NCBI GenBank assembly: GCA_949317995.1
Contig: OX439046.1
Span: forward strand, 40,579,002 to 40,643,001
Length of the DNA: 64,000 nucleotides
From: Acholoe squamosa
Taxonomy: Eukaryota > Annelida > Polychaeta > Phyllodocida > Polynoidae
Direction of reading: 5' to 3'
Positions 1 to 64,000 of this stretch are shown here, piece after piece. The translations under genes and the position numbers were made by a program. The first letter of the stretch is position 1. Each line of letters begins with the position of its first letter. The notes under the pieces are model-generated. The model saw only the letters and a program-made list of their open reading frames with translations, had not been told where the DNA came from and did not search any database.

Positions 1-3000
1 GTCACAGGCTTTAAAATTCTTTTGCTCTCACCCACTCAACAGATGAAGAAAAAATGTTGCCCTTCCTTCTCTAACTACCCTTTCTGTTTGATGCAAAATA
101 TCGTCACTTTATTTGTTCCACAATCCCAGTGCTGAAGGCGCTGGTAGAGACTAAAAGAGGGACCGAGATTGACATTGGCCCATGAGGTGGCTATCTCGGA
201 CGCGACACAAGGTGCCAGCAGCTTCCTCTAAGAGCTATGCTGAGAGATTAGGCCCAATCAATCTAACTTGGGATCTGAAAGACATGATATGGAGTTTACT
301 TTATACCTGCTCCAAATGCGGCTTTGTGATAAGAAATAGATCGGGCAATCTTCAAACAGTAGTCATCTTGCTGTTCCGTTAAAATAGCAAACAGCGCGTT
401 CTGAAATAATAGCCACTGTCGTCGTCGTCTGCATCCCTCCAACGGTGTTACATGGACAGTACAGTGTGATGACAGTGGAAGTACAGTGTGATGACAGTGG
501 AAGTACAGTGTGATGACAGTGGAAGTGACTTCCATTTGGTGAAAGAAGGTTTCCTATACAGCACATAATTCACCAGAAGCAGAGCTACAGAAAAGATATA
601 CAAGATAGAAGTGTGACAGTGTAGTTGCTGGTGCAGTTACAAACCTATACTTCCATTATGGCGATATCTATCAGTATATGTATGTAGGTATACAATGCTC
701 GATATAGGAATATTTAATCGTTAGCATGTCAGTGAAACATGGGCAAAGGCACCCCCTCCCCTCCCAGATTGTGGTCACTATGGCTGAGATCATATTCGTC
801 TAAAATCAGTATCCATATATGTTGGCACTAGCTGTAAGCATATGAAAGAGGGGATATCTTATATAGACAGGACTGTATCAGTTATGTAATTAAATTTATT
901 TTCCGCACCCAAGTGCACCACATGAAGGCCAGAGTGAATATTGCCAATGAAATGTTGGCCAGCCGACACTTTATATTGGTTCATCTAAACCATAGGGTGT
1001 AGGGACCTCGTGTGGGTGTATGATATCTGCAGAAATCTCGCGATGTGGATGCCTATATGCCAAATGTACCAAGGAAAGTCTATTCCGCTGTACATAATAC
1101 AAGGCAGCAGATGCTCCTGTGCGGTATGAGCAGCTCGCATGACCTGAGCTACTCAGCATTAAGTCAAGGGGAACCTGCAGTACCCAGTTCTGCCGTCCTT
1201 AATATCCCCACAGCTAGACATGACCTGTACACTGCACTACTTAGGTTATCTATATGCACACACATGAAGTACCCACGCACAGACCCATGCCTGTTAATGT
1301 GTTATATCCTCTACCTTACTTAAACATAGATCTGGTATGTTTTATTGAGACCAGTATGCAGGCTCATCTACCTGATGCGTCATGGCCCAGCCTTTGCCAT
1401 CTGAATAGGGAACAGTGGTAGTCAATAGAAGGCCTATATCCATACTGTTTATATAAAACAAAAGTGTTGCTGACAGGCCGAACATTCTAATCGATTGGAA
1501 TCTGTCTGGGGACTAGTTCTCCCTTCTCCCACTAGGTGGCCTGGGGTATATGGCCATTGCCTGCTACCTAGTGTCGGTAGGCTATATCCTCTCTAAGCAT
1601 GCTAAGGGGTTTAAGTGGATTGTCGCCAGTTAATATTGTTTCATATCTTCATGTCGCAGCAATGCTTCCTTTTGTTATTGACATTTTTGGTGCTGGGGTA
1701 GATGTGCTATTCACGCAACCATATCAAAGATATCAACTGTCTGAAATGTTCCTATTCTAAAGTGCGTAGCTATCTATGATTAATGTAGGGACCCCAGAAT
1801 TTTTTTTATCAATACACTCTTTAGAGTCTAATTTCACTTCTTGTAGGGTTTCTCTCCTTTTTCTTTTTTTTTTCTTTTAGAAAATTCCAAAAATCCTTGT
1901 TAGATGTATATGACCTATACAATCAAGCAGCCAAACGACCTATTTACCTTGACCTTTGACCTAGGTACTGCTCTGAGAGGTCACTGGGCTATGCTTTCAA
2001 CTGAGAGAACCCTTTGGGAGCATGTAAGAGCATCACCAGATTATTTTAATTTTTTTTACAGTGCATATTGAGGTGAAGTCTAACCTAAATCTAAATTAGC
2101 ATCTTACAGCAGTAATGACTTCATGGTATGAGCATAAACTGAAAATGCTATGTCCTAAACAATAGCAGAATCAAATGGAGGTAAATGTCAACCTGTAAAC
2201 ATATGTTAAATAGCACTCCCTCAAAGAAGAGGTTTTGCAGCAGTGTACAGCATGCTGGTGTATGGTAGGTCTGTCTAGGTACCCTTCACAGCTGCATTGC
2301 ACCTCTCATGCATTGGCGATCGTAGCGAATTCTGGGGTCTCTACCAATAGCAGAAAATCTGTCTGGATTGATTATTGAACAACATATATGTATACTTAGG
2401 GGCTTTATCTACCGTTTAATTTGTCATCTATGACTTTCTCCTCTACATACCTCAATATACCAGCAAGCCCTCATACAAGGAGTAGAAATGCCGGCTTTAC
2501 AGTACGGGAATGAAGCACTGGTAAAGGACAACAACTAAACCAAAAGAAACCAATGGCAAATGCAAGGCTGGCATGTTCATACTTTGAATAGTTTTATACC
2601 ATTTCAGGCTGTCATCAGTGACGGGCTAATTACTCTGATTAATTATTCCTTGAGCTGATGAGTAAACAATGGGAAGTAGCTCCATTACACCCCTCCAGAG
2701 TAAGCAGGAGCGGCCTCAGCGCCAACAAGAACAGTCAAAAAGACTAATGAAATCAAGAAAATACTGTCACAAGCATTAGAGCTTCGTGACAAAGTGCCTT
2801 GTGGGGGATGGCTTTCTTTGCACGGACCACCTAGGAGTTTTGACATTTTACTCCAGGCCCTTCTTTAATGTCAGCAGTCAATGGCATAGAGCAGCTCCAG
2901 CAGCAGCGTCTCCTGGATACCATGGCAACCAGGTGAGCTGCTCTATCTCTTTGTGTGGGCGGTGGTTGGACACATAAGGAAACTCATCCGATGTGGTGCT

Positions 3001-5940
3001 AGGGTGGGCACTACTTCAGGGAGGGGCATCTAATAATGTAAATACATCTAAAAGCAAGAACAAGGAAAAGAAAAATTGGTCTCTATATTGAAACCACGTA
3101 TATGTCGACGCCTCAGAGCAACAATGTTGTAACTATCTCTGGGTCAACAAGGTCAAAGGTTCCTTCATGAGGGTCCTAGCAGAAAAAGATGTTTCCTTGT
3201 TGACCCACGTAGATACAACCTTTGAATTGAGGCGGCGATATCATGATGTCCCATGCAAAACAATTGTGATTCACATGACCACTGGTCACTTTTGTGAAAA
3301 GCTGTATTACTGTCCCTGCTGGTGAACGGCAGTCAATAAGACAACTCATGGGACCCAGGCTTTTGCTAGAAAAATCAATACCAGGCCCGCAGACATTGCT
3401 AGAGTGCATGACTGAATGTCTCGCTGTAATCTTGTAACCTTGGACTACAATTTGACTTTATGACTTGTAAATTGGACCATTATAAAGGTTTATAGAGCCT
3501 GAAATAAAATACTGTTTTTTTTTAGATTTAAAGAGTTAAATGATTAAAATAAAGAGATTATTCTTGTTTTACTTTCTACGACAACAATAACAATCTTGAG
3601 GTGTTCGGCCCTGCCAAGATCAATCCAGGCGTGCAGAATAATAATCTCTGTGGGACCGAATGGCTGCTAAGGGAAAAGGTGTGGGGATTTACCAAGTGCA
3701 GGGAAAAAAATATATGCACAAATATATTTCAAGGACTTGGGGGCACAGTCCGAACATTCAAAGGAAGGGAAGGGGTGCTGGATGGGGGCGAGTCTTTCAA
3801 ATGCCTTGGATCTAAGGAATTGTAGATTACTTCATGAATTTGGGAGCTCTCAAATATCTTGGATTTAGGTGAGCCGGGCGACAATTTCTGGCCACAGCAG
3901 CAGGGTATGCTTTATTGCCTTTCCACTTATGATAAGAGCAGAACGCCTGTCACAAGATACCACTACGGATTGAAGGGTGTTGTTGCAATGTATTTGAAGA
4001 ATCCTCCAGTGGGACCTAAGCCTGCACTGTAAAAAAAATAAAACAAACCCACAAAAAGGGCATTAATGGAACCATAATTTCATTCACCATTGTTTGTGTG
4101 AGTTTCACTATTATTTCTTTTGTGAAATGATTCAGTGGATATATGGCGTTACTATTTCACAAAGACTCAGAACAACCTTTCATTGATAAAATTCCTCTCA
4201 CTAATCTACCCGGTTCTTTGTTAGTAAAATTCATGGAAAACAAGAATTGTATGAGTGCTACAAAATATAGGCTACACTAACAGCATTATGATATGCATTT
4301 TGCTAGTTGCCAAAAGGTGTGTGTTTATATAATCCCAGTATGGAGTGCAATATAAAGCAGTTCTATACACTGTAACACATTTAGTTAAAGTTAATGTACT
4401 GAACCCAAAGAAAATAATACTGCCATCTGACAGGATACAACTTAACATCAGTGTAGATGTTTTTTAACCTTATAGACTGCCTCCTAAGAGTTATTGTACA
4501 GCTCTTTGCTGATAAGTGATTTCCATCACTCCCAAGGCTATTGAGATATCCCGTAAACAAGTCTGCTCCAGATTGTTAGATATCATGAACTTCACTCCCT
4601 TGAAACAATGTCCCGGGCCCATGGATAGGAAATGATGTATTGGGCCTTAAACAATGCTTTTTAATATTCGACAATGGAGCCTTTTGCCAAATGCTGTTAG
4701 TTCATTAAAGGACTATTTGAGGATTGTTGACTGGTTTTGTTCGTCCAAAATATTTGAGTAAATTTGCCAATCAGGGAGACGCTGATTGGCTAATTGTAGC
4801 GACACTTCCGCCGCCTGCAGGAAAGCTGATGTAGGGCTCCGGATGACACCTCCTCAATGGTGGAAAAACCTATCATCAGGACCCTGTACTGATTGCCAAC
4901 CACACATCGATTTGTCACTTAAGTTGTTGCAGTGTACTTTTATATCTGCAACCACATTATCTATAGGGAAAGTGATAGGAGGGGAGGTCCTGGTGGTCTG
5001 AAGCCTCCTTCGCAGGTCTAGGCTATCTGGCGCATTGTGATACATCACTTAGTGCTGTACTGATTCTGTTGGTGCGGTCTGTATGTATTATGCAGATTGC
5101 TGCAGGCACATGAGGCAGCATGTGGCCAGCAGTAATAAACATACGATAAGTGCTCATCTCTGTATCAGTGCCCACCGTGTTAGGGCCAGCTCTGGCTGTA
5201 TCAATGCAGTATCAATGCAGACCTCTGGAATTATTCCCCAAATTTCACAGAACCCTGGTTTAGTGGCCTATGGGATACAAGGGTGGTTCCATGATTTTCA
5301 AAAAAAAGGGGCGGGGTCCAGCCACAGGGTCCCTCACCACATGTTGCAAGTGAATTGCTGAGATCGTTGTTTTATGAGAACGGGGAATGAAAATCTTATT
5401 TAATCACACAATAGTGTTTTAGGGAGGCTTGGGGCATGCCCCCTGGTAAATCTTAAATACAAAATCAAAGTCCATAGTTTGAAGCAAGTTGGTGTGAACC
5501 TGGGCTGGGCATAGTTTTCAGATAGGGTACGCAAATCTTATGTTTTTGGAGAGGGTTTTGGGGACTCGACCCTCAAGAATATTTGTTTGAATATAGATGT
5601 AAAACTCTCTAGTTTAACAGATATAGGTAACCTTCACCATTTACTGATTACCGAGCAAATATTTTTTCAACTCCTAAAAGGGACGGTTAAAATGGAGGAT
5701 GGAAAGAGAAAAAAAGACTGGTTATACATTATCATACAACACAAAGCAGGGCAATGTGAAGAGAGGATTAAAGTTCTGCTGGGGGGGGGGGGTGTTCGAT
5801 CTCCTCAATTACCGTGGAGGAGGTGGGGTTGACCCCCGGTGGTTGACCACCTCGCCCTCACCCTTGAACAGAAATCCATCAACCCACGCAGTGTTAAAAT
5901 ATGACGAGTGCCTAACATGTACCACGTGGCGTGGCAGCAG
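1..5940. other. non-coding stretch, no supported gene
   Basis: I see no credible coding sequence here on either strand. The open frames are short, lack protein-like composition and overlap each other. The base composition is AT-leaning with scattered homopolymers, such as T runs near 1800-1870 and a G run near 5780. A TACCATGGCAACC motif near 2920, resembling an RFX X-box half palindrome, is the only regulatory-looking word I noticed. Intergenic or intronic DNA is the likely status. Confidence 0.6.
459..524. repeat. 22-bp tandem repeat, three perfect copies
   Basis: Three head-to-tail copies of GTACAGTGTGATGACAGTGGAA occupy 459-480, 481-502 and 503-524. Nothing suggests function. The short minus-strand frames across it are translations of the repeat. 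Confidence 0.9.
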
Positions 5941-5947
5941 GTGGGGC

Positions 5948-6444
5948 ACAATGCGGCCCTTACACGATACAGCTTGTGATGTGTATCCCTACTGCCAATA
6001 CCCACCTCACTCAGCCACACAATGCGGCCCTTACATGATACAGCTTGTGATGTGTATCCCTACTGCCAATGCCCACCTCACTCAGCCACACAATGCGGCC
6101 CTTACATGATACAGCTTGTGATGTGTATCCCTACTGCCAATACCCACCTCACTCAGCCACACAATGCGGCCCTTACATGATACAGTTTGTGATGTGTATC
6201 CCTACTGCCAATACCCACCTCACTCAGCCACACAATGCGGCCCTTACATGATACAGCTTGTGATGTGTATCCCTACTGCCAATACCCACCTCACTCAGCC
6301 ACACAATGCGGCCCTTACATGATACAGCTTGTGATGTGTATCCCTACTGCCAATACCCACCTCACTCAGCCACACAATGCGGCCCTTACATGATACAGCT
6401 TGTGATGTGTATCCCTACTGCCAATACCCACCTCACTCAGCCAC
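5948..6444. repeat. 71-bp minisatellite, seven copies
   Basis: ATGCGGCCCTTACATGATAC starts at 5951 (variant), 6022, 6093, 6164, 6235, 6306 and 6377, a constant 71-bp period. Units differ by single substitutions. The unit length is not a multiple of three, so the plus-strand open frames seen here change phase between copies and are not genes. Confidence 0.95.
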
Positions 6445-6867
6445 CGCTGAATTATAGATGGTGGTCCGAGACTTTGTACACACTCAGTGGCCAATGTAAT
6501 AGATAGGCAGCATCATAATGTAAACCCTGCAGATAAATTTGGGAAATTATTAACTTCTAATAGGATTTGTAATCAAATTTCCAATTGTTCGATTTCTATG
6601 ATCAATTATAATGCAACATACAAATGAATTAATTATCTATTTCTGACCTCTTTTATTCTCTCTATATACGCTGGTTTCTCAGTATGTCATCCCACTTCCC
6701 CGTCCGTCTATGCTTCTGGTTCCCATTATCATATTTTGTTATTCATACCTGCGATGAACAGTTGACACTACATGGTGTAACTACTGTGTTAATTTATGGT
6801 TTATATTAAAATCATGGTTAAGGTCCCTTTAGAATTGATCATGTTAAAGTGGAGTTAAATTTATTGC

Positions 6868-8058
6868 CTGGAGGGTGTTTCATCACATAATATATGGCCC
6901 CCATATGTGACATACGGCCCTCCATATGTCACATATGGATATTTTCTGTTTCAGTTCAAATTTCCGTATGTAGATAGCCTACATACGGATGTCCATATGC
7001 GCATATGGGAATTTACCTGTTTCTGTTCAACATATGGAAATTGAAAATCCCACATATTCTCTTCTAAATGTGGAGGGGTAAGGGGGTACCCTGTATGTTA
7101 AAAATGTAAGGATTACAGGCCTTTTCTTGTCCATATGTCAGGAAAATGGCATATTATGTAGGTGAATGTGGGATTTGAGCTAGCTGAGTACTAACAAAGG
7201 TTGGGGGTGGGTCAGGATGTTGCATGGTTGGTCGGTGAATCCTAGATGAAAGAATGAGCAGAGTGCACAGTATTCAAATTAAATACAGGGGGAAAGCAGC
7301 AGGTAACACTTCTGAAGCATACTACAAATGAAATTCTATGGTACCATGCATTATATTCATTTAATGACCCCCCCCCCCACTCAGAAATATACATGTAATA
7401 CATGTATTAAATGTATTCTCGGGAGCAGCAGAACTCTGTTTGCTTGGAACCTGGCAAAGGGTCAAATTATAAAGGCAATGTATTAGAAAAAAGTAACCTT
7501 TTTGCTATTATCCCACTGATCTATGTACTGGGAATAGGGACCTAAAAGCACCCTGCACTAAGGGTCTTTTTTGCAGATGGTGTCACATATACTAAGCTTT
7601 TAGGTATACAGATATACATCAGAGGCATCACCCCTGTAAACCTATGTCCCTGTACATTGACTCCTGTACATCACCCCCCCCTGTACACCTCAGACCTACC
7701 CTCCCCCTATGCCCCCCCTTGCTACTCCTTGTGTCTTTTTACCAACATACAGCCCTTTCTTTCTAGATAATTAGAAAATTTCCACATATGTCACATTACC
7801 CCCGCATGTGTGACGTCATTTAAGGAATTCCCAGGCGGTTTCCTGGAATGTAGACTGGAATTTGCACATGTTTACCTTTAAGACAGAAAAAAATCTGTAT
7901 GTGGACTTCAAGATATGAAATTTTATATAACATACGGACAGGACACAGCCACGTATCTGAAACACTTTTTTAAATAAAAAAACATTTCCCCACATAGTGG
8001 CCATATCTTATGGCCATATGTCTATATATCTATAGCTATGTGGTGAAACATCCTCCTG
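6868..8058. mobile_element. foldback / non-autonomous DNA transposon with imperfect terminal inverted repeats
   Basis: The left end reads CTGGAGGGTGTTTCATCACA and the right end, reverse-complemented, reads AGGAGGATGTTTCACCACAT. Both are followed inward by CATATG-rich palindromic stretches such as 6895-6945 and 7990-8030. No transposase-like frame is present, so this looks like a MITE-type or foldback element of about 1.2 kb. I could not define a target-site duplication, so the exact ends may be off by a few bases. Confidence 0.6.
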
Positions 8059-8399
8059 TGGGAGAATACAAAGAGACCGACAAGCTATTCACATTCCAAT
8101 TAGTCTCTTAATGCAACTCGCCCACTGTGATATTTGAAACCTTATTAGTTCCCATCATATGGGATGTTTCCCAGACTGCAGCGCGATGTCAGCCATGTTA
8201 CAGTCTAGCATGCTTTATTAGCTCTATTTCGATAGTACTATGGCGCCAACAGGAACGAGAGGAAGTTAATGGTGACTCCATACAGTGGCCAGTTCAAATT
8301 GCACTATGAATACATTTTCTTTTGTTATTATGCCCTAGAATTATGCCCAAAAATAATCTTATGACTAGTCCTGTCAATCAATGTGGTCTCTAACATCAT

Positions 8400-9231
8400 G
8401 CGTGTAACATGATGCATCTTACAAACACACCATGTGAGTAACATGATGCATCTTACAAACACACCATGCGAGTAACATGATGCATCTCACAAACACACCA
8501 TGTGAGTAACATGATGCATCTTACAAACACAGTATGTGAGTAACATGATGCATCTTACAAACACACCATGCGAGTAACATGATGCATCCTACAAACACAC
8601 CATGCGAGTAACATGATGCATCTTACAAACACCATGTGAGTAACATGATGCATCTTACAAACACATTGTGCGAGTAACATGATGCGTCTGACAAACACAT
8701 TGTGCGAGTAACATGATGCATCTTACAAACACACCATGTGAGTAACATGATGCATCTTACAAACACACCATGCGAGTAACATGATGCATCTTACAAACAC
8801 ACCATGTGAGTAACATAATGCATCTTACAAACACACCATGTGAGTAACATGATGCATCTTACAAACACACCATGTCAGTAACATGATGCATCTTACAAAC
8901 ACATCGTGCGAGTAACATGATGCATTTTACAAACACACCATGTGAGTAACATGATGCATCTTACAAACACACCATGTGAGTAACATGATGCATCTTACAA
9001 ACACACCATGCGAGTAACATGATGCATCTCACAAACACACCATGTCAGTAACATGATGCATCTTACAAACACACCATGCGAGTAACATGATGCATCTTAC
9101 AAACACACCATGTGAGTAACATGATGCATCTTACAAACACACCATGCGAGTAACATGATGCATCTTACAAACACAGCATGTCAGTAACATGATGCGTCTT
9201 ACAAACACAGCATGTCAGTAACATGATGCAT
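8400..9231. repeat. 34-bp satellite, block 1 (about 24 copies)
   Basis: Head-to-tail units of about 34 bp carry the core TAACATGATGCATCTTACAA with variation at the CCATGTGAG/CCATGCGAG/CATTGTGCG positions. The array runs directly into the TGTAATGG end of element A at 9232. One shortened unit near 8625-8640 and a TGACAAAC variant near 8690 recur in block 2, showing that block 2 was copied from this block. Confidence 0.95.
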
Positions 9232-10020
9232 CTGTAATGGTTTGTATTACTGGTTCGGTGGTTTGGGCCTTACGGATTAGGAAAGAAGGAGTAAGGCGGT
9301 AATTCAAGTGTATGGTAATGATCATGACAATATATGTACACAAAATTATCAGATGAAGTAACATGTGTTGTATTGAAGTATTCCGGATGCGGTGTAGATA
9401 GGTGGTGTGGTCAGCTAACCATGGGATGGACGTGCTAGAGTCTATAGTAATCCAGTTGAGATGATATAAAGAAACACGGTAGTTGAATAGGGGCAGCTAC
9501 CCACCATCCTCTAGAAGTGCTAATGTTCGTTATTATAATCCGAATGGTGTTAGGTAAATAATCCGGTGATCGACATGTAGTGCGAATAGTCCTTTAGTGG
9601 TGTGGTTGACGAAGTTGTAGTCCAAATAGTTGATCCGGAAGTAGATAGATAGTGTAAATAAGTCCATTAGGTACATCAGGTAGTTATATAGCGTATAAGT
9701 CCATCCGGTAGAGCGATCAGGAACAGGTAACGCTAGGCATCAGGTTAACATATCAGCTTCCGGTGGTAACTTCCAGCAACACAACTACTAAGTGGATTTT
9801 TATAGTAAGTTCATAATCCGAATAGAACCATTAGGAGATAACAATAAAATTATGTCCTGATCAGTGTATTTCTGGTTATGAAGGAACCCGGAACACATAA
9901 AATAATCGTAAGTGTTAATTCACATGGGGAACATTCGCAGATAGATAATCAATATCTGCAAAACACTAAGTCTGGTTATCAGGATATAAGGTGAAGAAAA
10001 TTTTGGATAACCCTGAACAC
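9232..10020 (-). mobile_element. probable 3' LTR of element A, copy 1
   Basis: This is a 789-bp non-coding block between the end of the third gene and the satellite. On the minus strand it would begin TGTGTTCAGGG directly after the stop codon and end CCATTACA, giving TG..CA ends. The ending matches the end of the two solo LTRs at 27.4 and 34.75 kb, whose plus-strand start is also TGTAATG. No 5' partner survives and I saw no clear polyadenylation signal, so the boundaries and LTR identity are inferred. Confidence 0.4.
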
Positions 10021-10022
10021 AC

Positions 10023-12624
10023 TTAAGTTGACTTCTTAGTGTGTTTCTTCCTCAGAAGATCTAGGGCCGACTCGGGAGTACCGTCCCATTCGTCTATGTC
10101 GACGCCGAACACTCTCATGAACTTAGTGTTCAGATTAGTGTTCCATGTTATTTCTTCTTTTACACGTTTTTCTAATACATGTACGTCCATAGCTGCCTGT
10201 TCCTTGGCAGCTACGGCAGCTTCCTCCCGGGCCTTCACTTCCTCCCGGATAATGGTTTCGAGGCGTTCCTTCTCAGCATGGCCTACCTGCTTTAGACACA
10301 ACAGGGTGTCGTTCAGAAGACCCTGATGGAATTCTGTAGCTCTTCCTTTAACACATTTCTCCCAGTGGGTATAGATGGCCTTTTGGACATCCGCTTCCCC
10401 TTGGCGAGACTTATCGAACCAAATTTCTGCGTCTTAATGGTAATCGCATCTTTCGGTTTTGTGGGCGGCGTAACAACTTTGGGAGGTGTTGACGCTGCTT
10501 GAGGGACAGTTCCGGATGTGGGACTTCCGGATGTTCCTGCTGGTGCCATTGGGACACAGTAGGTAGGTGGTTGATTCTGTTTCAACCCCATTTCCATGTA
10601 CATTTGTACCTGTTCAGGGGTGAACGATACCTGCTGAGCAGCTGCGGCACTTGCAGAACCGGCAGCGGCAGGTGCTGGGGTCTTTTTCGGTACCAGGCCA
10701 CCCCCTTTTCCAAGGACCAAGGTCTGGCTCTCAGGTGCAGATCCTTGTGCCATTGACGGGAAATTTTGTGTATCTGGTTTCCCTGGTTTAGATACTGCTC
10801 CTGAGTATCCGGCAGGTCCGGGTCTCTTAAAAACAGGAGTACCCTGGGTCTGATCATGTGGGTGGCATGCCAGGGGGGATCTAGAATGATCATCCGCCCT
10901 AGGTTGAGTACTAGTTTTAGACTGACCATTACCGGGTCTGCCCCGACTCTGGTCTCTCCTAACTCTGTCCCTGGCTCGCTTGCCTTCCTTCCCGGACTCT
11001 TCGCATTTCTGCCAAAGAGACTCATGCATATCCAATTTTCCTTTTCCATGAGTAAGGATAATCTTGGCACGAAGTTTGGAGTCCTTGGTCTTCGGTACTT
11101 TGCAGAGGACTTGGTCCCCTGGTCGATCTTTGACCAAGCATCCTCGCTCAGGCTATCAAACTCCTTCATGAGTTCCTGATGCATGTCCATAATCCTCTTA
11201 TGGGCTGTATCCAATCCTTCGGCATGGCCTTTCTTCTGGTGTCTTGCCAGATCACTACACCAGTTATATTGAACCTTTGTTGTGCACTTCTTGCCCTTCT
11301 TACCAGAACTCGGGTCACAGATGTAGACCGGGTGATGGTGGAAGTGGGCTTCTATATGATGCCTCTGGAACCGGGCTGAAGTACTCCAGGTCCGGACCGA
11401 GACATCACTAGCATCCTGGCAAATAGAGAAGGGACAGGACTTTTGGTCGTCACCATACCACTTCTCAAGTGCCCAACGCAGCTTCCGCCTCTGGGTATAG
11501 GTATAATACCCTTCAGTGTGATTAAGCATAAGCCACATCTTACAATAGGCCTTGCTCGGATTGGAATCCTTGTCCGTAAGACGCATCCAATCTTCATCGT
11601 CTGATTCCCCGTTTTTGTTGATAGGATCAGGGCAGGCATACAGAGTAGAACCGTCCTTCTTTACTCCGTATGCGCAATCTGAAAAACACATTGGGATCTG
11701 GGTCTTAAGTCCGGATTTGGCGTTAGCCCAACGTTCGGCCTCAGTCTGAGTAGATGGGGTGACCTTCTCATCATACTCTACTGAGGACTCATCCACAGAT
11801 TCATCGTCCGAGGAAACCACCTCCATGGCGGTGCTCGCACTACTAGTGCCTGATGTACTGGCTTTGGGGTTGGCTCTGCCAGAATCGGGCAGATTCTTAA
11901 GCCACCGAGAAGCAGACCTCCTGTTCTTGGATACCTTCCAATCTTCCGGATCCAGATCTTTGGTTCCGGGTTCAGGCTTTTCGGCTTCACCCGAGGTACT
12001 TGATTCTACCGGATCTGCAGGCTTACCGGTAGTGCTGCTAGAAGTGGATTTGGAAGCATCCAAACCTCTAGCGCCTAGTTTCAGGTTGGGAATTGGAGGT
12101 GCAGGTACCTCAGCTCGGGCTTTGTCATGAGCGTCTTCTTATGCAGTCATACGACGGATAATGATCGTACGTAGAGCTGCGTTTCGGTCCAGTCCCGTGA
12201 GAGAGGAGTTCTGGACTTCGGTCATTTCGGCTTCGGCTATGTAATAGCCGTCGTCCCACTGTTCGAAGGTGGAAGCTGCTTCCCGGTACTCTCTCATGGT
12301 ACGTAAGTCCTGCCGGACAGTAGTAGGGCATGGGTAGGTCTGGCCTTCGGGTTCCGAGATACAACCTACCCAGTCAATGTTTGGTTTAGTGACATTCCAC
12401 TGAGACCTATCAGGCTTGGGATATGCTCCCAGCATGAAGGCTCTGTTTGCCTCATACACTGTCTGTCGGAAGGCAATGTCTACCATGAGTCCGCGTTGGA
12501 ACCATGGCCAGTCTCTAAGCCACTCCGGTGGCGTCCTATCGAGTTGCTGCGGATGCATGACATCCTCGATTGCCATTCTTACCTTCGGGTCCAGCTTGAC
12601 TGGAGTACTGTCCGGGTGGACATA
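10023..12624 (-). pseudogene. element A third gene, truncated copy 1 (Cys/His-cluster protein)
   Basis: Duplicate of the gene at 14,013-16,946, lacking its N-terminus, which is replaced at 12,625 by satellite sequence. Reading from the minus strand: an open frame to an in-frame TAA at 12,139-12,141; the same frame continues with a Ser/Thr-rich part and Cys/His clusters to about 11,130; a -1 shift leads into a basic, Pro/Gln-rich part to about 10,430; another shift leads to a charged Ala/Glu-rich helix ending at 10,023. Both frameshifts are shared with copy 2, so they predate the duplication. Copy 1 keeps a Trp codon where copy 2 has a stop (16,360). The product is not recognised. Confidence 0.7.
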
Positions 12625-13221
12625 CATGCGAGTAACATGATGCATCTTACAAACACCATGTGAGTAACATGATGCATCTTACAAACACATTGTGCGAGTA
12701 ACATGATGCATCTGACAAACACATTGTGCGAGTAACATGATGCATCTTACAAACACACCATGTGAGTAACATGATGCATCTTACAAACACACCATGCGAG
12801 TAACATGATGCATCTTACAAACACACCATGTGAGTAACATAATGCATCTTACAAACACACCATGTGAGTAACATGATGCATCTTACAAACACACCATGTC
12901 AGTAACATGATGCATCTTACAAACACATCGTGCGAGTAACATGATGCATTTTACAAACACACCATGTGAGTAACATGATGCATCTTACAAACACACCATG
13001 TGAGTAACATGATGCATCTTACAAACACACCATGCGAGTAACATGATGCATCTCACAAACACACCATGTCAGTAACATGATGCATCTTACAAACACACCA
13101 TGCGAGTAACATGATGCATCTTACAAACACACCATGCGAGTAACATGATGCATCTTACAAACACAGCATGTCAGTAACATGATGCGTCTTACAAACACAG
13201 CATGTCAGTAACATGATGCAT
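12625..13221. repeat. 34-bp satellite, block 2 (about 17 copies)
   Basis: Same 34-bp family as block 1 and largely the same variant order as 8601-9231, minus one unit. It is part of the 4-kb tandem duplication and separates the two copies of the element A 3' half. Confidence 0.95.
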
Positions 13222-14010
13222 CTGTAATGGTTTGTATTACTGGTTCGGTGGTTTGGGCCTTACGGATTAGGAAAGAAGGAGTAAGGCGGTAATTCAAGTG
13301 TATGGTAATGATCATGACAATATATGTACACAAAAGTATCAGATGAAGTAACATGTGTTGTATTGAAGTATTCCGGATGCGGTGTAGATAGGTGGTGTGG
13401 TCAGCTAACCATGGGATGGACGTGCTAGAGTCTATAGTAATCCAGTTGAGATGATATAAAGAAACACGGTAGTTGAATAGGGGCAGCTACCCACCATCCT
13501 CTAGAAGTGCTAATGTTCGTTATTATAATCCGAATGGTGTTAGGTAAATAATCCGGTGATCGACATGTAGTGCGAATAGTCCTTTAGTGGTGTGGTTGAC
13601 GAAGTTGTAGTCCAAATAGTTGATCCGGAAGTAGATAGATAGTGTAAATAAGTCCATTAGGTACATCAGGTAGTTATATAGCGTATAAGTCCATCCGGTA
13701 GAGCGATCAGGAACAGGTAACGCTAGGCATCAGGTTAACATATCAGCATCCGGTGGTAACTTCCAGCAACACAACTACTAAGTGGATTTTTATAGTAAGT
13801 TCATAATCCGAATAGAACCATTAGGAGATGACAATAAAATTATGTCCTGATCAGTGTATTTCTGGTTATGAAGGAACCCGGAACACATAAAATAATCGTA
13901 AGTGTTAATTCACATGGGGAACATTCGCAGATAGATAATCAATATCTGCAAAACACTAAGTCTGGTTATCAGGATATAAGGTGAAGAAAATTTTGGATAA
14001 CCCTGAACAC
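13222..14010 (-). mobile_element. probable 3' LTR of element A, copy 2
   Basis: Same 789-bp block as 9232-10,020 with a few substitutions. In the unduplicated layout this would be the original 3' end of element A abutting satellite DNA. The same caveats on boundaries apply. Confidence 0.4.
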
Positions 14011-14012
14011 AC

Positions 14013-16946
14013 TTAAGTTGACTTCTTAGTGTGTTTCTTCCTCAGAAGATCTAGGGCCGACTCGGGAGTACCGTCCCATTCGTCTATGTCGACGCCGAAC
14101 ACTCTCATGAACTTAGTGTTCAGATTAGTGTTCCATGTTATTTCTTCTTTTACACGTTTTTCTAATACATGTACGTCCATAGCTGCCTGTTCCTTGGCAG
14201 CTACGGCAGCTTCCTCCCGGGCCTTCACTTCCTCCCGGATAATGGTTTCGAGGCGTTCCTTCTCAGCATGGCCTACCTGCTTTAGACACAACAGGGTGTC
14301 GTTCAGAAGACCCTGATGGAATTCTGTAGCTCTTCCTTTAACACATTTCTCCCAGTGGGTATAGATGGCCTTTTGGACATCCGCTTCCCCTTGGCGAGAC
14401 TTATCGAACCAAATTTCTGCGTCTTAATGGTAATCGCATCTTTCGGTTTTGTGGGCGGCGTAACAACTTTGGGAGGTGTTGACGCTGCTTGAGGGACAGT
14501 TCCGGATGTGGGACTTCCGGACGTTCCTGCTGGTGCCATTGGGACACAGTAGGTAGGTGGTTGATTCTGTTTCAACCCCATTTCCATGTACATTTGTACC
14601 TGTTCAGGGGTGAACGATACCTGCTGAGCAGCTGCGGCACTTGCAGAACCGGCAGCGGCAGGTGCTGGGGTCTTTTTCGGTACCAGGCCACCCCCTTTTC
14701 CACGGACCAAGGTCTGGCTCTCAGGTGCAGATCCTTGTGCCATTGACGGGAAATTTTGTGTATCTGGTTTCCCTGGTTTAGATACTGCTCCTGAGTATCC
14801 GGCAGGTCCGGGTCTCTTAAAAACAGGAGTACCCTGGGTCTGATCATGTGGGTGGCATGCCAGGGGGGATCTAGAATGATCATCCGCCCTAGGTTGAGTA
14901 CTAGTTTTAGACTGACCATTACCGGGTCCGCCCCGACTCTGGTCTCTCCTAACTCTGTCCCTGGCTCGCTTGCCTTCCTTCCCGGACTCTTCGCATTTCT
15001 GCCAAAGAGACTCATGCATATCCAATTTTCCTTTTCCATGAGTAAGGATAATCTTGGCACGAAGTTTGGAGTCCTTGGTCTTCGGTACTTTGCAGAGGAC
15101 TTGGTCCCCTGGTCGATCTTTGACCAAGCATCCTCGCTCAGGCTATCAAACTCCTTCATGAGTTCCTGATGCATGTCCATAATCCTCTTATGGGCTGTAT
15201 CCAATCCTTCGGCATGGCCTTTCTTCTGGTGTCTTGCCAGATCACTACACCAGTTATATTGAACCTTTGTTGTGCACTTCTTGCCCTTCTTACCAGAACT
15301 CGGGTCACAGATGTAGACCGGGTGATGGTGGAAGTGGGCTTCTATATGATGCCTCTGGAACCGGGCTGAAGTACTCCAGGTCCGGACCGAGACATCACTA
15401 GCATCCTGGCAAATAGAGAAGGGACAGGACTTTTGGTCGTCACCATACCACTTCTCAAGTGCCCAACGCAGCTTCCGCCTCTGGGTATAGGTATAATACC
15501 CTTCAGTGTGATTAAGCATAAGCCACATCTTACGATAGGCCTTGCTCGGATTGGAATCCTTGTCCGTAAGACGCATCCAATCTTCATCGTCTGATTCCCC
15601 GTTTTTGTTGATAGGATCAGGGCAGGCATACAGAGTAGAACCGTCCTTCTTTACTCCGTATGCGCAATCTGAAAAACACATTGGGATCTGGGTCTTAAGT
15701 CCGGATTTGGCGTTAGCCCAACGTTCGGCCTCAGTCTGAGTAGATGGGGTGACCTTCTCATCATACTCTACTGAGGACTCATCCACAGATTCATCGTCCG
15801 AGGAAACCACCTCCATGGCGGTGCTCGAACTACTAGTGCCTGATGTACTGGCTTTGGGGTTGGCTCTGCCAGAATCGGGCAGATTCTTAAGCCACCGAGA
15901 AGCAGACCTCCTGTTCTTGGATACCTTCCAATCTTCCGGATCCAGATCTTTGGTTCCGGGTTCAGGCTTTTCGGCTTCACCCGAGGTACTTGATTCTACC
16001 GGATCTGCAGGCTTACCGGTAGTGCTGCTAGAAGTGGATTTGGAAGCATCCAAACCTCTAGCGCCTAGTTTCAGGTTGGGAATTGGAGGTGCAGGTACCT
16101 CAGCTCGGGCTTTGTCATGAGCGTCTTCTTATGCAGTCATACGACGGATAATGATCGTACGTAGAGCTGCGTTTCGGTCCAGTCCCGTGAGAGAGGAGTT
16201 CTGGACTTCGGTCATTTCGGCTTCGGCTATGTAATAGCCGTCGTCCCACTGTTCGAAGGTGGAAGCTGCTTCCCGGTACTCTCTCATGGTACGTAAGTCC
16301 TGCCGGACAGTAGTAGGGCATGGGTAGGTCTGGCCTTCGGGTTTCGAGATACAACCTACTTAGTCAATGTTTGGTTTAGTGACATTCCACTGAGACCTAT
16401 CAGGCTTGGGATATGCTCCCAGCATGAAGGCTCTGTTTGCCTCATACACTGTCTGTCGGAAGGCAATGTCTACCATGAGTCCGCGTTGGAACCATGGCCA
16501 GTCTCTAAGCCACTCCGGTGGCGTCCTATCGAGTTGCTGCGGATGCATGACATCCTCGATTGCCATTCTTACCTTCGGGTCCAGCTTGACTGGAGTACTG
16601 TCCGGGTGGACATACATGTACCGTCCATCATAGATAGCTGGAAACGGGTTTCCATTGGTCCTTAGATCCATCTACCTTGGTAGTATCGGATCCGGTTGCT
16701 CCAAGCAGTACTTCTGGGTTAGAAGCGTCTCCAGATCCCTCGGTAGGAAACCGGTTTTTCGGGCTCATTCAGTGAAAATGAAGCCAGCTTCTCTTCGAAC
16801 GAGCGATTAGCGGATTCCTCCACTTCCATCAGCTCATTATCCGCCTGTGTAACAGGTGACAATACTTCCGGGAAAGCATCTGTAGTCGGAGTCAGCTTAT
16901 CCGGGTCACCGGATAGCTTGGCTGCAGTTACAGATTCCTCAGCCAT
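14013..16946 (-). pseudogene. element A third gene, fuller copy 2: post-integrase Cys/His-cluster protein
   Basis: Lies 3' of the integrase on the same strand, where retroviruses carry env, but shows no signal peptide or membrane segment. It starts with an ATG (16,946) and an acidic N-terminus. A frameshift near 16,740, an in-frame TAG just before the Met at 16,671, a TAA at 16,360, a second TAA about 26 codons before the Ser/Thr-rich section, and two further frame changes near 15,127 and 14,420 interrupt it. In the frame read from 16,053, clusters C210-x4-C215-x19-HH-x3-H240 and C260-x8-C269-x5-H275-x4-H280 resemble zinc-binding fingers. The last part is a Lys/Glu/Ala-rich helix. Undamaged length would be roughly 950-1000 residues. 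I do not recognise the family; nucleic-acid binding is a guess from the fingers and basic regions. Confidence 0.65.
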
Positions 16947-17415
16947 AACTGAAGGAATCTACACGGGAGTTCAACACTCCTTTTCCCGACTTTTACGGCG
17001 TCGGGGCCGACAGGTAACGGAGCCGCCTCCTGGAGGATCGACTCTGTGAACGGTGCTGGATTGCCTAAAGGTGGTAAATCAATAGACGGACGATCGCTCG
17101 CCCGCCTTGATTCCTACCAAAAAGCAATATGGCGACACGCCAGCTTTCACGAGAGGTCAGCCGAGACTGGACGCGGTGATGTCATGCGGCAACGCACGTG
17201 CTACGAGCGGAACATAAACAAACTGAAGGTAATTATCGCGAATGTCATTGACTCATCTAGGGATTTAAGTGGAGTTTATGGAAAGCTTAAGCAAATCCAC
17301 CGGATTATCTGTCCACTACCCACTGGTACATCATACAGCGACGACAATTAGGGCTTTCAGATCAGTTGTTATCCGTTTCTCTAAATGTAAACATTACACT
17401 CGTTGTGTATACAGG
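16947..17415. other. spacer between element A integrase and third gene
   Basis: This roughly 470-bp stretch separates the integrase tail (stop at 17,416) from the ATG of the third gene (16,946) on the minus strand. It is GC-richer than its surroundings near 16,990-17,220. A plus-strand open frame of about 100 codons at 17,046-17,351 has no recognisable features and I do not call it. The spacer could hold a splice acceptor or promoter for the third gene, but I see no clear TATA box. Confidence 0.5.
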
Positions 17416-18547
17416 TTAGGTCACTGCAGTCCTCTGGGCAAGTCGAGGGCTGCGGCGGACGACTATCCCTTCTTTGGATAGTTCCTTTTTGGACCTGACA
17501 GTCTGAAGAGCTTTCTCTAGGTGGTTCTTGGCCGCTGAAACATCTTTCCTCTTCTTTTTGTCTTCACCTGCCGAGACTTTTTTTACTCCACCACGCTTAG
17601 ACTGTGTTAGCGTTGGCGGTACTGATTCAGATATCTTCCTAGGCCTACCCCAGCCTCTCTTCGATATCGGGTTCTTTACCTGGTCTACTATCCGATTTAG
17701 ATTCAAAATCTTTTCGAATCCTTCACCATACATGTCTGTGGAGGTCTCCCTCCCAGACCATTTTCTCAGTCTAGCCACATTCGACTTATATAGCCATCCG
17801 AGGTCTGATTTGATGATTACGGTACAATCATAATAACCTGGGTTATTGTAAAAGGACCATCCCAAATAGACGCTAATTTTACATGTCTTAGTGGTTCGTG
17901 CAATCTTAGCACTCTATCTCCGGATTTGAATTTCCGATGTTTTAGATCGGTATCATATCCTACCTTCTGCCATTTGGCACTTTTTTCTAAATCAATTCGG
18001 ACAGACTCATATGCTTTCTTGAATCTGTCCCTCAAACATTTGACGAAAACTACGTGACAAGGTAATTCCGGATCCATACCTATGACTCCAAATACCAAGT
18101 CTGCAGGCATTATTAAATCCTCTCCGAAAACTAAAAGATTCGGAGTACAGTTGGTACTTGAATGTACTGTACTGTTGTAAGCATGTGTCACAAAATGGCA
18201 TTGCTCGTCCCAATCATCCATGTTTTCATTTACAAGTGACTTTAGGACCTGAATAAGGGTTCTATTGAACCTTTCGACCAATCTGTCGCTCTGTGGCCTA
18301 TATGGATTGGTTCTAGTTTTGCAAGTATTCGCACATCCCTTGCCAGAGATTTGATTCCAATTCTCTACCTTGGTCACTGTGTAGCATAAGTGGTACACCG
18401 AAAGTCAGTACCCAGTCTTTTACAAAGGCTTCGGCACAAGTGACTGCTATGTGATCCGGTAGTGGGAAAACTTTGGTATACTTCGTATAGTAATCACACA
18501 CTACCATCATACAAGTATTATCATTAGCGGTTGTATTAAATCCACTA
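17416..18547 (-). pseudogene. element A integrase core and C-terminus (decayed)
   Basis: The DDE integrase core begins in the 18,510-18,313 frame with V-C-D-Y-Y-T-K and continues to L-H-S-D-Q-G-R-E, the first two acidic residues. After a frameshift, 18,398-17,817 carries PYRPQSDRLVERFNRTL with the catalytic Glu; the usual Gly after SD is Arg. The frame shifts again to 17,865-17,416, an SH3-like/GPY region followed by a basic tail with the AT-hook-like word GRPRK and RRSPRLAQ. Integrase would insert element cDNA into chromatin and an AT-hook tail would favour AT-rich DNA. At least two frame changes make it a pseudogene. Confidence 0.8.
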
Positions 18548-18552
18548 ATGAT

Positions 18553-18674
18553 ATCTACTCCGATTCTCGCGAATCTAACTCCGAAAAGTTCCTAAGATAG
18601 GGGAAGTTTGCCCATCTACTCCGATTCTCGCGAATCTAACTCTGAAAAGTTCTTAAGATAGGGGAAGTTTGCCC
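18553..18674. repeat. 61-bp tandem duplication inside the element A pol relic
   Basis: The block starting ATCTACTCCGATTCTCGCGA at 18,553 is repeated at 18,614 with two or three substitutions. Because 61 is not a multiple of three, it shifts the pol frame between the integrase zinc domain and the catalytic core. Confidence 0.9.
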
Positions 18675-18947
18675 ATCCCGGGTCCGGGTTTGTTTTTACA
18701 ACAGTCCGGACAGGTGGTTACCCATCTTTGCAAATCTCGCGACATGCCGGGCCAATAATATTTTTTAGAAAGTCGTGCTAATGAGCGTTTCCTTCCGAAA
18801 TGACCACTGGTCCGATGTCCATGGCTTCCAACGGTATAACACGCCTTTCCGGACTTCAAGCTCGGTCCATTGAGCAAGAAACTTTCTCATTTCTCGATTT
18901 TCCAGGGAGACCTCTGGTCTGACGGGACGTATACCATTAGGTACCAA
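18653..18947 (-). pseudogene. element A integrase N-terminal region with HHCC zinc domain
   Basis: 18,947-18,765 reads the linker that normally follows RNase H, and an overlapping frame 18,877-18,653 carries H-G-H-R-T-S-G-H-F followed by KKYYWPGM and C-P-D-C-C, the integrase HHCC zinc-binding domain. The two frames overlap, so a single-base change separates them. Immediately upstream lies the truncated RT start, so this is the right-hand side of a large pol deletion. Confidence 0.75.
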
Positions 18948-19537
18948 TTGCTAAAGGTAACCGTCTATACAGTATTTTAAATGGATCTGCTTCTCCAGTA
19001 TCTATTTTATGTACTACCTTTGTTGTCATACCCAATTTTTCACCGGGTTTGGCAAAGGCAGTTCTATACTGACGGAGCAAATCATGAAACTCTTTCCGAT
19101 GTTCCGGATTTTCTAATGAAGTTTCTTCATACAACTTTAACAAGTCATCCGAAATATCATCGTTATCTGTTACCTAAATAAATTCAACTTACTATCAGTT
19201 ACTGTTTCCGAAAGCATTACACTCCAGAAAACCTGTCCTTTTTTTAAGTAGATAGTAGCATTCCCAGTGTTGGAAACCGGTACTACCGCCCAGGATGCAT
19301 TCGCTACTATAGTGTCTACGGAAATTAATCCGATACTTGACAAAGTAATTACATCCGGTTCTATCACTGCAGGCTTATTGCGCATAGCAGGATCGCTCCT
19401 CAAGAGCACATCGCAGGCTACACCTGCGGGAATTCAGACAGTGTGCACAACACTAGCCATACTACTTACTTGTCTTAGTACGCACCTAACTTTTACAGGA
19501 TACGGGTATTTCACACTCAACACTCCTGATTGTGGTT
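18937..19537 (-). pseudogene. element A post-protease region and start of reverse transcriptase
   Basis: 19,409-19,170 encodes the beta-rich post-protease segment with a conserved-looking I-E-P-D and K-K-G-Q-V. 19,143-18,937 then encodes the entry to RT, with V-V-H-K-I-D-T-G and P-F-K, which in intact gypsy elements precedes the RT fingers. The frame stops a few codons after R-R-L-P-L, and the next sequence is the RNase H/integrase linker. The RT palm including the YxDD site and the whole RNase H, normally about 1.3-1.5 kb, are absent. Confidence 0.75.
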
Positions 19538-19999
19538 CTAATACAGGGATGCGAAATCCAACCCGAGTATCCCCTCATCTGCTATATCCGCAACGGTGGC
19601 ACTCATGACATAGTCATGTATTCCATCCAATTGCAATTTCACACAAGTTCTTCCATACAGTTGCATAGTACTGCCATCGGCCGTCTGAGCATTTCCTCCC
19701 GATATGAGAGTATCATGGTCATTTGGTATAAGATCATAAAACCTGTTGGAGATACAGGAGTGGCTATCACCCGTATCCATAAGAAATTCGGTAGATCTTC
19801 CGTTAACAGTGAGGCAAACATACCACCGCCTTCCGTTTAGAACAGAGGGCGTGTCCGCGACGATTGGGACGTCATTGTTCACACCGGGAGTCAATCCACA
19901 TCCTTTTAGGAATTCCAGACAAGGATGACCCGGGGGTAGGTGGGCACTACCAACCCTGGCTAAAAAATAACTGCCTACCTCGTTAGCGATATTGGGCAC
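19538..19999 (-). pseudogene. element A aspartic protease
   Basis: The 153-codon frame has the retropepsin active site as FLMDTGDSHSCIS, where the residue after DTG is Asp rather than the usual Ala or Ser. The later hydrophobic motif is G-I-L-G-L-D-F. Retroelement proteases cleave Gag and Pol during particle maturation. It sits between the CCHC knuckle and RT, the gypsy order. This stretch is open, but the surrounding polyprotein is not. Confidence 0.8.
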
Positions 20000-20218
20000 C
20001 TGTTATATCGGCCTCCCTAACCTTCCGGGTGTCTATAACCACTCCGGTGCTAGGCGAATTTGCTACTACATGCGAACTATTGTCATGGATGGCGATATCA
20101 TGGCAAGATTTGTTATCAGGATCCCCTTCTCTGCCCATAGGGGGACCCCTCCTCAGTTTTCCTCTGTGGTTACTCCAGAGATACCTTCCTTTCTACGAGG
20201 GACAGGCTTATCAGCTGT

Positions 20219-20260
20219 ACATTCGGCCGCATAGTGCCCTAATTTCTGACATCTAAAGCA
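20219..20260 (-). other. element A Gag CCHC zinc knuckle
   Basis: On the minus strand this codes CFRCQKLGHYAAEC, a perfect C-x2-C-x4-H-x4-C nucleocapsid knuckle, which binds the packaged RNA. It follows the basic nucleocapsid segment 20,670-20,278 and precedes the protease region. A frame change separates it from the segment upstream. Confidence 0.85.
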
Positions 20261-20757
20261 TCTCCTCTGGGATTTATCTACTCGGGCCTTCTCAGAGCAT
20301 CTGTTAATCGTGCTACCAATGTCTCTACCAAATCGGTAGGAGCAGCAGCTGCTGCTACGGTAGGGACAGTTGGAGCTGTTAAGTTACTAGCCTGGATCGG
20401 TCCGGGAGCTGTTTTATCCGCTACGGATCCCCCTTTTCCTTTCGGATACACCTTTCGATACCGTTTCTGGCGGTAATACTTTCCAGCTACCTGGACTGAA
20501 CCAATATATTCTCTGTTGTCATCGGAGACATATTCCTCTTTCTGATTGGCTTCCTGTAAGTCAACGGGGGCCAATTGGGAGGTCTCAAATACTTGAGCTG
20601 GTGCAGCTCCGTATTGCAATGGAGCAGCTCGTAGCGGGTTAGGTGCTAGGCCCACTAGTCTTTTCTTCATATCATAGCCATTGATGGCTATGAAGAGGTC
20701 ACTGAAAGATGTTTCATCCTACCAGGAATCCCAAACTACTTGTTTGTGATCCGGATC
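20261..20757 (-). pseudogene. element A Gag nucleocapsid-proximal segment
   Basis: The 130-codon frame 20,670-20,278 is basic in the middle (KYYRQKRYRKVYPKGKG) and Ala/Pro-rich at its end, leading toward the CCHC knuckle. Upstream, in-frame TGA (about 20,758) and TAG codons separate it from the capsid section. The section around IAINGYDMKK aligns by eye with IFNGIDMAMKK of relic B. Confidence 0.7.
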
Positions 20758-21899
20758 TCACAATCCACTGTAGAATTGTGTGAATAATTCTTGCAGATAG
20801 CAATCATCATCATGAGCCCAATTTGGACGTGCTTTTGACAGCAGATCCTGTAGCTCCAACCTGAAGACTTTGTGAGACTCCTTGGGTTTCTGGGTCCTTT
20901 TTTTAAAGCTTACCAATGGATCTTCTCTTACGATCGAACCAAAAAGGTACGCGGCACATTCGACTAATTGATCGTAGGTACTGTATATTCCGTACGCTGC
21001 TCTCCACTGGTTGAGGGCTACTTTTCCGCCCTTGTTCATCCAACAGATTAGGTAAGGCAGAGCTTCTTCTTTTGTCCAACCACTACAGTTGACTTCATCG
21101 ACAAAAGCCTGATACCTGTCCTTCCATGGATCATTCGAATCATAGGGAGGGGGTATTCTTGCCTGTCTACGAGCTGGATTATTACATCCTTGTAGTCTAT
21201 CTGCTTCTCGCATGCTCCAGTTCATGACTTCCATGCCATCTGCTCCCTTTCGGTAGCAGTCAATGCCCAAATTTTGGATACATTGGCTTCTATCAAAGAT
21301 GTTTTGCATCCCTGCTGGCATGGATGTCCTCCGATTCGGTTTCCTGCCATCTCCTCCCGATCCTGATCCTCCAGATCCAGGTCCACCGGGCCCGCCTACA
21401 GGGTTACCTCCTGGGGGTCTGTTGTTAGGGTAGTTCCCAGAGGAACCGTTAGGGTACCCTCCACTATAGCCAGTATTTCCAGATGTTCCCGAAGGCGCAT
21501 ACCTGGGATAGGAATTATTCTGATTCCCTCCCTGGTTGTATGAACTTCCTGAATAGGAGTTCCCCCCTCCTCCAGGATTATAGTTACTATAATTATACCC
21601 CTGAGGAGTTGGTCTAGGTAAGTACGTGCCCCCTACCACATTGGGTTATGGTGGGGTTGGCCTTGGAACTTGTCCACTATTGGGTACATTGCTTGGGCCT
21701 GGGTTGGGGTTAGGCAATCTCGGGCCTGCTGGAGTGCTATGTCCGGGTTGAGAAAAATACGAAGGTGGTGTAAGTAAATTTCTTGTTGGTCCCGGTACAT
21801 GAGGTTGGGGCGGTGGAGTTGTGTTTGGTCCACTTGCTGCTGTATTAACTTGAGTCGGTTTAATCTTATGACTCAGATCTGGTATTGGCGGTGCCGGAC
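20758..21899 (-). pseudogene. element A Gag linker and capsid-like region
   Basis: 21,639-20,758 (293 codons) begins with a Gly/Asn/Ser/Tyr/Pro-rich linker of about 100 residues. It continues into a helical domain with motifs such as PWKDRYQAFVDEVNCSGWT, REDPLVSFKKRTQKP and LLSKARPNW that recur in relic B. This is the expected place and character of a retrotransposon capsid that self-assembles around element RNA. The Pro-rich part at 21,899-21,640 is in a different frame, showing a frameshift near 21,640. Confidence 0.75.
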
Positions 21900-22578
21900 C
21901 TACAACCGGATCATGTTTAGTAAAATGAGGTGCAGGCGCACTACTTGTGGATCCTTGATTTGGACCTGTATGGTTGTACTATTCGGAACACCCACTCCAC
22001 TAGATGCGGAATGATCCGGTTTCTTATAAATACCGTAATCTACATTTTTATCCGCTCCATCAGTTACAAATGGATTGTATCTAGTGGGCCTTACATCTTG
22101 GGCTGTATTTGCCAACATTGTAGATACCACATTCGGATCTATATTACCTATAGTCAGTTGTGCGGCTTCTATATATTTGTCTAGAGTCATTGCAGTATTT
22201 TGCAGGTCCTGAAGCTCATTAGTGAGTTTCTGTCTCTCTTCCTCCAGTTGTTTATTATAAGCTATAATACCCGTCCGGATTATCTCATTGTCTTCAGCTT
22301 GCTTATTACACTGAAGTTTCAATTTCTCTAATTCGCTTTGATACAGACTTATGTCAGATTCATAGTTGGCCTTATCAAGGCATAGCTGATCATTCGTATC
22401 TATGTATGTTTGGATATGAGCATGTCTCTTGTCATATTCTTTATTAAATGACTTTCTCATCTCCTGAAGTTTTATTTCTTCATTTTCTAAATCTTTCATG
22501 TATTCATTCTTTCTGGTTTCGAATTCACTTCACATACCAATTAAGTCCTCTTCCAGATGCAGTTTCTCATTGATTACT
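21900..22578 (-). pseudogene. element A Gag coiled-coil region
   Basis: The 199-codon frame 22,499-21,900 is rich in Lys, Glu, Gln and Leu with heptad-like spacing over about its first 110 residues, a long coiled coil likely used for Gag multimerisation. A YNPFV motif follows, which recurs in relic B (YNPFVND). An in-frame TGA near 22,533 and a frameshift separate it from the upstream segment. Confidence 0.7.
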
Positions 22579-23133
22579 TCATCTTTTTGCTTTGACCAAG
22601 GTATTTAAATTCTCGTTCAAAGTTACATAGGTTTCGTTTAACAACAGGCCATCCGGTTGTTTAAGTTCCTCACCTTCCGGTACCGCATATGTCACATCAC
22701 CGTCTATGGCGCTGTAGTCTAGACTAGGTACTCCGGGTCTGGGTATACTGTATGGTAATTTTCCAAATGTTACCCTTTTTGGCATGGGTGCCGGATGTTC
22801 TGGATTAGTGCTACCACCAACTTCAAACATCGAATTGCTTAATTAGTTAACGAGTGATTGTTGACCCAGCATAGTACTCTTTCTCTGTATGGATTGTTCT
22901 CTCCGTACAGAGTCTGGTATATTTTCTTCACTATCCATTCTGTAGTGAGGTCCGGGTTCCCTCCAGGATGCAGCATCTACATCCTGTGGGTTCGAATGGG
23001 TATGGATCATTAATGACCCATTGCCATTCTCTTGGACAATAAATTGTCCCTCAGGGTTAGCTTCCGTGAGGCTGTCTAACCCATGTACTAGCCTTTCGGA
23101 CGTTATAACGTCCGGGCTATACACCAGAATTAA
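22579..23133 (-). pseudogene. element A Gag N-terminal segments, truncated by satellite
   Basis: Two pieces in the same frame, 22,830-22,579 and the piece ending at 22,843, are separated by one TAA. The first carries PKRVTFGKLPYSIPRPG; the upstream piece is acidic. The coding-like sequence runs straight into 34-bp satellite at 23,134, so leader, 5' LTR and probably the true start are missing. Confidence 0.6.
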
Positions 23134-25516
23134 CTTAACATGATGCATCGTACAAACACACCATGTCAGTAACATGATGCATCTTACAAACACACCATGG
23201 GAGTAACATGATGCATCTTACAAATACATTGTGCGAGTAACATGATGCATCTTACAAACACACCATGCGAGTAACATGATGCATCTTACAAACACACCAT
23301 GTCAATAACATGATGCATCTTAGAAACACACCATGTAAGTAACATGATGCATCTTACAAACACACCATGTCAATAACATGATGCATCTTACAAACACACC
23401 ATGCGAGTAACATGATGCATCTTACAAACACATTGTGCGAGCAACATGATGCATCTTACAAACACACCATGTGAGTAACATGATGCATCTTACAAACACA
23501 CCATGCAAGTAACATGATGCGTCTTACAAACACACCATGTCAGTAACATAATGCATCTTACAATCAACCATGTCAGTAACATGATGCATCTTACAAACAC
23601 ACCATGCGAGTAACATGATGCATCTTACAAACACAGCATGTGAGTAACATGATGCTTCTTACAAACACAGCATGTGAGTAACGTGATGCATCTTACACAC
23701 ACACCATGTGAGTAACATGATGCATCTTACAAACACACCATGTCAGTAACATGATGCATCTTACAAACACACCATGCGAGTAACATGATGCATCTTACAA
23801 ACACATTGTGCGAGCAACATGATGCATCTTACAAACACACCATGTGAGTAAAATGATGCATCTTACAAACTCACCATGCAAGTAACATGATGCATCTTAC
23901 AAACACACCATGTCAGTAACATGATGCATCTTACAAACACACCATGGGAGTAACATGATGCATCTTACAAATACATTGTGCGAGTAACATGATGCATCTT
24001 ACAAACACACCATGCGAGTAACATGATGCATCTTACAAACACACCATGTCAGTAACATGATGCATCTTACAAACACACCATGCGAGTAACATGATGCATC
24101 TTACAAACACAGCATGTGAGTAACATGATGCTTCTTACAAACACAGCATGTGAGTAACGTGATGCATCTTACACACACACCATGTGAGTAACATGATGCA
24201 TCTTACAAACACACCATGTCAGTAACATGATGCATCTTACAAACACACCATGTCAGTAACATAATGCATCTTACAAACACACCATGCGAGTAACATGATG
24301 CATCTTACAAACACACCATGTCAGTAACATGATGCATCTTACAAACACACCATGTCAGTAACATGATGCATCTTACAAACACACCATGCAAGTAACATGA
24401 TGCATCTTACAAACACACCATGTCAGTAACATGATGCATCTTACAAACACACCATGTGAGTGACATGATGCATCTTACAAACACACCATGCAAGTAACAT
24501 GATGCATCTTACAAACACACCATGTCAGTAACATGATGCATCTTAGAAACACACCATGTGAGTAACATGATGCATCTTACAAACACACCATGCGAGTAAC
24601 ATGATGCATCTTACAAACACACCATGTGAGTAACATGATGCATCTTACAAATACATTGTGCGAGTAACATGATGCATCTTAGAAACACACCATGTGAGTA
24701 ACATGATGCATCTTACAAACACACCATGCAAGTAACATGATGCATCTTACAAACACACCATGTCAGTAACATGATGCATCTTACAAACACACCATGTCAG
24801 TAACATGATGCATCTTAGAAACACACCATGTGAGTAACATGATGCATCTTACAAACACACCATGCAAGTAACATGATGCATCTTACAAACACACCATGTC
24901 AGTAACATGATGCATCTTATAAACACACCATGTCAGTAACATGATGCATCTTACAAACACACCATGCGAGTAACATGATGCATCTTACAAACACACCATG
25001 TGAGTGACATGATGCATCTTACAAACACAGTATGTCAGTAACATAATGCATCTTACAAACACACCATGTCAGTAACATGATGCATCTTACAAACACACCA
25101 TGCGAGTAACATGATGCATCTTACAAACACACCATGTCAGTAACATGATGCATCTTACAAACACAGCATGTGAGTAACATGATGCTTCTTACAAACACAG
25201 CATGTGAGTAACATGATGCATCTTACAAACACATCGTGCGAGTAACATGATGCATCTTACAAACACAGCATGTGAGTAACATGATGCATCTTACAAACAC
25301 AGCATGTGAGTAACATGATGCTTCTTACAAACACACCATGTGAGTAACATGATGCTTCTTACAAACACACCATGTGAGTAACATGATGCATCTTACAAAC
25401 ACACCATGGGAGTAACATAATGCATCTTACACACACACCATGTGAGTAACATAATGCATCTTACAAACACACCATGTCAGTAACATGATTTATCTTACAA
25501 ACACACCGTGTCAGTA
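23134..25516. repeat. 34-bp satellite, block 3 (about 70 copies)
   Basis: Same family as blocks 1 and 2. Variants such as GCTTCTTACAAAC, CACACACACC and TTAGAAAC occur in repeated order; segments around 23,570-23,760 and 24,050-24,230 are near copies of each other, showing expansion in multi-unit blocks. Units adjoin directly without unique spacers. Confidence 0.95.
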
Positions 25517-25596
25517 ACATCGGCACCATGCTTCATGTTAGTTACATAACATACGATACAAGGCCTCTTTTTTTTGTCTTGCTGACTGTTACATTC

Positions 25597-25755
25597 CAGT
25601 TCCTGGCATCCACATGTGGCATTGGAGGGAGCACAGTTCCTGGCATCCACGTGTGGCAATGGAGGGAGCACAGTTCCTGGCATCCATATGTGACTATGGA
25701 GTTAGCACAGTTCCTGGCATCCATATGTGACTATGGAGGCAGCACAGTTCCTGGT
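25597..25755. repeat. 37-bp minisatellite, about four copies
   Basis: CAGTTCCTGGCATCCA recurs at 25,597, 25,634, 25,671 and 25,708, with a final partial at 25,745, a constant 37-bp period. Frames on both strands here are repeat translations. Confidence 0.9.
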
Positions 25756-26396
25756 CAGAGTTCTGTGTGCACCTCAGCCCCTATGTACCGCCTTTGGCTG
25801 CCCCTACCGTGATCGAGCAGGTGTAGTACCTCCCCATGTGATAGTACAGTGTGCCAGCAGTATGGCACTTGCATGGTTTTTATCAGGTTGATATCGGCAT
25901 AATATCATATCAACCACTTTATTGCACCATTATATTTACTGTGCTCGAAAGAAATTAGAATTTTCAAATAACTAAATTGAATTTACATGTTCTTTGTGTT
26001 TACTGGTTATAAAAGGCATGATAATGTAATACTATTGTACAAGCCAGTTGCGCCTAATAATGTATATGTTAAATTGTTACATGCATATGTATCTATTATT
26101 GGCCGATAGTAAACCTCCTCTTCTCTTTGTCCATCGGAAACGTGAGTCGACTTTATCTTGTTTTAATCACCTTATTGTGCAGAGTTAAGATACTTTAACA
26201 TTAAAATCCCCTTTGAGATTAAATCACGATTCATCAATGGCCACCATGTACTCTTTTGCATAATGAACAGGTTAAGTATTGTAACTGCCTGCTCTTATAC
26301 ACCACTTCGCAAACTTAATAGGACTGCCTATCCTGATCTACATTGTTCCTCTCATTTGTTTATCCTACACTAATTGTCTTAACTAAGGGATCAGCC
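25756..26396. other. non-coding spacer between minisatellites
   Basis: I see no gene, RNA or mobile-element signature in this AT-rich stretch. Confidence 0.5.
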
Positions 26397-27260
26397 GTGT
26401 TAGCACGACTCCTGCTGCCTAATGAGCTAGCAGGAGAAACAGAGGTGTTAGCACGAATCCTGCTGCCTAGTGAGCTAGCAGTAGAAACAGCTGTGTTAGC
26501 ACGACTCCTGCTGCCTAATGAGCTAGCAGTAGAAACAGCTGTGTTAGCACGACTCCTGCTGCCTAATGAGCTAGCAGTAGAAACAGCTGTGTTAGCATGA
26601 CTCCTGCTGCCTAATGAGCTAGCAGTAGAAACAGCTGTGTTAGCACAAATCCTGCTGCCTAGTGAGCTAGCAGTAGAAACAGCTGTGTTAGCACGAATCC
26701 TGCTGCCTAATGAGCTAGCAGTAGAAACAGCCGTGTTAGCATGAATCCTGCTGCCTAATGAGCTAGCAGTAGAAACAGAGGTGTTAGCACGAATCCTGCT
26801 GCCTAGTGAGCTAGCAGTAGAAACAGCTGTGTTAGCACGAATCCTGCTGCCTAGTGAGCTAGCAGTAGAAACAGCTGTGTTAGCACGAATCCTGCTGCCT
26901 AGTGAGCTAGCAGTAGAAACAGCTGTGTTAGCACGACTCCTGCTGCCTAATGAGCTAGTAGTAGAAACAGCCGTGTTAGCATGAATCCTGCTGCCTAATG
27001 AGCTAGCAGTAGAAACAGAGGTGTTAGCATGACTCCTGCTGCCTAATGAGCTAGCAGTAGAAACAGCTGTGTTAGCACGACTCCTGCTGCCTAATGAGCT
27101 AGCAGTAGAAACAGAGGTGTTAGCACGACTCCTGCTGCCTAATGAGCTAGCAGTAGAAACAGAGGTGTTAGCACAAATCCTGCTGCCTAATGAGCTAGCA
27201 GTAGAAACAGCCGTTTTAGCACGAATCCTGCTGCCTAATGAGCTAGCAGTAGAAACAGCC
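26397..27260. repeat. 48-bp minisatellite, exactly 18 units
   Basis: The stretch is 864 bp, exactly 18 x 48. The unit begins GTGTTAGCACGACTCCTGCT and contains GCTAGC. Because 48 is a multiple of three, the plus strand reads as a 16-residue repeat (VLARLLLPNELAVETA). CACGA to CATGA changes introduce TGA stops in several units (for example near 26,597 and 26,997), and there is no upstream coding context. Confidence 0.95.
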
Positions 27261-27399
27261 GAGGAAACATCGGCTCCTGTCTAAACTGCATCCTACGCCA
27301 AAGTTATCTTATATCTACCAAGGCCCCACAAAGGTAACATGTACACACCCTGGTACTGCCTACTAGCAAGCATTTACTATTATGTTGTCTGTATTTGGC
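27261..27399. other. unique spacer before solo LTR
   Basis: Short non-coding sequence with no recognisable feature. Confidence 0.5.
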
Positions 27400-27818
27400 T
27401 GTAATGTATGACTGTTGATGGTTCGGAAAGGATCACGAATACAAGGATATCCGGTTTCAAAAGGCAACAAGTCTTTATTCAGTATCCTAAGTTACAGGGA
27501 GCTAAATAGATTCCGTATGGTTAAGGGGCTGTTCGGAAAGCTCGGATTTACGACTACCAGGTAAGGCTTCGGAGTCGGTAAAGTTCAGATGGTATTCCTA
27601 GGGAATCTTGTAGGATTCTCCTCGTCCTAGGTTCCGACCCGACTATAATATAGCCACAGGGGTTGGGTGGCGACCTCTCGTGTTTAACCCACGCAGCCCG
27701 GAGGGTGGTGCTGCCACCGCCCGCCAGGCGTACCAGGCTCTCAACCCGAAAGGCCGCTCCGCTCGGAACCTAGGCAACCCGTAAGCCATAAACACTATTA
27801 CTAAACCGTGCCCCTACA
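27400..27818 (-). mobile_element. solo LTR 1 (minus strand)
   Basis: On the minus strand it starts TGTAGGGGCACGG and ends CATTACA. It holds a TATA-like GGCTATATTATAG and a polyadenylation signal in TGAATAAAGACTTGTTGCC. The same arrangement occurs at 34,747-35,176. Flanks TGGC (left) and AGGC (right) agree in three of four bases, consistent with a worn 4-bp target duplication. No internal coding region is attached, so this is a solo LTR made by LTR-LTR recombination. Confidence 0.75.
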
Positions 27819-28826
27819 AGGCTTAAGACTCGAAAAGGCTGAATCAGTAACTAAATCAATACTGAAATGACAATGTATTGAAGTTGTAATGGTGGAAGTT
27901 GGGCGGGATGGGATTATGCCTTGAATGCCTCAAGTATCACCCATTGCAGCCTGACTAGGCACAAATATGTCAATAGGCCCAAATATGTCGAAGTGAAGGA
28001 TAGTGCAATGAAAAGAAGGCAAGCAAAGATTAATTCATCCGAACTTTAGTTTAGTCTTTCTACCAAGAAACTCTTTAATGAGATCCCGAATTATCCCCAT
28101 CACATTTCCACTACCTCTGGTGTATCAGCAATACTTAAAACAAGACCTCTAATAACAGGACACATTGAGGATAATGAAGGCACATTGATTACACTACTCA
28201 GTACCAATTACTTCTCCCCTACAGTGTGCAGCTATTCAGCATAATAAAGGCATTAGTACTTGGGGCATTATAACATGACAGCCACCATACTAATTATAGT
28301 CAGTGCGGAATTACTAGGGGATGCCGCCTTTGTAAAAGCTGTGTGTATTTTATTTGATATCTGAATTAGAAATGTATTAAGATGGATGTAATCCCTTGTC
28401 ATATTAGTGGTTATAATCATGACTCTGATTATTGCATCAACTCACCCCTCTAGCTCCTCTTGTCGCCTACGGTCTTATGTGAACACAAGCTTCTTAAATC
28501 CACCTTGTTAGGAGCTCTCTCCCACCACCCATTTAAGTCACCTTCCATGGCATTCCCTAGTTTTGCCATCCCCAGCCATTAATCTCACGGCATCATCTCT
28601 TTAACCTGTTCCCACATCCCCTTCCCTTGCACCGCCCAAACCCTCACTTCAAAACATTCCTTGTTACCCCCCCCTTTCAATGCAACACTGCTTGGGTGAG
28701 GCTGATAATTGAACTGCTTAGGGCCTGCTGTGAGAGTGAGTGTCTGCACTGTTCCGTCTAAATTGTGGTAATTTGAGACGGTGGATGGTTGTGACGGTAG
28801 TAGCCACGGGTGGATATTGTTATGGT
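27819..28826. other. non-coding stretch
   Basis: No gene or RNA recognised. The stretch is C-rich near 28,440-28,680 and becomes GGATGGTTGTGACGG-like just before the 51-bp array. Confidence 0.5.
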
Positions 28827-31800
28827 GGAGTAGACAGGGGCTGATATAAGGATGGTTAGTGTGGTACAGAGAAGGATGGAGTAGACAGCGGCTGGTATAA
28901 GGATGGTTAGTGTAGTACAGAGAAGGTTGGAGTAGACAGGGGCTGGTATAAGGATGATGAGTGTGGTACAGAAAAAGGCCGAGTAGACAGGAGCTGGTAT
29001 AAGGACGGCTAGTGTGGTACAGAGAAGGGTGGAGTAGACAGGAGCTGGTATAAGGATGGTTAGTGTGGTACAGAGAAGGGTGAAGTAGACAGGAGCTGGT
29101 GTAAGGACGGTTAGTGTGGTACAGAGAAGGGTGGAGTAGAGAGGAGCTGGTATAAGGATGGTGAGTGTGGTACAGAGAAGGATGGAGTAGACAGGAGCTG
29201 GTATAAGGATGGTGAGTGTGGTACAGAGAAGGGTGGAGTAGACAGGGGCTGGTATAAGGATAGTTAGTGTGGTACAGAGAAGGGTGTAGTAGACAGCAGC
29301 TGGTATAAGGACGGTGAGTGTGGTACAGAGAAGGGTGGAGTAGACAGGGGCTGGTATAAGGATGATGAGTCAGAGTGTGGTACAGAAAAGGGCGAAGTAG
29401 ACAGGAGCTGGTATAAGGATGGTGAGTGTGGTACAGAGAAGGATGGAGTAGACAGGAGCTGGTATAAGGACGGTGAGTGTGGTACAGAGAAGGGTGGAGT
29501 AGACAGGGGCTGGTATAAGGATGGTTAGTGTGGTACAGAGAAGGGTGAAGTAGACAGGAGCTGGTATAAGGATAGTTAGTGTGGTACAGAGAAGGATGGA
29601 GTAGACAGGGGCTGGTATAAGGACGGTGAGTGTGGTACAGAGAAGGGTGGAGTAGACAGCAGCTGGTATAAGGACGGTGAGTGTGGTACAGAGAAGGGTG
29701 GAGTAGACAGGAGCTGGTATAAGGATGGTTAGTGTGGTACAGAGAAGGGTGAAGTAGACAGGAGCTGGTGTAAGGATGGTGAGTGTGGTACAGAGAAGGA
29801 TGGAGTAGACAGGAGCTGGTATAAGGACGGTGAGTGTGGTACAGAGAAGGGTGGAGTAGACAGCAGCTGGTATAAGGATAGTTAGTGTGGTACAGAGAAG
29901 GGTGAAGTAGACAGGAGCTGGTATAAGGATAGTTAGTGTGGTACAGAGAAGGATGGAGTAGACAGGGGCTGGTATAAGGACGGTGAGTGTGGTACAGAGA
30001 AGGGTGGAGTAGACAGCAGCTGGTATAAGGACGGTGAGTGTGGTACAGAGAAGGGTGAAGTAGACAGGAGCTGGTGTAAGGATGGTGAGTGTGGTACAGA
30101 GAAGGATGGAGTAGACAGCAGCTGGTATAAGGACGGTGAGTGTGGTACAGAGAAGGGTGGAGTAGACAGGGGCTGGTATAAGGATGATGAGTCAGAGTGT
30201 GGTACAGAAAAGGGCGAAGTAGACAGGAGCTGGTATAAGGATGGTTAGTGTGGTAGAGAGAAGGGTGAAGTAGACAGGAGCTGGTGTAAGGATGGTGAGT
30301 GTGGTACAGAGAAGGGTGGAGTAGACAGGGGCTGGTATAAGGATGATGAGTCAGAGTGTGGTACAGAAAAGGGCGAAGTAGACAGGAGCTGGTATAAGGA
30401 TGGTGAGTGTGGATCAGAGAAGGGTGGAGTAGACAGGGGCTGGTATAAGGACGTTGAGTGTGGTATTGAGAAGGGTGGAGTAGACAGGGGCTGATATAAG
30501 GATGGTTAGTGTGGTACAGAGAAGGGTGGAGTAGACAGGGGCTGATATAAGGATGGTTAAGGTGGTACAGAGAAGGGTGGAGTAGACAGGAGCTGGTATA
30601 AGGATGGTTAGTGTGGTACAGAGAAGGGTGGAGTAGACAGGAGCTGGTATAAGGATGGTGAGTGTGGTACAGAGAAGGGTGGAGTAGACAGGAGCTGATA
30701 TAAGGATGGTTAGTGTGGTACAGAGAAGGGTGGAGTAGACAGGAGCTGATATAAGGATGGTTAGTGTGGTACAGAGAAGGGTGGAGTAGACAGGAGCTGA
30801 TATAAGGATGGTTAGTGTGGTACAGAGAAGGGTGGAGTAGACAGGGGCTGATATAAGGATGGTTAGTGTGGTACAGAGAAGGGTGGAGTAGACAAGGGCT
30901 GGTATAAGGATGGTGAGTGTGGTACAGAGAAGGATGGAGTAGACAGGGGCTGGTATAAGGATTATGAGTGTGGTACAGAGAAGGATGGAGTAGACAGGGG
31001 CTGGTATAAGGATTATGAGTGTGGTACAGAGAAGGGTGGAGTAGACAGGAGCTGATATAAGGATGGTTAGTGTGGTACAGAGAAGGGAGGAGTAGACAGG
31101 GGCTGGTATAAGGATTATGAGTGTGGTACAGAGAAGGGTAAAGTAGACCGGAGCTGGTATAAGAAAGGTGAGTGTGGTACAGAGAAGGGTGGAGTAGACA
31201 GGGGCTGGTATAAGGATAATGAGTGTGGAGTAGACAGGATGGTTAGTGTGGTACAGAGAAGGGTGAAGTAGACAGGAGCTGGTGTAAGGATGGTGAGTGT
31301 GGTACAGAGAACGATGGAGTAGACAGGAGCTGGTATAAGAATGGTTAGTGTGGTACAGAGAAGGGTGGAGTAGACAGGAGCTGATATAAGGATGGTTAGT
31401 GTCGTACAGAGAAGGGTGGAGTAGACAGGGGCTGGTATAAGGATTATGAGTGTGGTACAGAGAAGGGTGGAGTAGACAGGGGCTGGTATAAGGATGGTGA
31501 ATGTGGTACAGAGAAGGGTAAAGTTGACTGGAGCTGGTATAAGAAAGGTGAGTGTGGTACAGAGAAGGGTGGAGTAGACAGGGGCTGGTATAAGGATAAT
31601 GAGTGTGGTACAGAAAAGGGCGGAGTAGACAGGAGCTGGTATAAGGACGGTGAGTGTGGTACAGAGAAGGGTGGAGTAGACACGAGCTGGTATAAGGATG
31701 GTTAGTGTGGTACAGAGAAGGGTGAAGTAGACAGGAGCTGGTGTAAGGATGGTGAGTGTGGTACAGAGAAGGGTGGAGTAGACAGGGGCTGGTATAAGGA

Positions 31801-32790
31801 TGGTTAGTGTGGTACAGAGAAGGGTGGAGTAGACAGGGGCTGGTATAAGGATGATGAGTCAGAGTGTGGTACAGAAAAGGGCGAAGTAGACAGGAGCTGG
31901 TATAAGGATGGTGAGTGTAGTACAGAGAAGGGTGGAGTAGACAGGGGCTGGTCTAAGGATGGTGAGTGTGGTACAGAGAAGGGTGGAGTAGACCGGAGCT
32001 GGTATAAGGAAGGTAAGTGTGGTACAGAGAAGGGTGGAGTAGACAGGGGCTGTTATAAGGACGGTGAATGTGGTACAGAGAAGGGTGGAGTAGACAGGGG
32101 CTGGTATAAGGACGTTGAGTGTGGTACAGAGAAGGGTGGAGTAGACAGGAGCTGGTATAAGGATGGTTAGTGTGGTACAGAGAAGGGTGAAGTAGACAGG
32201 GGCTGATATAAGGACGTTGAGTGTGGTACAGAGAAGGGTGGAGTAGACAGGAGCTGGTATAAGGATGGTTAGTGTGGTACAGAGAAGGGTGGAGTAGACA
32301 GGGGCTGATATAAGGATGGTTAGTGTGGTACAGAGAAGGGTGGTGTAGACAGGGGCTGGTATAAGGAAGGTGAGTGTGGTACAGAGAAGGGTGGAGTAGA
32401 CAGGGGCTGGTATAAGGATGGTGAGTGTGGTACAGAGAAGGGTGGAGTAGACAGGAGCTGGTATAAGGATGGTTAGTGTGGTACAGAGAAGGGTGGAGTA
32501 GACAGGGGCTGGTATAAGGATTGTGAGTGTGGTACAGAGAACGGTGGAGTAGACAGGGGCTGGTATTAGGATGGTGAGTGTGGTACAGAGAAGGGTGGAG
32601 TAGACCGGAGCTGGTATAAGAAACGTGAGTGTGGTACAGAGAAGGGTGGAGTAGACAGGGGCTGGTATAAGGATGGTGAATGTGGTACAGAGAAGGGTGG
32701 AGTAGACAGGGGCTGGTATAAGGATGGTGAGTGTGGTACAGAGAAGGGTGGAGTAGACAGGGGCTTGTATAAGGACGGTGAGAATGGTAC
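28827..32790. repeat. 51-bp minisatellite, about 78 units over 4 kb
   Basis: The unit starts GGAGTAGACAGGGGCTGGTA and ends GGTACAGAGAAGGGT. Variants (GAGCTGG/GGGCTGG/CAGCTGG; GATGGTTAG/GACGGTGAG/GATGATGAG) occur in recurrent multi-unit orders, and some units carry a 6-bp insertion (GATGAGTCAGAG). The minus strand reads as a 17-residue Ser/Pro/Tyr repeat, but TTAG-containing variants and lack of context argue against coding. Confidence 0.95.
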
Positions 32791-34746
32791 AGAGTGAGTG
32801 AGTGAGTAATGGATATTTAATGCTAGTGTGGCACAGAGAAGGGCCAGGAGTGGCTGATGCTACAAGAGGCCGGAATTGAGTGCATGCTTTTCTTTTGAGA
32901 GGTAATGACCAAGAAACGCTGAAATTGGATGAGGCTGAATTTTAAAGGGATTGAGTCTGGTTTGGAGAAGCTATATGTACAGCTGTATGTTGGGGACATG
33001 CATACAAACAGGTACAAAAGATGAACTGCTAATCATCCCTTCTTTTCACCCTCACTAACAACAGGGAACCCTACCATACCAATAATTTCTTGTTTTCTCC
33101 TCTACAGAATCTTAAAGATTGCTTTATAAACTGTCATTGGATTTAGAAACCTCTCTAGTGGAGGTCAGGTGAACCATATACATAGTATTAGGGGGGTCCA
33201 CTACACTGCCTGCCCGGTCCAAAGTACTCAAACACAACAAATAGGCTGCCTGTGGACACCACTCTGTGAGTGCATGTGCACTGAGAGGGCTATTTCAAAT
33301 TCATTTCAAGAGGAACTAAAGGCTTATCTACCTGTCTATAAGTCATTGGGACAATCATACATGGCCTGTGCACATTTTGCCCTGCACCAGATTCGATAGG
33401 TTAAGGTGAAGATATTCTAGGTCAAAAAGAAAATCCAGTTCATGAGTTCATGATTTGCCAATTGTAAGGTGCCATGTGAGCCCTTAAAATATTGGAAATA
33501 TCCCTTGGTTTACTCTGGGAAATGTCGGGTCCAGACATCCTTTTTAATATGATGATTCTAGATGAGATTGATGAAAAGATAACTCAAGAACCCGTAGATA
33601 CAATTAACTCATGAACCCGTAGATACAATTTATATATCTTTATTGCGTAGGCTTAACAATTGATGTTTCATCATAAACAATACTTCTCACTTAGCTAATG
33701 AGATGATACACATTTTCATTGTGAGAGATTACATACCTAACTTACAATATAATAAATAAGTCCTTCCGTCCAGTGATGATGATCTCCATCGTGCACTCCA
33801 GTATTACCATAGGAAGTCTATGGTTCCAGGCTTGGCATGCCTGTCTGATTAGTTAATCTGTTGAGTATAGCGCATAATGCCGCATGGCTATGATATTGTA
33901 TGCCAGAAGGTGGTGCTGCACAACCTACGTCTGAGCTGGATGATGGTCAGGGCTGCTACTGGTTCTAATAATGGGGATATGGATATCCTGTCCCATGGGC
34001 TTGCTAGGTCTAGTTTATTCTGGGATGAACTGGTCTATGGGCTTCACTATGGGATAGCCCTGCATGATGGTTATGTTATCATACATAATGGTTATCCTGT
34101 ATAATGGATATCCTGCCTAATGGTTATCCCTCGTACACTCTTTATGTATTACAGACTTTTAGTAGTATGGTCTGCATATAGTTGTTTTAATGGGGGCCTA
34201 ATCGTACAGAAAGGTGAAATATGGGTGGTTAATAAGTGGAGGCGATAATTATATAGAGATTACTATACAGCGGAATTTCTAATGAATTTAATGTATGTAT
34301 TATGCTGACAGAATCAAAATATTTCATTTTACTCTACTGTAGGGCGGTTCATAAGAACCACAATTTGACTTGGTCACTTGTAGGGGGTATTTCATAAATA
34401 AAACTGATGCAAACAAGTAAACTTGACAAGCAGAACATGCAAATGTTTTCTACATCATCCTACCATAGACTCTTTTGAGGATCTTTTTCAGATCGTTGCT
34501 CAAATTCTCTGGGTGGTATTGGTGGATACCTACCAAAATGTATGACACCCCCATATTGATATCAAAATATTTTCTCATCTGATCGATTTGTACAAATCAC
34601 AAGAACAACCCATTCTCCCTTCAAATTTTCAAAATGCCAGGAATTACCTGAAAAATCTTATGCCTGATTTAATGTAAGCCTTCCAAATATTTTTAACGGT
34701 GCATGCCATTTATCTGAGTTTTGTCAATTAGGTCCTTAATTAGCCC
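32791..34746. other. non-coding stretch with small duplications
   Basis: It begins with GTGAGTGAGTGAGTAATGGA, a head also seen at 40,775. A short direct repeat GAACCCGTAGATACAATT occurs near 33,589 and 33,613. GG(A/T)TATCCTG words recur at 33,980-34,130. No open frame here looks protein-like. Confidence 0.5.
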
Positions 34747-35176
34747 TGTAATGGTCAGGTATTCCGAGTTTGTATGTTGTATGCACAAAGAACTACCAAA
34801 CGACAGTCTCTGGTGACATAAGAGGCAACAAGGTTTTATTCAGGATTCCTAATTACAGACCAACTAGGGGTTTCAGAGTTCTGAATCAATCGTATCAAAA
34901 TGTTAGCTACCCATATAAGTTCTCGGAGCCAGAGGAGAGAAAGCACTCCTTGTTCGTACACAGATTCCCTAAGGATTCTGTCTGCTCCAGTCACCAACCC
35001 GGCTTTATATAGCCACAGGGGTTGGGTGGCAACCCCTTGAGTCTAAGCCGGGAGGCCCGGAGAGCAGCGCTGCCACTGCTCCCCCAGCGCACCCGACCCT
35101 GATCCAAGTGTCTGCCCCATTCCGGAACTGACCAACTCGTACCTATCTAACGCTATCATAAAACTGTGCCCCTACA
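34747..35176 (-). mobile_element. solo LTR 2 (minus strand)
   Basis: Same family as 27,400-27,818: minus-strand start TGTAGGGGCACAG, TATA-like GGCTATATAAAGCC, polyadenylation signal in TGAATAAAACCTTGTTGCC, and end CCATTACA. The flanks are GCCC on both sides, a perfect 4-bp target-site duplication. The start TGTAGGGGC is shared with a possible LTR edge upstream of relic B. Confidence 0.8.
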
Positions 35177-36696
35177 GCCCTAAGGTCTATATTGATGAGG
35201 AGGTCTTACTCTCATAACAAGTTTTTAACAGGTCCTTAAAATGCATCAGAATGCATGTTTTGGCTAAGCAATTTTCAAAAGTTTTCCTGGAGGATGCCCC
35301 CAGTAGGCCTACAGCAACCATACAAGATAAACTTCATATTCTATGTATGAATTAATGTACATGAAAAAAAACTAATTTGAAGCTTCACTTTCTTGGGGTG
35401 CTAGGGTTTGCAGGTGTCTAGTCTTAATGACCCCCCCCCCCCCGCCCACCAATGGCTCATGGACTAATTCCTGATTTTGCCCCCCCCCCCAAACATTCTA
35501 ATGGTTCTGCCGCCCCTGTACATGTACAAGGAATATGTTTGACCTCTATGCCTATATCTATTGGACTACCCTGTATTGAGTATTTTGTTGACTGAAACCC
35601 TTCATTGACTGGACCACTCTGAGTGTGCCCAGCCATGCATGGCCAGGTGCCACTGGCTAAACTGGAATGTACTGAGAAGTTTCGGGCAAAATAGTCACTG
35701 GATTTCAGTGTTTAAAGTGCTCCTCACAGGAATAACATATCTTTATGCAGATTGTTGCAACAGAATTCTCAGACTCTCCCCTTTGCACCTGACCAATTGT
35801 ATTGGGTCTTTTTCCACAAGTTGATTTTCGCCTAATTTCCCTATACATAGCTAGTCCCCAGAACCTTGTAAGTTACGGCCTGCGGGTATATTGAAGACAG
35901 GTATACAGAGGCAACAGGTGTGTGGAAGGTCCCGCATACAACAGGTAAATGACCACCAGTTCACAAGCAAACGTAGTATAGTAACATGACAGATTCCATT
36001 GACAGCTCGTTTGTAAGCAGTTAAGCACATAGGATCGACTATGGGCCCTTGCATAGGTTATGTAGGGGATATATAACACAGGGGGCCTTATAGGGGGGGG
36101 GTGCAAAAAAAATTGACCACTCTTGATGACAGTGTAGAAAACATTGCTTCATTTTAGCAAAAAAGCCTGTACGCTTTTTTCACACTGACTGTTCAATGAG
36201 GGGTGCAAAGATTACGATTTTCTGCAGGGGGATGCAAAATAGTTAGCAGGTGAAAAAACTCACACCACACCACTCCCACTGTTAATAAATGATGACCTTT
36301 CTCTACACCTACGCTCCACAGCATGGCTTCACAAGATCTTAAAACTGACCAATATTATATCCTGTGGGGAGGGAGGCCAGGGTATGGGTCATAATAATGA
36401 GGAATGATGCTGGCAAGGTAGGAATGAGGGGTAAAGCATGAGTGAAGAGCAAATCACCCTGTCTACACAACCAGTCTCATGTGGTCTTCCTCCTAACTAG
36501 GCTCATGTACCCTCCACCACCACCCCTAGTTTCCCCTACGCTTGCCCTAATATCAGGTACCTTGCCCCTAGTCTAAAATACCCTGGTCCTGTCCCCAGTA
36601 TCATGTATTAGACTTAAGAAGTATTTTTGGTGAGATAGAGCTAAAGAAAAAAAGTTTTTAATCATTTTTTAATCAAAATAAATTCACTACATTTTC
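35177..36696. other. non-coding stretch with poly-C tracts
   Basis: Poly-C tracts lie near 35,430 and 35,480. The segment 36,090-36,310 (GGGGTGCAAAA words and AATGATGACC) resembles parts of the foldback element at 41.9-42.2 kb. No gene is supported. Confidence 0.5.
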
Positions 36697-39512
36697 AGAA
36701 ACATTCTTTTGTGTTCTTTCTCAGTTGCATCACGCAGAAGGTACCATCCTCCTGCTCGATGTCGATCAACTCAAAGTCATCCGAGGTACTAGTGTCCTCG
36801 GGACGATGCATAGCAGCTGCTTCTGGGGTGGGTCCCGTTACGTTCGGAATGTCCCCGGCTAACATGGTTCATTTCTTCATGGCCATATCTATACCATTAA
36901 ATATGCCGTGCAGAGTAGACCCTTCTTTCCAAGCGTCTCTTGCAGCTATCTGCTCATCTCGGTCTCTTAACCCTTTGACGAATTGAGTAATTAAGTCGTC
37001 CATATACCAGTCCTGGTTTTCTGTCCCGGGTCTGGCCTTACTCAACAGGGCATGGAGTTCCATCCCGTATGCTCTAAAAGATTATGTAGGCTTCTGGGTA
37101 CGCTTTCTAAAACGCACCATCGGGTCCTCCTTGACCTTATTACACAACAGTAAACTAGCAGATTCAACCAACTGCTCAAAACTTACAGCGAGGCCATACC
37201 AGGTCGACCATTACTCTACAGCCATGCGACCCGGGCCACCTTTTAGGCATCTCACCAGATGTGGCTTAGCCTCGTATGTGGTCCACCCATTACAGTTCAT
37301 CACATCAATAAAATCTTCAAACCATTCCTTCCATGGCCGAGTACCGTCGTATTCCTTCGGAATGACGCCTAATCTTTGGGCTGAGTTGTGAGCATACATC
37401 AGTCTACTACACTGTTGTTTGCTCCATTCAATCACCTTGGTTTCGTTCAAGGTTCGATTGCCTCCTAAACCACCAAAACTGCTATTATTCGGCGGTGGTT
37501 GTGGTGGTGGTTGGCTATAATTCCACTGTGACTGATTAGGCCCAGTGTATCCTCCACCACCAGCACTGGGGGTGGTACCCGAGGTACCACTAGCCCCCTG
37601 ACTGCTCACATTGGCAGTTCCGGTCTGACCACCAGCAAGTTACCTGCCTGACCCTGCTGGCCACCCCCCTGTGCATTTTGTGGATTGCCTGGGTTACCAG
37701 CATCCAATACGACATTATCTGTCTGATCCACGGTTATGTGGAATCCGCTTGTTTCGGCACTTGTGTCGGAACAGTCCCTTTGGACGAAGTCCGGGTCCAG
37801 GTTATGGACAATCGGAACTTCACTAATGCTAACTCTATTAGTCCGACCGTTCTGACATTGGGTTCTAACATAGACTCCCCCTTGGTCAACATTCCGAGAT
37901 GCATTATCGTTCACGAACGGATTATATGCACCTGACGGCTGCTTCGGTGTTGAACAGGAGACGAAATCGCCTTGTTGAACAAAAGTAAGGTCGGGACTAG
38001 GATCCGAGCTCGTTGGAGGTGGATTAGTCTGTTCCTTATCATGCAAGTAGCTTTCTATAGCGGACTTGTTTAGGGTCAGGGTTACCACATCGGTAGTCAG
38101 ATTCCTCTGCTCCTCTCTTAACTGAGCGTTCTTGGGCAAGATTTTAGACCGAATCTTCTCATTGTCCTCGACTGCTTGGTTACGCTCTAATTGGGCGGCC
38201 TGAGCCTCTTTCTTTAGAGTATCTTTTAATAAGCAATACTACGGATCTCATCTTGTTCTGAGACAAGTCTGGATTCCGTTTCAGCTTTACGAAGTTGAAG
38301 TCTTTTTAGCTTCTCTTCCATTGCGTTCAGCTCGGATTGCAGTCTATTCACATCCTGAGCTTTAGCCATTTCTTCAGCTCTAGCCATTTCAATCGCTCTC
38401 CTCCTATTGGCTTCCTCTTTTTCTAGGTCAGCCAACTTACTCTCCCTTCCTTTCTCCTCATTTCTCTTTAACTCTACCCGATGGGCTAGAGATGACAACT
38501 GATACTTGAGGTCGGATTCCTTTACAATCGCCTCTTGTTCTATAGAATGAAGCTTGTTAATTGGTTCTCGGGTCTCTTCCTCTATTTTCTTCTATGCAGC
38601 AATGAAGTGTTCATGTTGCCTCTTAGCTTGCTGCTCTACCTGGTATCTAGCTTTTAAATAAGCCGAGTATCCTGGACCTATCCGACGTCCATGCCTGGAC
38701 TTATGGCTTCCTCCGGGATTAAATACAGAATCCGACAAGGCTTTGTCTAGGGATAGTCCCAAGGTATACATTTCCGTATTTCTTGGCAATGTATCTCGGG
38801 TAGTATCCCCCTGGGTTGAGGCGGACCTAATGGGGTCCTTACCATCCCCTCCATCATCGCTATCGTGATCCGATGATGTCATTAAAGGTCTATCCTGCCT
38901 TATTCGGGTAGACCCATGTACCCCCTGTCCAGTAGGCATCTCCGTCCTTTGGATCAGACTTTGAGCCTTAGGGGTCTTTAGTGTACTAGTGGCGCTCGCC
39001 GATATGCCGGTTTCTAATCTGCGTCTACTAGTAATTACTTGAGACCAATCGCTCAAGTCCAACCGGGTGGATTTTATTAACCCACTCAGCAAGCCAGTAT
39101 CTGAAGCCACATGGCTAGGGGTACTAGGGTATAGCTTAACGACCCCATCTCCTAATGTGGAGGGATCGTCCAATAGACCGGGTGTAGAGAAAACTCTCTG
39201 TACACCAGCTGGGTTAGACATATACTGTTGACCCGGTTTCCAGTCTAACAGTAGATGCTGGGAGGCAATACCATCGTCTTTGAATTCCTTGAGACCAGGG
39301 CTGGAGGAACTCGCCTCGGTTTGTCCGCGGCTTTCGGCCGTTTGGCCGCGCTCCATCCCGAACCGACTGGTCACAGCCCCAGTGTAACGGTTCGTATTAG
39401 GTTTATATGTTGGGTGGCTCTTAGGCTCGCTTAACACTAGAGGTATTAACACAACACGAGTAGTTTGGGTTGGGCAAAGCCCTGCAGACTTCCCACCTGT
39501 TCGGGTAGGCAT
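36697..39512 (-). pseudogene. relic B: decayed retrotransposon gag related to element A
   Basis: From the minus strand: a Ser/Thr/Arg-rich N-terminus (39,512-38,592), one in-frame TAG, a Lys/Glu/Arg coiled coil (to 38,226), a frameshift, a segment with YNPFVND (38,139-37,606), a Gly/Pro/Asn-rich linker and capsid-like domain (37,609-36,869), a TGA after AMKK, and a short acidic tail to about 36,700. Capsid words EDPMVRFRKRTQKP and LLSKARPG match element A closely in spacing. No CCHC knuckle, protease or pol follows, so only gag remains. About six stops or frame changes are visible. Confidence 0.8.
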
Positions 39513-39748
39513 TTATTTGGAGAAGATGACTACACGTCTGGACTGGACTAGGTCCAGTCCTCTTCTGCGGATCGTCCGTCTCCTTAGTAGGAGCTGGATG
39601 CAAGGCGTGGTGCTGCCCCCTCTTGTACCAAACGGGTATCGCAAAGCTACACCTGGTTGGCATAGAAGGAACGAGCACCACACGAACACATCTCTCGGAT
39701 GAGGCGCACTAATATATACACAACGATGCCGGCCCCTACAATATGAAT
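39513..39748 (-). mobile_element. possible 5' LTR/leader remnant of relic B
   Basis: On the minus strand this block starts TGTAGGGGCCGGC, the same first nine bases as the solo LTRs, and has a TATA-like TATATATTAG about 25 bases in. The gag Met at 39,512 follows. The 3' edge of the LTR and the primer-binding site are not evident, so this may be only an LTR fragment. Confidence 0.35.
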
Positions 39749-39784
39749 AACTAGGTCAGTAGGTCAAAGGCGGCAAGGGCTATT

Positions 39785-40125
39785 CGGATGATATTTTCTG
39801 AGAAACAGGACATATTATGTCCTATTTCTCAGAAAATCTTATATAATAAGAAATGGGACAATATTGGGGGTATAAGAAACGGGACATATGAGTATTTTCT
39901 AAGACACAAGACAAAATTATTTGCCTTATCTAAGACACGGGACTTATAAATACATTTTTAAGACACAGAGCAACAGAATATACTCTAACCTGTGTCTTAG
40001 ATACTGTACACAGTCCTGTTTCTTGGATGTTATAATATATGGTCCCTTGTCTATATGGTTTGAATAGTCCTGTGTCTTAGGTTTTCCTGTATGGTCCCAT
40101 TTCTTAGAAAATCTTGTCCGTATAG
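39785..40125. mobile_element. foldback (imperfect long palindrome), MITE-like
   Basis: The left arm GATATTTTCTGAGAAACAGG is mirrored on the right by GATTTTCTAAGAAATGGGAC (reverse complement of about 40,100-40,125). Inside, variants of AAGACACAGGAC and GTCCTGTGTCTT alternate, and a short perfect-looking hairpin sits at 39,792-39,840. No coding capacity is present. Confidence 0.6.
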
Positions 40126-41895
40126 GATCCTTACACGGACGAGACCCGCGTCCAAATATCATCGGCCATCAAAGGCATAAATTGGCATTACAGGTAATCC
40201 TGCTGCAGAGTGAAGGCCCTCTCGGAGGCCATCACAGTATGCTATAATGACTATACGGCACAGAGCCATTGCTAGTACCACCAAATTACCTAGGTGGCTC
40301 ATGTAGTCGGGGGCTAGATCAGCAGTTGGCCTCTTTGTACAGTTTACTTTGGTTGGCCCTTCCTAACAGTCTATATAAAGCTATCTTCTGAAAATCTATA
40401 CCTTTGGATAGCAATTAAACTTTAAAAGTTTTCTCAGAGGGCACAAATAATCCAGGCTGAGTAAAACCAAGCCAATGTCTACCTATCAGGCTAATCCCCT
40501 CCATTCACACCTAAAACAATGGACAGATACTTAAGGTGATTAAGATAGAGGCAGGGGTAGCTTATCAGTCTTATCACTTCCCATTGTTTTTTTGTGGGTG
40601 GAGGGGATGATAAGAGATTACCCACAATCCTCTGCCAGATCCAAGATGGCTGTCGGGGGGCAGTTACATAACTGATTTCAAGATGGCCACCTCCATACAG
40701 GAATGGCTCTGTTCCCTATAGATAACATAGGTCCACAGTGGGATGCATTATGGGATGGGAGATGGGACTAAATTGTGAGTGAGTGAGTGAGTAATAGATG
40801 TTTGACGCCATTTCGACAGCTACGGTCATATTCATGGCGAGAACCTCATCACACAATTTCACAGAGGAATGTGTCAGTGCCCGCGCATATGTGCACCACA
40901 CACATCCTGAGGGGATAGGAAAGAGAAGAGATAGACCCTTTTAAGTGGGCTAGGGAAGCCCGACTAAATTGTGAGGTGTATCTATGTTAAAATGCCATCA
41001 ATATTAACTATACCCATCCCCTTTACTGCAGCCCACCCTTCTACACTCACCATCTGGTTGTATAGGAGAGGGCACTGTTTAAGCTATGGGACCATTACAA
41101 ACAGGACACCTGGGCACTATATACGAGGATATAACTCAGATATAAAGAGAAATGTTTAGATTGTAAAACTGTTTTATATCTATTTTTTTCAATTTTCTGA
41201 AAATCAGAAAATCCAAAGAAAAAGAATAAAAAAACCTGATCACTGGCAATCCTGTCAATGTTGCATAAAGAATATGAATTGTAACTATAGGTTTGCACTT
41301 CCAATAGAACTCATTGTAGATCAGCCAAACAGGTGTATAGCATAAATATAGTTTAACAGAAGGTGACCCATTTTCATGACCTGATCTTTGACCTACTGAC
41401 CTAATTAATCTCAACATATGACCCTTATGTTAAACACATGTTTTTACACTGGTTCAGTTATTGGTAATAGTATTCTTCAATAAAGATACCATTAATTAAT
41501 TTGAATCAAAAATAAATGAATTACTTTTTTTTCTTTAAACTTATATTCTGAAAAGTATGTTTTATTTTATTTTATTACACCTGGTATATCTGTAATCCTG
41601 ACATTCTAAGCTTTAATTTGGTATATAGCATGTTTTGTTTTTTATGGTGATGGGTACATCTTGAAAAACAGGTCGTAGCCCAGCCATGCTGCAGCAGTAT
41701 AAGTGAAATGAAATCGAAGTTTTCAGTATGACCTGTAGGGATTATATATGTAGCAACTAAGGAGAACGTAACTCGATATACGCCCTCAGGTTATTAGAGA
41801 TATCATAGCCACGATAATGCCACAATAAAGGAGGCAGGCTGGAGGTACTGGAAAGTGACGGTTTTCGCGGTGAGGTAAGGGGGTTACTGGTTAAT
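40126..41895. other. non-coding stretch with a GTGAGTGAGTGAG-headed dispersed repeat
   Basis: At 40,775-40,793 a (GTGA)n run is followed by GTAATAGATGTTTGACGCCA and CATTCATGGCGAGAACC. This resembles the GAGTGAGT...ACGCC...GGCG repeat I recall as common in molluscan genomes; the resemblance is from memory and weak. The rest is AT-rich with no supported gene. Confidence 0.4.
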
Positions 41896-42196
41896 GAGGG
41901 GTCATTATTTATCAACAGGGGGTCATGGGTTTGAGGGGGGCGCAACATCGTTTAACCCCTCCTGACAGGGGGGGGGGTCATAGAAACTTTTGATTCCTCT
42001 TGAGGGGGGGATAAAACATTGACCCTCTTTTCAAGAATAGTTGCTCTTTTTAGGAAAAAAAATGCCCACAAGCTCTAGATCTTTACTATAGATCAGAGAG
42101 GGGCATCCTCCGCACCTCTGGCAGAGGGGGTGCAAAAATCTTTCACGCGTCCATGCAAAAACCCACGACCCTCTTTTGATAAATAATGACCTCTCC
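41896..42196. mobile_element. small foldback element with 37-bp terminal inverted repeats
   Basis: The left end GAGGGGTCATTATTTATCAA (41,896-41,932) is matched in inverse by 42,159-42,196, whose reverse complement reads GGAGAGGTCATTATTTATCA and ends GTCGTGGGTTT versus GTCATGGGTTT. The 300-bp body is G/C-run rich and non-coding. No clear target duplication was seen. Confidence 0.65.
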
Positions 42197-43930
42197 CTTA
42201 GACGGAAGAAGACGTAGAGGAGGGGAAAGGCCTTGGATTTTAGAATGAAGACAGGCCTCGGTTCTTTTCTCGGAATTCCCTCTGTTCCGTTTCTTTTTTA
42301 TACTAGAACTAGGTTGCGGCCTTGTCCTTAAGGTTCTAACATAGAATGGAAGTGTCCCCACGCATGCCTGTAATTAAGGCGTCATCTGGTGGAAATATCA
42401 CCCATAATGGAACCTAACCCCCTGGGTCTCCGACCACTCTACTGCTACCTACAGCGGCCACATCCACAGAAAGTGTCTCTGTCTCATCCCAGTTACCTCT
42501 CTCAATTCAATTTAATTATAATCTCAAACTGTTATATCACTTTTATACCAGGAAGCTTTTTTTATTTGGGAATAGTTCTTTTGACGAATGCATGGTGCAT
42601 TCCCGATGAGAATGTAAAGGATGTCCCTTGGTCCCACCTCCTCTATTGTAGTAAGAGGGAATGTGAATTTTAAATAAAACCGTAGTGTTGTAGATTTTAA
42701 TACAATAGTAGCGAATAGTCCTTTGAGACATGGCGCAGCGACTTGTAATCTTGTGCCTAGTTTCAGTTGGTGAGACTGATAGATAGGGCATACTATCATC
42801 TGGGCTTTTGGTAGTATATAACACAAATTCAACCTGAACTACCCACTGCAGCTATGTACTAATAGCCTGTAGACTATCCATTCTGCATGCACCTCACTCA
42901 GCTGTCACAGGGACCTGTCTTATTCAATGTTCAATGCCATAGTCAACAGGTGTGTCATTATGAGTGTACACTGTCTCAGATCGCCAGGAGCCTGCTATGT
43001 CTCAACCCCCCCCCCCACACACACCCAACTGCCAATCACCTTATAATAGGTCTGTACCTCATCAGGGCCAGTGGTCAGCAAACTGGCCAGATCACTCCAC
43101 CTCTCTGTAGAGGGGGAGCACAGTGCAAGTACCTCTGTACATGTATGTTTTCACAGTCTTCCACAAAATCGTTTATATAATGAAAGGAGTAATTAAATTA
43201 ATGTCTCATCACCGATAGCAGATACATATTCTGAGAAAGCATTATTTCAATGTAAACTAAAAACGTTTACACAGAAAAGAATGTAGCAGTACCACAAGGT
43301 GTCCTTACACTTCAACCTCCTCTGATTAACAAAAATGCACACATGGCAACACACACTTTAGCACTGATTTCTCCATAGAGATCTTTAACAGTGAATACTT
43401 TGTTCAAAAACAGAAAATATGATCCAATTGTGCCATAACCCACTGAGATGAAACCTGTACTACATATATATAGTAGTTTCAGAACGAACAATTCTAAAAC
43501 AAAGGCTACAGAGATACATTTCTGAATCTTAAAATGCTCTAATGCTAATCTGCCATAGGGTTCCAAATGATGAAATGTCTTATCTGCGAACAAAATCAAA
43601 AGTATGAGATATATTCTGAAAATTCCTTCACTGATAAGTAAAGTACACACACTGTTGTTATTACATTAGAATAGTGAGCAGGAATAGTCCATAGCAGGGG
43701 AGCCACAAACAAAAATAGATTGCAAGGCCTCCCTATCCCTTACAGCGTGGCGACTGTGAACCATACACTAGTCTACTCATCTCACGAGTACTCACTAGTC
43801 GCCGCGCTAATAAATGAGCATAGGGACTCTAAATAAGATAAATATGCACAATCGATAGAAAAAAAAGATAAAGGATATCATTATTTCGTAAATCATCTTT
43901 CGATTTTTTACGTAGCAAAGACTATGGTAC
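42197..43930. other. non-coding stretch
   Basis: Overlapping short frames on both strands lack protein-like features. A poly-C/CA tract lies at about 43,005-43,025. Nothing else is supported. Confidence 0.5.
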
Positions 43931-43937
43931 ATTGGGG

Positions 43938-44103
43938 TATAAAAACCGGTAGCTCTTTCACAACCAGTGAAAGGTTTTAGAACATTGTAATATAGGAGAG
44001 ATGCAATTGTATAGAACTAAACCCCTGAGACCATCTACCTCTGGCGACTTAACCATGGCATTACGTCTCCGCAGTGTTCCGAAACTCGGCTGGAACTGCA
44101 AAG
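43938..44103 (+). promoter_or_regulatory. candidate TATA promoter and first exon of an unknown gene
   Basis: TATAAAAA at 43,938-43,945 is followed 110 bp later by an ATG at 44,055 in the strong context AACCATGG. The frame stays open for 16 codons and one base, then meets AAAG|GTAATT, a reasonable splice donor at 44,104. The N-terminus would be basic (MALRLRSVPKLGWNCK). No second exon can be assigned with confidence, so this may be a chance combination. Confidence 0.25.
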
Positions 44104-44394
44104 GTAATTCTTCATATTGATGGAGAACTTAATAGTAGATAAATAATACTGCCTGTGGCAGGCAGCGGAAGTCAATGTGCGGCAACTAAACTGCGCAGCT
44201 GCAGGATTCAATTTACTTCCGGCAGTGGAATACCAATTGGGATAGATTCAGGAGAGGAGTCAACAAAGTGTGCACGAGGTCTTCTGGCAAATGGATCAGC
44301 GATGACAAAATGACACCATATATCAACCATATTCAATTTCAAATCCAAAGAGCCTTTTTTTAATTATCAATTCTACAGTGATAATCTTTATGGT

Positions 44395-45040
44395 CAAAAA
44401 CTTGGCTAACCGCGTTAGTCATAGTGGTTACATGTACTTATGCCCAACTTATGCAATTATGTAAGTAATTTCTGGCAAAACCAAATTTAGTCATTTCATT
44501 TCTAGGAACAGGAATATGAATGGGTCAGTCTTAGTCATTTTGACTAATGAATTAGTCAGACTAATCACCTCCTTAATCATTTGATTTCTCAAAGCGATAG
44601 GACGAGCAGGGCTGGTTTTGATGTGTTAAACCATCATATTTGTCCATGTATAGCCTTCACAGCTCTTAAGAAGCACATTATATTCTCACATCAATTATAT
44701 TTGCTACCCAAAATGTGTGTGATTATGGGATTGTAGCAGCATTTACAGCAATGTGAACACATATCATAAATATCAATGTTTCCATGTAATATATGCAGCA
44801 AGATGAAATTATCCTTATTTAACCAAATAAATGCCACCTTAAGAGTGTTAACCCCAAAGAAAATGCTTCTTCTACATTGTGCTGCCCCCTGGTGTGCCAA
44901 AGTGGCATCATTTCCTCGAAATGCATGACTACTCATTTAGTCACTTATATTGGTTAGTCACTCTGATCGTTAAGTTAGACTAAATGACAAATACCCGCAA
45001 TGATTAACCTGGGTTAGCCATTACAGACTTTCTCAAACTA
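44395..45040. mobile_element. MITE-like element with degenerate TTAGTCA inverted repeats
   Basis: The left side reads GGCTAACCGCGTTAGTCATA and the right side, reverse-complemented, reads GGCTAACCCAGGTTAATCAT. Many internal TTAGTCA/TGACTAA words lie near both ends (44,520-44,580 and 44,925-45,000), giving a foldback structure. There is no coding capacity. Edges are approximate. Confidence 0.45.
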
Positions 45041-45062
45041 AAGATTATCCGTTAATTATGTT

Positions 45063-45138
45063 TCCCCCTCCCTCCCTCCCTCCCTCCCTCCCTCCCTCCC
45101 TCCCTCCCTCCCTCCCTCCCTCCCTCCCTCCCTCCCTC

Positions 45139-45170
<32 letters not shown>
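45063..45170. repeat. microsatellite (CCCT)n then (CT)n
   Basis: An uninterrupted CCCT array of about 75 bp is followed by about 30 bp of CT. The open frame across it is a low-complexity artefact. Confidence 0.98.
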
Positions 45171-45176
<6 letters not shown>

Positions 45177-46184
45177 GCCAACTTCTATTGGGATTCGTTT
45201 CCGTAGTGGTGACATTTGGACTAGCGTGCAACCATCCCTTACTTGTCAAATAAGCAGATCATCCTATGTTTAATGAGGTCTGTGATCAGCACAAAACCTT
45301 GTCTCGTTAATAAGGATAGTTCTTTCACTTGCACGTGCCGGATATACATGGATATCTAGGGATTAGAATGAAAGCTTCTTCCTGCTGCATCCTACACAGA
45401 CAAAAATCATTTGTAGAATAGATAAAGGTATTAACTGTGAATACTGTCTCCAGGTGACAGGAAATCATCCCTGGTGGTAAGATTCGAGGTAGAACTGCTT
45501 TCTTGCAATAATGGCCCCGCCATCAACAGGCTGGGTATACATGTGCAATATATAAGCAAATGTCCACGACCATGTTCACTGGAGTGGACATTTGCATTTA
45601 TGCCATGGCCCATGGGTTTAAATTGCTTTTAAATAAGGGATTTCAACAATATTTACTGATTTTGAAGACGCTGAGTCGTCTCGGTTTGTTTTGATCCGCC
45701 ATGACAGCTTGTTCGATGGAAGTAGGTCACGTGATACAGAGCTAGCTGCTACTTTTAGTTTCGATATAAATGGGCAATATCTTCTTTTTTAACATGGCGC
45801 TAACACTTAGATATTCCTTGAACAATTCATAACATATTATTTAACTAGTTCAATCATTCTTTTTTTGTGTAAAACTTCTAATAACCATACCTAAATACAA
45901 AATTAATTAGCTCTGTATAAATTCAATATGGCGCCGCTGAATATGCGAGGATCGTATTCCACCCCCCCATTGAATACGGCGTAAGTAGTACTAATCTATA
46001 GTGTCGACGATATTAGCCATGGCATAAATTCCTGATGAAGGCAATGCAGACCCATTTTATGGTTACATCGACTGGAATGAACTGAGAGACACTACTGTCC
46101 CTGACATAGTAATTGCCCTTGGCAAAAATCACCCACAACCTCTTTAGAATGCTTTCTGTTTCTGGCATCCAGGTTTATATAATG
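45171..46184. other. non-coding stretch before the 38-bp array
   Basis: A GGTCACGTGA E-box-like word lies near 45,727 and an AATATGGCGCC word near 45,928. No open frame is convincing. Confidence 0.5.
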
Positions 46185-46454
46185 TAACTCTGTGGCTGGG
46201 AATAATGCTTCACCTACTACTTGTCTATTTCATAATAGAACACAGACTCCTGTGTCATACCAATTACAGCTACATTGTTTACAATGGCATATACCTATAC
46301 TACGTATATGCTGTGCTATAATGAAAGTAGACTCCCTCACTTTATTTCATGGTAAAATATGGGGAAATGCAATGCGGAATTATCGAACCCCTTCCCTATA
46401 CTACTTACAGCCTGTGTGTTATGATGGGCCCTTCCCTATACTACTTAGTACTTG
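46185..46454. repeat. left remnant of the 38-bp minisatellite interrupted by element C
   Basis: Degenerate units related to the array at 62,739-64,000 end in two clearer units (CCCTTCCCTATACTACTTA) just before the LTR at 46,455. The last four bases CTTG are repeated after the 3' LTR. Confidence 0.7.
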
Positions 46455-46828
46455 TGTCAATGGGGTATTCAAGGTTCATTAATTATTATATGAAATATTT
46501 TAAGCCGAATGATCAAGCTCGCCTATAAGGCTCCCTTACACCAAACCTTTGGATCTGACAGAGCCAGGTATCTCTACCCAACTCTGCCTCTCCTGGCCAG
46601 TGACCTCAGATTCACCTCCGGATCCTGGCTAGGGGTCATGACCTCGACCCCCGCTAAACCCTAGGTACGGGGTGGGAGTGTGCTCACACCCACCTCCGTT
46701 CCTAGCCAATCAGGGATCGAGCTGCTCCTCCAACAGGTGGGCAGCTCGACCCACCTTTAGGCAAGCCCCCTCCCCCCCTCCAGGGTGAGATGATGCAAGG
46801 CACACCGGGTCTTGCCAATCCCTAAGCA

Positions 46829-46859
46829 TGACGTCATGCTTCTCCCAAGACTGACGTCA
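46829..46859 (+). promoter_or_regulatory. two perfect CRE palindromes in the LTR
   Basis: TGACGTCA occurs at 46,829-46,836 and 46,852-46,859, 23 bp apart and about 20-45 bp before the TATA box. This is the consensus CREB/ATF binding site and a typical proximal promoter position, similar in idea to the CRE-like repeats of deltaretroviral LTRs. The same pair lies in the 3' LTR at 62,441-62,471. Activity is inferred. Confidence 0.75.
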
Positions 46860-46879
46860 TGCCTACCCCGAGCTGCTCC

Positions 46880-46888
46880 TATATATAT
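46880..46888 (+). promoter_or_regulatory. LTR TATA box
   Basis: TATATATAT follows the second CRE by about 20 bp and precedes the pyrimidine-rich probable start region by about 25-30 bp. Confidence 0.7.
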
Positions 46889-47127
46889 GAATACAGGACT
46901 AGCTTGGGATACTCTCTCTTATTCTTTACTTTCCTCTCTCCACACCTAGTCTCCATGACACACAGTGCCTTGGTATAGAGCTAGCTTGATCAGGTGGGCA
47001 GCATACACATTGTACTTCACCATGCCAACATGTACCTGCCTAACACTACAATAAAGTGGATTCATCAACTGTACTCTCCGGACTCCTGAGTTGCTCATGT
47101 TCATGACTTGTAACGGTCCGTCGACAA

Positions 47128-47145
47128 TGGTGGAGAAACCCTCTG
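47128..47145 (+). other. presumed primer-binding site
   Basis: TGGTGGAGAAACCCTCTG starts two bases after the LTR. The leading TGG would pair with the CCA end of a tRNA, as in other LTR elements. I cannot say which tRNA. Confidence 0.45.
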
Positions 47146-47176
47146 AAGATTCCATTGTTACCACCTCTCATGAGCC

Positions 47177-47815
47177 ATGAATAAAAGTGAGACAACGCCC
47201 AAAGAGCCAACTCCTGAACGTGCCATTACAACACCGGGACGAGACACGACCCAAAACCAGCTAGCAGCAGCAGCAGCAGCAGAAGCAACACCAAATCAGG
47301 AACCCACCCAGAGAGACTCATCACCTGATGCACTGACTCTAGACCCAATATTACCAGCATCTCTACAAAAATCAACACCTGTGAGTAAAACAAAAACCAC
47401 CTTTTCACCCACTCATATTGGAGACAATACTGGAGGACAGACCAGTACACCAGTGGCATCACCTGCCCCAGAGTTAAATCTAACATTACCTGGCCTGTCT
47501 GCCTCAGACTCTCCATCTTTAAGACTTGCTGGAATACCAGGCAATATTACCACCTCACCTGTGTGCCACACACCGAGCCACCTAGAACTTGACTCCCACC
47601 TGGAAGCCAGATCACCCCACCTACAAGCCGCTTTGGAAAGCATCCCCACTCACCCCGAGCAGCACAATACCAGTACGTCCACGCCACTAGACCAGACCTA
47701 CATGCATCATGTATGTACACCTTCCTCAAAGGCAGAGCTGCTCAATGGTTCTACGCCAACATATTTGATAAACCCATCATCTATGACGCAGAAGCCGTTT
47801 ACACAGCCTTCCTGA
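47177..47815 (+). pseudogene. element C Gag N-terminal region, frame broken before the capsid
   Basis: An ATG 50 bases after the LTR opens a 212-codon frame rich in Pro, Ser and Thr with an Ala run, as in the disordered N-termini of many Gags. It stops at 47,815 without reaching capsid motifs. The capsid-type sequence starts in the -1 frame around 47,713 (frame open from 47,593). The usual N-terminal half of the gypsy capsid domain, about 60-80 residues, seems absent. An internal deletion with frameshift is the simplest reading; programmed frameshifting is possible, but I see no classic slippery heptamer. Confidence 0.6.
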
Positions 47816-48711
47816 AGCGTTTTGGCCAGCTTGACCCTGCAACTATCATTAAAGGGTACAGGACCAGAAAACAGCAACCAAAAGAGTCTGTAGAGGATTA
47901 TATCTCAGACATGACTCTACTGCTGGCCAACAGTAACCTAGATGAATCCGTTCAGGTAGACTACCTGCTAAATGGCCTCAGACCAGAAATCAAAAACGTG
48001 GTTCTGTCCGACACTCCTGAGAAAATAGCTGACGTTGAACGTTTAGCACTCAAGCAGGAGCTGAACATAGAAGCAAACAGCATTGCCCAGGCCTCCAGCC
48101 AATCAGCAGATCTCTGCGCCATGGGCCACAACAACAGCTACAATAATAACAAGAACAACAACACGAAAAATAACTATCAGAGATCCAGAAAGGACAACTA
48201 CCAAAATAACAACCAAAAGAAGGAAGACAGACTCCCCAGTGGTAGCTACAGCAAGCAATATGAAGCCAAGTACAGAAGTGGTTTTAACAGCCAATCTGAC
48301 CCCAACAACAGGAGGACCAGATTTAGAACCCCTTCTGGCGACAGATCCGAGTCTTACAACAGAAACAACCAGCCCTACAACAACAGGGGCACTTCTCCAA
48401 GTAACTACAGGAGATCCCAGTCCAGTGACAGCAACAGGAACGTATTTTTCATCCCTGTGGCCACCACCCCCACTGACAACAATCAAGTTTCCTTCAAGAA
48501 ACTCGTGGTCCCCTCTGATTTCACCATCACTGATGACATATCTCAGGCCAAAAGAAAACCCAGAGACAGAACCCCTGGCAGATACCCTAAAAGGGACCAA
48601 AATAAATACACCTCTGAATCAGAGAGTGAAGCCAACCTCAATAACATGGACAGCAACCCAGAAGAGGATGACCATGAGGAGGATGGCCACGATACAAATG
48701 ACAATGTATAG
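47593..48711 (+). CDS. gag: element C Gag capsid/nucleocapsid part, ending in UAG
   Basis: From 47,713 this frame reads FLKGRAAQWFYANI, the start of the retrotransposon Gag core (LxGxAxxW), then QPKESVEDYISDM and LLNGLRPEIKNVVL, all typical of gypsy capsids. The rest is Asn/Arg/Ser/Gln-rich and basic, replacing the CCHC knuckle, which is absent, and the end is strongly acidic. Gag would assemble the cytoplasmic particle and package RNA. It ends at a TAG (48,709-48,711) in the same frame as pol. The true N-terminus is lost through the frame break upstream. Confidence 0.85.
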   Translation, partial: LPPGSQITPPTSRFGKHPHSPRAAQYQYVHATRPDLHASCMYTFLKGRAAQWFYANIFDKPIIYDAEAVYTAFLKRFGQLDPATIIKGYRTRKQQPKESVEDYISDMTLLLANSNLDESVQVDYLLNGLRPEIKNVVLSDTPEKIADVERLALKQELNIEANSIAQASSQSADLCAMGHNNSYNNNKNNNTKNNYQRSRKDNYQNNNQKKEDRLPSGSYSKQYEAKYRSGFNSQSDPNNRRTRFRTPSGDRSESYNRNNQPYNNRGTSPSNYRRSQSSDSNRNVFFIPVATTPTDNNQVSFKKLVVPSDFTITDDISQAKRKPRDRTPGRYPKRDQNKYTSESESEANLNNMDSNPEEDDHEEDGHDTNDNV

Positions 48712-48748
48712 GTTTCGGGGGAAGGCTACCTTGCACCTAGCAACCCCG
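48709..48748 (+). promoter_or_regulatory. candidate readthrough signal: UAG plus downstream hairpin
   Basis: Gag and Pol are in one frame, interrupted only by TAG at 48,709-48,711, followed by G. After a 4-base spacer, CGGGG (48,716-48,720) can pair with CCCCG (48,744-48,748) and GCTA (48,725-48,728) with TAGC (48,738-48,741), giving a hairpin with a small internal loop. This matches the gammaretroviral strategy, where a fraction of ribosomes read through a UAG under the influence of a downstream structure. Function is inferred. Confidence 0.6.
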
Positions 48749-51700
48749 CCCCCACCTCAGCGAAAAAGAAACCTGGAACGCCCCCCACACGCCATCAACC
48801 TACCGGTGTTCACAGTGATGCAGAACTCAATTCACTACGGCCCCCTACCAGCAAAAACAAAATTAAATTCCAACCAAAGCTGGATTACAGCTCATCTTCA
48901 GACAGTGAGGACTGCTGTGGGGACGACAGCAAGAGGGTGACCAGACTGCGACTCAGGATCAGAACAGATAGGTATGGGCAGCAAGGTAAGGTCTCTTACA
49001 TTAATACTGATTTGACTAAGGGATCTGTGTTTGTCGACATAAATGACCATCTATACAGAGCATTGATAGACTCAGGTGCCTCCCTATCTTTCATCAGTCA
49101 GAAAATGGCAGATAGAGTGTCAAACAGCCCTAACTTCCTTCACGGTAACAGATCCAGACTTGTTGTACTCCTAGCAGACAAATCCTCAGTACAGGTAAAC
49201 AACTCAATAACACTAAAATTCTTGATTCAGGGAGCAGAATTCTCTTGTAAATTCCATATTGTCCCCAAACTGAACCACCCACTCATCCTTGGCGTAAACT
49301 TTATGACCAAATACAAGGCCAGGCTCAGTTTCGGACCAAAACCTCCCATAGGGTACCCAATCAGACCTACTGAAGATTCAATTATCCCACCAAATTCTGA
49401 GGCAACTCTAAATGCCTTTGTAGCTGGGCCACAGGACATTATCAACTCAACAGGCATCACTGAAAACATTGGTCTCAGATTACCAATACTGATCAAACAT
49501 GCCTTGGTTAAACCCAAGACAGAGTCAAAATTAATACCGGTAACTATGGCAAATCCAAATGATTTTCCCGTACCATTGAAAAGACATACCACCCTAGGTA
49601 CCTTCAAGCTTTTCAATATCGAAAAAGCTGTGCCCATAGGTTCCCTTGAAGACCAGCAGCCTTCAAAAAAGGACAGCAGACCTGCCAAAGATCTTTTCCC
49701 AATTAATTGTGGGGATGATCCATTGCAACAGCTCCCTAAAAGCAACGAGCCTCTAAAGTATAAAATCTGTGAGCAGCTCAATGACAAACAGAAGGAGCAA
49801 ATCCGCAATATTGTTGAAGAAAACAGGCAGGCCTTTGTACTTAATGACAGTGCTATCGGTCTAAATGTAGAAAATGAGATCAAACTTGAACTGATCCCAG
49901 ACTTCAAACCCTGTAACAGACCGTCATACAGAATGTCCCCACACAAGGAGATTTTTCAAAGAGAGCTCCTGGAGAAACACCTGAAGCAGGGAGTAATTGA
50001 GGAATGTACAAAGCCTTGTGAGTGGAACTCCCCAGCCTTCTTGGTACCAAAACCCCAAGGTGACAGATCTGTAGCATCAGGATGGAGGATTGTAGTGGAC
50101 TACAGATGGGTTAACCAAAACCTCAAGTCCTTTTCATATTCCTTCCCAAGGGCAGACGATCTCATGCAGCAAATTGGTAGAACAGGCGCCAAGTTTCTCT
50201 CTAAATTAGATGTCTACAGCGCCTACCACCAGATCCCCCTAGCGGAAGAATCCAGACCTATCACCACCTTCTCTGCAAATGGAACCAGATACATGGCAAA
50301 AGTATTGCCCATGGGACTCAAAACATCAGGCCTATCCTTCATGAATGTTATGGAACAGCTGCTCATGAAATGTAAATACAGAAACGCTGTAGCCTACGTC
50401 GATGATGTAGCTATATACAGTCCCACCTGGGAGAGACATCTACAAGATCTAGATGAGGTACTCAAACTTTTCATAAAGGGAAATATCAAACTGAAATCTG
50501 AAAAATGTGAATTTGGCACAACCAAGATGGATTTCTTGGGTTTTTCTGTAGACCAGCATGGTGTGTCACCTTCCCCAGACAAAATCTGGCCAGTCAAAAC
50601 CTTCCCACCACCCAAAAACATCCATGACCTTAGATGTTTCAATGGTATGGCACAATTCTACAAAAGATTCATTAAGGGTTTTGCCCACATAATGAAGCCA
50701 CTCTACGATGCCACCAAGAGTGCTTTTGCATGGACCGCAGACTGTCAAAGAGCCTTTGAGAAAATCAAGGCCTCAATCTGCACGGAAGCCATCCTCAAAT
50801 TCCCTGATTACAGGAAGCCTTTTGTGATTTTCACTGACTCAAGCAATTACAGCCTGGGAGCCGTGATCACTCAGGTTGATGAACATGGTTTCTACAGGCC
50901 AATAGAATTTGCAGGAAGAGGTTTGACCCCTCAAGAAACCAGATACGGTATAACAGACAAGGAACTCTTAGGTATTGTCTATGCGGTAAAGAAATTCCAC
51001 CACTATGTGGATGGAACCCACTTCAAAGTGTATTCAGACCATACAGCCCTAGTCTCTCTTTTTAATAAAAAAGAGAATATCACAAATGGAAGATTGGCTA
51101 GATGGGTGGATACAGTCATGTCATATGATTTTGAAGTAAAGTACCTGCAGGGCAGAGCCAACATTGTGGCTGATTTCCTCTCCAGGAGGAAATACCCACC
51201 AAGCTCTGATGATCCAGTACCAATAAGATCAAAGGGACAGATCATCCTCCCCCCTAAGAAAGTGACTTTCTCTGATATTACCATGACCAAGGTTTTTAAA
51301 TCAAACGCGCCAGTACCAAATAACCCTGTCTTAATGGGACCTCCCAGATCGATACTAAAGGGAGGAAGAATTTGGGGAAGCACAGGAAAATTACCAAGAG
51401 GAGTAGTTGCAAAGAAAAATAGCTCTGAAAGAATATATTCTGAAACACCCAAGGGATATTCAGAGCTATGCGTCTTGACCAGGGCCCAGTCCCGGAACAC
51501 ACAAGACACACCCCCGACCATCGGCCAATCAGAACCCAGCACCAAGCACACCAAGCCGACCCGACCTAAGAAGGTCAAATCCACCACAACTAGGTCAAGG
51601 GGTCGACCCAGTGCGCCCAGGTCACCCAGGGTTTCAGTGAAGGCCGCCAATGCTAGAAGGGTCAAGTTATCTCAGAAGGTTTTACCTATAGCTGAGAGTG

Positions 51701-53208
51701 CCATCACCAAAATTTGCAAACATCACTCCCTCACCCCATCAAGAGAAGCATTAATTGAGGCTCAACAAAAAGACCTTTTTGCCTCATCCATGCTAAATTA
51801 CATTGAAAAAGGTCAATTGCCACATGACTCTGGTTTGATAAATCAGATTCTAAGAAACCATGATCAGTTCATCATTCTTGACGAGGTTCTTTTCAGGATC
51901 ACAGATACTGTAATGGGCCACTCATTGGATCCTACATTACAAATCGTGATCCCAGAAATCTGGGCAGAGTCCCTCATTGAATCCACCCACTGCTCACCTC
52001 TAGGTGGCCACCTGGGTTCAGTGAAAACCTACGCAGCCATAAGGTCACGTTACTACTGGCGCTCAATGTTCAAACAGGTGTTTGATTTTTGTGGCACATG
52101 TCATGCATGCCTCACCACCAAAAAGAAGCCCAAAAATCTCAAAACACCTATGACCCTTCGTGAACCGGTACTGACTGCCTATTCCCATTTAACTATGGAC
52201 ACTATAGGCCCATTCTCCAAGGCTGTAGATGGCTCACACTACATACATGTGGTGACAGACCACGCCACTAGGCACGTCACTGCATGGTCAACTGAGGAAA
52301 ACACAAGCGCCATTGTGGCACTTGGATTCTTCCAAAGAGTCATTTGCATCCACGGTACACCATCAGTACTTAACACTGATAATGCCAAACAATTCACCTC
52401 AAAATTCTTCGCACTTTTCTGCAAGAAATTTGGCATTAAACATGTCACAGGGTCAGCACATTGGAGCCGATCACAAGCTCTATGTGAGCGCCAGCACCAG
52501 ACTATTGAATCCTCCCTGAGAGCTTTTGTGTCAAAATCACAAAAACACTGGTCCACCTTCTTACAGGCTGTAATTTTCAGCATGAACAATACAGTCTCCA
52601 GCGCTCTGGGCTACTCACCAAATCTTTTGGTATTTGGCAAACAATCTCACTTACCAACAGAAGCAGCCCTAGCACTAGGCACATCACTAAGTGATACCAA
52701 ACAAAGGGAAGGTATGGCCCTACATTTGCTCAACCTCAGGGATGATATTCAATTGAAGGCAGCAGAAAACATGATCAAAGTTCACAAAAAGATGAAGGCA
52801 AAACACGACGCCTCAGCAGAACTTAGTACATATGCCACAGGTCAGCTCGTGTATTTACACATTCCCAACCTGCTGGTAAAACACACAAGTAAAAAGCTGC
52901 AGCCTACCTACTCTGGCCCATATATCATCGTGAAAATGACCTCATCAGTAACTGCAATCGTCAAAAGATTGCAGGATGGCAAAGTTTTCAAAAAAGCAGT
53001 ACATGTGTCCAGATTGAGAACACCAACATCCAAAGCCAGCGCCAAAGCCATAGTCAAAAGACTACAGACTGGCCCGGTTTTATCTCTCTACGACCCAGAC
53101 TTGAACTTAACACCTTCCACCAATACCCCCACTCCCCCACCAAAAAGAAAGAGAGGGAGACCAGCCAAAAAGGGTATTGTCAGTTTCTCACCACCAAAAA
53201 AAGGCTAA
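48712..53208 (+). CDS. pol: element C Pol polyprotein (PR-RT-RNase H-IN)
   Basis: Open for 1498 codons after the UAG. Residues are counted from codon 48,937. Protease: ALIDSGASLSFIS (Asp45) and ILGV near 117-120. RT: SKLDVYSAYHQIPL (Asp425) and AYVDDVAIYS (YVDD 487-490). RNase H: FTDSSNYSLG (Asp634) and TDKELLG. Integrase: HCSPLGGHLG and C-x2-C zinc domain, then Asp1088, Asp1148 and Glu1184, a D,D(35)E spacing. The C-terminus has a GPY/F-like YSGPYIIVKM and an AT-hook/NLS-like KRKRGRPAKKG. It makes element cDNA and integrates it. All catalytic residues are present and the frame is unbroken. No ATG opens the frame, consistent with expression as a Gag-Pol readthrough product. Confidence 0.95.
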   Translation, partial: VSGEGYLAPSNPAPTSAKKKPGTPPTRHQPTGVHSDAELNSLRPPTSKNKIKFQPKLDYSSSSDSEDCCGDDSKRVTRLRLRIRTDRYGQQGKVSYINTDLTKGSVFVDINDHLYRALIDSGASLSFISQKMADRVSNSPNFLHGNRSRLVVLLADKSSVQVNNSITLKFLIQGAEFSCKFHIVPKLNHPLILGVNFMTKYKARLSFGPKPPIGYPIRPTEDSIIPPNSEATLNAFVAGPQDIINSTGITENIGLRLPILIKHALVKPKTESKLIPVTMANPNDFPVPLKRHTTLGTFKLFNIEKAVPIGSLEDQQPSKKDSRPAKDLFPINCGDDPLQQLPKSNEPLKYKICEQLNDKQKEQIRNIVEENRQAFVLNDSAIGLNVENEIKLELIPDFKPCNRPSYRMSPHKEIFQRELLEKHLKQGVIEECTKPCEWNSPAFLVPKPQGDRSVASGWRIVVDYRWVNQNLKSFSYSFPRADDLMQQIGRTGAKFLSKLDVYSAYHQIPLAEESRPITTFSANGTRYMAKVLPMGLKTSGLSFMNVMEQLLMKCKYRNAVAYVDDVAIYSPTWERHLQDLDEVLKLFIKGNIKLKSEKCEFGTTKMDFLGFSVDQHGVSPSPDKIWPVKTFPPPKNIHDLRCFNGMAQFYKRFIKGFAHIMKPLYDATKSAFAWTADCQRAFEKIKASICTEAILKFPDYRKPFVIFTDSSNYSLGAVITQVDEHGFYRPIEFAGRGLTPQETRYGITDKELLGIVYAVKKFHHYVDGTHFKVYSDHTALVSLFNKKENITNGRLARWVDTVMSYDFEVKYLQGRANIVADFLSRRKYPPSSDDPVPIRSKGQIILPPKKVTFSDITMTKVFKSNAPVPNNPVLMGPPRSILKGGRIWGSTGKLPRGVVAKKNSSERIYSETPKGYSELCVLTRAQSRNTQDTPPTIGQSEPSTKHTKPTRPKKVKSTTTRSRGRPSAPRSPRVSVKAANARRVKLSQKVLPIAESAITKICKHHSLTPSREALIEAQQKDLFASSMLNYIEKGQLPHDSGLINQILRNHDQFIILDEVLFRITDTVMGHSLDPTLQIVIPEIWAESLIESTHCSPLGGHLGSVKTYAAIRSRYYWRSMFKQVFDFCGTCHACLTTKKKPKNLKTPMTLREPVLTAYSHLTMDTIGPFSKAVDGSHYIHVVTDHATRHVTAWSTEENTSAIVALGFFQRVICIHGTPSVLNTDNAKQFTSKFFALFCKKFGIKHVTGSAHWSRSQALCERQHQTIESSLRAFVSKSQKHWSTFLQAVIFSMNNTVSSALGYSPNLLVFGKQSHLPTEAALALGTSLSDTKQREGMALHLLNLRDDIQLKAAENMIKVHKKMKAKHDASAELSTYATGQLVYLHIPNLLVKHTSKKLQPTYSGPYIIVKMTSSVTAIVKRLQDGKVFKKAVHVSRLRTPTSKASAKAIVKRLQTGPVLSLYDPDLNLTPSTNTPTPPPKRKRGRPAKKGIVSFSPPKKG

Positions 53209-54143
53209 AAAGCGCCATCAGCAAAAATAAATACGCAAACTACACACTCTCACACACCAAAAAGCACAGCCCCCCAAAACACCACAACCAAATACACTGC
53301 AAGTCAAACATACCTCCATCCTATGCACCAGTGATCTGGATAACCACCACGTGCCTACACCTTGATCCCTGATCAAGTGCAGAAATCCGCATCCACCACC
53401 GCCCCCCCCACTTAATTTGCCAAACACATTACCCTCAGAGCACGTACATACCAACCACATTACACCCAGCACCCCACGCGCCACCTGTCCAACACCAAAT
53501 ACTGACCACCTCCCAGAAACCTCCCAACACCCAACCCCCATCCCAGATCTTTTATTTTATTTTTCCTGTTTTCTATTCATCAATTTTTTTCTTTTTCTTT
53601 TTCTTTTTTTCTCAAAAACACCAATACACCCTTTTTCCTTTTTGTCATACGTTGTATGAAAGTTACATAACACTGAAATGAGTCTTGGAGATTTAGTTTT
53701 TCCGCGCCCATGGACGCCTTCAGCACACCCACATTTAATGGTTCGATACGCCACATATACTACCCAAGGCAGCAGCGCATTCTAGGGTATATGTATAAAA
53801 TTTTTATTTTATACATTCATACACCGGCTTGATGGCTTGTCAGGACTCCTGTTAAATTCGGTATTCTTGCCACCGACACGCCTACTGTAGGAGTCCCTGT
53901 CTCCCATGCTCCAACCATGTTTGCACCCCTGTTTTTCTCAGATCCGGTAATGCAGGAGGAATACCTTTCTGATTGGCTGTAATCAACCACAGCCCCAATT
54001 TCACGCCAGGCTTCCACAAAGCAGGCAAACCCACCCGGTCAGAGGTCAATCATAACCTTGACCAGCATCTACCAACCTTCTTGACCTAAAAATTCCAATT
54101 TTTAATCAATACATACCAGGCCTCAGCGCAGAGACCACCAGAG
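53209..54143. other. element C region between pol and the env-position promoter
   Basis: It is A/C-rich near 53,220-53,540 and pyrimidine-rich near 53,545-53,640. An A/T palindrome TATAAAATTTTTATTTTATA lies near 53,793. No credible coding frame is present. It may hold RNA-processing or transport signals, but none is recognisable by eye. Confidence 0.5.
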
Positions 54144-54276
54144 ATTTGCATACGGGGCAGGCCTGCCCCCACTGCATTCATCCAATAAGATAAGGCCAAG
54201 CCTTTTAAGGGCAAGACATACCTATATGGGAGATCTGCGACTGAGGGTTAGCTTCCCTCACGACCAGGTTTATAAG
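54144..54276 (+). promoter_or_regulatory. internal promoter candidate upstream of the env-position gene
   Basis: An octamer ATTTGCAT at 54,144-54,151, CCAAT at 54,182-54,186, GATAAGG at 54,189-54,195 and TATAAG at 54,271-54,276 are in the order and spacing of an RNA polymerase II promoter. Initiation would fall near 54,300, about 70 bases before the ATG at 54,371. Most retroelements express env by splicing from the LTR transcript, so an internal start would be unusual. It could coexist with LTR-driven RNA. Confidence 0.5.
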
Positions 54277-54370
54277 CCTTGACCCACCCCAATCTTATCC
54301 ATTCTTAATAATACACCATCTCCAACCACTTCCCGTTTTTCTGAGAGCAAGTGCCTGATTGGAGACAACC

Positions 54371-54399
54371 ATGGCGAACAGGGCATGCAGCCAGCCCAG
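54371..54399 (+). CDS. env-position gene, exon 1 (start exon)
   Basis: ATG in strong context, nine codons plus two bases, ending CCCAG before the donor GTAGGC at 54,400. Without splicing a TAG follows at 54,401. The 285-base intron 1 ends in TTTCTTTCCAAACCACAG at 54,684. Phase 2 matches exon 2. Confidence 0.55.
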
Positions 54400-55362
54400 G
54401 TAGGCCTGTCTTAAGTGTCCATTTTAGTACATAGACCATCAGTCGTTCTTGTATTTGGTAATGACATATTTGTTGTCATACTGCCCAGACTCCTCAATTC
54501 ACCAATGGTAGTGTGAGCTCAGAGTATCTAGAAAAAGTTGAATGATCTTCACTCTTCACTGCCCAATATTTGTGCCTGCTGAATCCTCCATCTCGTGTGA
54601 ACCTAATATCTCAAATACACTCAACCAAAAACTATTACACAGGTAGACTTACCCTGCAGAATTTGATTTCTTTCCAAACCACAGATTGGATACCATTGAT
54701 TGCTGGACCATACATGACCTATTGGGTCCTGTGGGATTATTGGACGCTGATAGAGAAATCCTTGAATTAAGATCTCTGATCTGCCGGTATAGGAACTTGG
54801 TCCTGGGAATATCTCCCTGTGACGTGGCTTTCTATTTGACAAATCCTGCTGTATTAAAGCAGATGGACTTAACCAATGATCGCGTTCAAGCTGTGATAAA
54901 AACAGTACTCACTATGGTGTGCTCTGACACACCCACTAAACCTATCTGGGCGAGGTTTGACCAGCATGTGGCTAGTTACTTAGCCCTATTGAGCGCAAGG
55001 ACGCTCCTGGCTTCAGAGAAGCCGCTAGCTAACCTGCCTAGACATTTTACAAGTGTAGGCAGAAGTCTAGCAATCAACGATTCGATAGATCTGGTTCTCC
55101 AACAGGCCATCTTTGAATGGTATCACTGGTCAGGCAGGTCCAGATATTTCCGGCTCCAAGTACCCGGCTTAGACTCACGCAGGGGTAAGCTACCTACATT
55201 CACATATTATATTTCTTACAATTATCTTTAACACCTTACTAACCAAGGTCATACAAAGACACCACCCTAACCCACACCCCTGTTTCCTCCAAACCTTTTA
55301 TCTCACCAACACCCCACACATAACCCCCCACACACAAACAAGCACCCAATGCAATACCCCCC

Positions 55363-55393
<31 letters not shown>

Positions 55394-58300
55394 CGCCGCT
55401 CCCTCATGTCTTTTTCAAAATCATTTTTCTAAGACCCTACATATTCTTTAAAATTTTTTTTTTTAGGGCTGCAGTCCTGATGACTACCCTAGCAGCAATC
55501 CTAGCCACAACTGTCGGATTGGTACACCAGGAATCTAACCAAAGGACCATCTTCAGACCAAATTTTGGAGTGATTTTTACAAAAATGGACCAACCCCTCC
55601 TCTCCAACTACATGGATTACCCACTAGTATTAAGCCTAAACCTGACCCTAGACCAGCCCCTCAGAAAACCAGACAATATCTCTCCACTAGTGAAACCCAG
55701 CGCACCCCCATACATAACCCAAACAGCCACAAACTTGGATCACATGTTAGATAACCTTTTCTACAAATCACAGACCCTACTGAATGACCTAATCAAAATT
55801 GTAAGCCCGCCCAGCATGAGATATCCAAGAAATGCCCCAGGCCAGCCCATAGGAGATATCCTGAGAATCCTGGTAGGTTTGGGAACACAGCCTGAAATTG
55901 ATATCCTAAATTCAGAGATGTCAGAGTTGGACAAAAGATTCGCTACCAAAATGCATGTAGTGGAACTAGCCACACATTTCCTTTTAAATATGTCAGAATA
56001 TAATTATCACACACTCACCGCCTTCTCAGAATTCCAAAATGACACAGATGACGCCTTATCACTGTTAGCAAATAGATTTCAAAATTTAGACTCAAATCTT
56101 TCTGACATTTTTCTAAATTTGGAATCACAAACCAAACAGGATACTTTCTACTCAATGCTATTCTTGGCCGCAAATTCACAAATAGAATCACTCATCGATC
56201 TCCATGATGACTTAAGCAACCTATTATCTGCTCTAAATTCACTCATGGAGGGCGAGCTACCCCTCACCCTCATCCCACACGACACATTAGAAATAGGACT
56301 GAATAACCTTTCAGACGCCCTCAGTAGCAACCACCCAGAAATAAATATTCTGAAATTACCGGTAGACTTCTACTACAAAAGGAAAGTTAGAGCACAGTGG
56401 AATGATAATACCACATTACTTATAACCATACCGGTACCCATAGGTCTAGGGGAAAATACCTATTCCATATATAGAACAGAAACCTTCCCCATCCCCTTTG
56501 ATACCTCCAACCCCCACTCAATAGGATACACCCTTTTACAAAAACTACCCCCGTTCATAGCATTACCACCAACACACTCACACTACATTGAGCTACAACA
56601 AGCCGACATGGACCTGTGTACACACGATACCTTTATCAGTTGTGACCGGCCCCTACCTTTGTTATCACCCCTAAACCCCACATGCTCCCTGTCACTACTG
56701 TTAGACACACCAGACGCAGTACACCACACATGCAGCTTTGCTGCACACATGTCCGCCCCCATTCCACGCTTAGTTAAGTCTATATCACACTCAGACTACC
56801 TATTAGTTACCAATGAATCGCCCTCACTTATGCTATGCCCCAATGAAGGCCAAATTGAGCTTAAAAATGCAGCCTCTTCAGTAATATCAGTACCATGCAT
56901 GTGCTCAATTAGAAATGCTGGGATGATAATGATAAATTCAAATCTTTCCTGCATACATAACACCACATTACGGCCCTTCGTCAGGATACCCATCAACCTC
57001 CCTCTATGGCGCCATTTTGGCAACCCACCAGCCAATGTTTCAGGCGTCACCATGACAACCATTCCCCGGACCCTAGATCTACCAAATTTTGAATATCTAA
57101 AACACCTCCACAACCAAAGATTATTGCCCATATTTAAAGAAGTAATAGCCCTCAGGAAAGCCGCCCTGGGTTTGACCAAGTCAAGACCCTTCTTGTCAGT
57201 AAATACATTAATGCATCTTGGCTACCATCTGGAATATTCCCCCTGGTTACATCTTCTGTCCCCGCTACTGGCCATCTTGTGCTGTGCAATCACGTGCCAC
57301 GGTCAGCTGCGCGTGACGAGACTGGCGCAGCTAGTCACCATGCACATTGCGCTGAAGACACCAACCATGGCGGACGCGGCAAAGTTCAACACCTTAAGGA
57401 AGCTAGTGCTGAACATCAGCAGCTTGTGGCCGCCTCAGGCAACAACTTCGCCACATGCAGAAAGCAGCCTGGAGAAATACCAGCCTCCATACCAGGCCGG
57501 CAGGTATGATACCATGTGGGCCTGGATCCTAGTTTTCCTAGCCTTGTACCTGGCCCGCGCCCTGGCCAGGAGATGCTGGCGACACTGGCCCTACCTAGCT
57601 AGAGTGGATGATATCACGGAGATGCCAAAATTCGTCCTCCAAATCCACTCAGAGGGTAGGACCTATGATTTCGTCGTCGGCAGGATGATCTTCGGCAGAA
57701 ACTTGTGGCCTTTCTCCATCATGGCACCCAAGGTGGCTAAGCCCCGGCTAACTAGCCCTTTCGGCCGCCATCTAGAAGTGGAGTGGAAGGGGGAAGTGAC
57801 CTTCATAATCGCCGGAAAGATCAAGCAAGTTAAATTGGAACGTTACCCGAGATGCCCTCTGTTCTGGAGGCTACGGCTACACAAGGCCCTAACATCCAGC
57901 CCCCACGTCTTGACCCTGGTAATCAAGGAAAAGGGACAGCCGGATTTCCAGCTTTCACCATCAGACACTGTCCCAATGCCCCAGCCCTCACCACCCACCA
58001 GATATAGATCCCCTTTTTGCCCCAAAATGGAAGCCCCCTCTACCTCTAGGAGCTTAGTGGAACTCACTAAGTTCACTAACCTGGAGCTACAGCCGGATTC
58101 AGACAAATATCTCTTTGACCCCACCACATCGGATGAAAGGCCCAAAAAGTCATCCCCCAGCGGTAAGTCTATTTATTTTAATTAGAAACACACAGCAAGG
58201 CCACATGTAGGGATCATCAATTGGAAAAAGGCGGCAATTAGGCCACCCCGCACCCTGTTAAGATCATGTAAACAGACCCCGACCCCTCTCCATGAACGAT

Positions 58301-61106
58301 CCACCGGATAGCCCCACCCCTGAGGATATCACCTTTTATGTGGGGATAGGCCCATAAACTACCCAGCCCGGTTACACCGAGCCCCTTGCTTTACACCATC
58401 TTCCCAGGGTCCCCAACCCCACTCAAAGCCCCAACCCCCACCCCCCCCCCCAAGATCAAACTTTCATCTAAGTAACTACTCCAGTAGAGCACGTGTGCAC
58501 TGGCTAACCGTTTGTTGTCAGTATACCCGTTACCATAACAACGGGGGAACCACCCACTCTATTTATAGAACAGGTGTCCCCACACGGTGATGATGGGTGC
58601 TCCGGCGAATTTGGCCACGGCACCGTCCCCCCGATACAGGAGAGCATAACAGATAGAAAGCTCGGGCCCAGGCAGCGGCAAAGCAATCCGAGCTCACTAT
58701 ATCAACTCCCCTGAACCCCAGGAAGCCCAGCATCCCAACCGCCTATATGTGTTTAATTTCAAACTGGCTGAGAGGGCCTATTACATAATCTATGGTAGGT
58801 AAAATTTCGACTCACCATTCCAACATGGCCGAGTTTCGGTTCATGACGGAGACCACCGTCCCAACCCAGCGACTACCGGCCACCCCCACAATCATATAAC
58901 TTTGGACCGTTCCGAGGCTATACCCAAATGTCAGTAGCGTTTGGAAGGTACCATCACACTTATGTGGGGATGGCAGGTAGCCTTTACACATACGCCGCAA
59001 AGACGCTTATGTGGGGATCGCCCCCCCGCCCACCTAGCCTACCCTTTACCCCCCCTCCCCCCCGCCCCACACTGAACCCCCCAACCCCCGAAAGACGCCC
59101 AAAACACACCCACACACAGCCATCATTATCAACACTCAGCTAAAACAGCATGATAACCACAGCTAACCTAACCAACACAATAGATCGGCTTACATTAATG
59201 TTCATCGGCATTAGCACCGGTTGCAGCGTCTGGCCCGACCACTTTCGCGCCATACGCGGCAGCTCGGCGCCATCTTGGTTTTCGTTCCAAACACCGAAAC
59301 TGACGGACGTCACGGCCGTCACCATGACTACCATCGGTCATGTGACACCCGCACGCGGCATCTCTACCACAACAACAACATTAGCACATGTTCAGACTTT
59401 GACTTGCTTAGATCGAACTTACCTCAATAGCCATTGATCGCCCCGCCAGGAGGGATGATCACCCATTGGATCTGCGTGATGCTGAAATACAAATTAAAAG
59501 CCATATTAAACCAAGGCTCCACGTTTTGAATAAGCCAATTCTCAAAATCCATAATCACCCTTGAGGTCAGAAAATACTTACAATCCACCTGACATGGTGA
59601 TAGTGAGGTGCAGAATGGTGCCGTTGGGCATTACCAGCTCGACTTCATACACCTCCATCCTGGTTATGTAACATTATGACATCACAGACGAACGAGCGCC
59701 CCTTTTTATAGCACCTTGGATCAAAAATTTAGCGCGAGGGATAAAATTTTCTTTTTCTTTTTTCTATTTTTCTTTCCTCCGCCCCCCATTTCGACCAAAA
59801 ATAAATTCTCCTTCAAATCATCTCAAACACAATTTCCTTCAAGGCAATCGACACAGGTAGGAGTCGATCTGAGCGGGTCATACCTGTACTTATTCCCCAT
59901 AACTTATTCGACTCCTCGCCATTACGGTGCAGCACCAGCTCACTACCACCACCTGGTGAAACTAAGACAAACTAACCACAGCGTCCCTGGATACAGGACC
60001 CGCGCTAAGCCAAGTGAATAAATTGAGCTCTGCATTCAGGTTTGTACGTTGAAAGGAAAATAACATTAACCTCATGTCCTTTCTCCGTATTGACCGTAGT
60101 CTGTCTGCAACCCAAAACAAACAAACTATAGGTCCATGAACTAAATTATTTTTCCCTAATTTACAGCCACCACCCCACAGTTTTACAATACCAATGCTAC
60201 TGCATCTTGTTTTCATGGTCGACACACGGACAAATTAACCTCTTTGGTCAAATTCGGTATTTTTGTGGACCACCTTGTGAACCATACGTCTTTTAACCTG
60301 TTTCTAACGTCAGACACCCCTCTGTTCTTGTCTCTGTCTGCAGGACCACCGAAGAAGAAGGGCAACAAAGGCAAGCGCGGCCTGGGATCAGATTTGCCTC
60401 CATCTACAGACCCAGGCCAAGCCCCTACAGCAGAAGGTGCCACCAAAGAGTAAGCAGGGCTAGTAAAACCTGCCAAGAAGCCATCCCAACCGGCCCAATA
60501 GACCCAAGGACCCCAAGCAACACCACCAGTCACCCAACAAGCTGCACCGGCAGGTCCTACACTCAAGTAGGTCTTGCAACCAACAGGCCTGGAACCCCAA
60601 TTCCACCAGGCTATGCGGTTTGGAAGGACAGCTACTTCTCCCCCAAGCCTGTACACCCAACCAGGCCACCCACCTTGAACCTGTGTACTTTATGTTCGGA
60701 CGGTCCAGGAACTTTTGCTTGCCCCTGTGCTTATTATCAAAGCCAGGAACAAGCCACAATACACAGTTCACCTTCTTTTACCACCTTCAGGCCCATCGAC
60801 AGAAATTCAAAAAGACACTCTTTCAAGCCAACACCACCACCAAGAAGTAACACGACATTCGACCCACCCCTTGATGACAGCAGCTCATCCTCCTCCTCCT
60901 CAACTTCCCCTGAGGTTGGAGACATGGCTTTCATGGAAGCCTCTTTTTCACAATTTAGAATAGACTCCTTTGATGACGACTACAACATGGAAGCCAAACA
61001 GAGGAGAAAATCAGCTGCTGGAAGACATTTCTGTAGATCCCCCATGGAACACTACAACTTACCACCAAGTAGCATTGGCACGAAATTGAGAAAATTTAAG
61101 TACTAG
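54371..61106 (+). CDS. env-position gene of element C, five predicted exons
   Basis: Predicted exons: 54,371-54,399; 54,685-55,184; 55,475-58,162; 60,344-60,449; and about 60,530 (or 60,554 or 60,587) to 61,106. Introns are GT..AG, and phases agree at every junction (2, 1, 1, 2). The first ATG has context ACCATGG; unspliced, its frame stops after 10 codons. Exon 3 resembles an envelope fusion glycoprotein of baculovirus-F/errantivirus type; exon 2 adds an unknown N-terminal domain and exons 4-5 a long basic, Ser-rich tail. Spliced length would be about 1300 residues, far above the usual 450-700 for such Env proteins. Role in particle release or cell entry is inferred only from layout and position. 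The spliced product has not been verified and is not written out here. Confidence 0.65.
54685..55184 (+). CDS. env-position gene, exon 2 (unknown N-terminal domain)
   Basis: Open throughout in one frame with no internal ATG-led start near its beginning, which supports a splice entry at 54,685. It codes about 166 residues, mixed and helical-looking, with WARFDQHVASYLALLSARTL and no signal peptide or membrane segment. I do not recognise it. The donor GTAAGC at 55,185 is strong; without splicing the frame ends at 55,231. Confidence 0.6.
55465..55482 (+). other. tandem splice acceptors and TGATG stop-start overlap
   Basis: After a T-rich tract, AG occurs at 55,465-55,466 and again at 55,473-55,474. 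The downstream AG keeps exon 2 in frame with exon 3. The upstream AG puts exon 2 on TGA at 55,478-55,480, which overlaps the ATG at 55,480-55,482. That TGATG arrangement permits termination-reinitiation. Either choice could therefore yield the exon 3 product, as a fusion or as a separate protein. Confidence 0.5.
55475..58162 (+). CDS. env-position gene, exon 3 (envelope glycoprotein-like core)
   Basis: Counting from Met at 55,480: a hydrophobic stretch at 1-15 (possible signal or anchor); R-x-x-R at 114-117 (furin-type) followed by a Gly-rich segment 120-136 and then helical, Leu-rich repeats 140-285; the motif LLITIPVPIG near 313-322; cysteines at 380, 388, 402, 418, 453, 473, 475 and 491; about a dozen N-x-S/T sites; a membrane segment near 588-606; a second hydrophobic segment near 680-694; then about 200 residues of basic/Pro-rich cytoplasmic-type tail. 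Cleavage site, helices, Cys-rich head and anchor in this order fit the F/Gypsy-Env group. Two membrane segments and the long tail are unusual. The donor GTAAGT lies at 58,163. Confidence 0.75.
58504..59394 (-). other. possible further antisense exons, uncertain
   Basis: Downstream of the antisense short ORF, minus-strand open blocks end at donor-like sites: a block ending before GTAAGC at 59,193, one ending before GTGAGT at 58,815 (with VGVAGSRWVGTVVSV), and one at 58,690-58,504. AG acceptors precede each, for example TTGTTGTTGTGGTAG near 59,366. Frames do not join unambiguously and the plus strand is also open over 59,150-59,437, so I treat these as candidates for 3' untranslated or alternative exons only. 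Confidence 0.25.
59423..59658 (-). CDS. antisense two-exon short ORF inside intron 3
   Basis: The ATG at 59,658 has an ideal context (ACCAGGATGG). Exon a runs 59,658-59,582 and ends before a perfect donor GTAAGT (59,581-59,576). Exon b starts at 59,481 after GTATTTCAG and reads to a TGA at 59,426-59,424, one base before another GTAAGT donor. Joined, the phases agree and would give 44 residues, hydrophobic and beta-rich, with MEVYEVELVMPNGTILHLTI at its start. Ending a stop next to a further donor suggests continuing non-coding exons. Function unknown; a regulatory antisense product is one possibility. Confidence 0.45.
59702..59710 (-). promoter_or_regulatory. antisense TATA box
   Basis: On the minus strand this reads TATAAAAAG within GCTATAAAAAGGGGCGC, a near-ideal TATA box, 44-52 bases before the antisense ATG. 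A start 25-30 bases downstream would leave a 5' leader of only about 20 bases. GTGATGTCAT, a CRE-like word, lies just after it. Confidence 0.5.
60344..60449 (+). CDS. env-position gene, exon 4 (basic tail)
   Basis: Entry after a strong CTGCAG acceptor, in frame with exon 3. It codes a Lys/Gly-rich segment (PPKKKGNKGKRG) and a Pro/Thr-rich end. The donor GTAAGC at 60,450 overlaps the stop TAA (60,451-60,453), so splicing decides whether the protein ends here or continues into exon 5. Confidence 0.55.
60530..61106 (+). CDS. env-position gene, exon 5 (Cys/Ser-rich C-terminus)
   Basis: A frame open from 60,468 to the TAG at 61,104-61,106 has no ATG before codon 153 or so, so it needs splicing or a frameshift to be used. 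AGs at 60,529, 60,553 and 60,586 all give the right phase from the exon 4 donor; which is used is unclear. It includes a C-x2-C...C-x-C cluster (LCTLCSDGPGTFACPCAYY), a run of eight Ser, and an Arg/Lys end. It could be a cytoplasmic tail binding Gag or host factors, but this is a guess. Confidence 0.5.
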
Positions 61107-62066
61107 GACTGCACATACATGCAAAATTATGAACTTTTATATCTTCCTAATCTGACATTGTAGGGACACAATTTTTCCCACCCCCCACCCATGGGACTCC
61201 CAGAGTCACCAGACGTTTACAAATTTATACGCTGAATGGTTTTCAAGAAAGCTGATATAAAAAGTTCAATCTGTACTGTGAAACATTTAAAACCACATGT
61301 AAGTTTTCTTAACACTAATCCACTCTGTGAGGATACTGAGCGAAATCAGAAACCTAGGTGCCACAGAGCCCCCCCCCAACAAAGTTACCTTTTCTCTTAA
61401 AGGACGATACCATGTTCTTCAAGCCCAAAACAGTTTGCATTTGTATTTATGGGTTTTAGTCTTAGCCAGCATGTTACATTTTTCCTCTGTATTTATTGTA
61501 TTGCAAGATTACTGACCTAGTCAATATCCAGACATGTAGAGGATATATTTTTGAACCATGTATTTTTATACAAACTTGTTAACTATGTACACTTGATCTC
61601 ATACAGGAACCGGTATATGTGACAGAGTATGGCTGCTGTTTCTGCCCTGATTGCTCAAGGCAGGACACAGCAATGAGTATCGCTATTGTCACCAGGATTC
61701 TCGAAGTATTTCTCATCCATGTGTTTTCTCTTGATTTGCATGTATATGTAAGATTTTTATAGCAATTAGCACACAGTAGAGACTGTCACCACAACCTTGT
61801 AGGCCCGACGATATTTTTTGTATGTATTTTTCAAACGAAGCCTGCCTCACTATTGAGGATGTCATTGTTCTTAGAAGTAGACCTATATACACAGTGGATG
61901 ATTCAAGTATGTATGTTAAAATTTTTATACCGGTATTAAGCCAGGTATACACAAGGTTTTGAGTGACCTTATAAATTTTTGCCAAACCTTGAATGCACCA
62001 ATGACGAGTATAAGAACTTTCTCTACCTTTTGCATTCGCGTAGAATCGAATAGGAATGTGGGGATA
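61107..62066 (+). other. element C 3' untranslated region and polypurine tract
   Basis: About 960 bp without a credible frame. The last bases before the 3' LTR, AATAGGAATGTGGGGATA (62,049-62,066), are purine-rich and serve as the likely plus-strand primer tract, though interrupted by T. Confidence 0.55.
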
Positions 62067-62738
62067 TGTCAATGGGGTATTCAAGGTTCATTAATTATTA
62101 TATGAAATATTTTAAGCCGAATGATCAAGCTCGCCTATAAGGCTCCCTTACACCAAACCTTTGGATCTGACAGAGCCAGGTATCTCTACCCAACTCTGCC
62201 TCTCCTGGCCAGTGACCTCAGATTCACCTCCGGATCCTGGCTAGGGGTCATGACCTCGACCCCCGCTAAACCCTAGGTACGGGGTGGGAGTGTGCTCACA
62301 CCCACCTCCGTTCCTAGCCAATCAGGGATCGAGCTGCTCCTCCAACAGGTGGGCAGCTCGACCCACCTTTAGGCAAGCCCCCTCCCCCCCTCCAGGGTGA
62401 GATGATGCAAGGCACACCGGGTCTTGCCAATCCCTAAGCATGACGTCATGCTTCTCCCAAGACTGACGTCATGCCTACCCCGAGCTGCTCCTATATATAT
62501 GAATACAGGACTAGCTTGGGATACTCTCTCTTATTCTTTACTTTCCTCTCTCCACACCTAGTCTCCATGACACACAGTGCCTTGGTATAGAGCTAGCTTG
62601 ATCAGGTGGGCAGCATACACATTGTACTTCACCATGCCAACATGTACCTGCCTAACACTACAATAAAGTGGATTCATCAACTGTACTCTCCGGACTCCTG
62701 AGTTGCTCATGTTCATGACTTGTAACGGTCCGTCGACA
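62067..62738 (+). mobile_element. element C 3' LTR
   Basis: Same length as the 5' LTR and no difference seen by eye. AATAAA at 62,662-62,667 would direct polyadenylation of element transcripts, including the env-position mRNA. Confidence 0.95.
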
Positions 62739-64000
62739 CTTGTGTTATAATGGACCTTTCCCTTTACTACTTACTGCCTGCGTTATAATGAAACATTCTC
62801 TATACTACTTGCTGCCTGTGATATTATTGATTTGAATAAATTTTTATTTAGACTGACAAACAGATACAGGTATCATACGCCTTTCATTGCCGCCAATAGA
62901 CCCTTCCCTATACTACTTACTGCCTGTGGTATAAAGGACCCCTTCCCTATACTACTTACTGCCTGTGTTATAATGGACCCTTCCCTATTCTACTTTATAC
63001 TGCCTGTGTTACAATGGACCCTTCCCTATACTACTTACTGCCTGTGTTATAATGGACCTTTCCCTTTACTACTTACTGCCTGTGTTATAATGGACCCTTC
63101 CCTATACTACTTACTGCCTGTGGTATAATGGACCTTTCCCTTTACTACTTACTGCCTGTGTTATAATAGACCCTTCCCTTTACTACTTACTGCCTGTGTT
63201 ATAATGGACCCTTACCTATACTACTTACTGCCTGCGTTATAATGGAACATTCCCTATACTACTTACTGCCTGTGTTATAATGGACCTTTCCCTTTACTAC
63301 TTACTGCCTGTGTTATAATGGACCCTTCCCTATATTACTTACTGCCTGTGGTATAATGGACCTTTCCCTTTACTTCTTACTGCCTGTGTTATAATAGACC
63401 CTTCCCTTTACTACTTACTGCCTGTGTTATAATGGACCCTTACCTATACTACTTACTGCCTGCGTTATAATGAAACATTCTCTATACTACTTGCTGCCTG
63501 TGATATTATTGATTTGAATAAATTTTTATTTAGACTGACAAACAGATACAGGTATCATACGCCTTTCATTGCCGCCAATAGACCCTTCCCTATACTACTT
63601 ACTGCCTGTGGTATAAAGGACCCCTTCCCTATACTACTTACTGCCTGTGTTATAATGGACCCTTCCCTATTCTACTTTATACTGCCTGTGTTACAATGGA
63701 CCCTTCCCTATACTACTTACTGCCTGTGTTATAATGGACCTTTCCCTTTACTACTTACTGCCTGTGTTATAATGGACCCTTCCCTATACTACTTACTGCC
63801 TGTGGTATAATGGACCTTTCCCTTTACTACTTACTGCCTGTGTTATAATAGACCCTTCCCTTTACTACTTACTGCCTGTGTTATAATGGACCCTTACCTA
63901 TACTACTTACTGCCTGCGTTATAATGGAACATTCTCTATACTACTTGCTGCCTGTGATATTATTGATTTGAATAAATTTTTATTTAGACTGACAAACAGA
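62739..64000. repeat. 38-bp minisatellite with a 682-bp higher-order repeat
   Basis: Units like TGCCTGTGTTATAATGGACC repeat every 38 bp. A non-repeat linker beginning GATTTGAATAAATTTTTATT occurs at 62,829, 63,511 and 63,966, so 62,829 to 63,510 forms a 682-bp higher-order unit and the next is shorter (455 bp). The open frames at 62,832 and 63,514 are identical copies of repeat translation. The array runs off the window. Confidence 0.95.

What the first reader, a model, noticed from the sequence alone, without database searches (positions are those of the whole stretch)
54371..61106. A five-exon env-position gene inside a young LTR retrotransposon
Retroelements usually carry intronless genes because they copy through RNA. 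Here four GT..AG introns with strong signals (GTAGGC/CCACAG, GTAAGC/GCAG, GTAAGT/CTGCAG, GTAAGC/AG) join five open blocks, and the codon phase agrees at each junction. Two blocks (54,685 and 60,468 onward) lack their own ATG, which splicing explains. Introns can survive because the genomic RNA stays unspliced, as in complex retroviruses, but this many in one gene would be unusual.
Basis: partly seen in the sequence, partly recalled or inferred. Interest (0 to 1): 0.88.

Follow-up and report, generated by a model that had tools for sequence, protein, structure and literature searches.

The report
Retroelement genes sharing one start exon
A mobile element related to retroviruses appears to splice one tiny start exon onto three different genes and to keep a fourth, backward-facing gene inside an intron, a style of gene control usually associated with complex retroviruses.

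Summary
The splice-like signals are real, but this is not one five-exon gene. The element (46,455-62,738; identical 672-bp LTRs) is Ty3/Gypsy. Comparison with diverged families in its own genome supports another layout. Exon 1 (54,371-54,399; 9 codons + AG), 100 nt after a conserved TATA box, precedes three acceptors that each need exactly its two left-over bases: exon 2 (54,685; protein X), env (55,467, not 55,475) and exon 4 in a second frame (60,344-61,106; protein Z). X and Z have no ATG near their start; env has none in 12 of 12 family-3 copies examined. In families 2 and 3 exon 2 stops before its donor, so it is not fused to env. X, Env and Z are under purifying selection. Intron 3 also holds an antisense, TATA-preceded, two-exon, 44-codon gene under purifying selection, and three copies of the 10-mer beside the 3' LTR (PPT site). 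Env had no relatives in the protein database.

The parts
46455..47126 (+). 5' LTR (TG..CA), target duplication CTTG at 46,451-46,454
   Evidence: identical to 62,067-62,738 over 672 bp
48712..53208 (+). pol open frame: protease, RT, RNase H, integrase
   Evidence: Pfam matches in this order; frame
54144..54300 (+). putative internal promoter: ATTTGCAT 54,144-54,151, CCAAT 54,182-54,186, TTTATAAGCC from 54,269
   Evidence: conserved in L030-L032, deleted in L029; TATA also before exon 1 in family-1 loci, L035, L037, L041, L049, L050. Motif names recalled
54371..54399 (+). exon 1, shared start exon: ATG, 9 codons + AG, donor GTAGGC
   Evidence: 29 nt in 16 of 20 family-1 loci and in three families; donor best of 24 GT
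54685..55184 (+). exon 2, protein X (no ATG near its start)
   Evidence: 0 of 2000 shuffles open; dN/dS 0-0.18 in 11 copies; 26 of 26 recognised acceptors in phase with exon 1
55467..58162 (+). exon 3, Env: hydrophobic leader, 12 N-glycosylation sequons, RxxR at residue 301, two hydrophobic segments, then a tail of about 200 residues; unspliced stop at 58,183-58,185
   Evidence: ORF; features; dN/dS 0.08-0.12; 17 of 17 recognised acceptors in phase
60344..60453 (+). exon 4 frame A: alternative Env tail (stop 60,451-60,453)
   Evidence: env donor at 58,162 ends in phase 1 and frame A is open from the acceptor in families 1, 2 and 3
60344..61106 (+). exon 4 frame B: protein Z, CxxC...CPC motif, acidic/serine stretch, basic stretch RRK
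   Evidence: 0 of 2000 shuffles; dN/dS 0.13-0.29; 151 matches in own genome; alignment of three families
59582..59658 (-). antisense gene exon a (25 codons + 2 bases), TATAAAAA at 59,703-59,710
   Evidence: window and 16 of 20 family-1 loci; pN/pS 0.22; found by a blind scan
59424..59481 (-). antisense gene exon b, ends in TGA; 100-nt intron 59,482-59,581
   Evidence: window and 13 of 20 family-1 loci; pN/pS 0.13
58338..58347 (+). first internal copy of ATGTGGGGAT (others 58,962-58,971 and 59,009-59,018)
   Evidence: same 10-mer at 62,056-62,065, one base from the 3' LTR; 0.004 expected in the element
62067..62738 (+). 3' LTR; PPT-site 10-mer just before it at 62,056-62,065

Best explanation
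It is the 3' gene cluster of an env-bearing Ty3/Gypsy element that is expressed like a complex retrovirus. A short start exon (54,371-54,399), probably transcribed from an internal TATA promoter, is alternatively spliced to three acceptors that all need its two left-over bases, giving X (exon 2), Env (exon 3) and Z (exon 4, frame B). Env RNA may splice again from 58,162 into exon 4 frame A for a different cytoplasmic tail, so exon 4 is read in two overlapping frames. Full-length RNA stays unspliced as genome and gag-pol message, which is why introns persist. Intron 3 also holds an antisense two-exon gene for a 44-residue protein and three copies of the PPT-site 10-mer, perhaps extra plus-strand primers. 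Shown: sequence, phase, conservation, purifying selection. Inferred: use of the splice sites and promoters, priming, and protein roles (Z as a nuclear regulator or RNA-export factor).
For: 29-nt exon 1 with the same phase in three families. All 26 recognised exon-2 and all 17 recognised env acceptors in phase. Exon 4 opens frame B in phase with exon 1 in 7 of 8 family-2 pieces, L031 and L049. Family-3 env has no ATG before its hydrophobic start in 12 of 12 copies, while 74 of 74 listed family-3 env matches have no stop in the ~490 residues matched. Purifying selection on X, Env and Z. Internal TATA kept at about -100. Antisense gene. 10-mer.
Against: No RNA was available. In the window's family env has its own ATG five codons after the acceptor, and exon 2 is open through its donor and can be joined in frame to 55,475 or to exon 4 frame A. 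Selection in the exon-4 overlap is not clear for frame A (dN/dS 0-2.8). Copies share ancestry, so the counts are not independent. Of L029-L032 only L031 has both exon-4 frames open from the acceptor; L029 has lost the exon-1 donor and L030 the ATG.
Confidence: 0.8

Rival explanations
1. One linear gene: exons 1-2-3-4(-5) joined into a single long protein.
For: In the window's family exon 2 is open through its donor, and exon 2 to 55,475 and exon 3 to 60,344 keep an open phase.
Against: Exon 2 stops 16-25 nt before its donor in families 2 and 3; the env leader would become internal; 55,467 outscores 55,475; intron-4 donor lost in 19 of 20 aligned loci.
Confidence: 0.07
2. Env is made as in Drosophila gypsy: one splice from a 5' leader near the LTR to 55,467, with translation from the env ATG or a leader ATG; exon 1 and internal promoter are used only for X and Z.
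For: GTGAG donors exist near the leader (47,187), and family 1 env has an ATG at 55,480. The pattern is known for gypsy (PMC4276936, passages).
Against: Family-3 env has no ATG at its start (12 of 12 copies), so it needs one from upstream; exon 1 gives the right phase in every family. A leader exon was not tested.
Confidence: 0.3
3. The antisense gene and the 10-mer repeats are regulatory DNA only (promoter or factor-binding sites), not a gene and not primers.
For: The peptide is short and differs greatly between families; the 10-mer contains a T and is no perfect purine run; other intron-3 blocks are conserved without a coding signal.
Against: Third-position bias in two exons in exactly the frames splicing needs, with introns of 100-113 nt; the same donor phase in eight diverged loci; the 10-mer lies at the LTR edge in the window and L031.
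Confidence: 0.2

Closest known systems
Errantiviruses such as Drosophila gypsy
   Same: Ty3/Gypsy pol with an env-position glycoprotein gene made from a spliced RNA (PMC4276936, passages)
   Different: Gypsy is described there with one spliced env RNA and an Env related to baculovirus fusion protein; here three acceptors behind a shared start exon, an antisense gene, and no Pfam match of Env to a known envelope family
Cer1 of C. elegans (CERV)
   Same: Ty3/Gypsy-type element whose third protein comes from a multi-exon spliced RNA; CERV is needed for export of unspliced genomic RNA (PMC10309623, passages)
   Different: CERV shares sequence with GAG and is not an env; no shared start exon, no antisense gene mentioned in the passages seen. 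Sequence was not compared
HTLV-type complex retroviruses
   Same: Env plus extra 3' genes by alternative splicing, overlapping frames in the last exon, antisense gene (PMC3185809, passages)
   Different: Pol here is Ty3/Gypsy; no sequence relation of X, Z or the antisense peptide was found; the antisense promoter lies in an env intron, not in the 3' LTR
Foamy viruses
   Same: An internal promoter serving 3' regulatory genes (PMC3185809, passages)
   Different: The foamy promoter lies near the 3' end of env; here it lies between pol and env
Plant Retand, Grande and RIRE2
   Same: Conserved antisense reading frames between pol and the 3' LTR (PMC7264820, PMC11963269, passages)
   Different: Those antisense ORFs are long (many over 600 bp, TRP28 in Retand) and Retand sense ORFs show no env features; here a 44-codon spliced unit inside an env intron

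Membership tests
Ty3/Gypsy (Metaviridae) | pol order protease-RT-RNase H-integrase | tested here: met
   Pfam matches in that order
Ty3/Gypsy (Metaviridae) | TG..CA LTRs with a 4-6 bp target duplication | tested here: met
   TG..CA, CTTG
Errantivirus | Env related to the baculovirus fusion protein | tested here: inconclusive
   No Pfam match to an envelope family; weak matches only (best DUF4195 E 0.002 in 2 of 15 rows). Fold not obtained
Errantivirus | Env from a spliced RNA | not testable with these tools
   No RNA data; acceptor conserved
Complex retrovirus (Retroviridae) | retroviral RT lineage with tether and second RNase H | not tested
   No tree with Retroviridae was made; Pfam shows a Ty3/Gypsy-like pol
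Complex retrovirus (way of working) | extra 3' genes from alternatively spliced RNAs, overlapping frames | tested here: inconclusive
   Layout and selection support it; no transcripts
Foamy virus-like internal promoter | promoter activity inside the element | not testable with these tools
   conserved TATA, CCAAT and octamer only
Troyka | CG..CG termini, 3-bp duplication, no env | tested here: not met
   TG..CA, 4 bp, env-like ORF; definition from PMC12440569, parts 1-2 of 5
Retand-type antisense ORF | TRP28 domain | not tested
   The antisense peptides were not scanned against Pfam

The most novel reading that the evidence does not exclude
A Ty3/Gypsy lineage independently evolved a full complex-retrovirus expression programme: an internal promoter, one start codon serving X, Env and Z through three phase-locked acceptors, two frames in the last exon, an antisense spliced microprotein gene inside the env intron, and several internal PPT copies for plus-strand priming.
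Probability: 0.55. Interest if true: 0.9.

Novelty: new variant of a known kind. Interest (0 to 1): 0.8.

Why it matters
Complex gene regulation is treated largely as a trait of retroviruses. Finding the same devices in a young Ty3/Gypsy element with many stop-free env copies would suggest they arose more than once and would make their roles testable in another lineage. The shared-start-exon layout explains why simple ORF calling misses genes in such elements, and the antisense gene offers a comparison for HBZ-type regulation.

Tried and rejected
Codon-usage scoring trained on pol and exon 3 did not decide frame B (about -0.07). RNA folding of two intron-3 stretches was unremarkable (z -1.68 and 0.04), so no RRE- or CTE-like element is claimed. 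Protein-database searches with the env ORF and an env alignment found nothing at E 1e-3; pol found relatives, the nearest unnamed ENA proteins at 60-78% over the RT region. Viral contigs gave no relatives for pol, a pol alignment or an X alignment. PDB sequence searches with Env, X and Z gave nothing credible; Pfam gave only weak matches. Structure prediction never ran (ten attempts, queue full). The X search of the genome and the COX1 search for the host did not complete. In one search the rows 'exon3 C 57222' are out of frame by my mistake and are disregarded. The antisense intron lengths printed leave out the five donor bases; I give 100-113 nt. The blind scan also flagged two minus-strand stretches inside exon 3 and one plus-strand stretch at 59,701-59,811, which I take as mirror-frame and alignment artefacts.
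Full report
What the element is. Window 46,455-62,738 is one insertion with identical 672-bp LTRs (TG..CA) and a CTTG target duplication, lying in a 38-bp satellite. Pol (48,712-53,208) has protease, RT, RNase H and integrase in Ty3/Gypsy order; its RT region is 60-78% identical to the five nearest proteins found, all from unnamed ENA contigs. About 8.9 kb lie between pol and the 3' LTR; the finding is there. The genome holding the window is available (1.48 Gb, 63 contigs; no name; an animal by inference). Fifty env matches were scored, a capped list, 40 of 50 without stops; frame B of exon 4 gave 151 matches.

The shared start exon. A 29-nt exon 1 with donor GTAG is present in the window, 16 of 20 family-1 loci, L031, L032, L035, L037, L041, L049 and L050, and 10 of 10 further family-3 pieces. 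Misses: L021, L022, L024, L027 (segment absent or cut); L030 (no ATG); L029 (donor reads CTAGGC); L039 (96% similar but fails the strict pattern); L033, L043, L045, L047 (not found in the piece fetched). Its two left-over bases complete a codon at three acceptors, 54,685, 55,467 and 60,344. Of acceptors the pattern recognised, 26 of 26 (exon 2) and 17 of 17 (env) are in this phase; several of these copies have stops or frameshifts further on. In family 2 the exon-4 acceptor opens frame B in 7 of 8 pieces (L034, L036, L038, L040, L042, L046, L048; not L044) and in L031; L029, L030 and L032 do not show both frames open there. L049 shows both. Env in family 3 has no ATG before its hydrophobic start in L049 and L050 nor in ten more copies (nine by pattern, one read from the printed sequence); L032 lacks it too. 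Its start codon must then come from upstream. With recalled splice matrices 55,467 (11.2) beats 55,475 (9.6), and the donors at 54,400, 55,185 and 58,163 are the best in their regions.

Separate proteins, not one chain. In L031, L032, L047, L035 and L049/L050 the exon-2 frame, or the sequence matching its end, has the stop 16-25 nt before the donor (in L035 the piece ends before the donor). X therefore cannot be fused to env there. Exon 4 is open in two frames: frame A after the phase-1 donors (env at 58,162; in family 1 also exon 2), frame B after exon 1. Frame B is open for 253 codons, in 0 of 2000 shuffles.

Selection. Against the window, in 11 family-1 copies, dN/dS was 0-0.18 for exon 2, 0.08-0.12 for exon 3 and 0.13-0.29 for frame B outside the overlap; shifted frames gave 0.46-2.1 or undefined (exon 2) and 0.94-8.4 (frame B). 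In the overlap frame B gave 0.49-0.76 (one undefined) and frame A 0-2.8, so frame A is not shown to be constrained by this test. A few copies carry stops (exon 2: one in L012; exon 3: one in L023, two in L024). Exons 1 and 2 have almost no indels in complete copies; introns vary more. Z keeps C114, C117, C126, C128, FRP, RRK and LPP in the six rows aligned.

Internal promoter. Pieces of the non-coding stretch 53,736-54,570 stay 67-88% identical to the family-2-type loci. It holds ATTTGCAT, CCAAT and TTTATAAGCC about 100 nt before the ATG (motif names recalled). Its activity is inferred.

Antisense gene. On the minus strand of intron 3 lie TATAAAAA, ATG at 59,658, 25 codons plus two bases, a GTAAG donor, an intron (100-113 nt among copies) and a second exon ending in TGA. 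Exon a was found in the window and 16 of 20 family-1 loci, exon b in the window and 13 of 20. Among ten distinct sequences each, changes at codon positions 1/2/3 are 207/47/418 and 82/42/278, pN/pS 0.22 and 0.13; other frames gave 1.1-4.1 (pairwise counts, not independent). In L030, L031, L034, L036, L038, L044, L048 and L049 a TATAAAAG is followed by an ATG and a donor in the same phase. L040 has only a shorter frame; L029 has the TATA alone; none was found in L032, L042 or L046.

PPT-like copies. ATGTGGGGAT occurs four times on the + strand of the element, three in intron 3 and one a single base from the 3' LTR; 0.004 expected by composition. Its 9-base core also occurs once in pol (49,708). 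Two or more cores are kept in the 3' stretches of 19 of 20 family-1 loci (none in L027); L049 has two, L031 one in intron 3 and one at its LTR-like edge. Extra plus-strand priming, as with lentiviral central PPTs (recalled), is an inference.

Comparison. Spliced env in gypsy, a multi-exon third gene in Cer1, antisense ORFs in plant elements and the mixture in complex retroviruses are known (passages of PMC4276936, PMC10309623, PMC7264820, PMC11963269, PMC3185809 and PMC5408684; parts 1-2 of 5 of PMC12440569). I saw no paper describing this combination in a Ty3/Gypsy element in the listings, which cover open-licence PMC papers only. Every splicing and promoter claim here rests on conservation, not on RNA.

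Noticed in passing
47,174-48,711: gag of the window copy lies in two overlapping frames; three related copies (L051-L053) match it only from about 47,675 on, and in them a frame of 500 or more residues covers that part, so this copy seems altered in gag although its LTRs are identical.
   Followed up: partly
58,940-59,020 and 59,300-59,380: Blocks of intron 3 97-99% conserved among eight family-1 loci; the first holds two of the PPT-like 10-mers, the second has no known role.
   Followed up: partly
L018 and L019: Mosaic copies: intron 1 100% and exon 2 99% identical to the window, yet 84-90% in parts of intron 3, suggesting recombination between subfamilies.
   Followed up: no
G000 C14:17,230,371-17,238,604: Four frame-B copies in tandem about 2,567 bp apart, each with one TGA: the 3' region seems to have become a tandem array.
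   Followed up: no
10,313-16,053, minus strand: The same pair of frames (274 and 493 aa) occurs twice, 3,990 bp apart; the first copy has no Pfam match.
   Followed up: no
17,416-22,499, minus strand: Remnants of another retroelement: protease-like and weak integrase-like matches.
   Followed up: no
28,001-34,000: Strong G-over-C skew, up to +0.73, unexplained.
   Followed up: no
62,741-64,000: 38-bp satellite with a 682-bp higher-order repeat flanking the 3' LTR.
   Followed up: no
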